This document shows positions 1 through 64,000 of a DNA stretch of 64,000 nucleotides, piece after piece. Source of the stretch: Prorocentrum cordatum. Lineage: Eukaryota; Sar; Dinophyceae; Prorocentrales; Prorocentraceae. The stretch's first letter is position 1. Each line of letters begins with the position of its first letter. The DNA lies in assembly GCA_963575745.1 (NCBI GenBank), contig CAUYUJ010017821.1, positions 1-64,000 of the forward strand, written 5' to 3'. The notes beneath the pieces were generated by a model. The model was not told the DNA's origin and searched no databases. It was given only the letters and a program-made list of their open reading frames with translations. Both the position numbers and the translations under genes were made by a program.

Positions 1-1030
1 GGAGGAGGAGGAGGAGGGGGGAAGAGGGTGCAAGGCATCGCCCTCTGGGCCCAGCAACGGGGCCCAAGTCCCAGGTGGGGGAGGGTGGGGAGGCGGCGTG
101 CGTCGCGACGCGGAATAAAGTGCTCGGAGCGGAGGGAGCACGGGGCGGAGGTCCCACTGGGGCGCTGGGGGCGCGGAGAGGAGGGGTGGTGGTGTGTGCC
201 GCGACGCGGAATAAACTGTTGGGGCGGAGGGGGCACTGGGCGGGGCTTGGGGCAGAGGGCCACGGGGCGGGGGTCCAACTGGGGCGCTGGGGAAAGAGGG
301 GGAAGGCGGGGAGGCGGCGTGCGTCACGACGCTGAATAAAATTGTCGGGGCCGAGGGGCCACGGGGCGGAGTCCCCACTGGGGCGCTGGGGACGCGGGGG
401 GTGAGGTGGGGGAGGTGGTGTGCGGCGCGACGCGGGATGAAGCGTTAGTGGCGGAAAGGGGCAGTGAGTGGGCTCCCCGTTGGGGCGCTGGGGACGCGGG
501 GGGGCTCGGGGCAGAGAACCACGGCGCGGGGGTCCCATTCTGGCGCTGGGGACGCGGAGGGAGGGGGAGGGGTGCGACGCGTAATGCAGCGTTCGTGTCG
601 GAGGGAGCAGTGGGCGGGGGCCCCGCTGGGGCGCTGGGAACGCGGTGGGGCTTGGGGCAGAGAACCACAGCGCGGGGGTCCCACTCTGGCGCTGGGGACG
701 CGGTGCGAGGGGGGGAGGTGCGACGCGGGATAAAGCGTTCGTGGCGGGGGGAGCACTGGGCGGGGCCCCCGCTGGGGCGTTGGGGACGCGGTGGGCTCGG
801 GGCAGAAAGCCACGGCGCTGGGGCCTCACACTGGCGCTGGGGACGCGGGGGGGCGGGGGGGGGGCGACGCGGGATATAGCGTTCGTGGCGGAGGGGGCAA
901 TGGGCGGGGCCCCCGCTGGGGCGCTGGGGACGCGGGGGTGGCTTGGGGCAGAGAGCCACGGCGCGCGGGCCCCACTCTGGCGCTGAGGACGCGGGGGAGG
1001 GGGGAGGGGGGGAGCGACGCGAAATAAAAT
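1..1030. repeat. GC-rich tandem array, unit about 146 bp
   Basis: The block CGACGCGGGATAAAGCGTTC and its variants recurs near 107, 191, 327, 428, 576, 721, 866 and 1015. The last four steps are 145-149 bp. Between these blocks each unit repeats GGGGCGCTGGGGACGCGG and a GGGGCAGAG..CCACGG segment. Open frames exist on both strands only because the unit is stop-poor. No gene is supported. Confidence 0.85.
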
Positions 1031-2372
1031 AGTCGGAGCTCTAGACACCCTGTGCAAGAGAATAAAATGGTCGGGCGGTGCGCTGGGCTAGGCTGCTGGG
1101 GAGAATGGGAGGGGCGGGGCGAAGACGACGCCGAAATAAAGTAGTCGGGGCGAAGGGGGCGGCGCGCTGGGCTGCTCGGGAGAGGGGGATGGGGGGGGGG
1201 GGCGACGACGACGCCGAAATAAATTGGTCGGGGCGGAGAGGGCCTGGGCTGCTGGGTAGAAGGGCCGGGGGGGGGGGGACGACGACGCCGAAATAAAGTG
1301 GTCGGGGTGGAGGGGGAGCGCGCTGGGCTGTGAGAGAGGGAGAGGGGGGGGGGCGACGACGACGCCGAAAATAAACTTGTCGGGGCGGAGGGGCGCGTGC
1401 GCTGGGGTGCTGGGGAGCGACAGGTAGCGACACATGTCGACACAACGCCGAAATAGGGCGACGACGACGCCGTAATAAAGTGGTCGGGGCTGAAAGGGCG
1501 GTGCACTGGGCTGCTGGGGAAAGCGACACATGTCGACACAACGCTGAAATAGGGCGACGACGACGCTGAAATAAATTGGTCGGGGCGGAGAGGGCGGTGC
1601 GCTGGGCTGCTGGGGAAAAGGACCGGGGGGGGCGACGACGACGCCGAAATAAAGTGGTCGGGGCGGAGGGGGCAGCGCGCTGGGCTGCTGAGGAGAGGGA
1701 GAGGGGGGGGGGCGACGACGACGCCGAAATAAAGTCGTCGGGGCGGAGGGGGCGGTGCGCTGGGGTGCTGGGGGGCGACACATAGCGACACAACGCCGAA
1801 ATAAAGTGGTCGGGGCGGAGGGGGCAGCGCGCTGGGCTGCTGAGGAGAGGGATGAGGGGGGAGGGGGTGGCGACGACGACGCCGAAATAAAGTCGTCGGG
1901 GCGGAGGGGCGTGCGCTGGGGTGCTGGGGGGCGACACATAGCGACACATGTCGACACAACGCCGAAATAAAGTGGTCGGGGCGGAGGGGGCAGCGCGCTG
2001 GGCTGCTGAGGAGAGGGAGAGGGGGGGGGGCGACGACGACGCCGAAATAAAGTCGTCGGGGCGGAGGGGGCGGTGCGCTGGGGTGCTGGGGAGCGACACG
2101 TAGCGACACATGTCGACACATATCGACATATAGAGACATATATCGACACACACACACACATATCGACGCATAGTGACACACAGCGACACATAGCGACGCA
2201 CACATGGAGACGCATAGCGACACACGGCGACACATATAGCGGCACATGAAGGGCACAAGGCACACAGCGACACATATAGCGACACATGAAGGGCGCAAGG
2301 CAGCTGGGGGGGAGCGACGGCGACGCCGAAATAAAGTAATCGGAACTCTAGACACCCTGTGCAAGAGAATAA
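1021..2372. repeat. Second tandem array, units of about 70-85 bp, bounded by 45-bp direct repeats
   Basis: Units carry GACGACGCCGAAATAAAGT, then GTCGGGGCGGAGG and GCGCTGGGCTGCTG, and repeat about a dozen times. Some units include a segment with GCGACACATGTCGACACAACG. The array begins and ends with almost the same 45 bp (1021-1065 and 2328-2372, three mismatches), containing CTCTAGACACCCTGTGCAAG. Three overlapping minus-strand frames stay open across it, all translations of the repeat. Confidence 0.85.
2090..2300. repeat. GACACATAGC minisatellite
   Basis: Degenerate 10- to 12-bp units of the type GCGACACATAGC, with a short CA run near 2146-2160. It forms the right part of the second array and shares its GCGACACAT motif. 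Confidence 0.8.
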
Positions 2373-2610
2373 CGCAGACTATCACGAGGTTGCGGAAAAT
2401 GGATTGGGACATTTGCTGTGCTTGGGAGAGGAAGTATGTGGAAGATGGGAGATCAATGCGTCCAGCTGGTGCCAGATCTTGCCCGCGAGCGCTCCCGAGG
2501 CTTGCATGGTAGGATTCGCCGCGGTGTCACCCTTAGCCTCCAACATCGGTGGTGGGGCTTGCTCGGAATCGCACTTCAATCAGCTGTAGCCCGGGAGGTC
2601 GTGTGATGTC

Positions 2611-2697
2611 CCCCTCCTCCTCCTCCTCCTCCTCCTCCTCCTCCTCCTCCTCCTCCTCCTCCTCCTCCTCCTCCTCCTCCTCCTCCTCCTCCTCCTC
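2611..2697. repeat. (TCC)n microsatellite
   Basis: About 29 almost perfect CTC/TCC triplets. Confidence 0.95.
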
Positions 2698-2925
2698 TTT
2701 GTGTGCTTAGCCACCCCCGGGCTACGCAAAAACATTTGTTTCACCCCAGTCCCGCTTAGCGATTGGCACTTGGAGGTGTGTATGCGGCGCTGCGCGTTGG
2801 GGGGGGGGGGAAATGAAGTGGGCGAAGTTCTGGATTCTGGAGTTCGCTCAGTGTTTCGTCAGTTCCAGGGGCCAGACCAGTAGACGAGATTAGGCGCGCA
2901 GCGTGGTTGAGTTCACCGAGTTGCA

Positions 2926-3249
2926 CTAATCGTAAAATTTGTTCCATCTTAGTGGCTTCCAGGTCTTTGGGTGTAGTTTTGGTATGTTTGTGTTTGCGTT
3001 TGCCCGTGCTGATTCTAAGAGTTTATCCCAATGGCCGCCATCGAACCATAGTAGCCGTTGTTTTCGAGGCGTGTGGTGCAGAAGCAGCCACGGGAGTAGT
3101 ATAAATAATGCCCAACCTTCTGTTGTGAACACTCTGTCGTTGTTATCCCCATACGATGCCTCCATTTCCACGAAGATTTGTGTAAGAATCCTGAAGTACT
3201 GATCACGTATGCACTTAGGGATCGATCTCATCGTCCGTACTGGAATCAT
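2926..3249 (-). pseudogene. Possible retroelement coding fragment
   Basis: An open frame of 107 codons reads as ordinary protein in composition, unlike the surrounding repeats. It contains IPKCIRDQYFRIL, a spacer, then GWALFILLPWLLLH and FDGGHWDKLLESA. This order (IPK..R, then a W..F.LLP..LLH block, then G.W..LL) resembles the region in front of the reverse transcriptase in dinoflagellate LINE-type proteins, from memory of the family. No catalytic motif is present, so the assignment is tentative. It stands alone next to a (TCC)n tract and a CCAAGA repeat copy, and could be a short remnant of any retroelement. Confidence 0.3.
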
Positions 3250-3379
3250 AGTCCCACCAGCCCTCTGGGCGTCGGTGGTTTAGAGCGTTTCCTCTTCCAC
3301 CCCTCCTTCTTCCCCTTCGGGGAGGGGTTTACCCCTCCCCCTACCCCCTCCCCACTGACCTGGACAGGGGGGGCCGCGG

Positions 3380-4170
3380 GTAGTTAGAGCGTCCAAGATG
3401 GCCCAACACGGCTCCAAGAGGGCTTCAGGGAGCTCAAGATGACCTTCAAGATGGCTCAAGATAGCGCAAGATGCCTCAAGATGGTCATGGTCCCCATGAT
3501 GTTCCAAGACGCTCCAAGAGCTTCCCAAAACGGTTCCAAGTACTCACAAGAGCATCACTAGGATGCCTCCAAGAGGCCAAAATGCTTCAAAACCCTGGGG
3601 AAAATCAATGTTTTTGGTGTTCTCACTTTTTCGCTTGCGATGCACATCCGAGGCGTCAAAATGGCTCTAAGATGGCTCAAGATAGCTCCAAAAGGGGCCC
3701 AAGAAAGCCTCAAGACGGCGCCAAGAGCGGCAACGAACGCTCCAAAAACACCCCAAGAGGGGTTCAAGGAACGATTTTAAAGGCTCTACAAGGGCGACGC
3801 TAAAAAATGCTTCCGCTTTCTTTGCCAGATCCCCTCCAACATGGCTCTACCAGCGCCTCTGAGGCCTCCAAGAGCGCTTCAAGAGCGCCCCAAACGACGC
3901 CCGAGAGGCCCCCAATAGGCTCACAAGGTCGTCAAATATGGGCCAAGACGGCTCCCTGAGAGCCTCGGGAAGCCCAAGACACCTTCCAAGATGGCTGACG
4001 ATTGCGCGACCTGCCTCAAGATGGCTCCGACGATGTTTCAAGACGTTCCAAGACTGCTCCAAAACGATTCCAACAGGCTGGCTCAAGATATCGCAACCTG
4101 CCTCAAGATGGTTCGGAAGATGTTCCAAGACGCTCCAAGACCGTCCCAGGACGATTCCAAGTGGCCATAT
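3380..4170. repeat. CCAAGA-family repeat, copy A
   Basis: Degenerate 10- to 12-bp units of the type CTCAAGATGG / CTCCAAGAGG. A non-repeat core near 3600-3660 contains GTTTTTGGTGTTCTCACTTT and ends GTCAAAATGGCTC, equivalent to cores in copies at 25.7 and 55.9 kb. A pyrimidine-rich stretch precedes it (3290-3360). No gene is supported. Confidence 0.75.
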
Positions 4171-4444
4171 GAGCTCTCCAGGATCTCCTTCCCCCTCGCC
4201 TACCTATTATTCCTCCTCCGTCATCCCCCTCCCCCTCTTTCTCCTTTTTCCACATCTTTACAATATTTCCCATAATTCTCTTCTTCTGTTCCTGATCGAG
4301 GCACTTCCTCTGGGCATCGTTTCTGGATGGGCTGGTGGGGTTACGCGAAGCGTCTAGAATTTCCGTTTGCAAATTTAACCCGTGGAGATGGCGCCATCCA
4401 GAGGGCACCCGGGCAATTCCGGGCGGTCTCCGTGATCGGATCGT
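4171..4444. other. Non-coding stretch with a motif shared with 31.8 kb
   Basis: It holds a CT-rich stretch and, at about 4319-4355, GTTTCTGGATGGGCTGGTGG followed by GGTTACGCGAAGCGT. A close match lies at about 31828-31865, also just after a CCAAGA-type segment. This suggests a shared end of one repeat family. Confidence 0.5.
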
Positions 4445-6157
4445 TTATTGGGGTATTTGCGGTGGGGCAGGAAAGGGCGCAGGAGGATACGATTGTGGGG
4501 CAGGCGGGTGGACCACTACCAAGTCGTACAGAGTTTGGGATAAGTAGAATCGAGCTGCTGGGTTTCGGTAGAGATCCAATGCAAGCGCATTATACGTAAC
4601 TTCGATACCCTTGATGGTCGTGTCCGCAGCGATAGCCCGATCCAAGACGTATTCTTGAAGTGGTATTGCCGTCCCCCCTGGTCGAAAATCGAAGGCCGTA
4701 CGCGTAATCAACCATTCCATGAATCCTCCGTTGTTATGGACCCCAATTTGATTGAACACATTCACATATGCCTCAAATGCTTGCGTAAACCTAGAATCCA
4801 TACCATGAGTGTTGAAATGAGTAGCCATGCCGCATGATCATATATATATATATATATTGCATTCGCCTTGTCGTCGTTCACCGCAGCCCACATGAGTGGG
4901 ATATGGAAGTACGACCAATTTGTATCTAGGATCCGTGCCCGCACAATGTGATCTGGAAGACCCATCGGGATGCCATCCAACATTTGCAATACCATATGGA
5001 CGGCAGAACTGGCAAGTCGATCAAGGAGAAGGTGGGGATAAGATTCCGCATTCATCATCGGCGTTTGTCGCGTCCCCTCCACTGAAAGAAATAGCGGAGG
5101 CGCATTTTGAGGAGGGTGGTTAGAAATCTCTCGCTGCGGACTTCCATCTGGGTCTTCTGGAGCCTCGGGTGCAACGACAGGTGGTATGGGAGGTTTGCCT
5201 GGGAATTCTATTTGAGACTCCAGAACGCCCCTATCACCATTAGCCTCTTCGTCACTAAGTTCGCTCATAATGTCAATGTCGCACGCAAGTCTCCCAGAGT
5301 CTTCCGCATGATCTCCCGTGTCGGTGCCCAATGCTGGAGGTAGTGGGGGTGTCCCGGGCTCAGGAGGGTGTGTGTGTGTGGTCACATGGGCCGAGTGCAG
5401 TTGCTTGAATGAGGGGGTGCGCTGGCAAACCCTCGATCGGGCCAGGGACTCCTGAAGTCGAACCCAATGGAGGTCTGGGGCCGAGACCTAAGATACCCAG
5501 AGCTCTATCCAATGTGGTCGCCCCTGAACCCACAACGGTCGGTACGTCTTCCCGTCGGTCCTCTGGAGGCGGCTCCGAAATTTCAGCACGACGGGGCAGT
5601 CCGGGCGGGGGAACGGGGGGCGGAACGGGGGAGTCATCACGTGGTAGATCGAGGGCAGAGGGGAGCGCAGGTCCATCAGAAGAATGCTTGATGGGAGTAT
5701 GGGAGTTTGGTGGAAGTCCAGGTGGAGGGGTTAGCGGCGGGGGGTCAGTACGTCCGCCGCCGTCGTCAAAGAGATCGCCGGAAAAGCGTGGGGACAGGAG
5801 TGGAGAGGGCGGGCGAGGGCTGGGCGGAAATCTCGGGGAAAGAGGTGGGGTGGCGTACTCGCTCCGATCGTCGATCTCATGATCATCAGGTACTGATGAG
5901 GGCCTCTCGGGACCAAGAATTGGTGGTGGTCCAAGAAGCTCCCCCGTACGAGTGGAGCCCCGAGGTTCCGTAGGGCTTAGTACAACCCGGGGAGGTGGTT
6001 CGTAATCAGCCCTGCCTGGGGAGAGTGGCTCCGCGAGTCCATCGACGTGCCTTTCCGCTGGGGTTGCATGGTCGGGAGAGGGACGGGGAACAAAGATGGG
6101 GTGAATGAACGGGTAAGTGGTTATGGATGGAGGTGGAAGGGGCGGACCGTTTGGCAC
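4445..6157 (-). pseudogene. Proline-rich protein gene broken at two microsatellites
   Basis: Three open segments follow each other on the minus strand: 6157-5360 (about 265 codons, rich in Pro, Ser and Arg), 5385-4762 (about 207) and 4828-4445 (about 127). The first passes to the second across a (GT)6 run at 5368-5380, and the second to the third across a (TA)8 run at 4841-4856. Each run changes frame, and the third segment returns to the frame of the first. The second and third segments look like one folded domain, with AESYPHLLLDRLASSAVHMV, then LPDHIVRARILDTNWSYFHI, then TQAFEAYVNVFNQIG. I do not recognise the family. The simplest reading is one gene inactivated by repeat-length change. 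A retroelement Gag origin is possible but not shown. Confidence 0.45.
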
Positions 6158-6159
6158 CG

Positions 6160-7046
6160 TAGTTGGTGGTTGCTGTTGAGTGCCATGCTGACGTCGTGAG
6201 TGCTCCCGATGTGGTGGATGTAATTCTCGTGGTGCTTGAAGTCGTGGTCACATGTTCGATTTGGAGCCGGGGTCGAAGCGAGGGAAAAATCACAGACGTC
6301 CCGTATTTTTTTTGGTCGCATGTCGATCGATGGAGAGCCACGTTCATCCATCGAGCCTCTCGATCCCACTTGCCATCACAACTCCAAGCAATCATAGCGG
6401 ACATTACGATGTGCTCGGGAGCCCCACCTTGCCTACCGGAAGATACCGTGGTTAGGATTAGTAATTAATTGGAGCGGTCGGAGGGGCAATCGGAATGGAA
6501 ACCGAAATCTGGGCAAAATCGATCAAGGGAAGAATGATTTATAGCCAAGGCAATCGTAGCGCTCATTGTTGTCAAGTCGAATCCGAAGTGCCCAAGGTAG
6601 TACAGCCGCTGTCATAACCGACCTCTTCGATCGCTTCGTCTTTCATCTCCTCGTCTTCTTGTTGCTCTCTATCCCTCCCGCTCTCCATCTCATGTACCGC
6701 CCTCCGTGCAAAATGGGCATGCTTATCGAGGCAAGTATCGTAACCATTCAAAATCGAGATCAGGTCTGCGAGAGGATCAGCAGCCAGAATCGGATCCCAA
6801 TATCATCTAGGGTATTGCTTTGGAGTCGAAGCCGAAGTTAGCGCTATATGAGGGAGGCCTGCCCAGCGAGGAACGCGTTCAGGATTATATTGTTTAGTGT
6901 GTGCGGCGTGCTGAAACGCGTCGTCTAGTCTTCGCAGACACTGTAGCAATCGCCGCGCTGTTCTCCCACTGACCCCTTCCCTGGCACCGCAGCTGCTTTG
7001 GCTCGAACGCTTTCGCTGGCGCGCTGCTTGGACCCCGCAAAGCCCG
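6160..7046. other. No supported gene
   Basis: Only short overlapping frames occur. The frame of the proline-rich gene is closed by a TGA near 6257. The last 150 bp become GC-rich as the transposase gene is approached. No promoter motif is recognisable, and dinoflagellate promoters have no reliable consensus. Confidence 0.6.
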
Positions 7047-8480
7047 ATGCCGAAAGCTCGCGCCCCTGGCTTGCTCGGGGCCGAGCGCCCGCCCGTGCCT
7101 CTCAAGGCGTGGCAGCGGCAGATGTGCGACGAGTGGTTCGAGACGAACGCGGCGTTCGAGGCGCGCGTCCTTCATAGGCGCATCGTCATGCCAGATGGAA
7201 TGCACGATAGCCCTGCCATCAGAGCAGCAGCTGTGTTTCTCCGTTACGGCGTGGCCTGCCAGCCCGCAGCTTGTCCAGAATGCGACGGGGGCGCGAAGCT
7301 GGAATCTAAAGAGGACGGGGGAGGCGGCTGGAAGACCCTCCAGTGGTCGTGCAAGTCCGTCGGCCAGAAGCATCCCCAGCTGAAGATGAACAGCCGCGGT
7401 TTCCTGCAGCAGATCCCACTCAACTCGTGGATGCCGTTATTGCACTTCGTAAACTACCTTCGCCCTGGGAGGCACTACGCGCGCATCATTGAGGAGACGC
7501 AGGCGGTGCGCGGCAACATCGGCGAGAAGACCGCGCGCAACTGGCGCCGCATCTACCAGGAGTCTCTCGGGAAGGCGCCGGCGCCCCTGGACGCGATCAT
7601 GATTGGCGGTGCAAAGGGGGGCGCGGTCGCGATGGGCGAGACAGCGGCGGGCGCGCGCCCGAGCGACGGGCGGTCGTTCCAGACGAAGAGCATCAGTAAG
7701 AGCGGGGGGGGCACAGCACGGGCAACGCCGCAAAGAAACACGAAGCAGTTGGCGCGGAGGGGCGCCCTGAAGAAGTTGCCCGCTCGTACCTTTTACAACG
7801 CGCAGAAAGTTGTCAAGGGGCCATTCCAGCTCGTCGACAAGAAGAATGCACCGACGAAGACGACCAACAAGGGGAAGAAGCGCGCCGCGAAGCAGACCGC
7901 CAAGCCAGCAAAGAAGACGATCGGCAGGAAGAAGACGCCCAATAACCAGGCGTTGAAGAAACGACCCGCTGCTAATTTGAAGAGCGACGGAAGGCGGCTC
8001 TGGCTTGGCATCCTCGTCGGCAACAAGAGCAAGGTGCACGCGCGCGCGAGCGAGGAGAAGATGGCCACTTATCGTTTGCTGCCCTGCGCGGCGGACGCGC
8101 AGGAAAACGAACCCAGAGGGTTCGAAGAGATCAGGGACACCGCGCAGTCGCGCGCCCGCAAGGGAACAATGGTGGTGTACGACGGGTGGACCTCCACTGA
8201 TTCCGCGGCCCAGGAGATGGGCTACGAGCACCCCCCGCCTGTCCGCCACGAGGGGAACGCGCGCCGCGACAAGGATACGGGCTTCCACACCAACGACGCT
8301 GAGAGCGAGAATTCCAAGCTTAAGGCGTGGAGCCGCTTGCGGCACGGGAAGCTGAACATCGCCCCAGGCGACGTGGACGAACACATCTACTACATCAACG
8401 TGGGCAGCGGCATGGGGGACGCCCTTACTGGCCTGGCGCACTCGAACGATTTCGTCGCGAAAAACAAGCTTCTCGGATGA
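7047..8480 (+). CDS. ISXO2-like (Merlin/IS1595-type) transposase-related protein
   Basis: An intronless frame of 477 codons begins at ATG 7047 and ends in TGA. An N-terminal zinc-ribbon-like pair (ACPECDGG near residue 75, and a later Cys) precedes a helical region containing EKTARNWRRIYQ. The C-terminal part has the ISXO2 pattern: a YDGW aspartate near 377, then GYEHPPPVRHEG, then TGFHTNDAESENSKLKAW and a downstream Arg. These correspond to D..H..H.N..E in the family. The usual first catalytic site after 'IGG' (normally V-E-I-D-E) reads AKGGAVAMGE, so the first Asp appears to be missing. A Lys-rich stretch of about 70 residues (KGKKRAAKQTAKPAKKT, about 265-320) is inserted in the middle and looks like a histone H1 tail. 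It may be domesticated or inactive. Confidence 0.7.
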   Translation: MPKARAPGLLGAERPPVPLKAWQRQMCDEWFETNAAFEARVLHRRIVMPDGMHDSPAIRAAAVFLRYGVACQPAACPECDGGAKLESKEDGGGGWKTLQWSCKSVGQKHPQLKMNSRGFLQQIPLNSWMPLLHFVNYLRPGRHYARIIEETQAVRGNIGEKTARNWRRIYQESLGKAPAPLDAIMIGGAKGGAVAMGETAAGARPSDGRSFQTKSISKSGGGTARATPQRNTKQLARRGALKKLPARTFYNAQKVVKGPFQLVDKKNAPTKTTNKGKKRAAKQTAKPAKKTIGRKKTPNNQALKKRPAANLKSDGRRLWLGILVGNKSKVHARASEEKMATYRLLPCAADAQENEPRGFEEIRDTAQSRARKGTMVVYDGWTSTDSAAQEMGYEHPPPVRHEGNARRDKDTGFHTNDAESENSKLKAWSRLRHGKLNIAPGDVDEHIYYINVGSGMGDALTGLAHSNDFVAKNKLLG

Positions 8481-8749
8481 GCTGCGGGCGGCGCGGGCCA
8501 GAAGCATGTATTATGAAGCGGCTATGACGACCGAGGCAAACAGAAACATGCACGCGCTCTCATATTTGCATCACCGTGCGTTTTTATCTAAAAAATCATG
8601 GGTGCGGGGATGCCCGAGCACCCGTATATATATACACATCCAAACATATTTACATATATATATATACATGTCGTCTGGAAGGACGTCGTGTGTACGCAGA
8701 TTTCTCCGATCGTTGTCCCATATGCACAGTGGGCTGATCCACGCAAGTC
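8481..8749. other. AT-rich spacer with (TA)n tracts
   Basis: Two short TA/TATATA runs (about 8627-8638 and 8655-8668). A minus-strand frame continues through them from the KptA-like fragment, but that part has no recognisable similarity. Confidence 0.6.
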
Positions 8750-9028
8750 CCACTCGGTCGTATCTACATTGATTCGTGGTCGGCAAGATGCCCATGAACT
8801 GGACGATGCGGGTCGGCGGAATTCTACTGCCCCGACCTGCCGTCATAACAATATCATTTGCTGAGCGCCAGATTGCCATATTGTCGCGAAGTCGGTTTTT
8901 CAAACTTAGCATAATCAATACTATCTCCAAGTAGAAATGGACATCCGTGGACAAACTGTCTGCCCCTTTTATAACCAGTGTCATCAGCGCGGCATGACAG
9001 CCCAGCATGAAGTATGTTCGGGATATTA
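8750..9028 (-). pseudogene. Tpt1/KptA-like C-lobe, left part of the older element, cut by the 16-kb insertion
   Basis: Read on the minus strand from 9028 downward, one frame gives NIPNILHAGLSC and KRGRQFVHGCPFLLGD. After a frameshift another gives AIWRSANDIVMT and RIPPTRIVQFMGI. These match, in order, KGILDNGLSC, GGRQFVHGCPYLPGD, SLWRSANDIVMT and RIPPDHILQIVSI in the young copy. The fragment ends exactly at the LTR boundary. Its missing upstream codons lie at the other end of the insertion, at 25148-25122, where the frame reads FIHDTKWAN. So this is the disrupted half of an older copy of the same polyprotein. Confidence 0.85.
9025..9028. other. Target-site duplication (ATTA), left
   Basis: ATTA lies directly outside the left LTR and again at 25122-25125 outside the right LTR. 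Removing the element and one ATTA restores a continuous Tpt1-like reading across the site, which supports a true 4-bp duplication. Confidence 0.8.
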
Positions 9029-9313
9029 AGTCGAAAACGCACTGGTAAGCCAAGATATATGTTCCGCCTTAGGCGCTCCCATATCCCAGGCTTTGGCTCA
9101 TACCGCATGAGCAAGAGAGCAAGATGAAGCATGGGATCTGGAGTAAAGGATAGAAGGGGCATCTTCAATAGAAAGGTCTTTTCCGATTTCAGATGCGAGT
9201 AGTGCGCCTCGGTGAGGCACAATCACATGTTCGGCCGGGCCCGGCTTGAGCCAGGCACGGCAGCGGTGCATGCTCGATATACATCTCGCCTTTAACCCTC
9301 TCCGTTTAAAGTT
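9029..9313 (-). repeat. 3' LTR of the copia element
   Basis: It matches 24837-25121 with a constant offset of 15,808 and no indel. The two differences are T9188 against C24996 and A9225 against G25033. Just inside it, at 9314-9331, the sense strand is pyrimidine-rich (CTCGTCTCCTCCCCCTCC), where a purine tract is normally expected. Confidence 0.93.
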
Positions 9314-9416
9314 GGAGGGGGAGGAGACGAGCAAGCACCGCATTTCTTCATTACGCGGAAAAACAGTGCTAGGCAACAGCGGCTGCCTACAAGGCAAGGG
9401 CGCGCGAGTAGCCTCG

Positions 9417-10241
9417 CTACCGGCGAGTTTCCTCGCTACTAGAGCGCACCTGCATGCGGGTTTCCCCGCCAGCTCGGGAGGCAGGGCCGTCCTGAGACGA
9501 CCTGCCCGCCCTATACGGAGTATGTTTCTTCAGCTCGTGCTTGAAGGATTGCTGACCGGCCATTACCTGTAGGAGCAACGCGCGGTCAATACTACCTTTG
9601 GTATGACCATCGGCAGTCATATCCCGCGTGTCACACCATTGGACGCTTTCAACGATTCCGCGCTCCATCATCTGGCGGATCCAGCTAATGTGCCCAAGCA
9701 GAGTGCATTCTGTGGGCTTCTTCAGATCTTTGCTGGACAAAGACTTGAAGACAGACTCGGCATCAATAGTCAGAGCGACTTTGATACATAGACCACCCAG
9801 TTCCAATATGTTCTTCAACTGTGCGGGGGTCAATGGTCCCGAGTGTAGCTCGTGGAGCGTTACAATGGTCGGGTAGCAGTCTTCCAAGTTGTGGGCTGCT
9901 GCCAGTGTTTCCGCAGAGTAGCTCGAACGCACCTGCAGTCGATGAGACTTGCAGTATGCGCCCACCAGGTGCACGACGGGTTTCCCCGCTTGCGTGTGGC
10001 CACGCCTCAGCAGGTTGGCCCCGCGGATACCGTAGCCTTTGACTTCGTCGTCTTCATCTCCGTTGAGACGACGATAGCCAGAATCGCTATGCAGGTCGAC
10101 CTCTCCTGTTGGAGTCATAGCTTGATACACGATATTCTTCGGACCTGCCTGCAATTTCCTGGTAACCGCGTTCAGTCGTCGTACCTGGATGTTGTCGGTT
10201 CCTGGATACGTTGCAGTGAGACAACATAGACCATCAGCCAT
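9417..10241 (-). CDS. RNase H domain of the copia polyprotein
   Basis: The frame starts before 10241 and ends at 9417. It has the order of a Ty1/copia RNase H: IQVRRLNAVTRKLQ, then DLHSDSGYRR (first Asp), then LQVRSSYSAETLAAAH (the S-S-x-x-A-E block), then ALTIDAESVFKSLSS and a terminal VQWCDTRDMTADGHTKG, matching the usual W-x-x-T-x-x-M-x-A-D-x-L-T-K end. It is shifted relative to the preceding reverse transcriptase frame (10172-14866). The switch lies near 10190-10205, where LQRIQEPT in one frame is continued by NIQVRRLN in the other. A single-base indel in this copy explains it best. RNase H removes the RNA template during reverse transcription. Confidence 0.85.
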   Translation of the reverse strand: MADGLCCLTATYPGTDNIQVRRLNAVTRKLQAGPKNIVYQAMTPTGEVDLHSDSGYRRLNGDEDDEVKGYGIRGANLLRRGHTQAGKPVVHLVGAYCKSHRLQVRSSYSAETLAAAHNLEDCYPTIVTLHELHSGPLTPAQLKNILELGGLCIKVALTIDAESVFKSLSSKDLKKPTECTLLGHISWIRQMMERGIVESVQWCDTRDMTADGHTKGSIDRALLLQVMAGQQSFKHELKKHTPYRAGRSSQDGPASRAGGETRMQVRSSSEETRR

Positions 10242-13200
10242 ACCTGCGTGATCAACGCATAGGCTAGAGCGCCACGAAGACTGACGAACATATCAGAAAT
10301 CGTCTTTGTCGCTTTGCTCTCAGGATCAGCGCCTGTGAGTTCTGGATGTGTGATAGGACGAAGTTGTTTGATGTATTCGTCCTGATCAAGAGTGACGCTC
10401 CCATCATCGGTCTTGTTGTACCGAACGGCACAGTTTGTGTATGTGTGCTTGTTCAGTTTGCACTTTCCAAACGTATCTTCAACACATTTGACGTACTTGT
10501 CAATAGAATCTTCCTTCTCAGTCATATTGATGTCATCAGCGTGTTTGGCTGTCAAGAGGTTTGAACTCATCTCGAACTCTTCATCGTATGAAGTAGGCTG
10601 TAGTCCAAAGCTCCTAGTGATGGACCTGAGCTTCAACGAGAATGCCCTGGGAGCATCCATCGTGCCAGTCCCCGGCTTCAGGCGCCGAAGACAATGCTTT
10701 GATTCGTCATGTGACTCAAAGCCTGGCAATGTGCGAAGGACAGCTGCTGACCCAGGAGGTAGTGTGAAGCACACCACACGCTCTTTCTCGCCCGTTGCCG
10801 CGGCGAGCTCGCTATAGGTCAGTCCCTTCAAGAAAGCCATGTTGATGTCCAGGGAAGCGATGATCCAAGCTTTGTTGCATGCAGCAGAACTTGCGAGCAG
10901 TCTCTGGTTTGACCTCCTTGCCGTGCCAGAGAAGGTTTCGACATCAAAGGCTTCAATGTCCATGAAGCCACGGAGTACCAAGCGTAACCTGATCGTCCGT
11001 TCCATTTCGCCCTTCTCGTTCTTGACAAACTTCCATTTGTATACATAGCGTGAAGTCATGATGTTCGACGCTTTGCTCAAGTCAGTCATCTGGAAGCATT
11101 TGTTGTCAAGCCAAGTCTTCAATTCTGTGTGAAGGGCTTTGGAAACTTTGACCGGATTCGCTTGAATGTCGGCCTTCGTGAGTAGATCGTCTTCCTTGAC
11201 GACCGCGGCACGTTTGGAGGCAGCACTAACATATACTCGCATAGTTGTGACGCTGCTGTCATCCAACAATCGGCGTTGCTGCTCGGACAGGACGACTTTG
11301 GACATGTCTGCTGTGAAGCAAAGCTCGATGTACTTCCCGTGCTCGTCGGAATCCAGATCATATTGGCTGTCCGGATCCGTGGAGCACAAAGGAACGTAGT
11401 AAGAAGTGTCCATGTCGTATCCTGGCGGGTGACCCCGCACCGGCAAGTGGCCTTGCACATCTTCACAGGTCGTAGAGACCAACGCGCACTGTGAGTCTGT
11501 CATGTATGTCGGAACTGTATGCATGACTTCTTCTGTGTCAGCTTCAAGGAGTGTTCTGTCACCCATCAGTTCAGCATACCACGACTTCAAGACAAAGACA
11601 TCCAGATCTTCTTCTGTTTCCTCTATGATGGTCGGGAGCCGACCATCATTCTCCGCAGGAGGCTGCTCAGGAGCAGCTGCTGGAGGTGGCTCGCTTGGTG
11701 GTGGACCATCAGCGAGTTCCTCAAACTTAGTGAGGTCTCGGTCGAATCCAGCAGGCGGCTTCTTGGATTTAAGACACTGGATGATGCGTGAATGTGTAGA
11801 TCCTGTGATGTCGTAGATGTTCAAGGCAGTGCCATCAGCTTCATAATAATGAAAGCCAGGGGTCACATCGTTATCATAGTGCACTAGTGTACAGCTGTCT
11901 GCATAGGGTGCAGCAGGCAACTTAGTCAGGCTTTTAGCAAGTCGTACAGCAACCACGTTTTCAATGCGAAAATAGTTGCGAATGAGATACTGAAGAGCCA
12001 AGTGCACCTTAGGCGAAAGCCGGCTCGCAGCAGTCATCTGCAGCCGGCCCTGTTTCGCTGGTAGGTATCCGAAAGTCATGGCGGGTTTCCCCGCTGGCAG
12101 ACCGGCAATAAAGGCCAATGCTGTCCGAAGGGCCGTATTGTCCGATCCTATCTCGCGGACCATCAGTGCTTCGATGTACAGCGTATGTCGTGTGTCAGGA
12201 TACTGTACTCGCACTTCGCGACTGCCGACCTTCACGATGACCTGACCTCGGTCAGGTTCGTTGCGGATGACCGGGTATGGACCACTCCATCCACCCCAGT
12301 CGTCTTTCGTGGTGGTCGGGCGATGATAGTCCACGAGATCTCCCTCTTTGTAGTGAAATTCACCCGTAGCAGTAGTCTTCGTACGGAGAGCCCTGTTCGT
12401 CTTGGCAACCGCAGTGGCCTGCGTGATTGCCTCCAGACTAACCCTCCTGATTGTCTCTTCCCTTGAGTGATCTGATGATTCAGCGGACTGATCATGATCC
12501 AGGACAGGGAAATCGGGAAGCATAGCTGGTTGTCTGCCATACAGCGCACTATACGGAGACACTTCGTTGTAGAAGGTAAATGCGTTGCTGGCAAACAAGG
12601 CCTCATGTAAAAAACGAATGAAATTCAGAGGAATATTCAATCTATTCAATTCTTCTCCCATCACGTGTATGAGGTGTCGCAGGATGCCGTTCCTAGCTTC
12701 GATAGTCGTGGCGTGTTGGCCACGCGCTCGGATACGAAGCTCTGTTCCCTTGGATTTAAGGATGGCCTTTGCTGTATCGTTATTCAGTGCTCCTTCCCCA
12801 TCGGAGTATAAGATCTTAGCAGGGCCATGTTGCATCCAAGTTGTGTGATAGGCATCGAGAACAGCGTGCATAGTCTTATCAGGAATCTCTGTGCCAGCTG
12901 CCCAGCGAATACAACGGTCGATGATGTGAAAAACAATATGTTCCTGTTTGTAAAAGAAAAGATCACATTCGACTTCCTCGTTGAAACGTCCTGGCAGTGA
13001 CACAGAAGGCATCACCGTGTTGCCTGGTTTGTCCCAGGCACGACATTCTCTACGCGAGTCGCAAATGCCTTTGATCAGACTCAAACGGGTTTCACCCAGA
13101 CCAACCTTAGCTAGAATCATCCGCATCTTTGGTTCCTTAGCATGAAACCATCTCAAGTGAAGCTTGCGGAGTTCTCGCTGCACTACAGCTGGGTCAAAGC

Positions 13201-14866
13201 TTCGCAGGTTTTGAAGGCTGAGCTGAACGTCGAAGCGAGTCCAATCAGGGAGCCTTGGCCTTGGCCTCGGCTCTGCGTGAGGCTGCGGCGGCGGTGGAGG
13301 ATCACCTCCCTCCATGCGTCCGCGCCTTGCTGCCACTTGCGGCAGTCTGCGGTGATCGTCAGAGCTGCCAGCGCCAGTGGTGTTACCATGAGCCCCCTCG
13401 GCCCTGGCGATGTCATGGCTGCTGGCGCCTGCGGCTGGATCGCCCTCACCGGGCCGTGGCGGCCTAGGCGCGCGTATGCGCGCTTTCGCGGCCGGCGCCG
13501 CTTTTGCGGCTGGCGCCGCTTTTGCGGCTGGAGCCGCTTCCGCGGCTGGCGCCGCAGGAGCGGCTTGCCCCGCTGGGCGCGGCTGACCAAAGTTATCTGG
13601 CAGCTTCCATTTTTCGGCGAATCTGCATTGGCCAGATATCTTGGTATGGTGAGGATTGCTCTTCTGATATTCCTTCTTACAGCTTGGACAGTCCCAATAG
13701 TATGGTTCAACATCATACCATCGACACATCTTCGGATCCCTGCTGTGCCTTGGTGATTGTTTGTAGTTGTTGTCTACGCAGCCAGGGCACCCAAGACCGC
13801 CAAGTGGTGGTCGCCGGATTTCTCCGTTTGGGTGTCTCTGGATTGTTGGGTCGTCCAAGTCGTAGCCAGCACTGTTTGTTACGAACGCGTAACTGCGTTC
13901 GCGATTCGCGAATGGATCGCGACCGTAAGCGCACAGATCTTTGGCGATTTGCACCGCATCAACGATCAGTGACTGCATTCTGTATGTATACTGTGCCGCC
14001 CTTGCTAGTTCTTTGTTGCAAGCATTGGCGTGCACATGATTACCTGGACAACGCTTGCCTCTGAAAGGTGCCAACGACTCTTCTTTGTTTGCCATCATCT
14101 GTGTTGGCTTGCGAATGTATTGTCCAAACGAATATTTGAGACCAGTCGTGCATTGGTCAATAATCGTTTGGCAAGTGACCTTGCGTTGTGCCAGTTCCTT
14201 CCATGGCTGGATCTCATCCACCCACGTGCCCATTGGTCGTTCCCTGAGAAAGAAACGTCTTAGGTCGTCTTGTAATAGAGCGACTGCTCCACAGAACGTG
14301 ATGTGAGGTAGGTCCTCTTTGTGGTGTTTAAGCCACGTATCATAATTGACCTGTGCGTTGAAGTATGAAGGAAGTCCAGTAGTTCTGCAGCTTGGCTGCA
14401 AAATCGTGATCTTGACAAAGCAAGTCTTGAGGTAGTGAAGGACTGCTCTTTGTACTTCCGAGTTTCCAAGGTCAACCATAGATATCTTATCAAGGTTCCC
14501 GCCCGACGAGAGCCCCCTCTTGAAGGCTAATATGGATATACCACCCTTGCCCCCACATAATTCAAGCATGTCCACTTGATTGTTTCTGCCGTAGCATAGT
14601 GACTGGACCATCGAGAAGACATCAGCATGTGAGTCAGCGGGTTGCCCCGCCGGTAACATCATGAAGATGTCCTCTGATTCGCTGTCCGAGTCCGAGTCAT
14701 CAAGAGGAACGTCGTTGAAATATGTGGAGCAGTCAAGCCCTTTGAGGTCCTCTCCACAGTCGTCGTTACCGTCTTCCACTTTCTTCGGGATTTTCTTCGG
14801 TTTGATGCCAGCCTCTTTGTCAGCTTTCTGCTTTTCTTTCTGTTTTATCCTGGCATCAGTGGGCAA
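10172..14866 (-). CDS. Pol: MTase-like region, Zn-binding motif, integrase core and reverse transcriptase
   Basis: A frame of 1,564 codons. Residues about 98-220 read as a Rossmann MTase-like fold: DMLELCGGKGG, then MVDLGN, then ILQPSCRTTG and ERPMGTW. Residues 360-415 hold spaced Cys/His pairs (CPGC, CPSC, HHT..C). Integrase follows: an H570-H575-C602-C608 motif, then catalytic D635, D689 and E723 (ECDLFFY, YSDGEGAL, TIEARNG). An 18-bp repeat encodes AAPAAK at 440-462. The RVT_2-type polymerase has motif A LDINMAFLKG (D1340) and the catalytic pair in KHADDINMT (D1444, D1445), so the usual Y-V-D-D reads H-A-D-D. The frame differs from that of the segments before (14856-16016) and after (RNase H). 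Integrase inserts the cDNA, and the polymerase copies the RNA. Confidence 0.88.
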   Translation of the reverse strand: MPTDARIKQKEKQKADKEAGIKPKKIPKKVEDGNDDCGEDLKGLDCSTYFNDVPLDDSDSDSESEDIFMMLPAGQPADSHADVFSMVQSLCYGRNNQVDMLELCGGKGGISILAFKRGLSSGGNLDKISMVDLGNSEVQRAVLHYLKTCFVKITILQPSCRTTGLPSYFNAQVNYDTWLKHHKEDLPHITFCGAVALLQDDLRRFFLRERPMGTWVDEIQPWKELAQRKVTCQTIIDQCTTGLKYSFGQYIRKPTQMMANKEESLAPFRGKRCPGNHVHANACNKELARAAQYTYRMQSLIVDAVQIAKDLCAYGRDPFANRERSYAFVTNSAGYDLDDPTIQRHPNGEIRRPPLGGLGCPGCVDNNYKQSPRHSRDPKMCRWYDVEPYYWDCPSCKKEYQKSNPHHTKISGQCRFAEKWKLPDNFGQPRPAGQAAPAAPAAEAAPAAKAAPAAKAAPAAKARIRAPRPPRPGEGDPAAGASSHDIARAEGAHGNTTGAGSSDDHRRLPQVAARRGRMEGGDPPPPPQPHAEPRPRPRLPDWTRFDVQLSLQNLRSFDPAVVQRELRKLHLRWFHAKEPKMRMILAKVGLGETRLSLIKGICDSRRECRAWDKPGNTVMPSVSLPGRFNEEVECDLFFYKQEHIVFHIIDRCIRWAAGTEIPDKTMHAVLDAYHTTWMQHGPAKILYSDGEGALNNDTAKAILKSKGTELRIRARGQHATTIEARNGILRHLIHVMGEELNRLNIPLNFIRFLHEALFASNAFTFYNEVSPYSALYGRQPAMLPDFPVLDHDQSAESSDHSREETIRRVSLEAITQATAVAKTNRALRTKTTATGEFHYKEGDLVDYHRPTTTKDDWGGWSGPYPVIRNEPDRGQVIVKVGSREVRVQYPDTRHTLYIEALMVREIGSDNTALRTALAFIAGLPAGKPAMTFGYLPAKQGRLQMTAASRLSPKVHLALQYLIRNYFRIENVVAVRLAKSLTKLPAAPYADSCTLVHYDNDVTPGFHYYEADGTALNIYDITGSTHSRIIQCLKSKKPPAGFDRDLTKFEELADGPPPSEPPPAAAPEQPPAENDGRLPTIIEETEEDLDVFVLKSWYAELMGDRTLLEADTEEVMHTVPTYMTDSQCALVSTTCEDVQGHLPVRGHPPGYDMDTSYYVPLCSTDPDSQYDLDSDEHGKYIELCFTADMSKVVLSEQQRRLLDDSSVTTMRVYVSAASKRAAVVKEDDLLTKADIQANPVKVSKALHTELKTWLDNKCFQMTDLSKASNIMTSRYVYKWKFVKNEKGEMERTIRLRLVLRGFMDIEAFDVETFSGTARRSNQRLLASSAACNKAWIIASLDINMAFLKGLTYSELAAATGEKERVVCFTLPPGSAAVLRTLPGFESHDESKHCLRRLKPGTGTMDAPRAFSLKLRSITRSFGLQPTSYDEEFEMSSNLLTAKHADDINMTEKEDSIDKYVKCVEDTFGKCKLNKHTYTNCAVRYNKTDDGSVTLDQDEYIKQLRPITHPELTGADPESKATKTISDMFVSLRGALAYALITQVWLMVYVVSLQRIQEPTTSRYDD
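13489..13580. repeat. 18-bp in-frame repeat GCGGCTGGCGCCGCTTTT
   Basis: About five tandem 18-bp units within the pol frame, encoding alanine-rich AAPAAK blocks. Each unit is the same GC palindrome type as the dispersed GCGGGTGGCCCCGC motif. Confidence 0.8.
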
Positions 14867-16016
14867 CGCAGTTTCCGCGGAGAGAGAGATCCGCTGCGGA
14901 AGGATCCGCTGTTAAGTCAGGAAATGGCGGAATTTCAGGAAAGTTGGTGGGTCGCGTTTGGCAGCGCTCAATCGAAGGGGGAGGAGACCGATCGTCATCG
15001 ACGATCGTCGCACGCTTTGGGCGTGGCCTTCGCGACTCACCGTCGCCGTGAAGAACTGGAGCCGGAGGCTCCCAGTATAATCGAGTACTGATGTTTGTAA
15101 CCCCATCAGGTAATGGAGCTCCATAATTGTACCCAGTCGGCTGATCCTGGATTTTGATATCTTGAACGATCTTATTCGTGTCCAGGTCGGTCGTGACTCT
15201 ACGAACAACATGGTCCCATTGAGGGCCCTTTTGTGGACATTGAACGTAGTGTCTTACCTTTTTGTCAACGCGCGTACACACACTGAGGTGTACCGCACTC
15301 CGCTCATTCCTAATCATGTTGGCTTTATTGAGTTGATCAAGGAAGCGTGCAGTGATGATAGCCAAGGTTTTATGCCGGAACTCGGCACGTTGCTGATCTT
15401 GGCCATACCAATCCAAATCATGTTCTTTGTGTGAGCCACAAGTACATCTCCATAAGTTTAGCGGTATATGAGGACAAGATGTAGCAACTTGTATATAGGA
15501 ACCACTGGGATACTTACTGGAGCGATCAAACTTGATACCGAAATGACAAAGTCTCATTCGTATGATGCTTAGCTTCAAATCTTCGATAACATCTTTGATC
15601 GGACCCTGTTTCCAGAAATACCCGGGTGGCCCCAGGATGACAATCTGCATTCTCAGAGCACGCGCTTTGATCAGGAGATTTTGTATACGTTGATAGTGGG
15701 GTCCCGCCCTCTTTCCTGGAGTACGAACGTACCAATCAGAGGGTGTGGCCACCCACAACATATTATAGTCTCCTGCCAACAGGTTTCCCAAATACTGTGT
15801 TCCAGTTGAAGTCATTACCTCGTTATGGGTAATCCGGTCACATATATAGCCACGGGTTCGGAGTTCAGCGCAAGCTGTGCGAATATCTTCGATAACGAGA
15901 CATTTTGAATGATATTTTTCCTCTCGGGCCTCAGCGCGGCCAACGTATGTAGCGAGGAGGCCGGTATTCGGCTTCTCTTCGCAAGCGAGCGCCGCCGGCG
16001 CGCCCGCCTGCCCCCG
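14856..16016 (-). CDS. Pol segment after the second TGA, unknown/MTase-like
   Basis: The frame of the protease segment continues past the TGA at 16017-16019. Its first ATG is at 15815, but it is open from 16016. It reads YVGRAEAREEKYHSKCLVIE, then TPSDWYVRTPGKRAG, ILGPPGYFWKQGP, IIRMRLCHFGIKF and LWRCTCGSHKEHDLDWYG. The GPPG segment followed by R-x-x-x-C-x-x-G resembles the way DNA-methyltransferase folds run, and similar blocks are known to me from dinoflagellate copia proteins, but no catalytic residue can be assigned. It ends 11 bases inside the next frame. Confidence 0.55.
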   Translation of the reverse strand, partial: RGQAGAPAALACEEKPNTGLLATYVGRAEAREEKYHSKCLVIEDIRTACAELRTRGYICDRITHNEVMTSTGTQYLGNLLAGDYNMLWVATPSDWYVRTPGKRAGPHYQRIQNLLIKARALRMQIVILGPPGYFWKQGPIKDVIEDLKLSIIRMRLCHFGIKFDRSSKYPSGSYIQVATSCPHIPLNLWRCTCGSHKEHDLDWYGQDQQRAEFRHKTLAIITARFLDQLNKANMIRNERSAVHLSVCTRVDKKVRHYVQCPQKGPQWDHVVRRVTTDLDTNKIVQDIKIQDQPTGYNYGAPLPDGVTNISTRLYWEPPAPVLHGDGESRRPRPKRATIVDDDRSPPPSIERCQTRPTNFPEIPPFPDLTADPSAADLSLRGNCVAH

Positions 16017-17021
16017 TCAGCGGCTGTCGTGAGACCACGTTGCCGCTTGACTCGAAGGCGTGCGGTTCGCGGATGGCTCCGCAGGAGTCGCTGGTGTGGC
16101 CACGCTCGCAGACAGACTCGGCGGATTGTTCTCAGAGATGTCAAAGTATTCCGTCCGATCCGTAGCGTGACCCACGATCTCCGCTCTCTCACCTCGCTGT
16201 GTACGTGACGACAGCAGGCGGGTTGGCCCCGCAGAGTCCGATGAACCTCCGCCCGTGTAGCTTAGTGGTGGTGGCGGTGACGCGGGTGGCCCCGCTGGAT
16301 CCTCAGGCGTCCATTTACTCACCGCCTCCTGGACTGCCCAGAAGATTTTGGATTTCAGGGCAGCCTTTGCGTTCTCAGGAAGTGGGTGCCAAGTCCCTTC
16401 GGGACCCTGTCGGCCCTCCCACCAGCTGTTCAGCGTCCTGTTCACGATCAAACGGGTCGTGTCCTCCAGGAGCTGCTTGTCGATATACGGCTCGACGATA
16501 TACGTATCGGTCGTGAAGGTCGCGGACTGTCCCGTCGCGGGTGGCCCCGCTGTCGCGTCAGCGGGTGGCCCCGCACTGACGGGGTCCTCTTCGTTCTCCG
16601 TCTCGGTGTAGCCATCTCGACTGCTGCGGATCGTGAAGGTGTTCGTGACCGTGTGGCTTTTGGCCCCATCGTACAGCCCGCAGGGAATCGCAAGATGTCC
16701 CGAGGGAGTCTTCTTCGCCTTCAAGACCTTGGCGCCTCTTCCCAGCTTCAGGGTGTAGTCACCGCTGGGGAAGATGACCTTCTGGTAGCCCGGCTTCAAC
16801 ACGATGATCGTATCACGTGCCTCCATGGCTCCTAGGCCCCAGATAGCCGGGAGATTGGCGCCCGAGCCTTCTGCGATGTTGGAGGCATACTCCTCAATGC
16901 GGGGGCTCGCCTCGTTGGCGTACTGTACCCCGATCTTGAAGTTGCCCATATTCCGACATATCGCAGCGCCCTCCCCAACACCATTGATGTAGAGGGTCTT
17001 GCTCAGGGTGCAGATGGCAGG
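16017..17021 (-). CDS. Protease C-terminal half and linker
   Basis: This is in the same frame as the Tpt1-RING-protease segment, after the TGA at 17022-17024. The frame is open from just after that codon (PAICTLSKTLYINGVG), and its first ATG is at 16949. LPAIWGLGAMEARDTIIVL followed by FPSGDYTLKL and PSGHLAIPC matches the end of retropepsins in dinoflagellate copia elements (P-A-L-L-G-L-x-S-M, then S-G-H-L-x-x-P). The remainder is a Ser/Pro/Ala-rich linker with four AGPPA units. It ends in a second in-frame TGA (CGC TGA CGG). Confidence 0.65.
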   Translation of the reverse strand, partial: PAICTLSKTLYINGVGEGAAICRNMGNFKIGVQYANEASPRIEEYASNIAEGSGANLPAIWGLGAMEARDTIIVLKPGYQKVIFPSGDYTLKLGRGAKVLKAKKTPSGHLAIPCGLYDGAKSHTVTNTFTIRSSRDGYTETENEEDPVSAGPPADATAGPPATGQSATFTTDTYIVEPYIDKQLLEDTTRLIVNRTLNSWWEGRQGPEGTWHPLPENAKAALKSKIFWAVQEAVSKWTPEDPAGPPASPPPPLSYTGGGSSDSAGPTRLLSSRTQRGERAEIVGHATDRTEYFDISENNPPSLSASVATPATPAEPSANRTPSSQAATWSHDSR

Positions 17022-20000
17022 TCAGTGGTTGAACCTGGCCATTATCTCCTGGAAGGTCCGCGCCGTGTTGGATCCAATGATGTTAACATTAGAACCAATG
17101 TCCAGCATGAACGAGATACAGGGCATACCATCTTCATCAGGAAAGAATGTCCCATTGCGCGCTGCAAGAGCGACCTGTACGCCAATGTGGTCGTTGGTGT
17201 GGTACGTGATCTGCGATCCGAGTGTACCCCTCAACAGGCGCTGTTCAAGAACCCATTGACTCATGGTCAGCTCGGTGCACCACATCTGCTCGTACTGACG
17301 GCGCTCCTCCACAGTGATCGGTTCCTGCTGGAGGACCCAATAGTTTGCAGATAGCGTGGACATCCATTCGCCTCCTGGTGGCAGCGTGTCAGTATCGTCA
17401 CGCGCGTAGGTCAGCCCCTCTGTGTCGATCATGAATGTGGAATGGAACTGGGCTGCCTCTGCGCTCTCAGCGCTTGCCCGGCTTCTGGCGCTGACCGGGC
17501 TTGCCACTCGAGAGGTCCTGGTCGATCCAGTTGGCCTCCGAATCCCGCCTCCGCTCCTGCCACTCCGCCTGATGTTAGCCTCCATGTTCCTCAAGAAACC
17601 TGGGTTTGGAGGTCCGTTAGCGGGTGGCCCCGCTTGGGCGGCGGGAGCCGCTTCAGCGGGTGGCCCCGCAGCTGGGGGCTCTTGCGCTCGGAGCGTGGGC
17701 AAGATCGGCATCTGAATGCCTTGTTCTGGCGCTGGCCAGGGGTATGCCTGTGCAGCTGGGGCGCGCGCGGATGGCTCCGCCGATCGTGCGGCCCGAGCCT
17801 CCAGTGCCTCCACTGCTTCGCGTAATCGACGCATTTCTCGGGCATCTGCAACGTGCCTTTCCTGCTGGCGCGCTTGGTCCGACTCAGCATCGCGCTGTCC
17901 AGCATACGGGAAGTGTGCTATCACTATGCCCGGTCCACGGCATACGGCACAGGGGGCCTCATTCGGCGCACCTGGCCGCTGATTGCGGACATGCTGCTGT
18001 GCAACACGGTCCCAGCATATGTCGTGGAAGAAGTGCCCGCACGCCAGTCTCCACACTGTAGTGCCCATCTCGTAGTTGTCCATGCAGATTGGGCACTGAG
18101 TGAAGTTGTAGTCTGAGATGACTGGAGCAGGCAAGTCAGGGCGAGTCCGAGTTTGGCGCTCGAACGTGGTTTCGCCCTCCCGATATGGCGTCGGTGGCGG
18201 CCGTCTGTCTGGCCGTTCAGCAGGTGGCCCCGCAATCATAGGAGTGTTATTCATCTGCGCGTAGTACTCAGGGTACATCGGCGCGTCCATGGCCGGCGCC
18301 TCTGCTGGACCGTGATTGTCCCATCCATATATCGGGTGTGATGCTATTCCTGGAATAAACACCTGTCGATATGGATTCGTGGGATCAGCATTTGGAGCAT
18401 CTTCAGAAGTCCAACTCCAGAGAGGTCGAAAGTCGCCATGGTTTGTAACGTCTATGTTGCGGTTCCGCAACCGGCTGGGCACTCTTTCAGCTTGTTGTTG
18501 CGGAAAAGTAGCCTGTGCTCTTAAGTTAGCTGCCCGACGTTCGTAGTCTGAACCTTGCTGTCCGTCAGCGGGTGGCCCCGCTTGAGCGGGTGGCTCCGCA
18601 GGCGTTCGCTCAGCGGGTGACCCCGCAGCCGCTCCTCCTTCACTACCCCTCGGAGTGCCAAAGGGAGTGGTTGCTTGGAGTGCTGCCGCGAGTGCTGGAT
18701 TTCCGCGAATCGCCTGGAGTCTTTGCCACAAGCTGTTCTCGCTCGTTTCAGACGGCGGAGTCCGGAACGGCGAGCCACCATCGGAGCCGCCCATAGGGAC
18801 AAACCTCGCACCTCCAGCCTGCTGCGGAGGGCGTTGTGGCTGTGGTCCTAGGGCGCCTGGTGGCCCCGCAGGAGTGCGCAGGTTCCTCTGCTGTGCGTCT
18901 TGGATACCTGCATGCACCACCCACGGGTCAGCACGGTATAGCTGATCGGTCAGTCCAGAAACGTCGGCTGGTGACAGGTAGCTGTTGAGGGCCTGGACCC
19001 ATGTCTGCTGGTCCGGCCTCCAAGGAGATGCTACTGCGGCTACTGGCGTGACCACTTGCTGCCATGAACCATCCGAGGTGTCTGCCGCGGGTGTCCCCGC
19101 TCCTGCGGGTGGCCCCGCCTCAGGCATGACCTCGTCTTCCTGGGCATTTATCATGAGGACTGTCTGTGTGAGGTACGGTCGTGGAGCAACATCTTGCTCG
19201 GTCATGGTCAGGTTGAATGGGCGACCGCCCGTCTTAGTCCAGCCCTTTAGGTACATGGCGTGATCTTCCATCACACCCAAAGTTCTGTCACACATTTTAA
19301 GTGGCAAGTAGTCCTCGGAGCAAATCCTGTCCGCGGGTTGGCCCCGCTTCCGCGATTTGTCATAAGCCAGCGGATTGCTCAAGGCTTCACCGACCCGATA
19401 TTTTGCAATGCTCACAATCTGAAGGATATGATCGGGCGGTATGCGGCCATTGTGGCCCCGTGTCATGACGATGTCATTCGCTGACCTCCATAAAGAAAAA
19501 CCGCTGGACAACATCTTGCTGATGCTGCAGAGGATGAGCACCTCAGAGTCAGGACGGATGCCCGACTGAATCCTCGGGTCACCCGGGAGGTAGGGGCAGC
19601 CGTGAACGAACTGGCGCCCCCCCTGCCCCTTAGGGTTGTCCTGTGCGAGGCATGAAAGGCCATTATCAAGGATGCCCTTAACATGCTCCCACTGTGTCCC
19701 GTGGATGAAGTATACTGGGTCATCTGGTTCCTTCATCCATGTCGTGATGGGCTTATAGAGCGACTCTGGGCAGTGGATGCCTGGGCTGCTATGGCCGCTC
19801 GTGGCTCTGATGAAGTATTGTGGCCTGCGTGCCGTTGGTAGGAATCTGGGAGGTAGCTTCATGCTATCCTCGACGCATTTCATCTGGAGCCTGCCCTTCT
19901 GCATGCCATGGTTGTCGATCATCTCGCAGCAGTTCAGCAACACCCAATACACGTATGAACAGTGAGGGTTGCCCTTGATCAGCACATCGTGCATGTCCCG

Positions 20001-21212
20001 GTAGCCTTTCCACTGATTGTTTTCAGTCCAGTTTGTCAGCAAGTCGTCAACAACAACCCAGCCATCGTATGGATCGAAAGTGTCAATATTTTCGAAGTGT
20101 CGGCTGAATCCATCTTTCCAATACGGACTATGGCGTAGGGCTGTAGAGAACCATATTGACACCTTGGCCATTTGCCAATCGCGCGGCAGAGTCGGATCTG
20201 TGTTAAACTTCTCCATGACCTTCATGAGCTCTGCCTTATGCTGCGCGACGCGCAATGGCGGCCTGTCCCGCAACATATTGCCCACGACTTGTTGTTCACG
20301 TTCCCATTCATTACGGCACTCGAAGTTACGACGATCGGGGCAATTGATGACCTCGTATCGATCTGTATCATCTCGAGTGACTCGTGGGTTTATGGTGCGT
20401 CTCGGGCCTTTGTCTTCAATGCCTTGCCAATATTCAATGGCTCCCAGAGGGATGTTCGTGAGAACAGACGACGCTGGTTGCCGACGTGCGGGTGGCCCCG
20501 CTGCTGCAGCTGGCGCCGCTTTAGCGGGTGGCCCCGCAGAGCCTGCGGCTGCCGAGGCAGCTCCAGCGGATGACCCCGCACCAGGGTGCGGGTGACCTTG
20601 GTCAGCCCGCGCATCGTCGGCTAGTTTCTGTCGGTCGTCAAATTCTTTGAGGGCTCTGAAGCGTTCTTCCCTTGAGAGAGTGCCTTCTGCGGGTGTCCCC
20701 GCTGCTGCAGCTGGCGCCGCTTTAGCGGGTGGCCCCGCAGAGCCCTTGTCCTCCTTACCTTTGGCGACTGCCTCTGCCCGCACCGACCTCATCCCAGCCT
20801 CGGGCTTCGGTTGTGCTTTCATTCGTGCCGAGCCTGGTCGTGGTGCAAGGCGCGGCTGATGCAGAGTTGGAGTCCAGTCACCTCGGAAGGCTGCCTTAGG
20901 CTGGTCGCGAACTTCGTCCTTGACATCGCCTTGGGCAGCCGGTGGCATCGGGGTTGATGGTCCAGCAAAAGCCTTCCTCCTCTCCGTCACGGACGGGCCG
21001 GTTGGCTCTCCCTGCTCAGGGTCGTCCTTCTTGGCGATCCCTCTGGCCTTCGCACGCCCCCTGTGTACCTTCGGGGCTCTTGGAAGGGTACCTCTTCGCA
21101 GGAGAAGGTGGAGGCGAGGAGTCGGCTTCAGGTCCTGGAGGTGGTTTGTTGCCCTCGTCTGGTTGTGGACCAGGAGGGTCTTTAGGAGGGCCTTCTGGCT
21201 GGCCGTGATCAT
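17022..21212 (-). CDS. Polyprotein segment: Tpt1/KptA-like RNA 2'-phosphotransferase, RING-H2, aspartic protease
   Basis: 1,396 codons. Residues 1-350 are low-complexity with AGPPA units. Residues about 349-605 match Tpt1/KptA. RING-H2 is at 1040-1091 (C1040, C1043, C1058, H1060, H1063, C1066, C1088, C1091), followed by a helical stretch (REMRRLREAVEALEARAA). FMLDIGSNVNIIG at about 1369-1381 is the retropepsin active-site region, with D1371 and Ile where Thr or Ser is usual. The frame stops at a TGA and then continues open in the same phase. It overlaps the preceding CCHC frame (21016-21212) in another phase. Known RING-H2 proteins act as E3 ubiquitin ligases; its role here is unknown. Neither extra domain is standard in copia elements. 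Confidence 0.88.
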   Translation of the reverse strand: MITASQKALLKTLLVHNQTRATNHLQDLKPTPRLHLLLRRGTLPRAPKVHRGRAKARGIAKKDDPEQGEPTGPSVTERRKAFAGPSTPMPPAAQGDVKDEVRDQPKAAFRGDWTPTLHQPRLAPRPGSARMKAQPKPEAGMRSVRAEAVAKGKEDKGSAGPPAKAAPAAAAGTPAEGTLSREERFRALKEFDDRQKLADDARADQGHPHPGAGSSAGAASAAAGSAGPPAKAAPAAAAGPPARRQPASSVLTNIPLGAIEYWQGIEDKGPRRTINPRVTRDDTDRYEVINCPDRRNFECRNEWEREQQVVGNMLRDRPPLRVAQHKAELMKVMEKFNTDPTLPRDWQMAKVSIWFSTALRHSPYWKDGFSRHFENIDTFDPYDGWVVVDDLLTNWTENNQWKGYRDMHDVLIKGNPHCSYVYWVLLNCCEMIDNHGMQKGRLQMKCVEDSMKLPPRFLPTARRPQYFIRATSGHSSPGIHCPESLYKPITTWMKEPDDPVYFIHGTQWEHVKGILDNGLSCLAQDNPKGQGGRQFVHGCPYLPGDPRIQSGIRPDSEVLILCSISKMLSSGFSLWRSANDIVMTRGHNGRIPPDHILQIVSIAKYRVGEALSNPLAYDKSRKRGQPADRICSEDYLPLKMCDRTLGVMEDHAMYLKGWTKTGGRPFNLTMTEQDVAPRPYLTQTVLMINAQEDEVMPEAGPPAGAGTPAADTSDGSWQQVVTPVAAVASPWRPDQQTWVQALNSYLSPADVSGLTDQLYRADPWVVHAGIQDAQQRNLRTPAGPPGALGPQPQRPPQQAGGARFVPMGGSDGGSPFRTPPSETSENSLWQRLQAIRGNPALAAALQATTPFGTPRGSEGGAAAGSPAERTPAEPPAQAGPPADGQQGSDYERRAANLRAQATFPQQQAERVPSRLRNRNIDVTNHGDFRPLWSWTSEDAPNADPTNPYRQVFIPGIASHPIYGWDNHGPAEAPAMDAPMYPEYYAQMNNTPMIAGPPAERPDRRPPPTPYREGETTFERQTRTRPDLPAPVISDYNFTQCPICMDNYEMGTTVWRLACGHFFHDICWDRVAQQHVRNQRPGAPNEAPCAVCRGPGIVIAHFPYAGQRDAESDQARQQERHVADAREMRRLREAVEALEARAARSAEPSARAPAAQAYPWPAPEQGIQMPILPTLRAQEPPAAGPPAEAAPAAQAGPPANGPPNPGFLRNMEANIRRSGRSGGGIRRPTGSTRTSRVASPVSARSRASAESAEAAQFHSTFMIDTEGLTYARDDTDTLPPGGEWMSTLSANYWVLQQEPITVEERRQYEQMWCTELTMSQWVLEQRLLRGTLGSQITYHTNDHIGVQVALAARNGTFFPDEDGMPCISFMLDIGSNVNIIGSNTARTFQEIMARFNH
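17940..18095 (-). other. RING-H2 domain (C3H2C3)
   Basis: Spacing C-x2-C-x14-C-x-H-x2-H-x2-C-x21-C-x2-C, with a Trp before the third Cys and the sequence ACGHFFHDICWD, fits the classic RING-H2 consensus. It lies between the Tpt1-like domain and the protease in the same open frame. Confidence 0.88.
19398..20168 (-). other. Tpt1/KptA-like domain within the polyprotein
   Basis: The full two-lobe pattern is present. N-lobe: VSIWFSTALRHSPYW (R360, H361), then DPYDGWVVVDDLL. Junction: RPQYFIRATSGHSSPG (R469, equivalent to the I-R-A-x-Q-G-H-S motif). C-lobe: YFIHGTQW (the Y-H-G-T motif), GILDNGLSC, GRQFVHG, SGIRPDSEVLI (R553) and WRSANDIVMT followed by IPPDHIL (the S-x-N-G-V-x-L-T and I-P-P-x-Y-I blocks). 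Tpt1 enzymes remove the 2'-phosphate left at tRNA splice junctions and pass it to NAD+. The Arg-His-Arg-Arg set is retained, so activity is plausible but unproven. Confidence 0.85.
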
Positions 21213-23316
21213 GGGTGATCTGCCTCATCTGGTCGATGTTGGCAGTGCCTTTTATGGCCAGCTTGTATTTGCCATTTTCGTGGCGGTAAAGTACCCTCGT
21301 GCAAAACCACTTCTGTGCCGAGGAGCTGTAGTACCAGCAGGCGCATCCATCAGGGAATGGATTCTCTGAGCCGTCTTCCGCCGCCCATTCTTCATTCAGT
21401 TCGGTCTGGTCAGTGCCGGCGGCGGATCCGGCAGCAGATGCAACAGCCATCCACTCTTCGTCCGCGGACCCAGCGGCTGGCGCCGCGTCTGCGGGTGACC
21501 CCGCTTCTCCGCTGGATTCTGCGGGTGACCCCGCCTCTTTATGGAATCGGCGGTTCCATTCTTTGAGGCGATGGTCTTTGGGAAGCTGTTCCCAATTTTC
21601 CCTGACAGCGTCAGCAACCTCCTCGGTCATAGGGACGCGATCGGCTTCAGTGATGCGCTTTCCTCCTCCAGGGACCTTCTTGTTAGGATCGTGGACGGTG
21701 CCAGCGTCATCTCCATGAGACCAGTTCCAGGGGGTCTCACCGTGATGAGGGCCCCTGGAGGGGCGGTCCATTGGACAGCCGCGCATGTGACCTTTGAAAG
21801 GCTCGCATTGACATACTTGTTTCCTGTATGTCTTGCGGTCGTTGATGATCTCCTGTTTCTTAGCCCTTCGGTCCCAAGCCTCTGGCGTTTTAGTCTTGCC
21901 ACCTTTGGTACGTATTATCATGCCAGATTCGTCCCGTTTGCAGTGCTCCTTGGACCACCAGTGGCGGATCACGTCCATCGGGTAGCCGGGGTACCAATTG
22001 ATGTACCACTCCGGCACGTACTGGGCGGATACACCTACGGAGTGCTCCGTGCTGTACGGGTAGCCAGATGCATCATGTGTAGGGCGTCGTGGAGCTGAAC
22101 GGCTCCTCCTGCGGGTTGGCCCCGCTGACGCACTGCCACGTTCCATGGGCCTTTCATCTTCATGACGGTGCTCTGGGTCTCGGGGTGGCGATGGTCGTCT
22201 GTTCTTCTTTGCATGGCGCCTGTCCTCCGAGTCCTCTGAGCTGTCCTGGACCATGAATACGTGCTGATGCGGGCTTTGAAAGTACCCGATGTCGGTTAGC
22301 TGCTCCATCGTGAGGTCGTTGAGGTCCATCTGGTCGCAGCCCTGCATGAATGCGTCCATAGACCAAGCGGGTGGCCCCGCTGCTGCAGCTGGCGCCGCTT
22401 CGGCGGGTGACCCCGCTAGAGCCTGGAGTGCAGTCAGCATCTGAGGTGCCGACATATCAGGATCCAGGTATGGACGCAACCTTGCGGCCCCTGGGCGCGA
22501 CAGCAGGTCGTTCATGGTTATCTGCTGATATGCTGGCGCACTCAGGAGCTGGATCGCTTCTGCGACCTGCTCTTGGAGCCTGTCCTTATAGTCCTCTTCG
22601 GCCTCTTCAGAGTCAGAATAGGCTGCGGGATGGCCCCGCATTTCATCATCAGCGTCTCCCGCTTCCGAGCTGGCTCGCGAAAGATCAGGCAGCAACGGCA
22701 TGCCAATCACCTGCGGTGCCAGCGCGGCGGCGAGCTCCTCCTCGGTCGCCGGGACGGTCTCAGCTTCGGAGATCTCGTCGTCGGCGGGTGGCCCCGCTGG
22801 AAGACCGAACCAGGCATTGAACGCGACCTCGTCGACTTCGTCCCAGCCGTGGAACTCGTCGAAGAGGGTCACCGCGTACTCTTCCAGGGCTACGGTCACA
22901 TCAGCGTAGCGGGCCATCACGTAGTACGTGGAGGAGCCCGCGGCGGGAGCCGCTTCTGGATTGACGTAAAACTCGTAGTCAATATAGTCTATGTCATCCA
23001 TAAAAGAGTTTTGAGCCAAATGTACGGATCCCTTTCCTTTCCCCTTCGGGCAATGATCGCGCAAATGCTCTGTACTACCGCATGTATGACACTTCATAGT
23101 GTTGCCAGAAGCGTCCCTAGGGTTGCCCCTCCGCCCTTTTCCCTTACCAGAGGTCCGCCTGCGACCCCGACCTTTGCCTCCGATAAGAACTTCTTCAAAA
23201 ACTATATCAGTTAAGGACGTGAGGAAAAGCAGTGATACCCCTACCATGCATACGGCGTCTGCGACCCCCTTTGCCACGACCCTTTCCACAACGTTTGAAA
23301 TGTCGGCGTACTGCAC
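21016..23316 (-). CDS. Gag-pol segment with CCHC zinc knuckle and acidic linker
   Basis: An open frame of 766 codons, +1 relative to Gag, which it overlaps by about 110 bp. Near its start is a Gly/Arg-rich basic stretch (GGKGRGRRRTSGKGKGRRG) and then one zinc knuckle, C76-x2-C79-x4-H84-x4-C89. After this come acidic and AGPPA-rich stretches, then a conserved block (AQYVPEWYINWYPGYPMDVI) that recurs in the older copy. The first codon of the open frame is GTG, and no independent start is evident, so it is probably expressed as a fusion with Gag or was fused before an indel. The knuckle normally binds the element's RNA during packaging. Confidence 0.75.
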   Translation of the reverse strand: MQYADISNVVERVVAKGVADAVCMVGVSLLFLTSLTDIVFEEVLIGGKGRGRRRTSGKGKGRRGNPRDASGNTMKCHTCGSTEHLRDHCPKGKGKGSVHLAQNSFMDDIDYIDYEFYVNPEAAPAAGSSTYYVMARYADVTVALEEYAVTLFDEFHGWDEVDEVAFNAWFGLPAGPPADDEISEAETVPATEEELAAALAPQVIGMPLLPDLSRASSEAGDADDEMRGHPAAYSDSEEAEEDYKDRLQEQVAEAIQLLSAPAYQQITMNDLLSRPGAARLRPYLDPDMSAPQMLTALQALAGSPAEAAPAAAAGPPAWSMDAFMQGCDQMDLNDLTMEQLTDIGYFQSPHQHVFMVQDSSEDSEDRRHAKKNRRPSPPRDPEHRHEDERPMERGSASAGPTRRRSRSAPRRPTHDASGYPYSTEHSVGVSAQYVPEWYINWYPGYPMDVIRHWWSKEHCKRDESGMIIRTKGGKTKTPEAWDRRAKKQEIINDRKTYRKQVCQCEPFKGHMRGCPMDRPSRGPHHGETPWNWSHGDDAGTVHDPNKKVPGGGKRITEADRVPMTEEVADAVRENWEQLPKDHRLKEWNRRFHKEAGSPAESSGEAGSPADAAPAAGSADEEWMAVASAAGSAAGTDQTELNEEWAAEDGSENPFPDGCACWYYSSSAQKWFCTRVLYRHENGKYKLAIKGTANIDQMRQITHDHGQPEGPPKDPPGPQPDEGNKPPPGPEADSSPPPSPAKRYPSKSPEGTQGACEGQRDRQEGRP

Positions 23317-25036
23317 GTCTCACTTTTCTGACCGGTTTCTTCATAAAGCGCCTCCAACGGCGTTTTGATTTGCGATAAGCCATAAAAGCGGCTTCCGCTC
23401 TTTGTTGTTCAGAAAGGTGAGTGTCATCAGCTGGATAGTCATTACCAGCAGAGACTATACCATTGTGATCACCGTCAGATGAGGTATCTGTGTCAGTGCC
23501 AGATTCAAACGGAGAGGGTGGCTGAGACCCTTGAGCGGATGACTCCGCTTGGCCCCAGAGGGTTGTGCCCGAGGGCGGGCTTGCAGTGTAGGCGGCGCCC
23601 GGCGTGTAGTTCGACCAGGCGTTCGCCTCCGCTGCCTCTGCCGATGCCTGGCCGGTCTGCCCTAAGAAGGCAGTGGCCTCGTTGGGCATATCGGCTGGAT
23701 CAGCCCAGGGACTTGGTTCGCCAGGACCAGCGGGTGACCCCGCAGTCGTGGCGTAGACACCTGCGTGTGCGTGGTGCCCTGTGAAGATACCCGCAATGTT
23801 GCCAGGAGAGCGCTCGGCAACATGCCCGTAGTTCCTCATCCTGGTCAGCAGCCTATCATAGTCTGCTTGTGTTCTGGGCATCTGATGATTAAAGGGCTCC
23901 AGCAGGTGTTGGGCTCGTGACGCGCCAACGCCTAACGCTCTGAAAAGGATCAGCGTTAGGATCTGAAAGTTGGGGATGACAAATCCAACAGAGTTAGCCT
24001 CGTCACGGGCCATCTCGAATCGAGCTAACACTGAGTCGATTCGCTCGCCCCTTTCGACGCGAAAGTCGATAAGGGCAGTGCCAGAGTTGAGCTGGCGCTC
24101 ATCTTCCAGATTTTCAAATTTGGTGCTCAGTAGGTACAGTATGTAAGTGACTGCATCCGTTGGCTGTCCGTTGACAGTTACACCATAATTGATGATCTGG
24201 GAGGGGACCTGCATGGCGATACGACGAGCAAGGCCTTGAAGGCCACGTTGTAGTGCTGCAGCTTGCTGAGGTGGCGTCATATTGCCGCTCGTCACGTTTA
24301 TCCATGCATGTACTTCGCGAACGTACTCGCGAAAGGGCGTAGTACCGGCTGGGTCCCATGAAGGGCCGGTAGTACGCGTGTCGTCCATCCCCTGCCGCAT
24401 GTAGCCCACAGCACATCCCATTATCACCCATAGAATGCCGAAGATAGTTATCTTAATCCAGTGCATGTGCATCTCGGCTTCGGTGATTGGTTTAGGCTGC
24501 GGTTTGTCAGGCTCGGGCGTAGCAGCCGTAAGGCGCCTGACCGGCACGGGATGCAGGTGGCCCCGCTGCGGGTAGCCCCGCAGAGTGACCGCGTTCTCGA
24601 TCGAGTTGCCGATTGGCATCTGGTGGAAGTCGGGAGTGAAGTAGCGCAGTGAGGTAGGAGAGAGCGTCTCGAGCTCGCGGGTAGCCCCGCTAGCCCGATC
24701 GCGGACTGGCTCCGCTCCTCGCAGAGCCGGCGCAACATGGTATTCCACCGTAGTAGTAGTCCACCAAGTTGTGCCGTGGATGATGGGTATTAGAGCGAGA
24801 GCCAGCCACACGAGAGTGTAGCCAGCTCCGCTACCAAGTCGAAAACGCACTGGTAAGCCAAGATATATGTTCCGCCTTAGGCGCTCCCATATCCCAGGCT
24901 TTGGCTCATACCGCATGAGCAAGAGAGCAAGATGAAGCATGGGATCTGGAGTAAAGGATAGAAGGGGCATCTTCAATAGAAAGGTCTTTTCCGATCTCAG
25001 ATGCGAGTAGTGCGCCTCGGTGAGGCACAATCGCAT
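23207..25036 (-). CDS. Gag with two predicted membrane segments, starting inside the 5' LTR
   Basis: The first ATG of the frame is at 25036, within the LTR. The reading then crosses the LTR end and the primer binding site. Counted from a GTG at 25066, hydrophobic segments lie at about 83-97 (TLVWLALALIPIIHG) and 203-223 (ITIFGILWVIMGCAVGYM). A capsid-like helical region follows at about 243-470 (MTPPQQAAALQRGLQGLA, then LSTKFENLEDERQLNSG, then RTQADYDRLLTRMRNYG). The end is strongly basic (MKKPVRKVRRAVRRHFKR) and stops at TGA 23207-23209, just before the CCHC frame. The older copy has the same layout at 29512-31252, including both hydrophobic segments. Membrane segments are not usual in copia Gag proteins. 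Confidence 0.8.
   Translation of the reverse strand: MRLCLTEAHYSHLRSEKTFLLKMPLLSFTPDPMLHLALLLMRYEPKPGIWERLRRNIYLGLPVRFRLGSGAGYTLVWLALALIPIIHGTTWWTTTTVEYHVAPALRGAEPVRDRASGATRELETLSPTSLRYFTPDFHQMPIGNSIENAVTLRGYPQRGHLHPVPVRRLTAATPEPDKPQPKPITEAEMHMHWIKITIFGILWVIMGCAVGYMRQGMDDTRTTGPSWDPAGTTPFREYVREVHAWINVTSGNMTPPQQAAALQRGLQGLARRIAMQVPSQIINYGVTVNGQPTDAVTYILYLLSTKFENLEDERQLNSGTALIDFRVERGERIDSVLARFEMARDEANSVGFVIPNFQILTLILFRALGVGASRAQHLLEPFNHQMPRTQADYDRLLTRMRNYGHVAERSPGNIAGIFTGHHAHAGVYATTAGSPAGPGEPSPWADPADMPNEATAFLGQTGQASAEAAEANAWSNYTPGAAYTASPPSGTTLWGQAESSAQGSQPPSPFESGTDTDTSSDGDHNGIVSAGNDYPADDTHLSEQQRAEAAFMAYRKSKRRWRRFMKKPVRKVRRAVRRHFKRCGKGRGKGGRRRRMHGRGITAFPHVLN
24821..24836 (-). promoter_or_regulatory. 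Primer binding site, initiator-Met tRNA type
   Basis: On the sense strand the bases directly after the 5' LTR are TGGTAGCGGAGCTGGC. TGGTAGCrGAG is complementary to the 3' end of eukaryotic initiator Met tRNAs, the usual primer of copia elements. The equivalent 16 bases in the older copy (31091-31106) differ at one site. Confidence 0.8.
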
Positions 25037-25121
25037 GTTCGGCCGGGCCCGGCTTGAGCCAGGCACGGCAGCGGTGCATGCTCGATATACATCTCGCCTT
25101 TAACCCTCTCCGTTTAAAGTT
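24837..25121 (-). repeat. 5' LTR of the copia element
   Basis: 285 bp, 99.3% identical to 9029-9313. It contains the Gag start codon (25034-25036) and about 67 Gag codons before the primer site. No TATA motif is clear. Confidence 0.93.
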
Positions 25122-25125
25122 ATTA
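25122..25125. other. Target-site duplication (ATTA), right
   Basis: Pair of 9025-9028. The older Tpt1-like codons FIHDTKWAN end here on the minus strand. Confidence 0.8.
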
Positions 25126-25150
25126 GCCCATTTGGTATCATGAATAAAAT

Positions 25151-26158
25151 CCGCCGACCCTCGGCGTGTGGAAGACGCTCTTCCGTTGGTCGCCATCGTC
25201 GTCGTCGTCGTTGTCGTGTAATCTCCGTCGTCTCCTCGTCGTCTCCGTCGTCGTCTCCGTCTCCGTCGTCTCATCGTCGTCTCCGTCGTCCCCAGTCTCT
25301 TTTCCATGGGCCCTCATCCTGAAGCGCGCTAGCCAAAGCGACATTGAGTAACTTTGTCGCTGAGTCGAAGGGAAGCCCCTTCCCTTTGATCCCTTCCCCA
25401 CCAGGGGGGGGGGGGGGGGTCGCCGGGGGGGTCGCCACCCAGATGCGCCTCCCCCCCGGGCGGTTCTGGGGCCCAGAAAACCCCCAAGACGCGGCAAAAG
25501 TGCCCCAAGAGGCTCCAAGACGGTCCTCGAGGGCCCCGCATCGCCGAACTATCGGTCGAACACGCCAAAGTAGCCTCCAGACGGCTCAAGAGGTTTCGAG
25601 AACGTCCCAAGAGGCCTCCAAAAGCACTCCCAAGAAGGCCCCAAGGTGCAAAAATCATAGCAATCCCTTTGTTTTTTTGACGGTTTTTGGAGTTCTCGCG
25701 TCTTCGGCTTCCCGACGCTTCAAGACGGCCCAAGAGGCCCCCAATATCGCCCCAAGACGGCCCAAGAGGCCCCCAAAACGGCCCCAAGACGACCCAATAT
25801 GGCCCCAAGACGACCCAAGAGGCCTCCAAGACGGCCCAAGAGGCCCCGAAAACGGCTCCAAGAAGGAGCCCAGACAAGGGGAGCCGAACGGACATTTCGA
25901 GCCCTCGCCCTGAGAGGCGCCCGGGCGGCCCCCAGAGGCCCCCAAGAAGCCCCCCAAGAGGCCCCAAGAGGCCCCCAAGAGACCCCCAGGAAGCCCCAAG
26001 AGGCCCTCACGAAGCTCCCAAGAGGCCCCAAGAGCCTCCGAAGAGGCCCCAAAACTACCCTCAAGAGACCCCCGAGAGCGCTCGTCGCCGTCGCCGTCGC
26101 CGTCGCCGTCGTCGTCGTCGCCCTTCAGGGTCGGCGGCACTGGCCGTAAGGCCTTCGC
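25151..26158. mobile_element. CCAAGA-family insertion, copy B (1,008 bp) with AAT target duplication
   Basis: AAT flanks it at 25148-25150 and 26159-26161. Without the insert the minus strand reads A-P-C-Y directly into F-I-H-D-T-K-W, restoring the Tpt1-like reading. The left end begins CCGCCGACCCT, and the inverse AGGGTCGGCGG is at 26127-26137, 21 bp inside the right end, where GGCCGTAAGGCC can form a small hairpin. The interior has a (CGT)n tract on each side and about 600 bp of CCAAGAGGCC-type units with the core CTTCGGCTTCCCGACGCT at 25702-25719. No coding capacity is visible, so it would have to be non-autonomous. Confidence 0.75.
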
Positions 26159-27441
26159 AATAACAAGGTGCACCTGCTGTGGTCAAATCAGTTATCCTCT
26201 TGTATAACGACTCAGGGCACTTTATACCAGCTGCTATGCCCATTACTTGGGCGCAGTACGTCGGACGAGTCTCGCTAGCAAACGTGCACTTCTTTACCTG
26301 GGGCCTGTTCTTCTGCATGCCGGCGCTGTCGACCATGCCAATCAACTTCAGCGCGGTCAATGCCTGATATTCCCAATAGCGTTTGCCGAGGCACCGCCGG
26401 ACAGTCTCCAGGTGGCGGCTGCGCCAGTACTCGCGGCCCTCGGGCGGCCAATTGTCGAGCGGCTCCGAGAGCTCCACCCATCCATCGTGCTCGTCGAAAG
26501 ACGGCACTGCTGCCGAGAACCTATCAGAAATAGGGTTCTGATGAAACGGCTTGTGACGAGTAGCTGTAGCGAACCACTCGGAACATTTGCGCCGTTCATC
26601 CGCGTTCAGTTTCGCCCTGGCAATTCTCAATCTCTCGCGGGCCCCCCCTCAGGTTTCTCTTCTCGGAAAGATAGCTGAGAGCGGGCTCTTGACGCAGGAG
26701 GTTGCGCGCAACCTGGCGCGCGTGAGCTGCTTCATAAGCAATGACGGCTGCATCCTCGATGTCGCGCTGCACCACAATGCACCGACCACGCCATTCATCG
26801 ATGTGAGGATGATACGCGGGATTGATCTTCATTCGGTCGGCGGCGCGCATCTTTTCCCAACCCTGCCTGCGCTCCACAAACATTTCGAGGGCAAGAGCAG
26901 GTTGGCCCGCAGAACTCGGATCTGGCCCATCAGAACCTTCTCGTTGACTGAGCTGCTGCAGGTGCTGCTGACGAGCTAGTGCCTGCAGATGATGAGTCAG
27001 CGCCTGAAGATCCCCTGGGAATTCGAGAACTGGGGCTGGGAATTCGAGAAGTACGAATGTCGAAGTCCTGACGCTCCTTTTCACAAATGTCGTAGGATTC
27101 GCATTTACTGATCTTAAGAGCTGCCCCTGATGCCTTTGACGTAGTTTCCAATGCCTTTTGCTTGGCGCCAACCTTTGATGAAGAAGCACTCCTCGAGGAT
27201 CCCTCCAGCGTTGGCGTCCAGCCCGTCCTGTGCGCCCGGCCAGGTGCGGGGCCGCGACGGGCCGCTGGCTCCTTTGGAGTGGGCGTGCTGGCGCCCTGGA
27301 ATACAGCTGCTGCGGCGGCCGCTGCTGGTCCTCTGGGTCAATGTCGTTCGGCAGGTTGCCCCGCAGATCGCTGATGCTTACTGCTGCCAGGATTGGGATC
27401 ACCTGGGCCGTTTCTCTTCTTCTGTTTAGGCGGCGGCGCAA
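26159..27441 (-). pseudogene. Older copia copy: Tpt1-like N-lobe and preceding segment
   Basis: Minus-strand frames give WFATATRHKPF and DEHDGWVELSEPLDNW, then CPESLYKRITDL, matching WFSTALRHSPY, DPYDGWVVVDDLLTNW and CPESLYKPITTW of the young copy. The RH pair is kept, but the FIRATSGHS block has become CAQVMGIAAG, so the central catalytic Arg is lost. Upstream, INPAYHPHIDEWRGRCIVV matches INPRVTRDDTDRYEVINC, with a frameshift between. The copy is degenerate. Confidence 0.8.
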
Positions 27442-29219
27442 GTTGATCAGGCCCTGGCGATTCAGGCTGGCCTGGGGAATCCGAAGATGGTGAAAGAACT
27501 GTAGGCTGACCTGTCCTCGACCTCGGAGGAAGCGCCTTTGGCGTTGCCGCCGGGGGCGTCAACGGCTGAACTGCGGGCGCCCACGGCTGGAAGCGCACGG
27601 GCCCTCTGCCAGGGTTAAGTTCATCCAGTTCGCCAGGCCCATTGAGCGCCATGCTCTTGATATTGGCCTGTCTTTTGCAATCTAACTCATAAAAGTCAGC
27701 GTCGATCTTACTTGCAATGAGGTTTTTGTCAATCCGATCCTTGGTCACGGTGAACAACAGCCCTGCCTACTTCGAGATTCGCGCCTGCTGCAATCCTGTC
27801 ACCAGGCTCTTTTTCTGGATCAATGTCGCGATTGGCGTCCGCGTCAGAATTGAGGCCCGTGCCGGGGTAGTCCGCGTCGCACCCTGGAGTGGCCTCTGCT
27901 GCGGGGCCCACTGCTTCGGCCAAGTCCTCAGCTTCATCATTTTATGGCTGGTCGTCATCTTCTGGCTAAGACGAAGCAGGCCCCCCCGCGTGCCACTCGC
28001 GATTGCATGCCGCCAGGTAGTGATTAGGGGCAATATTATTTCATATCTTTGGCGCGAGCTTCAGCTGCCTGATAATCCATTCTCGCCAACTGCTCTCCGT
28101 GCGGAACTTCGTTCGGATCTGCGACGCGGCCTCGACCGTCGCCGCGAGACCAGGCCCATGGTGTCTTTCTAAAGTTGGAGCTCCTCGATGGACGCCTCGC
28201 GGGGCAGCCGGGTCCGCGGTCGGCGCGAGCGAAGCAAGTGCGATTCAGATTTCGGTGACGCTCCCGCTCTTCGACGATGGCCCTCTTCACGCCCCGTTCG
28301 CGAAGAGCTCCTTGCGATTGGACAGCCCCACCCCCTGTTTGAGCGAACGATATTGCCTTCGTCATTTCGTTCGACATTGCGAAGAGAATGCCAGCGACGA
28401 ATCTGGCGTTCGGACCAACCCCGGTCCAGGTAGTAGCGCATTGTATCGGGGGGTACGCGTTGACGAGCTAACCCAATAGTGTCACAGCTGACAAGGCGCT
28501 GCACCTCGCCTTATGGATACTCTTCTGGAGGATACCCCCTTCTGAGGCGGGCCCCTCCGCAGGCGCTCCTTCCTCGGTGGAGCGCCGGGTCTGCCGCCCC
28601 TCCTCGGCGGGGTCTTGGGCGCCCTCGCGTCGGGGGGGCGAGAACGCCGGGGGCCGCCAAAGGGGGCGCCGCTGGAGCGCGCGCGCGAATGTTCGCGCGA
28701 ATAACTGCGGGCGCGACCGCGACGTGGCACGCGTTGGTCAGCTCCCCGCTCGTCGTCGTCATCGCCCGAGCGGGTCGCGCGCCCCCTGACTTGGCGGCTT
28801 GCCGATCGCCACTGGCGGCTCGGGGAACGCCTCGCGGCCGCGCGTGTAAATTGAAATTCTTCGTCGCGCCCAAGCTCGTGCTGGGCGCGCCCCGACAGGT
28901 CGCCAGCATCTCGCGGGCATCCTCGCAAAAGATCATTATCACATGCTTCCATGTGTGTCGGGCTGCCACCTGCCTGAGGATAACGCATCATTTGTATTTC
29001 CTCATGAGTTGCAGGAATTGCGGCTTCAGAATCCGCGGCTGCCCCCGCTATGTCTTGATCTTCTTCGGCGGGCATATAGAACTTCTCGACGCATTCAATA
29101 TGTGCGGGTTGCCCCGCGATGGGCGCGCCCAGCCAGTCTGCCAGGTTGATCTCATCGTGGCCAGAGAAGAATTCCTCGCAGAGCTCGGCTGCGTAATTCT
29201 CGAGAGACATAAGGGGCAC
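27442..29219 (-). pseudogene. Older copia copy: acidic linker region
   Basis: Blocks in several frames follow the order of the 766-codon segment of the young copy: SLENYAAELCEEFFSGHDEI near 29200 (young: LEEYAVTLFDEFHGWDEV), VPPDTMRYYLDRGWSERQI near 28450 (young: VPEWYINWYPGYPMDVIRHW) and TPWAWSRGDGRGRVADPNE near 28150 (young: TPWNWSHGDDAGTVHDPNK). Several frameshifts and stops break it. Confidence 0.75.
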
Positions 29220-29511
29220 TCAAACATCTGGCAGCCGTGAAGTTAACGGCTGTAACTGAGCTGTCGGCAGGGTCGGCCAATCGCGTCCCCCAATCGACAT
29301 GCTGCCTGTCCGAATCAGTTTGAGCCAAATGCATCGACGGACCCCTGCCTCTGCCATCGCCCTGAGGGCATCGACGGCGAAAATGTTGTGCGCTATGGCA
29401 GGTATCACATTCCATTGGTTTGCCGTTAGCGTCCTTCGTTTTGCCCCGACGCCCCTTGCCCTCTCTTGAAGTGCGCCCGCGGTTTCTACCTGCACCTGGG
29501 AACAGTTCTTC
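29220..29511 (-). pseudogene. Older copia copy: CCHC zinc knuckle
   Basis: GRTSREGKGRRGKTKDANG, then MECDTCHSAQHFRRRCPQGD, then HLAQTDSD, parallel to the young copy's basic stretch, knuckle and HLAQNSF. The spacing C-x2-C-x4-H-x4-C is intact. The frame is the same as that of the Gag end upstream, separated from it by one TAG at 29512-29514. Confidence 0.8.
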
Positions 29512-31252
29512 CTATTGCGGACCAGTAAGGGATGCCAGGGGTACTAACATACCTCTGCCATGCAGTCGCCGTCGTTTGCCCTTACCCTTGCCTCGACCCT
29601 TGCCCTTTCCCCTAAGTGCCCGCCGGGTAGTACGTCGCACCTTGCGAACTGGCTTCTTCGTAAACCGTCTCGACCTGCGTTTATGTGTCTGATGTCCTAG
29701 GAATAGCCATTGAGCCTGTTGCTCTTCCGTAAGATACGTCGGCATGTCGGAGTAGGCTAGGACATTCGCCTCATCGTCCGAGAACGCGTCGGCGTCGGTT
29801 ACAGAGTCGAAGTCGGACTCAGCGGGTTGCCCCGTTGAGCCTACAAGGGTAGTGGCTTGCGTAGGAGCCGAAGTTGCCAGCGGCCCCTGATACCTGGCCT
29901 GGGAGTCTTGCGACCCAGCGGCCGCGCCACCACTGTAAGTTGATAGCGTGGTGGTTTCCGTTGGTTGCGTATCGTCGTTCCAGACGTTCGTAGAAAGTTG
30001 CCCTGCGTTAGCTTCAGCATCATAGGTCTCGGTACGGGCCCCGTGGATGAAGGAAGATACCACCAATGTTGCCAGGGGTTCGCTCAGCGATGTGAGCATA
30101 TGATCTCATGCGGTCAAGCAGAGAGTCAAATTGCTGCTGGTCCCTCGGCAGATGGTGGTGGAGTGGCTGTAGAAATTGTTGTGCACGCGACGTCCACACT
30201 CCTAAGGCTCTGAACAGGATAACCGCTAGACTTTGGAATTTGAGGATGTTAAAAGCCTGCCGCTTCAGCCTCGTAGAGGGCTATCTCGAGGCGCGCCAAT
30301 GTCTGGTCGATCCGCTCTCCCGCATGGACTCGGAAGTCAGTGGGAGGTGTGCCCGAGTTGAGTTGGCGTTCCTCGTATCAGTTCTCGAACTTCGTGCTCA
30401 GAAGGAACATAATGTAGGTGACGCCATCAGTATGGCGGCCACTTAAGTTGACGCCAAAATTGATAACTGCTGGGGGAACTCTCATGGCTATGGTCCGTGC
30501 GAGGCCTCCCAGACCACGCTGCAGTGCTGCAGCTTGTTGGGAGGGCGTCATGGTGCCTGTGGTCACGTTGATCCAAGCATGCACCTCGCGAGCGAATTCG
30601 CGGAAAAAGTACTTGACCGGCCGGGTCCCCAGTGGGGGCCGGTTGTTCTTGTGCCGTCTTCGCCACGCATGTGTCCCACAACGCCCCCGATAGCAACCCA
30701 TATGAGAACAAATCTACTAACGCCAATCCAATGGCCCCGTAGATTGTGATCGGATGTGGTTGGCTGAGGTCTGTGGTGTTTTGTCGTAAGCCTGCGTGGG
30801 GGTGGAGGCCGCGCAATGTCGTATCGCATGTTTCCACGCATGGTATCTTCAAAAAAGTTCCCAATTGGAGTAGGTGGGTGGAATTCAGGAATGTAGTAGC
30901 GCAGGGATGTAGGACTCGAGTAAGAGGCCTCTGCGAGGGCCGAGGTAGCACTGCAAGTATCATTGCGGTTATGCGTAATTATGTACATTCCTCCGCGCAG
31001 ACCCCCTGCACCCTGATGTTCCACCATGTCAGTAATCCACTTGATAATGCCGTGGATGGTGAGGACCAGGGCAAGAGCTGACCACCATAGGCCAACTCCG
31101 CTACCAAATTTGTTTGGTCGCCCGAAATGGGTACGGACAAAATGAGTACTGTGCCCAACAAAACAGCGGCCGCTGTTGGGCACGCGGCCTTCTGTCTCGA
31201 ATGGACACAGGCCGCGGCGGCGTAGACAGCGAATCCGGTTCAAAATGAACAC
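29512..31252 (-). pseudogene. Older copia copy: Gag
   Basis: The N-terminal part (31252-30563) has both hydrophobic segments (LWWSALALVLTIHGI; FVLIWVAIGGVVGHM) and a primer-site equivalent. The capsid part has TMTPSQQAAALQRGLGGLA and LLSTKFEN, then RQLNSGTPPTDFRVHAGERI in a shifted frame with stops. The tail is basic (FTKKPVRKVRRTTRRALRGK) and ends SLTGPQ before TAG. The order matches the young Gag throughout. Confidence 0.85.
31091..31106 (-). promoter_or_regulatory. Primer binding site remnant of the older copy
   Basis: The sense strand reads TGGTAGCGGAGTTGGC, one difference from the young copy. As in the young copy it lies inside the Gag reading. The 5' LTR of the older copy should lie beyond 31106, but no second LTR is present to define it. 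Confidence 0.7.
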
Positions 31253-32330
31253 GAAATGCTGTATTTGGGCATTGTACCCATTCTTTCCGTACCCATTCTG
31301 GGCGCCCAGAGTTTGAAGGGGGCCCGTAGGCCCGACCAGAAGCTACGCCTTAGGCGTAGCACAGCTCCAGCTCTGTTGCATCGTAGTAGCGATAGTCCCA
31401 GTAATTAGGAGGTCGTCACGGGAGCGACGAGCCATCTCAAGCGAAGGATGCTTTCGGTCTCGATAGCGAATCGTACACCTCGCACTGAGGTATACTCAGA
31501 TATAGGCGGCCGGCCGCTTGAGCACAAACGGCCGCGGACACACGCTCGTTACCTCTCGCCACCTGTAGTGGCAGGTATGGTCTCCGCATCTGACATGCAA
31601 TTGTCCTCGTCGTCATATTCAGACTCTTCCTGCACGTGTCCGTGCCAACGCGTGCCCCAATAGGACCCCTAAAACGCCCCCCCAAAGCCCCATAGCCCCA
31701 ATAATGCCTCCGACGCTCCAAGATAGCCTCCAATGTGGCTCGACACGATCCTCCCCTTCCTCTCTTTGGCCGCTCTGTTTCACTATATGCGTCTCTGCGT
31801 TCAATTTCCCGTCAGCTCTGGTGGGCAGGGTTTCTGAATGGGCTGGCGGGGATTCACGGAGCGTAAACAATTTGCTTGTTCGTCGAATCTGCGAGAAATA
31901 ATTATGACCTTCGATGACTTCGTAGACCTACGCGCATTCTACGCATGCCGATGGAGCTTACAGAAAGATCGATTATGAGGTACATCGATTCTGTAGTCGA
32001 TCTCCTATCCGAACAGTTCTGGCCAGGCCCATCCTGAGCCCAGGATCGCTGCATACGCCCTCCTGCCATGGCCAGGAAGGCATTAGCGCCGATCCTGGCC
32101 CCACAACGGGCCTGGCCAAAATCGGTGCATGTGCGCAGTCCTCGTCGCCCGAAAACCATCGCCCTCTGCTGCGCGCGCGCGTTTTTCAGCCACAGCGCGC
32201 CCAGTGCGCCGACGTCAGGCTGCCGTCGCGGTGGCGGCCGCCTGCCGCAGCTGCTGGCGCGCCAGCCGGGCGCGGCGCGCAGATCAGCGCCCCTGGATCG
32301 GCGGCGAACGAGGGGGGGAGTGAGGAGGAA
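31253..32330. other. No gene; short CCAAGA-type segment (copy C)
   Basis: 31640-31740 has CCCCAATA/GCTCCAAGATAGCCTCC units. 31828-31865 repeats the GTTTCTGAATGGGCTGG motif seen at 4319. A GGCCGGCCGC-rich palindromic stretch is at 31508-31545. The rest gives only short frames. Confidence 0.6.
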
Positions 32331-32465
32331 GAAGCCTTTTCAGAAGGCAGCGGTGCTTTTCGTAAGCTCCCTTGCCTTCTGAGAAGAGAATGTGTCTTCG
32401 GGGACGGCTTAGAACACTTCTCAGAAGACCAAGGGACTTCCGAGCCTTTTTAGAAGGCCCGCCCC
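32331..32465. repeat. Cluster of short palindromes GCCTT..AAGGC
   Basis: GCCTTTTCAGAAGGC (about 32334-32348), CTTCTCAGAAG in the middle, and GCCTTTTTAGAAGGC (about 32446-32460) lie within 130 bp. They could form small hairpins. Function unknown. Confidence 0.55.
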
Positions 32466-33099
32466 TTCTTACTTCTCCCCGGGCTCGCCGCCGACTGCAG
32501 GCCGCCCTGGCGAGGTCTGAACAGGCGGGGTCGGTGGATCCGAGGAACGACGGATGCAAAACCTTGGACTCAGCCACAGCCACAGCCTATCCACCTCAAC
32601 CACAGGGTGGGCTGGGCAACAATGGATGTAGGCTATGAGCAAGGTCAAACACAAACATTCGACTCAGCCGCGCGGGCTCAGGATATTCGCTCCTCGGCCC
32701 ACATGCCCACTGGCTTTCTGTAGGCTTTAGGTGGGCGGGCTGCGGTATCGGGATTGGCAGGCTGGGGAGATGTCTGGACTTACGTGGGCTAGGGAAGTAC
32801 AGTGGGCAGCGAGCGGGTCCAGATTCATTCGTGCGGGGAGGTGTTTCTGATTTTAGGCAGGCTGGGTAGGTTTCCTGATTTGACATGGGCTGGAAGCCAG
32901 GGCCCCCCCCCCTTGGACAGAGAGTTGGGCCCCCCCCAGGTTCGACTCCCTGGGCCCAGTTCGAAAAGCCCCGCCCCGCTGCAACTCAGGGGGCAGCCCC
33001 GTCCCCCGAATCGGGCTTTCTTGGGGGCCAACTGGGCCGTTTTGGACGCTGTCAAAATTAAAAAAACGAATGTGCTAGACATAAGCGTTTTCGTGAAAT
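32466..33099. other. No supported gene
   Basis: GC-rich sequence with G/C runs. GGTTCGACTCC near 32940 matches a pol III B box, but no tRNA fold or A box accompanies it. Confidence 0.55.
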
Positions 33100-33320
33100 G
33101 AATGAGACGATGTTTGCCCCGTCGGGCCCTCTTGAGGGCTCCTCTTAACGTCTTGGGGGCCTTTTGGGCCGTCTTGACGCCACCTTGGGCCGTCCGGAAA
33201 CCACGTTGGCCCGTCTGGTATTTACTTGAAATCTACCCGGAAACTCCAGGGCGGCCGGTGGGAGCTCCGGGGATGTTCCGTATAGACGCTCCGGGGAGGC
33301 CTCATAGGGGGACTTAAATG
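33100..33320. repeat. CCAAGA-family repeat, copy D, opposite orientation
   Basis: Units of the type CTCTTGAGGG / GTCTTGGGGGCC / CCGTCTTGACG, the reverse complement of the CCAAGA units elsewhere. Confidence 0.6.
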
Positions 33321-33389
33321 TATATCAAGTGCCCTTGGTGGTCTTCGGCCTGGGGGGTCCCGGGGCCGTGTTTCGACGATTCGATGACC

Positions 33390-33610
33390 GAGGACCCTCC
33401 TCCTCCTCCTCGTCTTCCTCTTCCTCGTCCTCCTCTTCCGAATCCTCGTTTTCCTCCTCCTCCCCCTTCTCCTCATCGTCCTCCTGCCCCGAAGGAGAAA
33501 TTTTCGCCACCTCTGGCTCGGCTTGCGCACTCCCCCCGCCAGACACATTTCCGAACCAGGAGACCGAGGAGGAGGAGGAGGACGAGATGGAGGAGGAGGG
33601 GAAGGAAAGC
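33390..33610. repeat. TCC/TTC and GAG microsatellite pair
   Basis: Interrupted CCT/TTC triplets at 33396-33480 and GAGGAGGAGG at 33565-33600. The Glu-rich minus-strand frame here is a translation of the repeat. Confidence 0.8.
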
Positions 33611-34946
33611 GGGCTCGAATGCGGAAGTTCGTCTTGCCCTGCCGCTTGTATTTTCATGCCATGACACTGCACATGCCTTGTTGTTATGCGTTCCTGTCTT
33701 TGCTCCGTACACGTACGTCCCATCCTTGTGGCAGGCTCCCGAAGTTAGGTCCTGTCTCGGAGAAGGCTAGCACATTGAGTGTAGCATGCAGCGTGAAGGC
33801 AGCTGCCGTGTGCCGTTGCGTGTCCATGCGCGTGGTTGTTCTGCTTTGAACTCTGTCATGACAAAGGTCATTGATGCTAGAAGTGGATTACAGGTTCCAG
33901 GCAACCGCATGTGTTCAATGGCCAGCATCTTTGCGTAACATGATTGCCGAAATGGTGGTTGCAGTGGCTGGGTCAGCGTACGTCGGCTCCCCTGCGCAGC
34001 CAGCACCTCCCGAAGACAGACTCGCCCACCTGCTCATGCCACTTGAGCCTTATGGGTCGGCGGGGTCTGTCGGAAGGTGTTCGGAAAGGCCCAGAATGCC
34101 CCCATCGTTATTCTTCTGTTCCTCGTTGCATGTTGCTGTCACCACCGCGACTCCTCGTTCCTCCTTGACCACCGCGACTCGTCGTCTCCAAGGCAGCACC
34201 GAGGATGAAAGCGGCATTCGAGCCCCCTCGGTGACCGGGGGAAAGCCCCTGCAAATTCGCGCGAGGTTCTCTTTCCCCGCGCGCATATCTGCGTCGCTGC
34301 ATGGCTGAATGCGGCGCGGAGGGCCCGCAGTGGCAGCCGGTCAACTGGCGGAAGAAAAGGAAAGCGAAACATCGGACAACTCGCGCACGCAGTGCGAGCC
34401 GTCGGCGGCCCGACCGCCCATCGACAAAGGCCCTTGCGTCGCGGGCCCCTCCATGACATCCAAAGCCTGGGCCCGCGGGCGGGGCGGGGGGGGCGGAGCG
34501 CGGCGAGCCCTCGACGTCGGGGGCCTGGGGCGAGGGGGCGAGTTCGCGACGCGCGGCGCTAAGCCAGCGGGCTGCGCTCCAGCGCGCGCTGGAAGCAGGC
34601 GCGGCCAGGCGAAAGCGCGCCCGACGCGAGTCGCTTCCAAAGGCCCCACGAAATCGCATCTGCGAGCGCCCGGCGGGCCCGGCGCCTCGCAAGCGTCGCG
34701 ATCGCGCCCCGCTCATCGGCCCGAAGCGCGTCGCCGATCAGGGCGCGGGCCCAAGCCCGCTCGGCAGCCATCCCCGTCAGCTCGTCGGCGCCAGCGCTTC
34801 CTGATGCAACGTGCTCGAGGCCATCGTTCGCTTCTCGCTCAATCGAGTCATCCTAATGGCTTGGGGCCCACGAGACCTCTGCATCTGCCGAAGACCCACT
34901 TTTTTTCTGGTAGCCGGTCGAATTCGAACCCACAAACCGCCGCGCG
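33611..34946. other. No supported gene
   Basis: Overlapping frames on both strands reflect high GC. GTCACCACCGCGACTCCTCG-type doublets occur near 34140-34185. None of the frames shows a recognisable motif. Confidence 0.5.
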
Positions 34947-37181
34947 TCATCGGTCACTTCTCGCACCCCCGTGAACGCCAGGCTTCGACAAGAGGCTCGC
35001 AATCTGAGTGGGATCAAACTTTGCACTGGGAAGCTCGAGGCGCGGCGTTCCGGCGAGAGTCACCGCCCGTGGCGCCGTCTGCCTGGTGCCTCGCAGTCCG
35101 CCCATCGCGCATCGCGGCGGACGGCGACGGCGGCTGCTCCAACTCGCCGTCGGCGTGGATCGGCCGAATGCTGTCCGCCAGATCCGTCGCCGAAGATTTC
35201 GAGCGCGTCGTTGGGCGCGCTCCTGCGCTCGTCGGCGGGGGCGCCGAACTGCCCGCGCCAGTCGGCCCGCGCCCCGCCGAAGCGCGGCGTCGCCATCTGC
35301 GCGCGCGCGCGCCTCGTGGCAAGAGTGCTGCGCCCTGCCCCTGCCGCGCTCGACCTCGGGCCGACAAGCGGCCCGCGCCCTCGTCATTGGCGTGGCCTGG
35401 GTTGCGCTGGCAGCTCCATATCCCGCGGAACAAGCGCGGGGTCGGAGTCGCAGCCTGCGCGGGCCCGCCGCCTTCCGGCCCGCTGGCCCCCGCAGGCCGC
35501 GAGGTCCCGGGGCCACCGGTCGAAAGTGCCGCGCGCCATGGGCCTCTTGAGCTCGCGCCGGGCGCGGACGAGACCGGCGCCGTTCTGCTAACTGACGCCG
35601 CCCTCGCGCAGCGCCGCGCGCTGCCGCGCGAGCCGTCTGACGTCGCAGACGAGACCTCGCAGGGGCTCGGACGCGTCGGCGACCTTGAAATCGGAGCCCA
35701 GCGGGCCTGGCGCGCGCGCGCGCGGCCGGCGTCGCGCGCCAGCGCAGGTCAGCTCGGCCGCGATGCGTGGCCGAGCGAGTAGGGCTCGGCCGCGCGCGTC
35801 GGGGCGCGCGCGCCGCTCCTCCAGCCATTGGCCAACTGTCTGACGGCGGAGCTCCAGGCCTAGGTCGCGCTGCCCGTATGGGGCCCCGAGCGCGGTGGTC
35901 AGGCGCTTGCCTGGCCCCATGCTGGTCCGTCGCCGACAGAAACCTGGCGGCGCGGGCCGGGCGGGCCCATTTCCCAATGTTGCGGACCCCGGCAAGGCGC
36001 GCGCGGGCCGGTTGAAAGCGGCCCGACGCCTTGCGCGGACAACGGCGCCGCCCGCGCGCGGGAGCCGCGGCCCGCCGCCCGAGGGGCGCGCGGGCGGGAG
36101 GGGGGCGGGCGCGCGCGGGGACGGGGTCGGAGCAGACCAGCGCAGTCTTGGTCGACGCCGCCAGGCCTGCCATGCCCTGCCCCGCCTCGAGGGCGACGGC
36201 AGGCCTGCGGGCGCCCCCCTGGGCTATCTCGCAGGCGTCGACGGCCTGCGAGACAGCGTCGTCGATGAACGCGCTCGCAGGCGCGATGCGCGCGGGCGTC
36301 GCGAGCTTAATGCCGCCGCGGCAGGAGCCCGCCACCGCGGGGCGCCGCGCCTGCGGGCGAGGCCACAGCCGCGCTTGCCGCCGCAGGTGGCGCGGCCCCG
36401 CGAACATCTGGACCCCCCCACTCGCCGCGATGGCGGGAAGCCCAGCTGCAAGGGCGCGAGAAGCAAGCGCGCCTGGGCGAGATCGAGCCGAGCGCACTTG
36501 CAGCCCGCAAGCGGCGTGCCCGCGACGCGGCGCCTTTCCCGGCCTCTCGGGGATGGCGCGGCCGAGGGCCGCAGATAGCTGCCGCGGCCGCGCGCCCTCC
36601 GCCTCGAGAATTGAACAGCTGGGCGTTGTTCTCAAGGCCGCGCTCGGGAAGCCGGTGGATGTCTGCGGATCTGGCGCCGTCGACGCCGCGCGCCTTGCCA
36701 GCCGAGGTGCGGCGAAACGTGTCTGCGTGATCGCGTCGAGGTCGGAGTTGCTCAGCAGCGGCTCGGGGCCCTTTCGTCGCGCGTGGCGGGCGGTCTCGGG
36801 CTCCTCGTCCTCGAGAGATTCGACGCGCCGATGATCTCGACCGGGCCGCCCCTTCTGCGCAGCGGTGGCACAGCGCATGCAGCCGCTGCGAGCGTTTTTG
36901 CCGGGCTGCGGCCCAGCGCGCGACTGCGCCGCCACGCCGGCCGCGGGCCTCTCCGCGTCGTCGAGGCTACTCGGCGTCGGCAGCCGCGGCCAAAGTTGGG
37001 CGCGCGGGCGCCAGTCCAGGGCCTCCAGCAGGAACGCCGCACCGAAATGCATCTCGCGGTTGCTCTCTGACAGCCGCTCCCGCAGCAAAGGCCGGCACGT
37101 CAAATGCCAAGTTTCTGTCGAAGGGAGATCGGTCACGTGCGCGAGCAAGGCCACCGGTCTGACCAATATCGCCCAATTCAA
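34947..37181 (-). pseudogene. Stop-poor GC-rich frame, possibly a decayed LINE
   Basis: A minus-strand frame of 744 codons is very rich in Arg, Ala and Pro. Near residues 305-350 it contains FIDDAVSQAVDACEIA, a spacer, then GLAASTKTALVCSD. This resembles the Y/F-x-D-D motif of a reverse transcriptase followed by the l-x-x-S/N-x-K-T block of dinoflagellate LINEs. Further on, TALGAPYGQRDLGLELRRQT in another frame resembles the region after the polymerase. No upstream polymerase motif is recognisable, and open frames also exist on the plus strand, so composition alone could explain the length. Confidence 0.3.
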
Positions 37182-37229
37182 GGCCGAGCATGTGCGGGCG
37201 GTCGGAGGGAGTGCTTGGTTTTCCCGGCG

Positions 37230-37880
37230 GGCCGTACTAGTACGCCAGAATACGTACTAGTACGCCGAAGTACGCCTACTAGTACGACCCGCGGCGCCCG
37301 GGAGGCGTACTCGTAGAGCAGAAGTACGCCTACTAGTTCGCCCCGCTGGGTCGTACTAGTACGCCGAAGTACGCCCACTAGTACGACCCGCGGGGCGAAG
37401 GAGGCGTACTCCTAGGACCGAAGTACGCCAACTAGTACGATCCGGCGGGTCCTACTAGTACACCGAAGTACGCCTACTAGTACGACCCGCGGCGCTCGGG
37501 AGGCGAAGTCGTTGGTCCGAAGTACGCCTACTAGTTCGCCCCGCTGGGTCGTACTAGTACGCCGAAGTACGCCCACTAGTACGACCCGCGGGGCGAAGGA
37601 GGCGTACTCCTGGGGCCGAAGTACGCCTACTAGTACGACCCGGCGGGTCCTACTAGTAGGCCAGAGTACGCCTACTAATACGACCCGCGGCGCTCGGGAG
37701 GCGTACTCGTTGGTCCGAAGTACGCCTACTAGTTCGCCCCGCTGGGTCGTACTAGTACGCCGCAGTACGCCCACTAGTACGCCCCGCGGGGCGAAGGAGG
37801 CGTACTCATAGGGCCAAAGTACGCCTACTGGTACGACCCGGCGGCGGGTCCTACTAGTAGGCCAGAGTAACCCTACCAGT
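37230..37880. repeat. TACTAGTAC satellite, higher-order period about 200 bp
   Basis: Units CCGAAGTACGCCTACTAGTA are grouped so that ACGACCCGCGGCGCTCGGGA recurs near 37280, 37482 and 37680, and GCGGGGCGAAGGAGGCGTAC near 37390, 37590 and 37790: three copies of a 200-bp unit. Confidence 0.9.
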
Positions 37881-39535
37881 ACCCCCCCCACCCCCCCAGT
37901 GCCGTACTAGTACGGCAAAGTAGCCCTACTAGTAGCTCTGCAGGGGCGGTCTTTCGGGGACGTCTCGAGCAGAGGCTCACTCCGCCGGTCGCACTAGGAA
38001 CCCAAAGTAGCCCTACTAGTAGCCCCAGCGGGGCGGACTTTCGAGGATATCTCGAGCGGGGCCCCCCTCCGCCAGTCGTACTAGTAAGCCAAAGTACCCT
38101 ACGAGCACGCCCCCGCCACTCTCCCAGGGACCGTACTAGTAGCCCAAAGTAGCCCTACTAGTAGCCCCTCCAGGGCGAACTTGCGAGTATGTTTCAGCGG
38201 GGGCTCTCTCCGCAATTCGTACTAGTAGGCCAAAGTAACCCTACTAGTACGCCTCCGCCAACCCCCCAGGACCGTACTGGTAGGCCAATGTAGCTCTACT
38301 AGTAGCCCCGCTGGCCATCCCCCCGGGTCCGTACTAGTAGGGCTACTTCGGCCCTACTAGTAGCACCGCCGGGGCGGACTTTCGAGGATGTCTCGAGCGA
38401 GGGCCCCGTCCGCTGGTTGTACTAGTAAGCAAAAGTAACCCTACTAATACGCCCCGGCGGGGCGGACTTTCGAGGATGTCTCGAGCGAGGGCCCCCTCCG
38501 CCGGTCGTAGTAGTAGGCCAAAGTAGCCCTACTAGCACGCCCCCGCCAGACCCCTTTGGACCGTACTACTAGGCCAAAGTAGCCCTACTAGCCTCGCCGG
38601 GGCGGACTTTCGAGGATATCTCGAGCGGGGGCCCTCTCCGCCGGTCGTACTAGTAGGCCAAATTAGCCCTACTAGTACGCCCCCGCCCACCCCCCGGCCC
38701 GTATTAGTAGGCGAAAATAACTCTACTAGTAGCCCTGCCGGCGCGCGGACTTTCGAGGATGTCTCGAACGGGGGCGCCCTCCGCCGGTCGTACTATTGGC
38801 AAAAATAGCCCTACTAGTACGCCCCGTCCATCCCCCCGGGTCCGTACTAGTAGGGCTACCTCGGCCCTCTAGTAGCCCCGGCGGGGCGGACTTTCCAGAA
38901 TGTCTCGAGCGGGAGCGCCCTCCGCCGGTCGTACTAGTAGGCCAAAGTCGCCCTACGAGTACGCCCCCGTCAAACTCCCGGGGGCCGTACTAGTAGGCCA
39001 AAGAAGCCGTACTAGTAGCCCCGCCGGGGCGAACTTTCGAGGATGTCCCGAGCGGGAACCCCCTCCGCCGGTCGTACTAGTAGGCCAAAGTAGCCCTATC
39101 AGTACGCACTCGCCATCTCCTCAGGACCGTACTATTAGGCCCAAAGAACCCGACTAGTAGCCCCCGCTTGGGCGGACATTCGAGGATATATCAAGCAGGG
39201 GCGCTCTCCGCAGGTCGTGCTAGTAGGCCAAAGTAGCCCTACTAGCACGCCCCAGCCATCCCCCCAGATCCGTACTAGTAGGGCCACTTCGTCCCTACTA
39301 GCAGCCCAGGCGGAGCGGACTTCCGAGAATGTCTCGAGCGGGAACGCCGTCCACCGGTCGTGCTAGTAGGCCAAAACAGCCCTATTAGCACGCCCCCGCC
39401 AGCCCCCCTGGGCCGTACGAGTACACCAAAGTAGCCTTACCAGTAGCTCCGCCGGGGCAGAGTTCCGAGAATGTCTCGAGCGGAGGCCCCCTCCGCCGAC
39501 CGTGCCAGTAGTAGGCTCAAGTAGCTCTACTAGAA
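37881..39535. repeat. TACTAGTA satellite, period about 141 bp
   Basis: GGGCGGACTTTCGAGGATGT recurs near 38460, 38599, 38742, 38883, 39024, 39172, 39312 and 39456, with CGTACTAGTAGGCCAAAGTA between. It has a different period and body from the neighbouring 200-bp array but the same TACTAGTA core. Confidence 0.9.
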
Positions 39536-39576
39536 TGCTCCGGCCTAAACCCTCCTACCCCTTCCCACTCCCCCCT

Positions 39577-39577
<1 letters not shown>

Positions 39578-39641
<64 letters not shown>

Positions 39642-39645
39642 GTAT
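39578..39645. repeat. (CT)n microsatellite
   Basis: About 30 CT dinucleotides with a few interruptions, inside a wider pyrimidine tract. Confidence 0.95.
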
Positions 39646-39779
39646 TCTTCGCTTTTCCCTCTCTCCCTCCCCCCGATCCCTCCCTTCCCCCTCCTCCCTC
39701 CTTCCCACTTCCTCGTCGCCGGCGCTGCCGCCGTCGCCGTCGTCGTCGTCGCCGTCGCGCAGCCCCAAGCCGACCCCGC

Positions 39780-40200
39780 GGAAGCCCCAAGAGCCACAAT
39801 TAAGGCGTGATAAGAAGATTACAGCTACGATTCGCACATCGCTCGGCGATGATAAAGTTCAGTCTCGCCGCCCCCTCCGCCGACCAAACGTATCTTTCCA
39901 GAAATATCAAACGCGGCGGAGTTTAGGATCTCGAACGTACTCTCATTATCCGGCACGCGACGGTACTCACGCCAGCTACCTCACAAGAGCGACTCTCGAG
40001 AGCGCTTCCATCAAAACCCAGAGAAATATTTTCTCACGGAGAACGATTGCAAAGTCATTCCCTGAAGCCTTCCACTCGCCATCCTGGCACAGCGTAAACA
40101 CAGTGCCACCACAATCTCGTACAATGAAACAGGGGCACCCTCAAACAACCAGGCACCTGACACGCGTGAACCCCACCCATGAGACCTTTTCCCGCTCTGC
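39780..40200. other. No supported gene
   Basis: Unique-looking sequence between the satellites and the duplicated segment. Only short frames are present. Confidence 0.5.
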
Positions 40201-40317
40201 ACTGTGAATATCAAACCCGAAACCGCAACCCCCATGGGCCCATGCCCGCTGCATCTCACACGACCGATAGCGCACCCGACTCAGAGTCGGAGTCTACAAC
40301 GGTCGGAGCCACACCGC

Positions 40318-40680
40318 GGTCGGCACCCACTTCGTCTGGCACGATTAACGGCGCGCCCACCTCGTATGCCAACTCTACTCCTGTATAGACAATATCTGGA
40401 TCCATGCCCTCCGCGCCGGACTGGAAGGGCGCCGCGCCCGCGTGCGCGCCATGACACCCGGTGCCGAACCCCCCCGCGCCCGCGAAAGGCAACGAGAACC
40501 TCAGCGGTGACTCTGTGAACCAACTCTCGTTGGCGGCGCGCTGCCCATCGCGGTCGGCACCCACCTCGTCTGGCACGTTAACGGCGCGCCCTCCTCGCAT
40601 GCCGACTCTACTCCTGTATAGACAGTATCTGGATCCATGCCCTCCGCGCCGGACTGGAAGGGCGCCGCGCCCGCCGGATG
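40318..40680. repeat. Direct duplication of about 130 bp
   Basis: CGGTCGGCACCCAC to GGGCGCCGCGCCCGC occurs at about 40318-40442 and again at about 40551-40674, spaced by 233 bp, with few differences (shared GTATCTGGATCCATGCCCTC type sequence). Confidence 0.85.
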
Positions 40681-40734
40681 GCGCCACGCCCACGCAACAC
40701 GAGGCGTCGCCGACTCAGCCGCTGACTGCTGGGC

Positions 40735-41172
40735 AGCGGGTTACCCCTGCCCCCGATTCGGCCGAGGATGGGTTACCACCCCCAGCCCGGACGCAAAGGA
40801 TTACCCCTGCGCCCGATTCGGCCGCCGATGGGTTACCACCGGCGGCCCGGAGGCAAGGGGTTACCCCTGCCTCAGATTCGGCCGAGGATGGGTTACCACC
40901 CCTGGCCCGGACGCAAGTGTTCCCCCCTGCGCCCGATTCGGCTGACGATGGGTTACCACCGGCGGCCCGGAGACAAGGGTTACCCCTGCCCCCGATTCGG
41001 CCGAGGATGGGTTACCACCCCCAGCCCGGACGCAAAGGATTACCCCTGCGCCCGATTCGGCCGCCGATGGGTTACCACCGGCGGCCCGGAGGCAAGGGTT
41101 TCCCCTGCCTCCGATTCGGCCGAGGATGGGTTACCACCCCCGGCCCAGACACAAGAGGTTACCCCTGCGCCC
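40735..41172 (+). repeat. 60-bp minisatellite of two alternating subtypes
   Basis: Seven units of TTACCCCTGC..CGATTCGGCC..GATGGGTTACCACC. Subtype A has GAGGATGGG and CCAGCCCGG; subtype B has GCCGATGGG and GGCGGCCCGG. They alternate, giving a 120-bp higher-order unit. 60 is divisible by three, so 20-residue blocks (TPAPDSAEDGLPP type) are read until one unit of 59 bp near 40981 shifts the frame. A plus-strand frame spans 40461-41267, but no function is visible. Confidence 0.9.
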
Positions 41173-41180
41173 GGCCGCTG

Positions 41181-41182
<2 letters not shown>

Positions 41183-41224
<42 letters not shown>
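41183..41224. repeat. (GTC)n microsatellite
   Basis: Thirteen perfect triplets. Confidence 0.95.
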
Positions 41225-41574
41225 GCTCCTCAGTCACCCTGTCGGGCACGCAGGCCCGTGGCGGTAACAAATGTGCTGAAGACCAGCTCAGACGCGGCTA
41301 GGTCCAAGTCGTTCACAGACAGGACTCCCGGGCAGTATAGGGAGGGGAGGGGTTATGCAGAGGGACTCCCGCGTCAGACTTCCTCGCAAGTCTCTCGAGT
41401 TACGCACGCGCGAAGCTCCCGGCTCATTCCTTCCTTCCCCATGTCCACGATTGAAGAGGCCACAAGGGGACCGGGGACCGAGGACCGGACCGGGGGCCGG
41501 TCAAAGAAATTCCGCCATTGTGAAGCGGGCGCGGAGGCCTCCAATATGCCGAAAATCCTCCAAATGGCCGACGT

Positions 41575-42330
41575 ACGCATGCTAGTACGAGTGGAGCGGG
41601 CGTACGGGTTCGGCTACGTAGGCGCACTCATACGACAGCAAAGTGCACGGACGGGCGTACGAGTACGGCTACGTGAGCCTACGAATACGGCGGCGGTGCG
41701 CGGCTCGGGCGTACGAGTACGGCTACGTACGGCGACTAGTACGACTGCGACGTGCACGCCCGAGCGTACGAGTACGGCTACGTACCGGTACGAGTACGAC
41801 TGGAGCGGGCGTACGACTTCGGCGACGTAGGCCTACTAGTACGGCAGCAGAGTGCAAGAACGGCCGTACTAGTACAGCTACGTACGCCTACTAATACGAC
41901 GGCGGTGTGCCGGGTCGGGCCTACGAGTACGGCTGCGTACGGCTACGAGTACGACTGCGACGTGCCCGGCCGAGCGTACGAGTAGGGCCACGTACGCGTA
42001 CTAGTACGACCGGAGCGGGCGTACTAGTACGGCTACGTAGGCCTACTAGTACGACGGCGGAGTGCAGGGACGGTCGTACTAGTGCGGCTACGTAAGCCTA
42101 CTAGTACGACGGCTGTGTGCGGGGCGGGGCGTACGAGTACGGCTACGTACGGCTACTAGTACGACTGCGGCGTGCGCGGCCGAGCGTACGGCTACTAATA
42201 CGACTGCGGCGTGCACGGCCGAGCGTACGAGTACGGCTACGTACGGCTACTAGTACGACTGCGGCGTGCACGGCTGAGCGTACGAGTACAGCTACGTACG
42301 GCTACTAGTACGCCCCGCGGTCGTACTAGT
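41575..42330. repeat. Third TACTAGTA/TACGAGTA satellite, period about 55 bp
   Basis: GCGTACGAGTACGGCTACGT recurs near 41654, 41711, 41765, 41975, 42018 and 42129, with spacings of 43-59 bp, and CTACTAGTACGACTGCG between. Confidence 0.88.
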
Positions 42331-42374
42331 AGGAGGAAGTATGCCTACTAGTTCGACGACCGGGCTAAGCAAGC

Positions 42375-43448
42375 CTATTCTGGGCGGTCGAAGGCCTCCC
42401 CCACCATGCCGGCCCCCTTCGCGCGGGCCTCCGTCGCGCGAACCTTAGCCGACGGAACCGTGTCGTACAAGACGTAGTTCTCGGCCTCGGTGCGCTGCGG
42501 GGCGCAAGTCTGCGCCCGGAAGACTGCGCCGCACTCCGGCCAGGTCGCCTCGTCCAAGTATGAGTCCTTGACCTCGTCGGCGCCCGCCGTGGCCTCGGGC
42601 AAAGCCGCGGCCTTTTGCCAGTGGGATGCCGAAGACGACGGCGAAACGTCGCCAGCGCGGGCGCCCCTTTCACCGTGCGTGCCGACCTGCTGCCAACGGG
42701 ACGCCGTGCACGATGGGGCCCCACGGTATCGAGGGCGCTCCTTGCACCGGGCGCGCTCCTTGCACCGGGCGGGCCGACCTGCTGCCAATGGGACGCCGTG
42801 CGCGATGGTCCCACGGTATCGTGGGCGCTCCCTTCACCAGGCGGGCCGACCTGCTGCCACTGGAACGCCGACATTAGGGAAGTCGAAATCTCTGCAACGC
42901 CCTCGACGCTCCACTCGCGGAAGGTGGCGATGCGTCATCGCCGTGGGCGTGCTCGTCGCCATCCATCGCGGTGCTGCGGCCGACGGCACGAGCACCCTGG
43001 GGAACGTGAGAATGCAGATGCCCAGCACCACCAGCACGACAAACTTGTCCCGACCAAGGGAAGCGTGGAGTTGGGCAGGGGGAGGGTCCCGCGGCGGCAA
43101 GCGCCTGCTCGGCCTCGCAAGAGACCATCGCAGCTGCAGCTGCATCTGCGTGACCACCGTGGTCGTCGCCGTCAATCGGCCGTCATGGGCCGCTCGCGGA
43201 ACTCTTCGGGAAACGCATCGCGGCGCTCGCGGGGTCGCGCCGCCAAGCGCTGCAGCCGTCGACTGCTGGGGTTGGCCGCTTGGGCGGGCGGTTGCCTTAA
43301 CGGCAGCGCGGCTCGATATCCAGCCCGCAATCTTCCGGGGCACGTCGGTCACGCTCGAGACTCGCACGTGTTCGTAGCACCCAGAGGAAGCCAACACGTA
43401 GGCGCACATCCTCCCCTTGTCCTTGTCGCAGACGGTGCGGACATTCAT
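42375..43448 (-). pseudogene. Unknown minus-strand frame with one in-frame TGA and internal repeats
   Basis: One phase is open from 43448 to 42375 except for a TGA at 42834-42836. It includes a hydrophobic stretch (FVVLVVLGICILTFPRVLV) after a basic stretch, like a signal anchor, then a repeat region (SHWQQVGPPGEGSAHDT type, units of about 90 bp at 42640-42860), then a non-repetitive end (DEVKDSYLDEATWPECGAVF and EAENYVLYDTV). The TGA falls in a repeat unit whose sister unit reads Cys there. I do not recognise a family. A degraded gene or chance GC-rich frame are both possible. Confidence 0.35.
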
Positions 43449-43458
43449 GGGCGTTAGG

Positions 43459-43520
43459 ACGATGAGGAGGAGGAGGAGGAGGAGGAGGAGGAGGAGGAGG
43501 AGGAGGACGACGACGGTGAC
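43459..43520. repeat. (GAG)n/(GAC)n microsatellite
   Basis: About 15 GAG triplets followed by GAC triplets. Confidence 0.95.
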
Positions 43521-44640
43521 GAGGAGAAAGAGACGGCGCCTCGACTTTCGATCCGGGCGTTTTCGCCCGATTGCGGGCCGGGGGGCTCCCGCGGGTCGAT
43601 GAGCGGGCGCTTTCGCCTGGTTCAGGGCTTCAAGACTATTTCGAGTCGGGCGCTTTCGCCTGGTTCAGGGTCCTGGGACCTTCAAGCTGGCCGTGGGTTG
43701 GCACGATGTTGCATTTTTCGCGTGTCGGATCTCAAAGGAAACAAGTCCTTGAAATCTTTCGCCCTCTTCCAGCTCTCGGGGCCCTTCGTGCTGCCCACGG
43801 GCCGACAGCAAGAACGGATTAGGGAAGGGGAGTTGCCCCTTAGGGGAAAAGCCCAGGGTTCAAAGCCCGCTTCCGCCATGACAGGCTGCCTTCATGGCAA
43901 TGGATCGCGGCATTCGGGGAGAGCTTGGGTCGCGGGAAGGTCTTGGGACGGCGGACCGGGGCCGTGGCCGCGGTGGCCGAGCCTCATCTCTCACTTCACC
44001 AGGACGGAGTCGAACATCAACAGGGCGTCCTGCCAGGGGGGGGCGCGATGACGAGGGGGGCCCTTGGTTCGAAGGTGTTGGGCGTTCTGAAATCTTTTTG
44101 CGCCTTCTGGCCTAACTTCGTCGCCGTGGCTGGATTCGCCTCGAGATCCTGGTCAGATCGCACCCCCGCGCCCTTGCGCAAGGCCAAAGGAAAATTTCGG
44201 ACCCCGAAGAAATGGCAGGTTGAGGGGGAAGAGGGGGGGAGGCGGGGGAGGGAGAGGGGCGAGGGGCAAGCTGGGTGAGCTCGCCGCTTCGTTGAATTAC
44301 GTTACATCCCCGATTGAGGTGTCGTGGAGGACTTTGGTCCCCACTTGGCAGCTGTCTTAGATTTGGCTCGCCCGGGCTGGCTCTTCCCATGTCTGGGTGC
44401 ACGAAGGTCCTTGTGGGGCTGTGGTGCCTTAGTGTTTTAGCCGCCTGACGCCATGCTCCCTCGCACTCTGGGCACGCTTCGGCCGCCCGCGGGCTGACAC
44501 GACAAACAAAAGAAGGAAGACTGCCAGATCCGGCAGATCACGTGCAACGTATGTAACCGGACATGGGGGCATGGCAGGTCAAGGCCAAGAACATGGATCA
44601 TGGCAGGAGGATGTGCACATAGATGTGTACATCTATGAAG
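43521..44640. other. No supported gene
   Basis: GCGCTTTCGCCTGGTTCAGG occurs twice (about 43607 and 43651), with a weaker third copy before it. GGGTTCAAAGCCC near 43857 resembles part of a tRNA T arm, but no cloverleaf can be drawn. Confidence 0.5.
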
Positions 44641-44889
44641 GCGCGCCGCTGGATGTGCCCAAACGGGGGGGGTGGGACCCCCCCCCCTTCCGCGATTCGT
44701 CGTCGAAGACCTTCCCCCCCCCTTCCCTCCTTTTCCCGATCCGTCGGGGGACCCCCCCCCCCTCCCCCCCTTTCCCGGTCCGTCGTCGGGAACCCCCCCT
44801 CCCCCTTTCAAAAGGGAGGGGGTCCGAACGCCCCTTCCCTCCCCCCCTGTGGCCGCCAAATTCGACCCCCTCCCCATACAGTACTCGGT

Positions 44890-47335
44890 ACTCATTACGC
44901 ACTATTCACTACCCGCAACTCACTACTCGCTACTAACTATTCACTTCTCACTACTCACTACTCACGATTCACTACGGCCTACCCACGAGTCACTACCCCC
45001 TACCCACTACTCACTACTCCCTACTCCCTACTCACCACTCACTACTCAGTACAAACTACTCACTACTCACTACCCACTACTCAACACTCACTACTCACTA
45101 AAAATAGCCCACTACCCACTATTCACTAATCACAAATCTCTACTCACTACCCACTAACCACTATCCACTTCTCACTACTCACACTTCACTACTCAATACT
45201 CACTGCCCACAACTCACTATTCACTACCCGCTAACCGCTACTCCCTACTCCCTACACACAAATCACTACTCACTACTCACTACTCGCCACTCCCTACGCC
45301 CAACTCGCTACCCAGTACGCACTATCCACTACCCACAACTCAGTACTCACTACGCTCCCACTAGTCACTACTCACTACTTCCTATTCCGTACTCGATACT
45401 CCCAACTCACTACTCACTACTCACCACCCAGTACTCAATACTCGCTACTCACTAATCACAACTCACTGCCCACTACTCACTAAGCACTACTCACAACCCA
45501 CTAACCACTATCCACTACTTACTACTGAGTACTCACAATTCGATACTCACTACGCACTGCCCACACACTACTCAATATCCGATACACGCTACCCAATACA
45601 AAATATTCAATACCCACTACGCACTACTCGCTACTCACTACTCCCTCCTCCCTATTCACTAGTCACTAGTCGCAAGTCGCTACTCACTACTCACTACTCA
45701 CGACTCACTACTCACACATTTCTACTCGCTAATCCCTACTCACTACCAACTACTCAATACCCTCTTCTCGCTTCTCACTACTCGCTGCTCCCTATACCCT
45801 ACTCACTACTCACTACTCACTCCTCGCTACTCCCTACTCGATACGTACTACTCCCTTCGCGCTGCTCCCTACTGGCTCCTGACTACTCCCTCCTCACTGC
45901 TCATAAGTCACACCGCCCTGCTCGCTACTCACTACAACCTACTCGCTGCTCACTACTCGCCACTCCCTACGCCCTACTCGCTACCCAATACGCACTATCC
46001 ACTACCCACAACTCACTAGTCACTACGCCCCCACTACTCACTGCTCACTACTTCCTACTCCCTGCTCATTACTCTCAAGTCACTATTCACCACTCACTAC
46101 CCAATACTCGATACTCACTACTCACTAAACACTACCCACTGCCCACTACTCACAACCCATTAAGCACTACTCACTACCCACTGACCACTATCCGCTACCT
46201 ACTACTGAATACTCACAATTCACTACTCACTACGCACTGCCCACAACTCACTATTCACTATCCGCTACTCGCTACCCAATACGAAATATTCCTGATACTG
46301 TAGAAAAACCCAATCAGGGCTATAGGGCTACGGGGCTACAGGGTTATTGAACTATAGGGCTATACAACGGTGGGGCTATAGAAATGTAGGGCTATAGGGC
46401 TATTGGGCTATAAGGCACCCCCGGGCACGCCTGGGCACCCGGGCACCCGGGCAACCGGGCCCCCCCGGGCCCCCCCCGGGCACCCGGGCCCCGGGTACCC
46501 CTGAGCACCCGGGCGCCCGGGCGTGCAGCGAAAATCGGCGACAAACCTAACCTAACCATATGAATCAGCTAGAACCCCTACAGAGGTAAGCTCTGATTGG
46601 GAAACTACCCACTACGCACTACTCGCTACTCACTACTCACTACTCCCTCCTCCCTACTCGCTGGTCACTAGTCGCAAGTCGCTACTCACTCCTCGCTACT
46701 CATTACTCACTACTCACGACTCACTAGATGCCTACTCACTACCCACTACTCAATACCCACTTCTCGCTTCTCACTACTCACTACTCACTACTCCCTACTC
46801 ACTACTCACTACTCGCTACTCGCTACTCGCTACTCCCTACTCGCTACTCGCTACGCACTACTCCCTACGCACTATCAACTACTGACTCCTGACTACCCCC
46901 TCCTCACTACTCACTACTCACAACGCCCTACTCGCTACTCACTACTTTCTACTCGCTACTCGCTACTCGCTACTCACCACTCACTACTCACTACTCTCTA
47001 CTCACTGCGCACTACTCACAACTCACTACCCACTCCTCGCTATTCGCTACTGTCTACTCCCTCATCCCTACTCCTAGCTTACTACTCACTATGCAATACT
47101 CACTACTCAGTACTCACTCCTCACTATTCACTACTCACAATTCCTTACTCACTACTTCTTTCCCGCTACTCACTACCCACTACTCACTATACTCACCAGT
47201 CACTAATCACTACGCACTACTACCACTACCCACTACCCACTATTCACTGCTCACGACTCACTGCGCACTACTCAAATAATACCCACTACCCACCAATCGC
47301 TACTCAAAAAACTCGACTCTCTACTCACTACCCGA
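44890..47335. repeat. CACTACT satellite with a higher-order period of about 672 bp
   Basis: Seven-base units (TCACTAC, CTCACTA and variants) fill the stretch. A long segment at 45281-45620 is repeated at 45953-46289 with point differences, an offset of 672 bp. G/C runs (44660-44870 and 47340-47450) border it on both sides. Confidence 0.9.
46291..46603. mobile_element. 0.3-kb island with inverted ends inside the satellite
   Basis: The satellite context GAAATATTC..ACCCACTACGCAC is interrupted by about 310 bp of unrelated sequence. Its ends carry CCCAATCAG (46309-46317) and CTGATTGGG (46593-46601) as inverted repeats. Inside are GGGCTATAG 9-mers, CACCCGGG 8-mers and CCTAACCTAACC. CAGAGGTAAGC near the right end looks like a 5' splice site. 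No coding capacity. It is probably a small non-autonomous insertion. Confidence 0.55.
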
Positions 47336-47535
47336 GAGGCCCCCTCCCCAGCCCCCTGTTCGGCGCAAGCGGGGGGAGGGGGGGGGGGTCGGACCCCCCC
47401 TCGGGGTCGAAAATCTCACCCCCCCTTTGAAGGGGGGGAGGAGGGGGGTTCTGCGAGCACGCATCCCCTTGTGTATTCAGAGCCATCCACTTGCGCGTTT
47501 TCTAAATACATCTATCCCACCTACCCCAGGGAAGG

Positions 47536-47690
47536 GCGGAGGATGAGGAAAAAGGAGGAGAGTAGGAAGGAGGATGGGGAAGGAAGAGAAAGGAGAAGAA
47601 TAGAAAAAGGAAGGAGAGGAGAAAGGATGAGGAAGGAGGAGGGGGAGGAGGAGGAGAAGGAGGACGTGGAAAAGAGGAGGAGGAATGAAT
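47536..47690. repeat. Purine-rich GGA/GGAAGA tract
   Basis: Degenerate AGGAGGAAGG units. Shadow frames only. Confidence 0.85.
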
Positions 47691-48118
47691 GTTTAAACTT
47701 CGAGTCTGGGGGGTGCGGGGCGCAAAACTGTTACTAGCAAACATTAGCGCCAACGCCATGCCTCCATCGAGAAATCGGAGCCCGAATTGGAAGCGGACAC
47801 TATCGAGATTGAATCGAAGCGGAAGAATCGAACTGAACCAATATCGCTTGTTTCCAATGTCGGAGTCAGAACCGGAAGAACCTGCCATATCCAATATCAA
47901 TCGACAGGGAGAGGGGACCTACCCGAGCCTCCGATGCCCCCCCTCCGACCCGCGCCGCGGGACCCATCGCCAGTCTGCTGGCGATGTATCGCCGATTCCA
48001 GGTCGACGTTTCCTCCATGAGCGGACCCCCCCCGCAGTGGAGAGGAGCCCGAGTCTGGCAGAGGAATACCGACACACGCCTCGCTGAACCGTGCAGTGAT
48101 CTTCGCCCTTCCCATCTC

Positions 48119-48500
48119 ACACTTCGCACACACACAATACACACGACACACGACACAGGACACACGACACAGAACACGCGACACAAGACACACAACACAC
48201 AGCAAACGACACACAACACACAACACACGCACAACACACACACACCACATAATGCACAACACACACCACACACCACACGACACACGACACACGACACACA
48301 CCACACACACGACACACACGACACACACACACACACCACACACCACACACCACTCAACACACGACACACAACACACGACACACAGCACACGACACGCAAC
48401 ACATAACACACAGCACACAGCATACAACACACAACACACACACACACCACACACCACATACCACACAACACACAACACACCACACACAACCCCAACACGC
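48119..48500. repeat. CA-rich microsatellite (CACGACA/ACACAAC)
   Basis: Degenerate CA repeat about 380 bp long. The Cys/Val-rich minus-strand frames are its translation. Confidence 0.95.
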
Positions 48501-48699
48501 GCAACGCACCACCTCCCCGTCCCCAATTGACAAGGATGGATGGCGTGCCGCTCCTCTCGCCACCTCGACCCTGACGGCCACGAGATCGGCTCTCGCGAGG
48601 ACGCTGGGTGTGGCTGTAGGGGTAGGGGCCAGGAATTGCAGCACAAGGGCGTGAGGTTTCGCGCTGAGAGGTGACCGCAATCTAGCTCAGTGGCTCGGG

Positions 48700-49382
48700 G
48701 CCCAACACGGGCGATCCACAGAGCAAACTTCTGGAGCACCAGCTCGTTAGCCAACCTGGCCTCGCGCTAAAGGTTGAAGAGCACGCATTCGCTGGGTCAT
48801 CCAATGGGTCCAGTCGTCGACCAAGTCATTGCCAACCTTCGCGAAACGCGGAACAAGGCCGACTTGAATGCAAGCCTCGGTACACTATCCCTTGACCTTG
48901 TACACAAAAACAGAGTCGATGCCGCCCAAATCACCAACTCGCTGCCACAATTTATCCGACACCTCGGACCATGCGCTGCGAGCTGAGACACCGAAGTGCT
49001 TGCCTCTCTTATAGAGGCCGTTGACAACGAATGAATAATTCGAATGGAACCCAGTGCCTGGAAGGGAGTGCTGCAGCGCACTCAACAGGGCGCGCAGCTC
49101 AGCACTATCAATGCCAGCTGCGACTCCGGCGAGGCCCCCGACCATGACCGAACGAGTGCGATACGGATACTCAGGCTGCACAGAGACCATGGCCCAGGCG
49201 ACGGCTTGAGCACGCACGGGGGGATGCTGGTCGTACCAACTCCCATCCAAGAAAACGTGTCCAAACATGGTTTCAGGTTCCCCTCCGAACCATCTCTCGG
49301 GGAGACTGGGGACAGGGGACAGGGGGAAGGACAGCATCAGGCAGCAGCATCCTCTCGGCAAAGAGGGAGAGGCTGGGAACAC
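48700..49382 (-). pseudogene. LINE RNase H remnant
   Basis: A frame from 49382 to 48885 reads FGHVFLDGSWYDQHPPVRAQ, then AWAMVSVQ, then GIDSAELRALLSALQ, SFVVNGLYKRGKHFG and VFVYKVKG. This is the order of RNase H type I in LINEs: first Asp in D-G-S, Glu in S-A-E-L-x-A-L, then D/S-N/S-F-V-V-x-G and V-K-x-K-G-H. The third acidic position is Ser (NYSFVV), so it is probably inactive. After a stop, the same phase gives GNDLVDDWTHWM, the expected C-terminal helix, and later ANELVLQKFALWIARVG. The rest of this LINE is missing or scattered upstream. Confidence 0.7.
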
Positions 49383-49552
49383 GATCTTACCAGACCTTCC
49401 AAAAACGCGGGTGGTTCAACCTCGGGACGCAGCTCCGGCTGCCCAGCACGCGAGGTGCGCCTGTGAACCAATGACCCAGGGGCAGCAGATCAGAACTGAC
49501 ACGTGTGATCAGGACTCAAATTGGTCGTCCACTCTCTGTGATGCGGCCCTAG

Positions 49553-49604
49553 TCCGTAGCCATTTTGGCTCAAGCCATTTTGGCTCAAGCCATTTTGGCT
49601 CAAG
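49553..49604 (+). other. Relict spliced leaders: one complete (22 nt) and two 15-nt partial copies
   Basis: 49553-49574 begins TCCGTAGCCATTTTGG and ends CTCAAG, the whole dinoflagellate leader. 49575-49589 and 49590-49604 are CCATTTTGGCTCAAG each, and CCAGCCTCAAG follows as a possible fourth, eroded unit. Stacked leaders arise when a gene copy that already carries a leader is transcribed, trans-spliced inside the old leader and reinserted again, so at least three cycles are recorded. Confidence 0.95.
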
Positions 49605-49688
49605 CCAGCCTCAAGCCCCCTGGTCGCCATTTTCCCCCGCGCATGGCCGGCCCGGAGTGTGGCGCTGTAGGGGACTGGAGAGCTTGAG

Positions 49689-50918
49689 ATGGTGCGGGCG
49701 GAGGATTCTGGGTGGTATCGGAGGTCACGTGCCGCCCGTACGGCGGCCCGGCAGCGGGCGCTGGCGGCGGCAGACGCTGGGCTGGCGGCGGCCCATCACA
49801 AGCTCCGTGACCTCGAGGAGCGGCTCGCGGTACAAGTTCGCGAGAACGACAGGTTGCGCAGTGTACTATTCGGCTGGGAGTCTGGTGACCCGCGAGGAGA
49901 CGAGCTTCGCCGACGGTGGAGGAGCATCGAACCAGTCCTTCGGGCACAGCTGCAAGCCCGAGATGGAGTACTGGAGACTCCTCTGACCGACGCCGACGTC
50001 CTTCTTCGCAACGTCGCCGAGCATTCGGCGCAGGAGCCAGGCCTCGAGGCCCGCTGCCAGGAGCTGAGGAGCCTCCAGAAGTCCGCGCGCCTGGCACCTC
50101 CTCGCGCGCTCGCGGATCGGCAACTGGAGCCTCAGGAGCAATTGCCAACTGGCGTGGAGCCGAGCTTCGGGAACCCTGGCGCTGATGTTCGGGCCGCTCA
50201 TGCTGTTCCTGGGCTTTACGGCCGTGGAGAATTCCAATTTCGCTCTGAAGCTCCTGCCCTCGTTCCTGGTGCGGGCAGCTGGGCGAGGCTGGACGCTGCA
50301 GGCGCCAGGTGCACGTGCGGCGCTACTGTCTTTTCGTCCTGCCGCGCGGCCGTGCCGCCGCCATGCGAGAAGCGGGGAGCGCTGCTAGACCCCAACGTCA
50401 CCAGCCACAACGTCGGGATCAGCACGTGCGTGAAGAGCGATATGGAGTTCCAGCAGGGCGTGCTGCTCCAGCTGCATAAGTGGGCGGTGCCACTCGGTCG
50501 CTCGCTGCAGCCTTTCGTCCGCCGCCGCCTCCGCGTGGACGCGGAACCCGAGGATGAGACGGGGGCCCAAGCGGACTTCGAGAAGGAGGAGGCTGCCCAG
50601 CTACTAGCCGTGGGGACCCTCCCCCCTGCGGCTGAAGGCTCTGAGGGAGAGGAAGTGCACGTGCAGGCGAGCAGCTCGGTGCCGCAGAGGGAGGACCCCT
50701 TGCCCTCTCTCGCCGCCCCGTCGTGGATCCCGCGGGGACTCCCCGTCGATCCTGGTAAGGGCCGCTTGTTCGGCTGCAGTGATTATGCAAGTGGGGGCCC
50801 GCCAAGGACAGGAGTGGCGGATGCTGGAGCGTTGTTCTCTCGGTTCGCGGTGGCGTGGTCCGACGCCTCCAGCGCAGACCCGCTCGACGAGTTCGACCTG
50901 GACGGCTTCGGCTTTTAG
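49689..50918 (+). CDS. Retrogene-encoded protein with coiled-coil N-terminus, function unknown
   Basis: 409 codons from ATG 49689, 85 bases after the last leader copy, to TAG. It is intronless as expected of a cDNA copy. Residues about 10-60 are Arg/Ala/Leu-rich and suit a coiled coil (LAAAHHKLRDLEERLAVQV). A Cys pair region (ARCTCGATVFSSC, about 210-222) follows, then KWAVPLGRSLQPFVRRRLRV, an acidic stretch and an acidic, aromatic end (DPLDEFDLDGFGF). I do not recognise a family. The frame is unbroken, so the copy is either recent or still used. The ATG at 49643 lies in another frame. Confidence 0.7.
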   Translation: MVRAEDSGWYRRSRAARTAARQRALAAADAGLAAAHHKLRDLEERLAVQVRENDRLRSVLFGWESGDPRGDELRRRWRSIEPVLRAQLQARDGVLETPLTDADVLLRNVAEHSAQEPGLEARCQELRSLQKSARLAPPRALADRQLEPQEQLPTGVEPSFGNPGADVRAAHAVPGLYGRGEFQFRSEAPALVPGAGSWARLDAAGARCTCGATVFSSCRAAVPPPCEKRGALLDPNVTSHNVGISTCVKSDMEFQQGVLLQLHKWAVPLGRSLQPFVRRRLRVDAEPEDETGAQADFEKEEAAQLLAVGTLPPAAEGSEGEEVHVQASSSVPQREDPLPSLAAPSWIPRGLPVDPGKGRLFGCSDYASGGPPRTGVADAGALFSRFAVAWSDASSADPLDEFDLDGFGF

Positions 50919-51070
50919 CAGTCACTGCAGATAGTGGTCGCGGCAGTTTCCTCGCTGTCGTGATGCCGTGCCTGCTCGTCGTGCCGTTCGGCCTGGTCTT
51001 CCTGGAGTTCGTGTTCGTCGGAGTGGTCAGAGGTGATAGCGTCGAGGCCAAAACAAAATGTGATGCGGCC

Positions 51071-51309
51071 ACTGGTCGCCACTATGACAGACCTCTGATA
51101 CCCTCTCCCCTCAGGGAGGAGGTGCTTGGATCTAAAGAGACCATGGAGCAGCCTCTCTCCTGCTCCGACGCGTGGACTGTGGGAACGTGCGGCCAGCAGC
51201 GAAATCAATGCCAAGACTACGCTCAGACTTGACCCCCTGCACTTACAGCATACGGAGGCGCTGCACTGGGGCAGCTCTGAGCGAAGCTCAGGAAACATCA
51301 ACTTTACAC
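51071..51309 (-). other. Possible continuation of the LINE that received the retrogene
   Basis: The target duplication lies between this stretch and the RNase H remnant. A minus-strand frame here (ELRSELPQCSASVCC and LLPEGRGYQRSVIV) shows no clear motif, so the connection is only positional. Confidence 0.25.
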
Positions 51310-51360
51310 CCTTCTCCTCCTTCTCCTCCTCCTCCTCCTCCTCCTCCTCCTCCTCCTCAT
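51310..51360. repeat. (TCC)n microsatellite
   Basis: About 16 triplets. Confidence 0.95.
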
Positions 51361-51739
51361 CGCGCCCTCCCTGAGCCGGTCCCCCGTTGTCGTTCCCTCT
51401 CGCTCTGTGGCTGAGGAAAGAGAAATAGCGACGCGGTCGCGGTGGCGACGACAGCGACGAGGACCATGACTGCGACGACGGCGGTGCCGGCGAGGCCCCC
51501 GCGCGGGGAATGCGAAGTCTCGGCTACCAGCCCGGCCACCATCCTGGCTACGGCAGCTCGGCCACCATACGTTTGCGGTACCATACGTCTTCGGAAATCG
51601 CGGCACGGCGACAGCGGCCGCGGCGCGAGGGTCACCCGTCGGCGAGTCCTTGGCAATCCACTCGGGGTGAGCGACGCTCTGCCTGCAGAGGGGCGCCGCG
51701 CGGGTCGGGGGGGTGCCCAAAGGTGTTTCTCGGGGATTC
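51361..51739. other. No supported gene
   Basis: GC-rich sequence with GACGGCGACG-type triplets. Frames on both strands overlap without a recognisable motif. Confidence 0.5.
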
Positions 51740-51945
51740 CACCATTCCACCTTCCCTGTTTCCCTCCTCCACCTCTTCCCTTTTCCCTCCCTCGTCCTCC
51801 TCCTTCCCTCTTTTCCTCCTCCACCTCTTCCCTCCTCCTCCTCCTCCTCGGCCTCCTCCTCCTCTTCCTCCTCCCTCCTCCTCCTCCTCTTCCTCCTCCG
51901 TTTCCTTCTCCTCCTCCTCCTCCCCCTCCTCCTCATTGCACCCGT
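51740..51945. repeat. CT/TCC-rich microsatellite
   Basis: Degenerate TCCTCC/TTCCTC tract. Confidence 0.9.
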
Positions 51946-52296
51946 TTGTCCTTACAAATAATTCCTCCCTGTCGCACCCCCAGACGTGTCGGTGGGGCGG
52001 GGCGGGCTGGCCGTTTCGCCTGAGATTTCCTCACCGCTTATGATCATGATGCTTGGCCGCTGCAGCGTCTCCAAAAATGGAGGACTGGTGTCTTTCAAAA
52101 GGTGGGTATCGCCTTAGCGCCGCTCACATTCGCTTAAAATTTTCTAGCCGCTTCAAGGATGGAGGACAGGTCCTTTTCAAACTGTTGCCTTAGCGCCGCC
52201 AGCATGCGTCTTGAACAAATGCCACTGCTTCACAAGTTCGCCAACGTGGGCCCCAAACTGTGTGTTCTGGCAAACTCTGCGGTGCACGCCATGCGG

Positions 52297-52470
52297 TGCA
52301 ATGTATGTATGTATGTATGTATGTATGTATGCATGCATGCATGCATGCATGCGTGTATGTTTGTATGTACGGATACATGTTTGTATGCATGTATGCTTGT
52401 CTGTATGTGTATGTATATGTACGTATATATCTTTTATTATGTATGTATGTATTTGTATATGTATGGCGCG
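52297..52470. repeat. (ATGT)n/(GCAT)n tetranucleotide tract
   Basis: ATGTATGTATGT, then GCATGCATGCAT, then degenerate GTATGT units. Confidence 0.95.
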
Positions 52471-52595
52471 ACATGTGTGGTGCAGGCTACGTGGTGCAAT
52501 TCACTTGCCGAACTTGAAATTGTCAACTCCACTGCTCGCGCAATCCTCCCACCCACCCACCCGCAACTTGGTTTGCAAAACCCATGCGGGACCGA
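52468..52595. repeat. Duplicated 130-bp segment, copy 1 (copy 2 at 53892-54020)
   Basis: Both copies share TGTGGTGyA, then TTGAArTTG, CTCGCGCAATC, and CGCAACTTGGyTTGCAAAAC followed by CCATGCGG. The offset is 1,424 bp. Confidence 0.8.
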
Positions 52596-52678
52596 GCACA
52601 GGTATCGCTCCGGGGTCGTCTTGGCGCCCCCGGGGGCGTCTCAAGAGCGCCCCAGGAAGGCCGGAGAAGCAAGACGGC

Positions 52679-52679
<1 letters not shown>

Positions 52680-52717
<38 letters not shown>

Positions 52718-53215
52718 CGGCGACGACGACGACGCCGACGTCGACGACGACGAAGACGACGACGCCGACGCCGACGACGACGAAGACGACGACGACGTCG
52801 TCAACGAAGACGACGACGAGGGAGGAGGGAGGACGACGACGGCGACAACGACGACAACGACGACAACGAGGGAGGAGGGAGGACGGCGACGACGCGAACG
52901 TCGAAGAAGGAGGAAGGACGGCGACGCCGACGACAACGACGAGGGAGGAGGGAACACGACGACGAGACGACGACGACAACGACGACGACGGCGAGGAAAT
53001 AGGAGGGACGACGACGAGACGCCGACGACGGACGACGACGACGACGAGGGAGGAGGAGGAAGGACGACCACGGCGACAACGACGACGGAAACGACCACGA
53101 CGCCAAAGAGGACGACGACGACGAACACGAGGAAAGACACAGGACGACGTAGGCGACGACGACGACGACGATGACGCGGGAGGAGGGAAGACGGCGACGA
53201 CGACGACGACGACGC
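52680..53215. repeat. (GAC)n tract
   Basis: ACGACGACG with GAGGGAGGAGG interruptions. Very long frames of Arg, Thr or Asp are artefacts of the repeat. Confidence 0.95.
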
Positions 53216-53219
53216 CGCA

Positions 53220-53700
53220 AGAGCGCGCGCACGCTTTTGTTGAAAATCCGTGTTGCGAAACCTTGTGTGTTTGTAGGTTTTTTGGACGCGCGATTTTGAA
53301 ATCCCTCCGAAACCGATGGGTTTTGAAGAATTTCGGCGTACGCGCGCGACGACGCGCGCGTCTGCACTTCGTCTCATTTTTTGCAAAGGATTCTCGCGAC
53401 GGCACACGCGCAAGGGCGTTCGACAGATTTCGACAGGCGCGCGCGACGCCTGTTTGGTAGCATGTCATGTTTTTTTATATATTTAAAAAATCGCAAGAGC
53501 TCGCGCGTAAGCTTTTTTTAGCAAGTCAGTACTGCGAAACCCTGTGTTGTTGTATGTTTTTGGAAACTCCATTGCGAAATCCTTCTGGCACAGAAGGTTT
53601 CTGAAGGATTTCGGCATGCGCGCGCGACGACGCGCGCGTGCGCACTTCGTCCAATTTTTTGCAAGGGATTCGTGAAAAAATGTCATGTTAGAACAATAAA
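53220..53700. repeat. Two copies of a CGCGCGACGACGCGCGCG repeat family
   Basis: Copy 1 (about 53221-53410) and copy 2 (about 53487-53675) share GCGAAAcCyTGTG, GGATTTCGGCrTrCGCG, the palindrome GCGCGACGACGCGCGC and ACTTCGTC followed by ATTTTTTGCAA. A weaker third copy is at about 54330-54620. Confidence 0.85.
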
Positions 53701-53891
53701 TGTCACCGCGTAGTGTTTTTCACAAGGGAACCTCAGGGGGGGGATACCGGCTGGCCTGGGACATTGTGATTTCATATTTACGATGGACATGTGGTCATAA
53801 TCGCATGTGATACTCATACCCGAAAGGGGAGGCGATAACGCCGGGGGGGGTAGAGTCTATTCTCCTTTTAGAAAAGAGAATCTACGTAGCG

Positions 53892-54020
53892 CACTATGTG
53901 TGGTGTACTCCACGCGGCGCACTTCACCCTGCCGGAGTTGAAGTTGACAGTTCCACTACTCGCGCAATCATCCCGTTCACTAAATCGCAACTTGGCTTGC
54001 AAAACCCATGCGGCGGCGGA
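53892..54020. repeat. Duplicated 130-bp segment, copy 2
   Basis: See copy 1 at 52468. Together with the CGCGCGACG family it suggests that a block of 1-1.4 kb was duplicated here. Confidence 0.8.
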
Positions 54021-55049
54021 TGCGATGACTGCTTGACGCTGGTTGGCACATCGCTGCGGCCGCGCTGGCGTGCGCAAGCTCGCGCGCAAAGCAGCCAGCT
54101 ACTTTGGCGCCACCGACGCGGCCGCAATGGCGCTGACCACTGGGCACTTCCCAACTGACGCGCGGGGACGTCAGTGCGAGTCGGTGGCTCGGGCGTGCGC
54201 GGTTCCATGGCAGCTTCGACAACAACAGACACGATGATGACAACGACGACGGCAAAGCCAACGACGGCGCCGATGCTGATCTCGCCGATGACGACGATGG
54301 TGTCTTCGCGTCGGTGATGACGGTTCGGGAAGGACTTCGACATGCGGGCGCGGCCGACGAACGCGAGTGGCCCGCATGGTATTATGTGGAAGGGATCGTG
54401 CCCCCCCCCTGCGCGCGCGCAAAGCCGTTCGAATAATTTCGACACGCGCGCGCGAAAGGCCGGTTTGGTCGCATGTGATGAACATGTTGAGAACAAATGC
54501 TCTCAAGGGTGCTCGATTTTGCAGTCCGTGCGACGCCGCCCGTGTTTGAAAGTTTCTGGCGTGGCTGCGCGACGACGCGGGCGTGCGAACTTTGTCACAA
54601 ATTTGCAGTGGATTCTTGACAACGGATGATTTTTGAAAAACGGGCGCGACCACAAAATACTCTTTATCAAGGGCTGGGGGGTCGATGACATTTTGGCTAA
54701 AATGGTATTCACTCATGTAAGATGAACGATGGGCCAGAATCGCGGGTAAATTGCGCATCGCCAAGCCGGTGTGATAACCCCATGGCGGGGGTAAGGCCGT
54801 AGATCTGATTTTTCTGGGAAACAAGAATATGTGCCATGTATAAATCCGCCGGCCCCCTTGTGGGGCCATCAGGCTGCGAGGCTTAGGTTTCAGTGCTCTG
54901 CACCAGTTCCAGTCTCCAGCTCCAATGTTACAATCCTGCTTTCTGCTTCCCAATGTATATTGTTGAAGTCCGCGCGCGGGGGGGGAGCCGAAAACCACCC
55001 AGTTACCCTCACCGAATCGTGTGTTCTGTATTCCCGCGGGGCCGTGGGA
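54021..55049. other. No supported gene
   Basis: It includes a GAC/ATG-rich stretch (54236-54310) and the weak third CGCGCGACG-family copy. Minus-strand frames through it lack motifs. Confidence 0.5.
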
Positions 55050-55720
55050 CACGTAAAAATACCAGAAACTCGCGCTCCCGACGCAAAAATCCATCGAAAA
55101 TTGCGCCAGGCTCGCGCCCCCGAGGCGACGATCCTTGGTGAATTGCACCGCGCTCGCACGCCCGAAATCACGATCCTTCGAAAAATACACCATGCTCGCG
55201 CCCCCGAAGCCACGATCTCTTGTAAATTACGCTACGTTCGCCGTAAATCACGTACTAAAATTACGCCACAGGTGCGCCCCCGAGGCAAAGATCCCTCGTA
55301 AATTACACAAGATTCGCGTCCCCGATGCAAATAATCCTTGCAAATGATGATGCACTTCCTGCGTCCCCGAAGCAACCAACGTCAGCAAATTACACGACAT
55401 TCGCGTCCCCGAGGCCATCATCCGTCGCAAATTACAAAATTCCCGCGCCCCCGAGACAACACATCTTTATACATCAATCAATTTTTGCGCCCCCGACGCA
55501 TCTCACCTTTGTAAAATCCCCGAAGCCAGAATCCTTCGCACGTTACGCAATATTCGCGTCCCTGAGGCCACACACCGTTGCAAATTGCTCAGTAATCGCG
55601 TGTCCCCGATACAAGAAGTTCATCATAAATTACTTGATGTTCGCGCCCCCGAGGCCACAAACTCTCGCAAATTGCTAAATTCCTACGTCCCCGACGCAAC
55701 AAACCCGCGCACATGATTCA
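55050..55720. repeat. 43-bp minisatellite (CGCGyCCCCGAGGCCACrATCC type)
   Basis: CCCCGAGGC/CCCCGAAGC blocks recur about every 43 bp (for example near 55318, 55362, 55406, 55449, 55559, 55602 and 55645), each followed by GCAAATTAC-type sequence. About 15 degenerate units. Confidence 0.85.
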
Positions 55721-55739
55721 ATATTCGCGTTCACGTGGC

Positions 55740-56230
55740 CATAAGCCCTGGCGAATCCGGCCATAGTCGTATTGCCGAGGCCAAGAGTGCTCCAAGGCGC
55801 CCGAAGATGATTCCAAGACTGCCCATAAGGGCCCCAAACGGCCCCAAGAGCGCTCCAAGAGGCCTCCCGAGAGAGCCCTAAGAGGCCAACATCGTCGAAA
55901 TTACAGACAAGTCTTGAAGGAGGTCGGGGTTCTCGTATCTTCGGCTTCCCGACGCTCCAAAATGGCTCAAGAAGCTCCCAAACACGCCCCCAAACAGCCC
56001 AAGACGCCTCCAAGAGGGTCCCAAAACGGCCCGAAAAGGGCTCCCCCAGGAGGCCCCAAGAGGCGGCCAAAACGCGTCAAAGAGACCTCCAAGAGGCCCA
56101 ATTGATACCCCACGAGGCCCCAACAATCCCCCAAGAGGCGACGAAACCGCCCCCAAGAGGCCCCCGAGAGGCTCCCCACGACACCCCAACACATATACAA
56201 GAGGTATCAGACCCACAACCCAGACACGGT
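55740..56230. repeat. CCAAGA-family repeat, copy E
   Basis: CCAAGAGGCC units with the core CTTCGGCTTCCCGACGCT at 55939-55956, identical to that in copy B, and the same following CAAaAtGGCTCAAG. Confidence 0.8.
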
Positions 56231-56423
56231 GGCGGGATGGCCCGAAGGCCACTCGGATAACGCCTACGTCTCAATATGCGCTGATGATTCCTATCCGCCC
56301 CCGCATGATGTTCCCAAATGCGCCAAGGCAGCGCCGAGACGCACCGACGCGACTCTGATATGTCCATTTCCATTTATGATAGAGAGGGGCCGGCGGCAGG
56401 GGGCGAGGCCTTTACGCACACAC

Positions 56424-56424
<1 letters not shown>

Positions 56425-56473
<49 letters not shown>

Positions 56474-56935
56474 ATGTATATGCATGTATACACACATGCG
56501 TACATGCATACATTACATTACATTACATTACATTACATTACATTGCATTGCATTACCTTACATTACATTATATTACATTACATTACATTACATTCCATTA
56601 CATTACATTCCATTCCATTCCATTGCATTGCATTGCATTGCATTGCATTGCATTGCATTGCATTGCATTGCATTGCATTGCATTGCATTACATTACATTA
56701 CATTACATTACAGTACAGTACAGTACAGTACATTACATTACATTACATTGCATTACATTACATTACATTACATTACATTACATTACATTACATTACACTA
56801 CATTACAGTACATATCACTACATTCCATTCCATTCCATTCCATTCCATTCCATTCCATTACATCGCATCGCATCGCATTGCATTGCATTACATTACACTA
56901 CATTACATTCTGTATACATGTATACACAAATGTAT
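56425..56935. repeat. (TA)n tract and CATTA/CATTG/CATTC pentanucleotide satellite
   Basis: TA run at 56428-56461, then about 80 five-base units, grouped as blocks of CATTA, CATTC, CATTG and CAGTA. All three frames are open, so the long frames are not genes. Confidence 0.97.
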
Positions 56936-56999
56936 ACATCGGTATAAACACATACATACCGTTTGACACACATTTATTATAAGCATCTGTCTCTCTATA

Positions 57000-58070
57000 T
57001 ATATATAGTCACGCGCGATGCGCGCGTTTAGGGTGTAGCCGACTGTGCGCTTGTTGTCGATGGACCTCGCGCTAATCCGTGATGCCCAAGATACCGAAGG
57101 AGAGGTCCCCAAGGTAAGGGCCACTCTTGGCGCGTGTAGTTGCTGGACGTTCTGGGGGATGACTTCGGGTTCTGTGGGCAGTCGCGGAAACGTGCGAGAT
57201 CGACGTGCGATGCGTCGGAGAGCTCTGAGTGCTTCCCAGAGTGTGGTCGCCACGGTGGCCGAGGAGGGCCCCAGAGGCTCTGGGCCGCCAGCCGCCGCCG
57301 CCGCCGCCGCCGCCTCTGCGGTCGCCGCCGCCGCCGCCTCTGCGGTCGGCGCCGCCGCCGCAGCCGCCGCAACCGTCGTGATGATCGTCATGGCGGTCGC
57401 CGTAACGGTCATGATGATGGCGGTCGTCGTCTGTGGAAGTGGTCGGACGATGTCACGCTCCCGGTCGCGGTGTGCTTTTTGTGGCCTCGGGGGGCCTCCT
57501 GAGTCTGAGATCTGTGGAGGCCGTCGGCCGTCGTCGATCCATCATCGTTGTTGTGGTCGTCGTCAGACCTCTGGAGGCCGCCCAGGCTCGTCGTCACTGT
57601 CGTCGTCGCCGTGGTCGTCGTAGTCGTGGTTGTGGTCATGGTCGTCGTTGTCGCCGCCAATGTCGTCGCAGCCGTCTGCGATCGAGGAGGGCAAATGAGG
57701 AATCCAGGGTCGAAGATCGAGGTTTGTAAATGAGCTTGGGTTTGCTTGGGCCTCGCGGGGTCGTTTTCGTCGCCGCGGTTGCCCAGGGCCTGGGGTTCCC
57801 ACCAGCTCTCGTCCAGCGTGCCGGCTCTGGCCGCCGCGGGCGCTACAGCCGCGGCTGGAGTCGTCGTCATCGTCGACTCTGCACGTTTTTGTGGACGTGG
57901 TTGGCAGTTCGGTGACCTCCCGTGCCAGAGCCTGGGCTGGGAGACACCCTGAGACCTCTGGGGGCCGTCGGGGGTCATCGTCGTCCTCCTCGTCGTCCTC
58001 GACCTATCCTCCTCCTCCTCCTCCTCCTCTTCCTCCTCCTCCTCCTCCTCCTCCTCCTCCTCCTCCTCTG
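57000..58070. repeat. Trinucleotide-rich region (GCC, GTC, TCC) before the LINE
   Basis: GCC repeats at 57290-57370, GTC/GTG repeats at 57540-57660 and (TCC)n at 58008-58067. CTCTGGAGGCCG-type sequence recurs near 57505, 57570 and 57950. It may include the 5' untranslated region of the LINE, but no border can be set. Confidence 0.7.
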
Positions 58071-58221
58071 GCTAGCCCTTCCTGGCCCAAGCGGGTCATC
58101 AGGGGTGGAAACCTTGGGAAGGGCCTTTTCCCCCCTGTGAGCCAACTTTTGGCTTCTGGGCTCCCTGGGTGGCGTCCCCAGGATCCCAGGACAAAACGTC
58201 GTGCGCGTTGCGGCCGCCGCC

Positions 58222-59395
58222 ATGGCGCCGTCCTCCGCGCGCCGTGCCTCGGCCGTGGCATGGAGATGCAAGGACTGCGTCTCCCGCGACGGCTCGAAGT
58301 ACATCAACTCCGCCACGTCCATGTATTGCGGCAAGTGCAGGCTGCACAAGGGCGTGTGCTACGGCGGTCCCAAGAACCCTGCGTCCCCGTCCAAGTCCAC
58401 GGCCAACAAGGACAAGGACAAGGACAAGGACAAGGACAAGGACAAGAGCCTCGCCAAGCAGCTCGCGGACTTGCAGGCGCAGGTGCGGCGCCTCACCTCG
58501 GGCGACAAGGCTGGGAGCTTGGGCAGTGGAGGCCAGTCCTCCGCGCCAGGTGAGGGTAGTGGTGGTCAGTCCACTGCACCCCAGGAGGACCAAAATGCCT
58601 CCAAGCGTGCTCGTATCAAGCAGATCACGGACATGCTCAAGCTCTTCGAAGGCTCTCAGTCCACTGCGGACCAGGCCTACGCCAAGACCCTCGTGGCCGA
58701 AAAGGAGCGCCTCAACACAGAGCTCTTCGATGGCCGCCCCCTCGAGGACCTCTTTGGAGGCGAGGGTCCGCAGTGCTCGGTCCAAGGCCACCAAGCTGGC
58801 TGAAGAGACTGAGGTCCTTGAGGCCCAGCTCGCGGACTTGGAAGCAAAGCGTGCCAAGGTCCAGGAGGCTCATGCTTTGGCGGAGGCGGAGGTCATCAGG
58901 TTGGAGCAGGAGTTCACTGCCCTTGCACCTGCACGATCGCCCCCTGACTCCAAGCAGCCGCCGACGATCCACGACCTCCTGCCGCAGGCCGAGCTCACGG
59001 TGCAGCAGCTGGGCCAGGCCGTCGCGGGCAGTGGAGTGGATGCCGCTGTCCTTCAGGAGTTGCAGGGCGTCACGGCGTCCCTGGCCACCTCCATCAAGAA
59101 GGTTCGCGAGGCGATCCCTGCTCCACAAGCCGCTGATGTACCGGTTCCTGCCGAGGGCGCTGAAGGGACTGCGATGGAGACTGAGGCCCCAGAGGCCTCG
59201 GCCCCTCCCGTTCGCGTCAATTACGACGGCCTCACAGGGGAGCAAATGCGAGCCATGTTCATCGAGCTCGGCAGTGCCCCCCCTGCGGAGGCCTCCGACG
59301 ACGACATGCGGGCTGCCGTCAGGCGGATGGAGGACCAGCTCCTCGCCCTCCGCGCCTCGGTGCCTGCCGTGCCGAAGAAGGCGCGTGCCGAGTAG
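58222..59395 (+). pseudogene. LINE ORF1, frameshifted
   Basis: From ATG 58222 (an in-frame GTG lies at 58201) the frame reads AWRCKDCVSRDG and SMYCGKCRLHKGVCYGG, a C-x2-C..C-x2-C zinc-ribbon-like start. A run of Lys-Asp pairs and coiled-coil stretches follow (LAKQLADLQAQVRRL). Near 58770 the phase changes, and the protein continues as KLAEETEVLEAQLADLEAKR to the TAG at 59393-59395. ORF1 proteins of LINEs bind the RNA and form trimers through such coiled coils; that role is inferred. Confidence 0.7.
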
Positions 59396-59426
59396 GCGCT
59401 TGGCTACATCCCTCCTGCTCTTCGTC

Positions 59427-62400
59427 ATGCTGATCCTGAACTTCGGCCTCGCGCGTGCCGTTCAGGGCTCAACTCCAGACGGCACTGCAGGAGGGCCGAT
59501 TGGAAGCCAAACTACTGACGGCCATGGTGCAACAGTTTTTCTTCCACATCTGCCCCGTGTCCCTGATGACGCTCCCGCTGCCCGAGGGATGGCAACGACT
59601 GCGCCTCAGGTTTATGAAGGTATATTGGGAGCTCCTCCACATAAGGTACCACGGCTACTACCTGAACACGTTCACTCTCCTGATGGTCAACTGGTTGATG
59701 GCTCGTCTGGCACAGCCACTGCCTCAGCCTCCTTGCCTTATGGGGCTCCTGTAGCTCCTCAGGTGGATGTCGACATGCCCCGCTTGCAACGTCCTGAACG
59801 TTCACGCAGCCCGCGTCTTCATCCTGCTCAACAGCCTGGTGTTCAACAGCCTGGTGTTCACCAGCCTGGTGTTCCACAGCATGGTGGTGAACACCACTCT
59901 GGCGACCGTGATAGTGGTAGCCCTGCTGTGGATGCTCCTGTTGTTGCTGAGGATCCAACGGTCGCAGCCGATGGCACCCCTGAGGTGCCACGGCGGGGTC
60001 AGCGCATGCCCTACCAACGCGACATCGTCACGGTCAACTCGAGCTCTCACGGCCCGCTTATGGGCTCCCTCTCGCACTTCCAGGGCGTCGCCGCCATGGG
60101 CCAAGAGACTCGGGTGATTGAAGGCCGACTTGGTGCTATTCAGCATCAGGCTTTGGACCTCGGCTGGCATGGGCTATGGGCCCCTGCGTTACCGACGATT
60201 GGCACATCCGACTCTGCCAACACGTCGGGCGCGTGCGTGCTCGTCCCCACCCACCTTGGGATCACTGCGCCGCCTGGGAAAGGCGGCCACATTCTCTACC
60301 CTGGTCGCGCGGTGGCTGCACATGTTCACTGGGGCGTACCTGGTGGGCTCATTCTCGTTAGCGTGTGCTTGGTTCAGGGCCTCGGCGTGGCTGATGAGAA
60401 CATCAAGATCCTGTGGGAGCTCGCCCAGCGGATCGCTGAGTGGAATGCCATGGGCATCGACTGGGTTCTGGGTGGTGACTGGAACTCTGGCATCGAAGCC
60501 GTCAATGTTCGGGGCTGGATCGAAGCGTTGGCAGGGATCTCATTGGCCCCTCCAACTCCGACGTGCTACACTGACAACGGCAACACCACCATCGACTACT
60601 TCATCTTGACCTCGAACCTGGTCTCCCGCATTCACGCCCAGGCGATGGTTCGATGGGATTGCAAGACCATTCCCAAGCCGCACTACCCTGTGCAGCTTAC
60701 CCTTCACGGGCATGATCGGCCTCGGTGGTGCTGGGTCCCCGATGAACCCCAACCGCTGCCGGCTGCACTTCAGGTGGGATGCGCTCGTTTTCCCTATCCC
60801 TGGTATCGTCTTCGTGCATTCTTCGACCATGCTGGACGAGTCCAAGAGGGGATGATGCACGATGGGAGATGTGGTCAGTCCACCTCCCCACCACAGTACT
60901 ACGCTGATCAGGCCTCCCGACGGACCTCCTCGGCTTCACCTCCGCCCCTGTCTCCTCTGCAGGTGCTACGGGACGTTGTCCTTCAAGGTATTGACTGTGA
61001 GTTGGCGGGCAGACACGACCTTACGCAGTCTGATGCCACTCCTTTTGTCGGACGCCACGGACCTCCACAGTTCAAATGGCGCACGATGAAGTGGAGGCCC
61101 CCACGCAAACGCCAACCATGGGATCAGCGTACCCACGACTGGGCCACCATCAAGCGCTGGGTCCAGCACCTGCGCTCGGAGCGGTCTCGACTTGATCGCT
61201 ATGCCCTGCGGCTCCAGGCGATGGAGGACTTGGGCATGGCGCAGGTTCCCCACTACCAGAAGGTGGCGCAGGTCAGGCTGCAGGTGGAGCAGTTCTGCCG
61301 TCAGATCCTTAAGCATGACACGATCATTGATCGACTTGACCCCAGCCAGCTGGCCTTCTTCCGCGAGGGCGTGGATGGCTTTGGCTCCGACCACTTCGAT
61401 GACATGGCGGACCCTATTGAGTCCCAGGCCATCCTGTTGCAGGCCCAGTCCCAGGCCCGCTGCGCCTGGCTCCAGTGGGCACGCGACGCCTTTCTTGGAG
61501 GAGCGAGCATGGCACACGCTACCTCCAAGGTACGGGCTGCCCAGGAGGTCTTAGAGCATCGTGATGACGTTCAGCCACATGTGCTTGCCAACCAGGTCCT
61601 CGACGGCTGGGTTGACATCTGGGAGCGACATGGGTCGATGGAGCTTCAAAAGCCCCACGACGCGGATACTTGGGATAGTCTGCCTCTCATTGGAGTGGAT
61701 GTGCTCTGTGCAGCTATCCGCTCGTTCTCATTGACATCGGCGGTGGGCCCTGGTCGATTGGCTCCACGACAATTTGATCAACTGAGCGATGCTGCGCTGC
61801 GGGCACTCGCGCGTATGTTCATGCGGTTCGAGGACTGCCCCCTTTGGCCTGATGATCGCATCCTCAGCGAGCTCGTCAGATTACCTAAGCCAGAGGGAGG
61901 GCACCGACTGATTGTGCTCAGCTCCACGGTCATACGGGTCTGGGCAAAGGCGCGGCAGCCCCTCTCAGCGGAGTGGCAGGCGAGGCATCCCTGCGAGGAA
62001 ATTTGGGGGACCAGAGGGGGCCAGACCTCTTCGGACTCTGCATTCTCCCACAACCTTGAGCAAGAGGTTGGAGACCTCCTCGACGAGCACACTGGGACCA
62101 TCCTGCTGGACATGAGCAAGTGCTTCGAGATGGTCAAGCACGACTCCCTTCTCTTGGAGGCGCGCGAGATGGGCTACCCTCTCCGCCTGGCCTGGATGCT
62201 GATCCAGCTGCACCGACAGCCACGGTGCATCAGGGCCTATGGGAGCTGGTCCCGACCTTACTCTGCCAGGCAGGGCATCATTGCAGGCTGTTCGCATGCC
62301 ACCTACCTGCTCTACCTCCTGATGTACCGTACCGTTAAGCGGGCTGCCGCGATTGGTCCAACCATGCGGCCCAGAGCCTTGGTGGACGATGTCGGCCTTC

Positions 62401-62642
62401 AGATGGTCAGCTCCGATCCAATGGACTTGCTCACCCTGGGCAGCGCTGCCTCCTCGTTTGCCGCTTGGGCGTTGGAACGTGGCCTCATTCTGAACACCAA
62501 GAAGTCGGCGGTGGTCGTGGGATCGGTTCGAACCCGACTCGAGCTGGACCGCCTCCTGCGGCGCAAGAGTGGGGGCGTACTGTGGGCACGATCCACGGAC
62601 GCAGTCAGGAGTTCCCCTCGTGCCAGCCATATGCGCACCTAG
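59427..62642 (+). CDS. LINE ORF2: endonuclease and reverse transcriptase
   Basis: The first ATG in frame after ORF1 is 59427. Endonuclease of the exonuclease-endonuclease-phosphatase fold, about 60150-60720: WVLGGDWNSGIE near 60465, TTIDYFILTSN and, last, KPHYPVQLTL carrying the catalytic His. Reverse transcriptase, about 61740-62430: LPKPEGGHRLIVL, motif A LLDMSKCFEMV (from about 62105), motif B ARQGIIAGCSHATYLL and motif C RALVDDVGLQ (about 62379). A four-fold 15-bp repeat (HQPGV type) lies near 59830. The polymerase motifs look intact. The frame ends early at 62642 because of a 1-base shift; the true continuation is in the next frame. Confidence 0.85.
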   Translation: MLILNFGLARAVQGSTPDGTAGGPIGSQTTDGHGATVFLPHLPRVPDDAPAARGMATTAPQVYEGILGAPPHKVPRLLPEHVHSPDGQLVDGSSGTATASASLPYGAPVAPQVDVDMPRLQRPERSRSPRLHPAQQPGVQQPGVHQPGVPQHGGEHHSGDRDSGSPAVDAPVVAEDPTVAADGTPEVPRRGQRMPYQRDIVTVNSSSHGPLMGSLSHFQGVAAMGQETRVIEGRLGAIQHQALDLGWHGLWAPALPTIGTSDSANTSGACVLVPTHLGITAPPGKGGHILYPGRAVAAHVHWGVPGGLILVSVCLVQGLGVADENIKILWELAQRIAEWNAMGIDWVLGGDWNSGIEAVNVRGWIEALAGISLAPPTPTCYTDNGNTTIDYFILTSNLVSRIHAQAMVRWDCKTIPKPHYPVQLTLHGHDRPRWCWVPDEPQPLPAALQVGCARFPYPWYRLRAFFDHAGRVQEGMMHDGRCGQSTSPPQYYADQASRRTSSASPPPLSPLQVLRDVVLQGIDCELAGRHDLTQSDATPFVGRHGPPQFKWRTMKWRPPRKRQPWDQRTHDWATIKRWVQHLRSERSRLDRYALRLQAMEDLGMAQVPHYQKVAQVRLQVEQFCRQILKHDTIIDRLDPSQLAFFREGVDGFGSDHFDDMADPIESQAILLQAQSQARCAWLQWARDAFLGGASMAHATSKVRAAQEVLEHRDDVQPHVLANQVLDGWVDIWERHGSMELQKPHDADTWDSLPLIGVDVLCAAIRSFSLTSAVGPGRLAPRQFDQLSDAALRALARMFMRFEDCPLWPDDRILSELVRLPKPEGGHRLIVLSSTVIRVWAKARQPLSAEWQARHPCEEIWGTRGGQTSSDSAFSHNLEQEVGDLLDEHTGTILLDMSKCFEMVKHDSLLLEAREMGYPLRLAWMLIQLHRQPRCIRAYGSWSRPYSARQGIIAGCSHATYLLYLLMYRTVKRAAAIGPTMRPRALVDDVGLQMVSSDPMDLLTLGSAASSFAAWALERGLILNTKKSAVVVGSVRTRLELDRLLRRKSGGVLWARSTDAVRSSPRASHMRT
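59830..59885. repeat. 15-bp coding minisatellite CAGCCTGGTGTTCAA
   Basis: Four units read as Q-P-G-V-Q/H/P inside LINE ORF2. Confidence 0.9.
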
Positions 62643-63616
62643 GGCATGAGCTGCATGGGCCCAAGGTTCGTCGTACTGTGGCCAAGGCGCGCATGGCCAA
62701 GCTACGTGGACGACGTCACCGTTTCCGTGTCCTACAACGTGCGGTGGGTAGGCGCACTACTGCTCTGTGGCGCACTGGTGCTATGCCTGCCTCGGCCCAC
62801 GGGGCTGGAGTTTCAGGGGTTACCGATGATTGCCTTCGCGAGATGCGTAGGTTCGCGGCTATTCTCAACGGAGCCCCTGGCACCTCCAACGTCGGCCTCA
62901 CCAGCTGCCTCATGACTCGCTGGGCTGAGCAGTGCGACCCTATCTTCGGTGCGACTGTCGACCTTGTGATGCGGTGCGCAGGCTGGGTTCGGGGTGCTCG
63001 TATCTCTCTGGGCCGACTCTGTCGTGCCTGGCAAGCGCTACAGCACCTCGGCCCCGCCAGATGGGATCAGGTGCGGGGCCCCCTCGGCGCTACTCTTCTT
63101 ACTCTACGGCGCATTGGATGGGACATGGTCTCTTCCCAGACTCTCCGCGATGATCTGGGACGCCACTACGATCTTCTTCATGTGCGCCCCGCCGACCTCA
63201 AGCCTCATCTGCTTGAAGTCATCCAGCGCTGGCAGCATGAACGGCTTCAGCGACGCTGGTACACCGGCACGGGTGCGCAGTTGTGGCACAGTGGCATGCG
63301 CTATGCCATCAAGGGCATCCGCCACCCTCGTCGGCTTGGAGCCCTACAGGCCCATTGGGCCGACCCAATACGTCGCGACATGAAGCTTAACCAGCCCATG
63401 AGGCCGTGTCGCGCGTGTGGCGCTCAGTTGGATAGGCACACGTGCTGGGGCCATGTCTTCTACGACTGTCCTGGCCTCTTGGCCGAATGCGATGGGGTGT
63501 CAGACACCGCCATGCCATCAGTGGACACAGCCATGCCGCGACACGGACAGACGCCATTGGCAGGCGATGGGACGTCACGTACCCACGCATTCAGGCAACA
63601 CCAGTCAGGTCTGTGA
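62600..63616 (+). CDS. LINE ORF2 continuation with Cys/His motif
   Basis: In the frame shifted from ORF2 the protein continues YAHLGHELHGPKVRRTVAKA, the block that follows the polymerase in this LINE group, then AHGAGVSGVTDDCLREMRRF. Near 63400 it has PCRACGAQLDRHTCWGHVF, a C-x2-C..H..C..H-type zinc motif. It ends at TGA 63614-63616. The switch from the ORF2 frame lies near 62590-62640. Confidence 0.7.
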   Translation, partial: RSQEFPSCQPYAHLGHELHGPKVRRTVAKARMAKLRGRRHRFRVLQRAVGRRTTALWRTGAMPASAHGAGVSGVTDDCLREMRRFAAILNGAPGTSNVGLTSCLMTRWAEQCDPIFGATVDLVMRCAGWVRGARISLGRLCRAWQALQHLGPARWDQVRGPLGATLLTLRRIGWDMVSSQTLRDDLGRHYDLLHVRPADLKPHLLEVIQRWQHERLQRRWYTGTGAQLWHSGMRYAIKGIRHPRRLGALQAHWADPIRRDMKLNQPMRPCRACGAQLDRHTCWGHVFYDCPGLLAECDGVSDTAMPSVDTAMPRHGQTPLAGDGTSRTHAFRQHQSGL

Positions 63617-64000
63617 TGAAGGAGTCCCTGAAGCTCCCCATCGTGCTGTTCACTCTCTGCCGGCTGGTGGTGGTACCAGCTCAGGCGCGGCGCGCAGTCC
63701 TGACGCCATGGAGGAGGAGTCGTTATTCCCTGCGGTTGGTGATGCACCCGATGACACCATGGATGACGAGCCCCCCCAGGAACCTGGCGACGATGTGAGC
63801 ATGCAGGATTTTGGGCTGGACTCTGCAACTGCGACTGGCACCCAGAGTGTCGGCGCCACGATTCGCTCGAAGGGCCATGCTTTTCTTGCCATCCCTCCGC
63901 GGTTGCTGGAGGCGCGTGAACATCTCCGCGCAGCAGGGCTGGGCAGTGGAACTCCCAACTACGAGCAGACGTACCTCGTTTACGGGGCACCCGAACCCCC
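63615..64000 (+). CDS. LINE ORF2 C-terminal part, truncated by the window end
   Basis: A third phase is open to the end of the window. It has an acidic linker (AMEEESLFPAVGDAPDDTMD) and then RSKGHAFLAIPPRLLEAREH and YEQTYLVYGAPEPP. The phase change from the previous frame lies between about 63500 and 63600. Confidence 0.5.

Follow-up and report, generated by a model that had tools for sequence, protein, structure and literature searches.

Can a copia-type retrotransposon carry an RNA 2′-phosphotransferase of its own, and if so, what would the element use it for? The question is raised by contig CAUYUJ010017821.1 of the dinoflagellate Prorocentrum cordatum, of which we analyzed the first 64,000 nucleotides (the window) together with the 4.13-Gb assembly that contains it. 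The original prediction, made from the letters of the window, had placed a Tpt1/KptA domain inside a copia polyprotein.

A Tpt1/KptA domain in the Gag-side polyprotein

The predicted domain proved to be real. A search against PF01885, named beforehand as one of two tests that could refute the claim, gave a significant match above the curated cut-off (56.7 bits vs 26, E 4.3e-15), and the 13 distinct PDB sequences that the A1 profile retrieved (E up to 0.01) all bear the name 2′-phosphotransferase. The scores against the NCBIfam equivalog models are far below their cut-offs. The structure check likewise returned the two-lobe Tpt1 fold in the predicted model, with a winged-helix RNA lobe and an ADP-ribosyltransferase NAD+ lobe, as well as the Arg-His-Arg-Arg set.

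The tetrad and Arg557 were mapped by profile alignment to the CthTpt1 chain 6e3a and are numbered in the window frame (Table 1). Arg18, His19, Arg68, and Arg121 are reported to be the essential tetrad of CthTpt1, its NAD+ phosphates being caged by Arg121, Arg139, and Arg140, and the HGT motif contacts NAD+ in known Tpt1 enzymes (PMC6333775). In human TRPT1, alanine at any tetrad position abolishes RNA ADP-ribosylation (PMC6582358), so the retention of all four residues here would point to catalysis. This complete domain sits in the Gag-side polyprotein, where it and a RING finger precede the protease part.

Table 1 Features of the young element and of the older element around it in the window.
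Feature	Position	Strand	Basis or remark
Copia-type element, LTR to LTR, 16.1 kb	9029..25120	(-)	
5′ LTR, 284 nt, ACTTTAAACGGA...GCGTTTTCGACT	24837..25120	(-)	
3′ LTR, 284 nt	9029..9312	(-)	
Target-site duplication TAATA, 5′ side	25121..25125	(-)	
Target-site duplication TAATA, 3′ side	9024..9028	(-)	
Primer binding site TGGTAGCGGAGC, directly after 5′ LTR	24825..24836	(-)	
Gag open frame, 630 aa; runs out of LTR, through primer site	23210..25099	(-)	Named by position
CCHC zinc knuckle	23044..23094	(-)	Weak Pfam score, E 0.12
Tpt1/KptA RNA 2′-phosphotransferase domain	19377..20183	(-)	Pfam, profile, fold
Tetrad Arg364 and His365 (LRH; CthTpt1 Arg18, His19)	20130..20135	(-)	
Tetrad Arg473 (IRATSGHS; CthTpt1 Arg68)	19806..19808	(-)	
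HGT motif, residues 508-510	19695..19703	(-)	
Tetrad Arg537 (GRQFVHG; CthTpt1 Arg121)	19614..19616	(-)	
Arg557 (SGIRPDSEV; CthTpt1 Arg139, NAD+-phosphate cage)	19554..19556	(-)	Replaced in lineage A
RING-H2 finger, between Tpt1 and protease	17937..18098	(-)	PF13639 E 3.4e-7
Aspartic protease	16830..17102	(-)	Motifs only: DIGS at 17102, AIWGLG at 16847-16830
TGA closing the Gag-Tpt1-RING-protease frame	16017..16019	(-)	
Integrase-like core (CDLFF ... YSDGEG ... IEARNG)	12674..12988	(-)	By motif
Copia-type reverse transcriptase RVT_2 (PF07727)	10328..11104	(-)	34.6 bits vs cut-off 31.6, E 2e-8
Frame with RNase H-like motifs, after reverse transcriptase	9420..10292	(-)	By motif
Old element, Gag remains	30053-31129	(-)	
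Old element, Tpt1, N part	26160-26612	(-)	
Old element, Tpt1, C part	8661-8921	(-)	

Structure of the copia-type element

The copia setting of the domain was also borne out: the LTRs, the target duplication, the tRNA primer site, and the RVT_2 reverse transcriptase support the identification as a copia-type LTR element, and integrase-like motifs precede the reverse transcriptase, at motif level. The two LTRs differ at 2 of 284 positions, and judged from them this copy is young; the 5′ LTR starts at the same base where the local similarity of a second copy begins. In the young copy, several parts are broken: Gag, the linker ahead of Tpt1, the protease (interrupted by a TGA at 17022-17024), and the pol frames. 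The C17535 copy has a single open frame (3158 codons) that runs from within the LTR through the whole protease part.

A Pfam scan of the Gag frame found no domain. The zinc knuckle that follows it scored better in a sister lineage of elements (lineage A, E 0.00098 and 0.0017; the window element belongs to lineage B). The RING finger is also present in lineage A and in P0003, an ENA protein described below. The protease was recognized by DIGS and AIWGLG, which we take, from knowledge of the family, to be aspartic protease motifs.

In both lineages, Tpt1 lies upstream of the closing TGA, which stands between the protease and integrase parts. A second lineage-B copy has a TGA at the equivalent position, as do five lineage-A pieces (L009, L014, L016, L017, and L018). 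A long frame continues beyond the TGA in phase in the window and in four of these pieces (L009, L014, L016, and L018), while in the C17535 copy the long frame that follows has a different phase; programmed readthrough at the closing TGA is possible. In the pol part, Pfam scans gave no match for the integrase-like core or for the RNase H-like frame. At the start of the pol part, a stretch at 14375-14575 (-) reads VDMLELCGGKGG ... ILQPSCRTTG, in which we presume a resemblance to methyltransferase motifs. It had no Pfam match, its PDB matches were weak and lay elsewhere, and a similar stretch occurs in lineage A (L009).

Copy number and selection

With the window domain as query, at least 131 places were scored (of 4532 candidates), the window included, and they are 91-100% identical over nearly all 300 residues. 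Only 7 of the 131 have an internal stop, and many, on many contigs, lie in open frames of 2000-3300 codons. A search with PF01885 gave 2877 candidates at first look, of which 150 were scored; neither 2877 nor 4532 is taken here as a number of copies. Among the 150 scored loci, 21 were read: 11 of lineage A (L008-L018), L058-L060, and 7 host-like genes (L001-L007).

That the arrangement is an artefact, with a host Tpt1 fused to a retrotransposon through misassembly or a single chance insertion, is extremely improbable. Besides the number, identity, and long frames of the scored places, the same domain order recurs in lineage A and in P0003, which comes from another source, and the host-like Tpt1 genes are only 25-29% identical to the window domain and fall outside the element clade. 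Nothing was found in favour of a host gene captured in assembly, and this candidate was rejected. Tpt1 carriage is a family trait of these elements.

Selection on the domain was estimated from 30 lineage-B copies, with pN/pS pooled over copy pairs of common ancestry, so that precision is overstated. The core (residues 351-612) gave 0.187 and residues 341-640 gave 0.205, against 0.656 on the linker side (residues 1-340) and 0.373 for residues 641-840. Decay after insertion raises pN/pS and does not lower it. The windows end at residue 960, beyond which the other copies are out of frame with the window copy and show many stops. The contrast between core and linker argues that Tpt1 is not a neutral passenger. 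The lowest 60-codon window (0.061, residues 481-540) contains HGT and the start of GRQFVHG. The motifs IRAT[SN]GHS, GRQFVH, and GIRP were found in 30 of 30 copies and LRHSP in 29; HGT is also in all 30, a count that is partly by construction, as the copies were retrieved by the string HGTQW. Lineage A gave a pN/pS of 0.207 (11 copies chosen by the string HGTRW, where the HGT count is by construction), and the tetrad motifs are kept in all 14 lineage-A copies read. The Tpt1 domain is under purifying selection in many copies of two lineages, with its catalytic tetrad.

This pattern bears on the idea that the domain is now an RNA-binding or structural part of Gag with dispensable catalysis. Tpt1 adjoins a nucleocapsid-type zinc knuckle, the RNA lobe of Tpt1 is described as similar to La-type winged helices (PMC6333775) and gave weak La matches here, and an arginine of the NAD+ cage is lost in lineage A. 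However, pure binding is not expected to retain the catalytic set that both lineages keep, and selection is strongest around HGT and the start of GRQFVHG, which makes this idea quite improbable.

Lineage A and the NAD+ pocket

The equivalent of CthTpt1 Arg139 is Arg557 in the window element and is present in 30 of 30 lineage-B copies. It is absent from all 14 lineage-A copies, where it is replaced by Asp (13 copies) or Gly (1 copy). In Runella Tpt1, alanine at this position is reported to cut activity and to let the ADP-ribosylated intermediate accumulate, with no activity at low NAD+ (PMC6333775). By the behaviour of this mutant, lineage A may perform the full reaction poorly, and it offers a natural experiment in how a changed NAD+ pocket behaves.

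The domain might then ADP-ribosylate RNA or DNA as an end product, at 5′-phosphate ends or as 2′-phospho-ADP-ribose, protecting or marking element RNA or cDNA while phosphate removal is left incomplete. Human TRPT1 and Streptomyces KptA are reported to modify 5′-phosphorylated RNA ends (PMC6582358). The Foldseek list for the domain includes TkoKptA structures with 5′-p-ADPR-DNA, and lineage A is under selection yet lacks the arginine whose loss stalls the Runella enzyme at the ADP-ribosylated intermediate. We nevertheless regard this as unlikely, since lineage B retains the Arg139 equivalent in all 30 copies read, as the full reaction would predict, and the Runella mutant also required high NAD+; moreover, we know of no role of ADP-ribosylated ends in retrotransposition.

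Relatives in other genomes

P0003, encoded on a 5.7-kb ENA contig, combines Tpt1, RING, and the DIGS protease motif within one protein and is 45% identical over 88% of the window-domain query; a protein search started from it returned only P0003 itself. A profile search gave 37 proteins, 16 of them labelled as from the green alga Pyramimonas sp., with identities of 45-62% across 26-82% of the query. Several of the Pyramimonas-labelled proteins are degenerate; in P0010, for instance, the GR.H motif is without its tetrad Arg, and the counterpart of Arg557 is missing too. IMG/VR was scanned twice, once with the window domain (1 pattern match) and once with an alignment (19 pattern matches), and neither scan gave a confirmed relative.

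In a tree of 30 rows, midpoint-rooted and with the host rows on long branches, the element-type Tpt1s (lineages A and B, the ENA protein, Pyramimonas, and the old element of the window) separated from host-like, fungal, and unnamed Tpt1s with 99/98 support. Support was 100/99 for lineage B and 100/100 for lineage A. The old element, a decayed relative within which the young one of the window lies, grouped with three Pyramimonas sequences (97/99); its Tpt1 shares 56-73% identity with Pyramimonas P0010 and P0022 but 35-40% with the young lineage. The tree would fit one old capture of Tpt1 followed by spread among algae, and contamination is a possible source of the Pyramimonas-labelled sequences.

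The young element is separated from the N part of the old Tpt1 by about 1 kb (25122-26160) that contains CCAAGAGGCCC-like and GTCGTC repeats. Among the host-like genes, one Tpt1 (P0007; L005 and L006 on C13309 and C15736) has a record that also contains PF15247, presumably a histone stem-loop-binding domain, and the same frame occurs at two places in the genome.

Possible roles of the element Tpt1

Because Tpt1 precedes the TGA at the end of the Gag-protease frame, it would be made in Gag-like amounts and would be carried into the element particle. There it could strip 2′-phosphates from element RNA or packaged tRNA following host RNA damage. Such RNA repair is the role we favour, at a probability of about one half, judging from the sequences. 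KptA is also found inside the polyproteins of a few positive-strand RNA viruses, where processing of RNA ends has been proposed (PMC9503650). Against repair, we count the loss of the Arg139 equivalent in lineage A, a primer site that fits ordinary tRNA priming, and the lack of a partner ligase in the frames. Pfam scans of the element frames turned up neither a ligase nor a macro or 2H phosphoesterase domain. A genome search with PF08302, a ligase domain of fungal type, gave no match, which says little because the control also matched nowhere.

Drosophila copia primes from a cleaved tRNA half, and an element that primed in this way might need Tpt1 to mend the end of that half. The primer site TGGTAGCGGAGC is instead complementary to the 3′-terminal 12 nt of tRNA-Met after addition of CCA. 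Four tRNA-Met genes of the same genome (ARAGORN, all on contig C19152) end in CACGCTCCGCTA and are presumably of the initiator type, judged from their features. A genome pattern search for the matching tRNA end gave 7 matches against 32 in a backward control, so the pattern alone is no proof, and the assignment rests on the 4 of the 7 that ARAGORN typed as tRNA-Met. This 12-nt site also follows an identical TTTCGACT end in the second lineage-B copy and in 6 of 10 lineage-A pieces, and the old element retains 11 of the 12 nucleotides. The site is complementary to the normal 3′ end of tRNA-Met, so priming does not call for a mended tRNA fragment. This weakens the suggestion in the original prediction that Tpt1 repairs the primer tRNA, and half-tRNA primer repair was rejected as far as the primer site goes. 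Contig C19152 carries a series of tRNA genes (Met, Ser, then Ala, Val, or Leu, with further members variable) at four places (L054-L057).

The domain could instead counter host defence outside the particle, by healing cleaved host tRNAs or by disturbing NAD+/ADP-ribose signalling, and so keep element translation going. A role of KptA in tRNA rescue during phage-host conflict has been proposed (PMC9503650). However, the host has Tpt1-like genes of its own (L001, L002), so that an extra general tRNA healer seems redundant, and no partner ligase was seen in the element; we consider this role rather improbable.

Returning to RNA repair, a tentative joint reading, to which we give a real but minor chance, would be that a deep algal copia clade (of dinoflagellates, perhaps also of green algae) packages an NAD+-dependent RNA-phosphate repair module at Gag stoichiometry, that lineage A has become an RNA ADP-ribosyltransferase that tags rather than cleans, and that the RING finger adds a ubiquitin-linked activity.

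Comparison with known systems

The original prediction also knew of no copia element described with Tpt1. This agrees with the literature matches listed, which cover few subscription papers and no preprints: none was seen to report Tpt1/KptA in a retrotransposon or other reverse-transcribing element, and the P. cordatum papers among them did not yield it by term. The family, which is more general than the single window element, is apparently undescribed. Deletion of Tpt1 is reported to show no phenotype in E. coli and mouse, where its substrate is not obvious (PMC6333775). A genetic parasite with its own Tpt1 under selection offers a lead to the natural substrate, an RNA or cDNA that the element must keep usable. 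It would also show that NAD+-dependent RNA repair has been recruited by retroelements, beyond phages and a few RNA viruses, and suggests that these elements are equipped with RNA-repair or RNA-tagging chemistry of their own.

Unlike the cellular enzymes Tpt1, TRPT1, and KptA (PF01885; PDB 7yw2, 7yw3, and 6e3a), the element Tpt1 is a domain of a Gag-protease polyprotein and not a free enzyme. It is longer (about 269 residues vs 206 in 7yw2), forms its own clade, and in lineage A lacks the NAD+-cage Arg. By description, it resembles KptA in the polyproteins of Beihai picorna-like virus and the Botrylloides leachii nidovirus (PMC9503650), where KptA likewise forms part of a polyprotein made by a genetic parasite that passes through RNA; those are, however, positive-strand RNA viruses, and the words "retrotranspos" and "retroelement" are absent from the main text of that paper. 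The DNMT-bearing LINE and DIRS elements of Symbiodinium (PMC5890265) are likewise dinoflagellate retroelements with a host-type nucleic-acid enzyme whose key residues are retained, but they differ in element class, enzyme, and chemistry, and the Copia elements described there are without DNMT.

With Ty1/copia, the element shares LTRs, a 5-bp target duplication, a tRNA-Met primer site, and a copia-type reverse transcriptase; integrase-like motifs lie ahead of the latter. It differs in having Tpt1 and RING ahead of the protease and in its frame of up to 3158 codons before the TGA (in the copy followed). Its LTRs end in AC...CT, not TG...CA, and no purine-rich tract was seen by eye just before the 3′ LTR; where one is expected, at 9313-9340 (-), the sequence reads by eye as the pyrimidine-rich CTCCTCCCCCTCCA.
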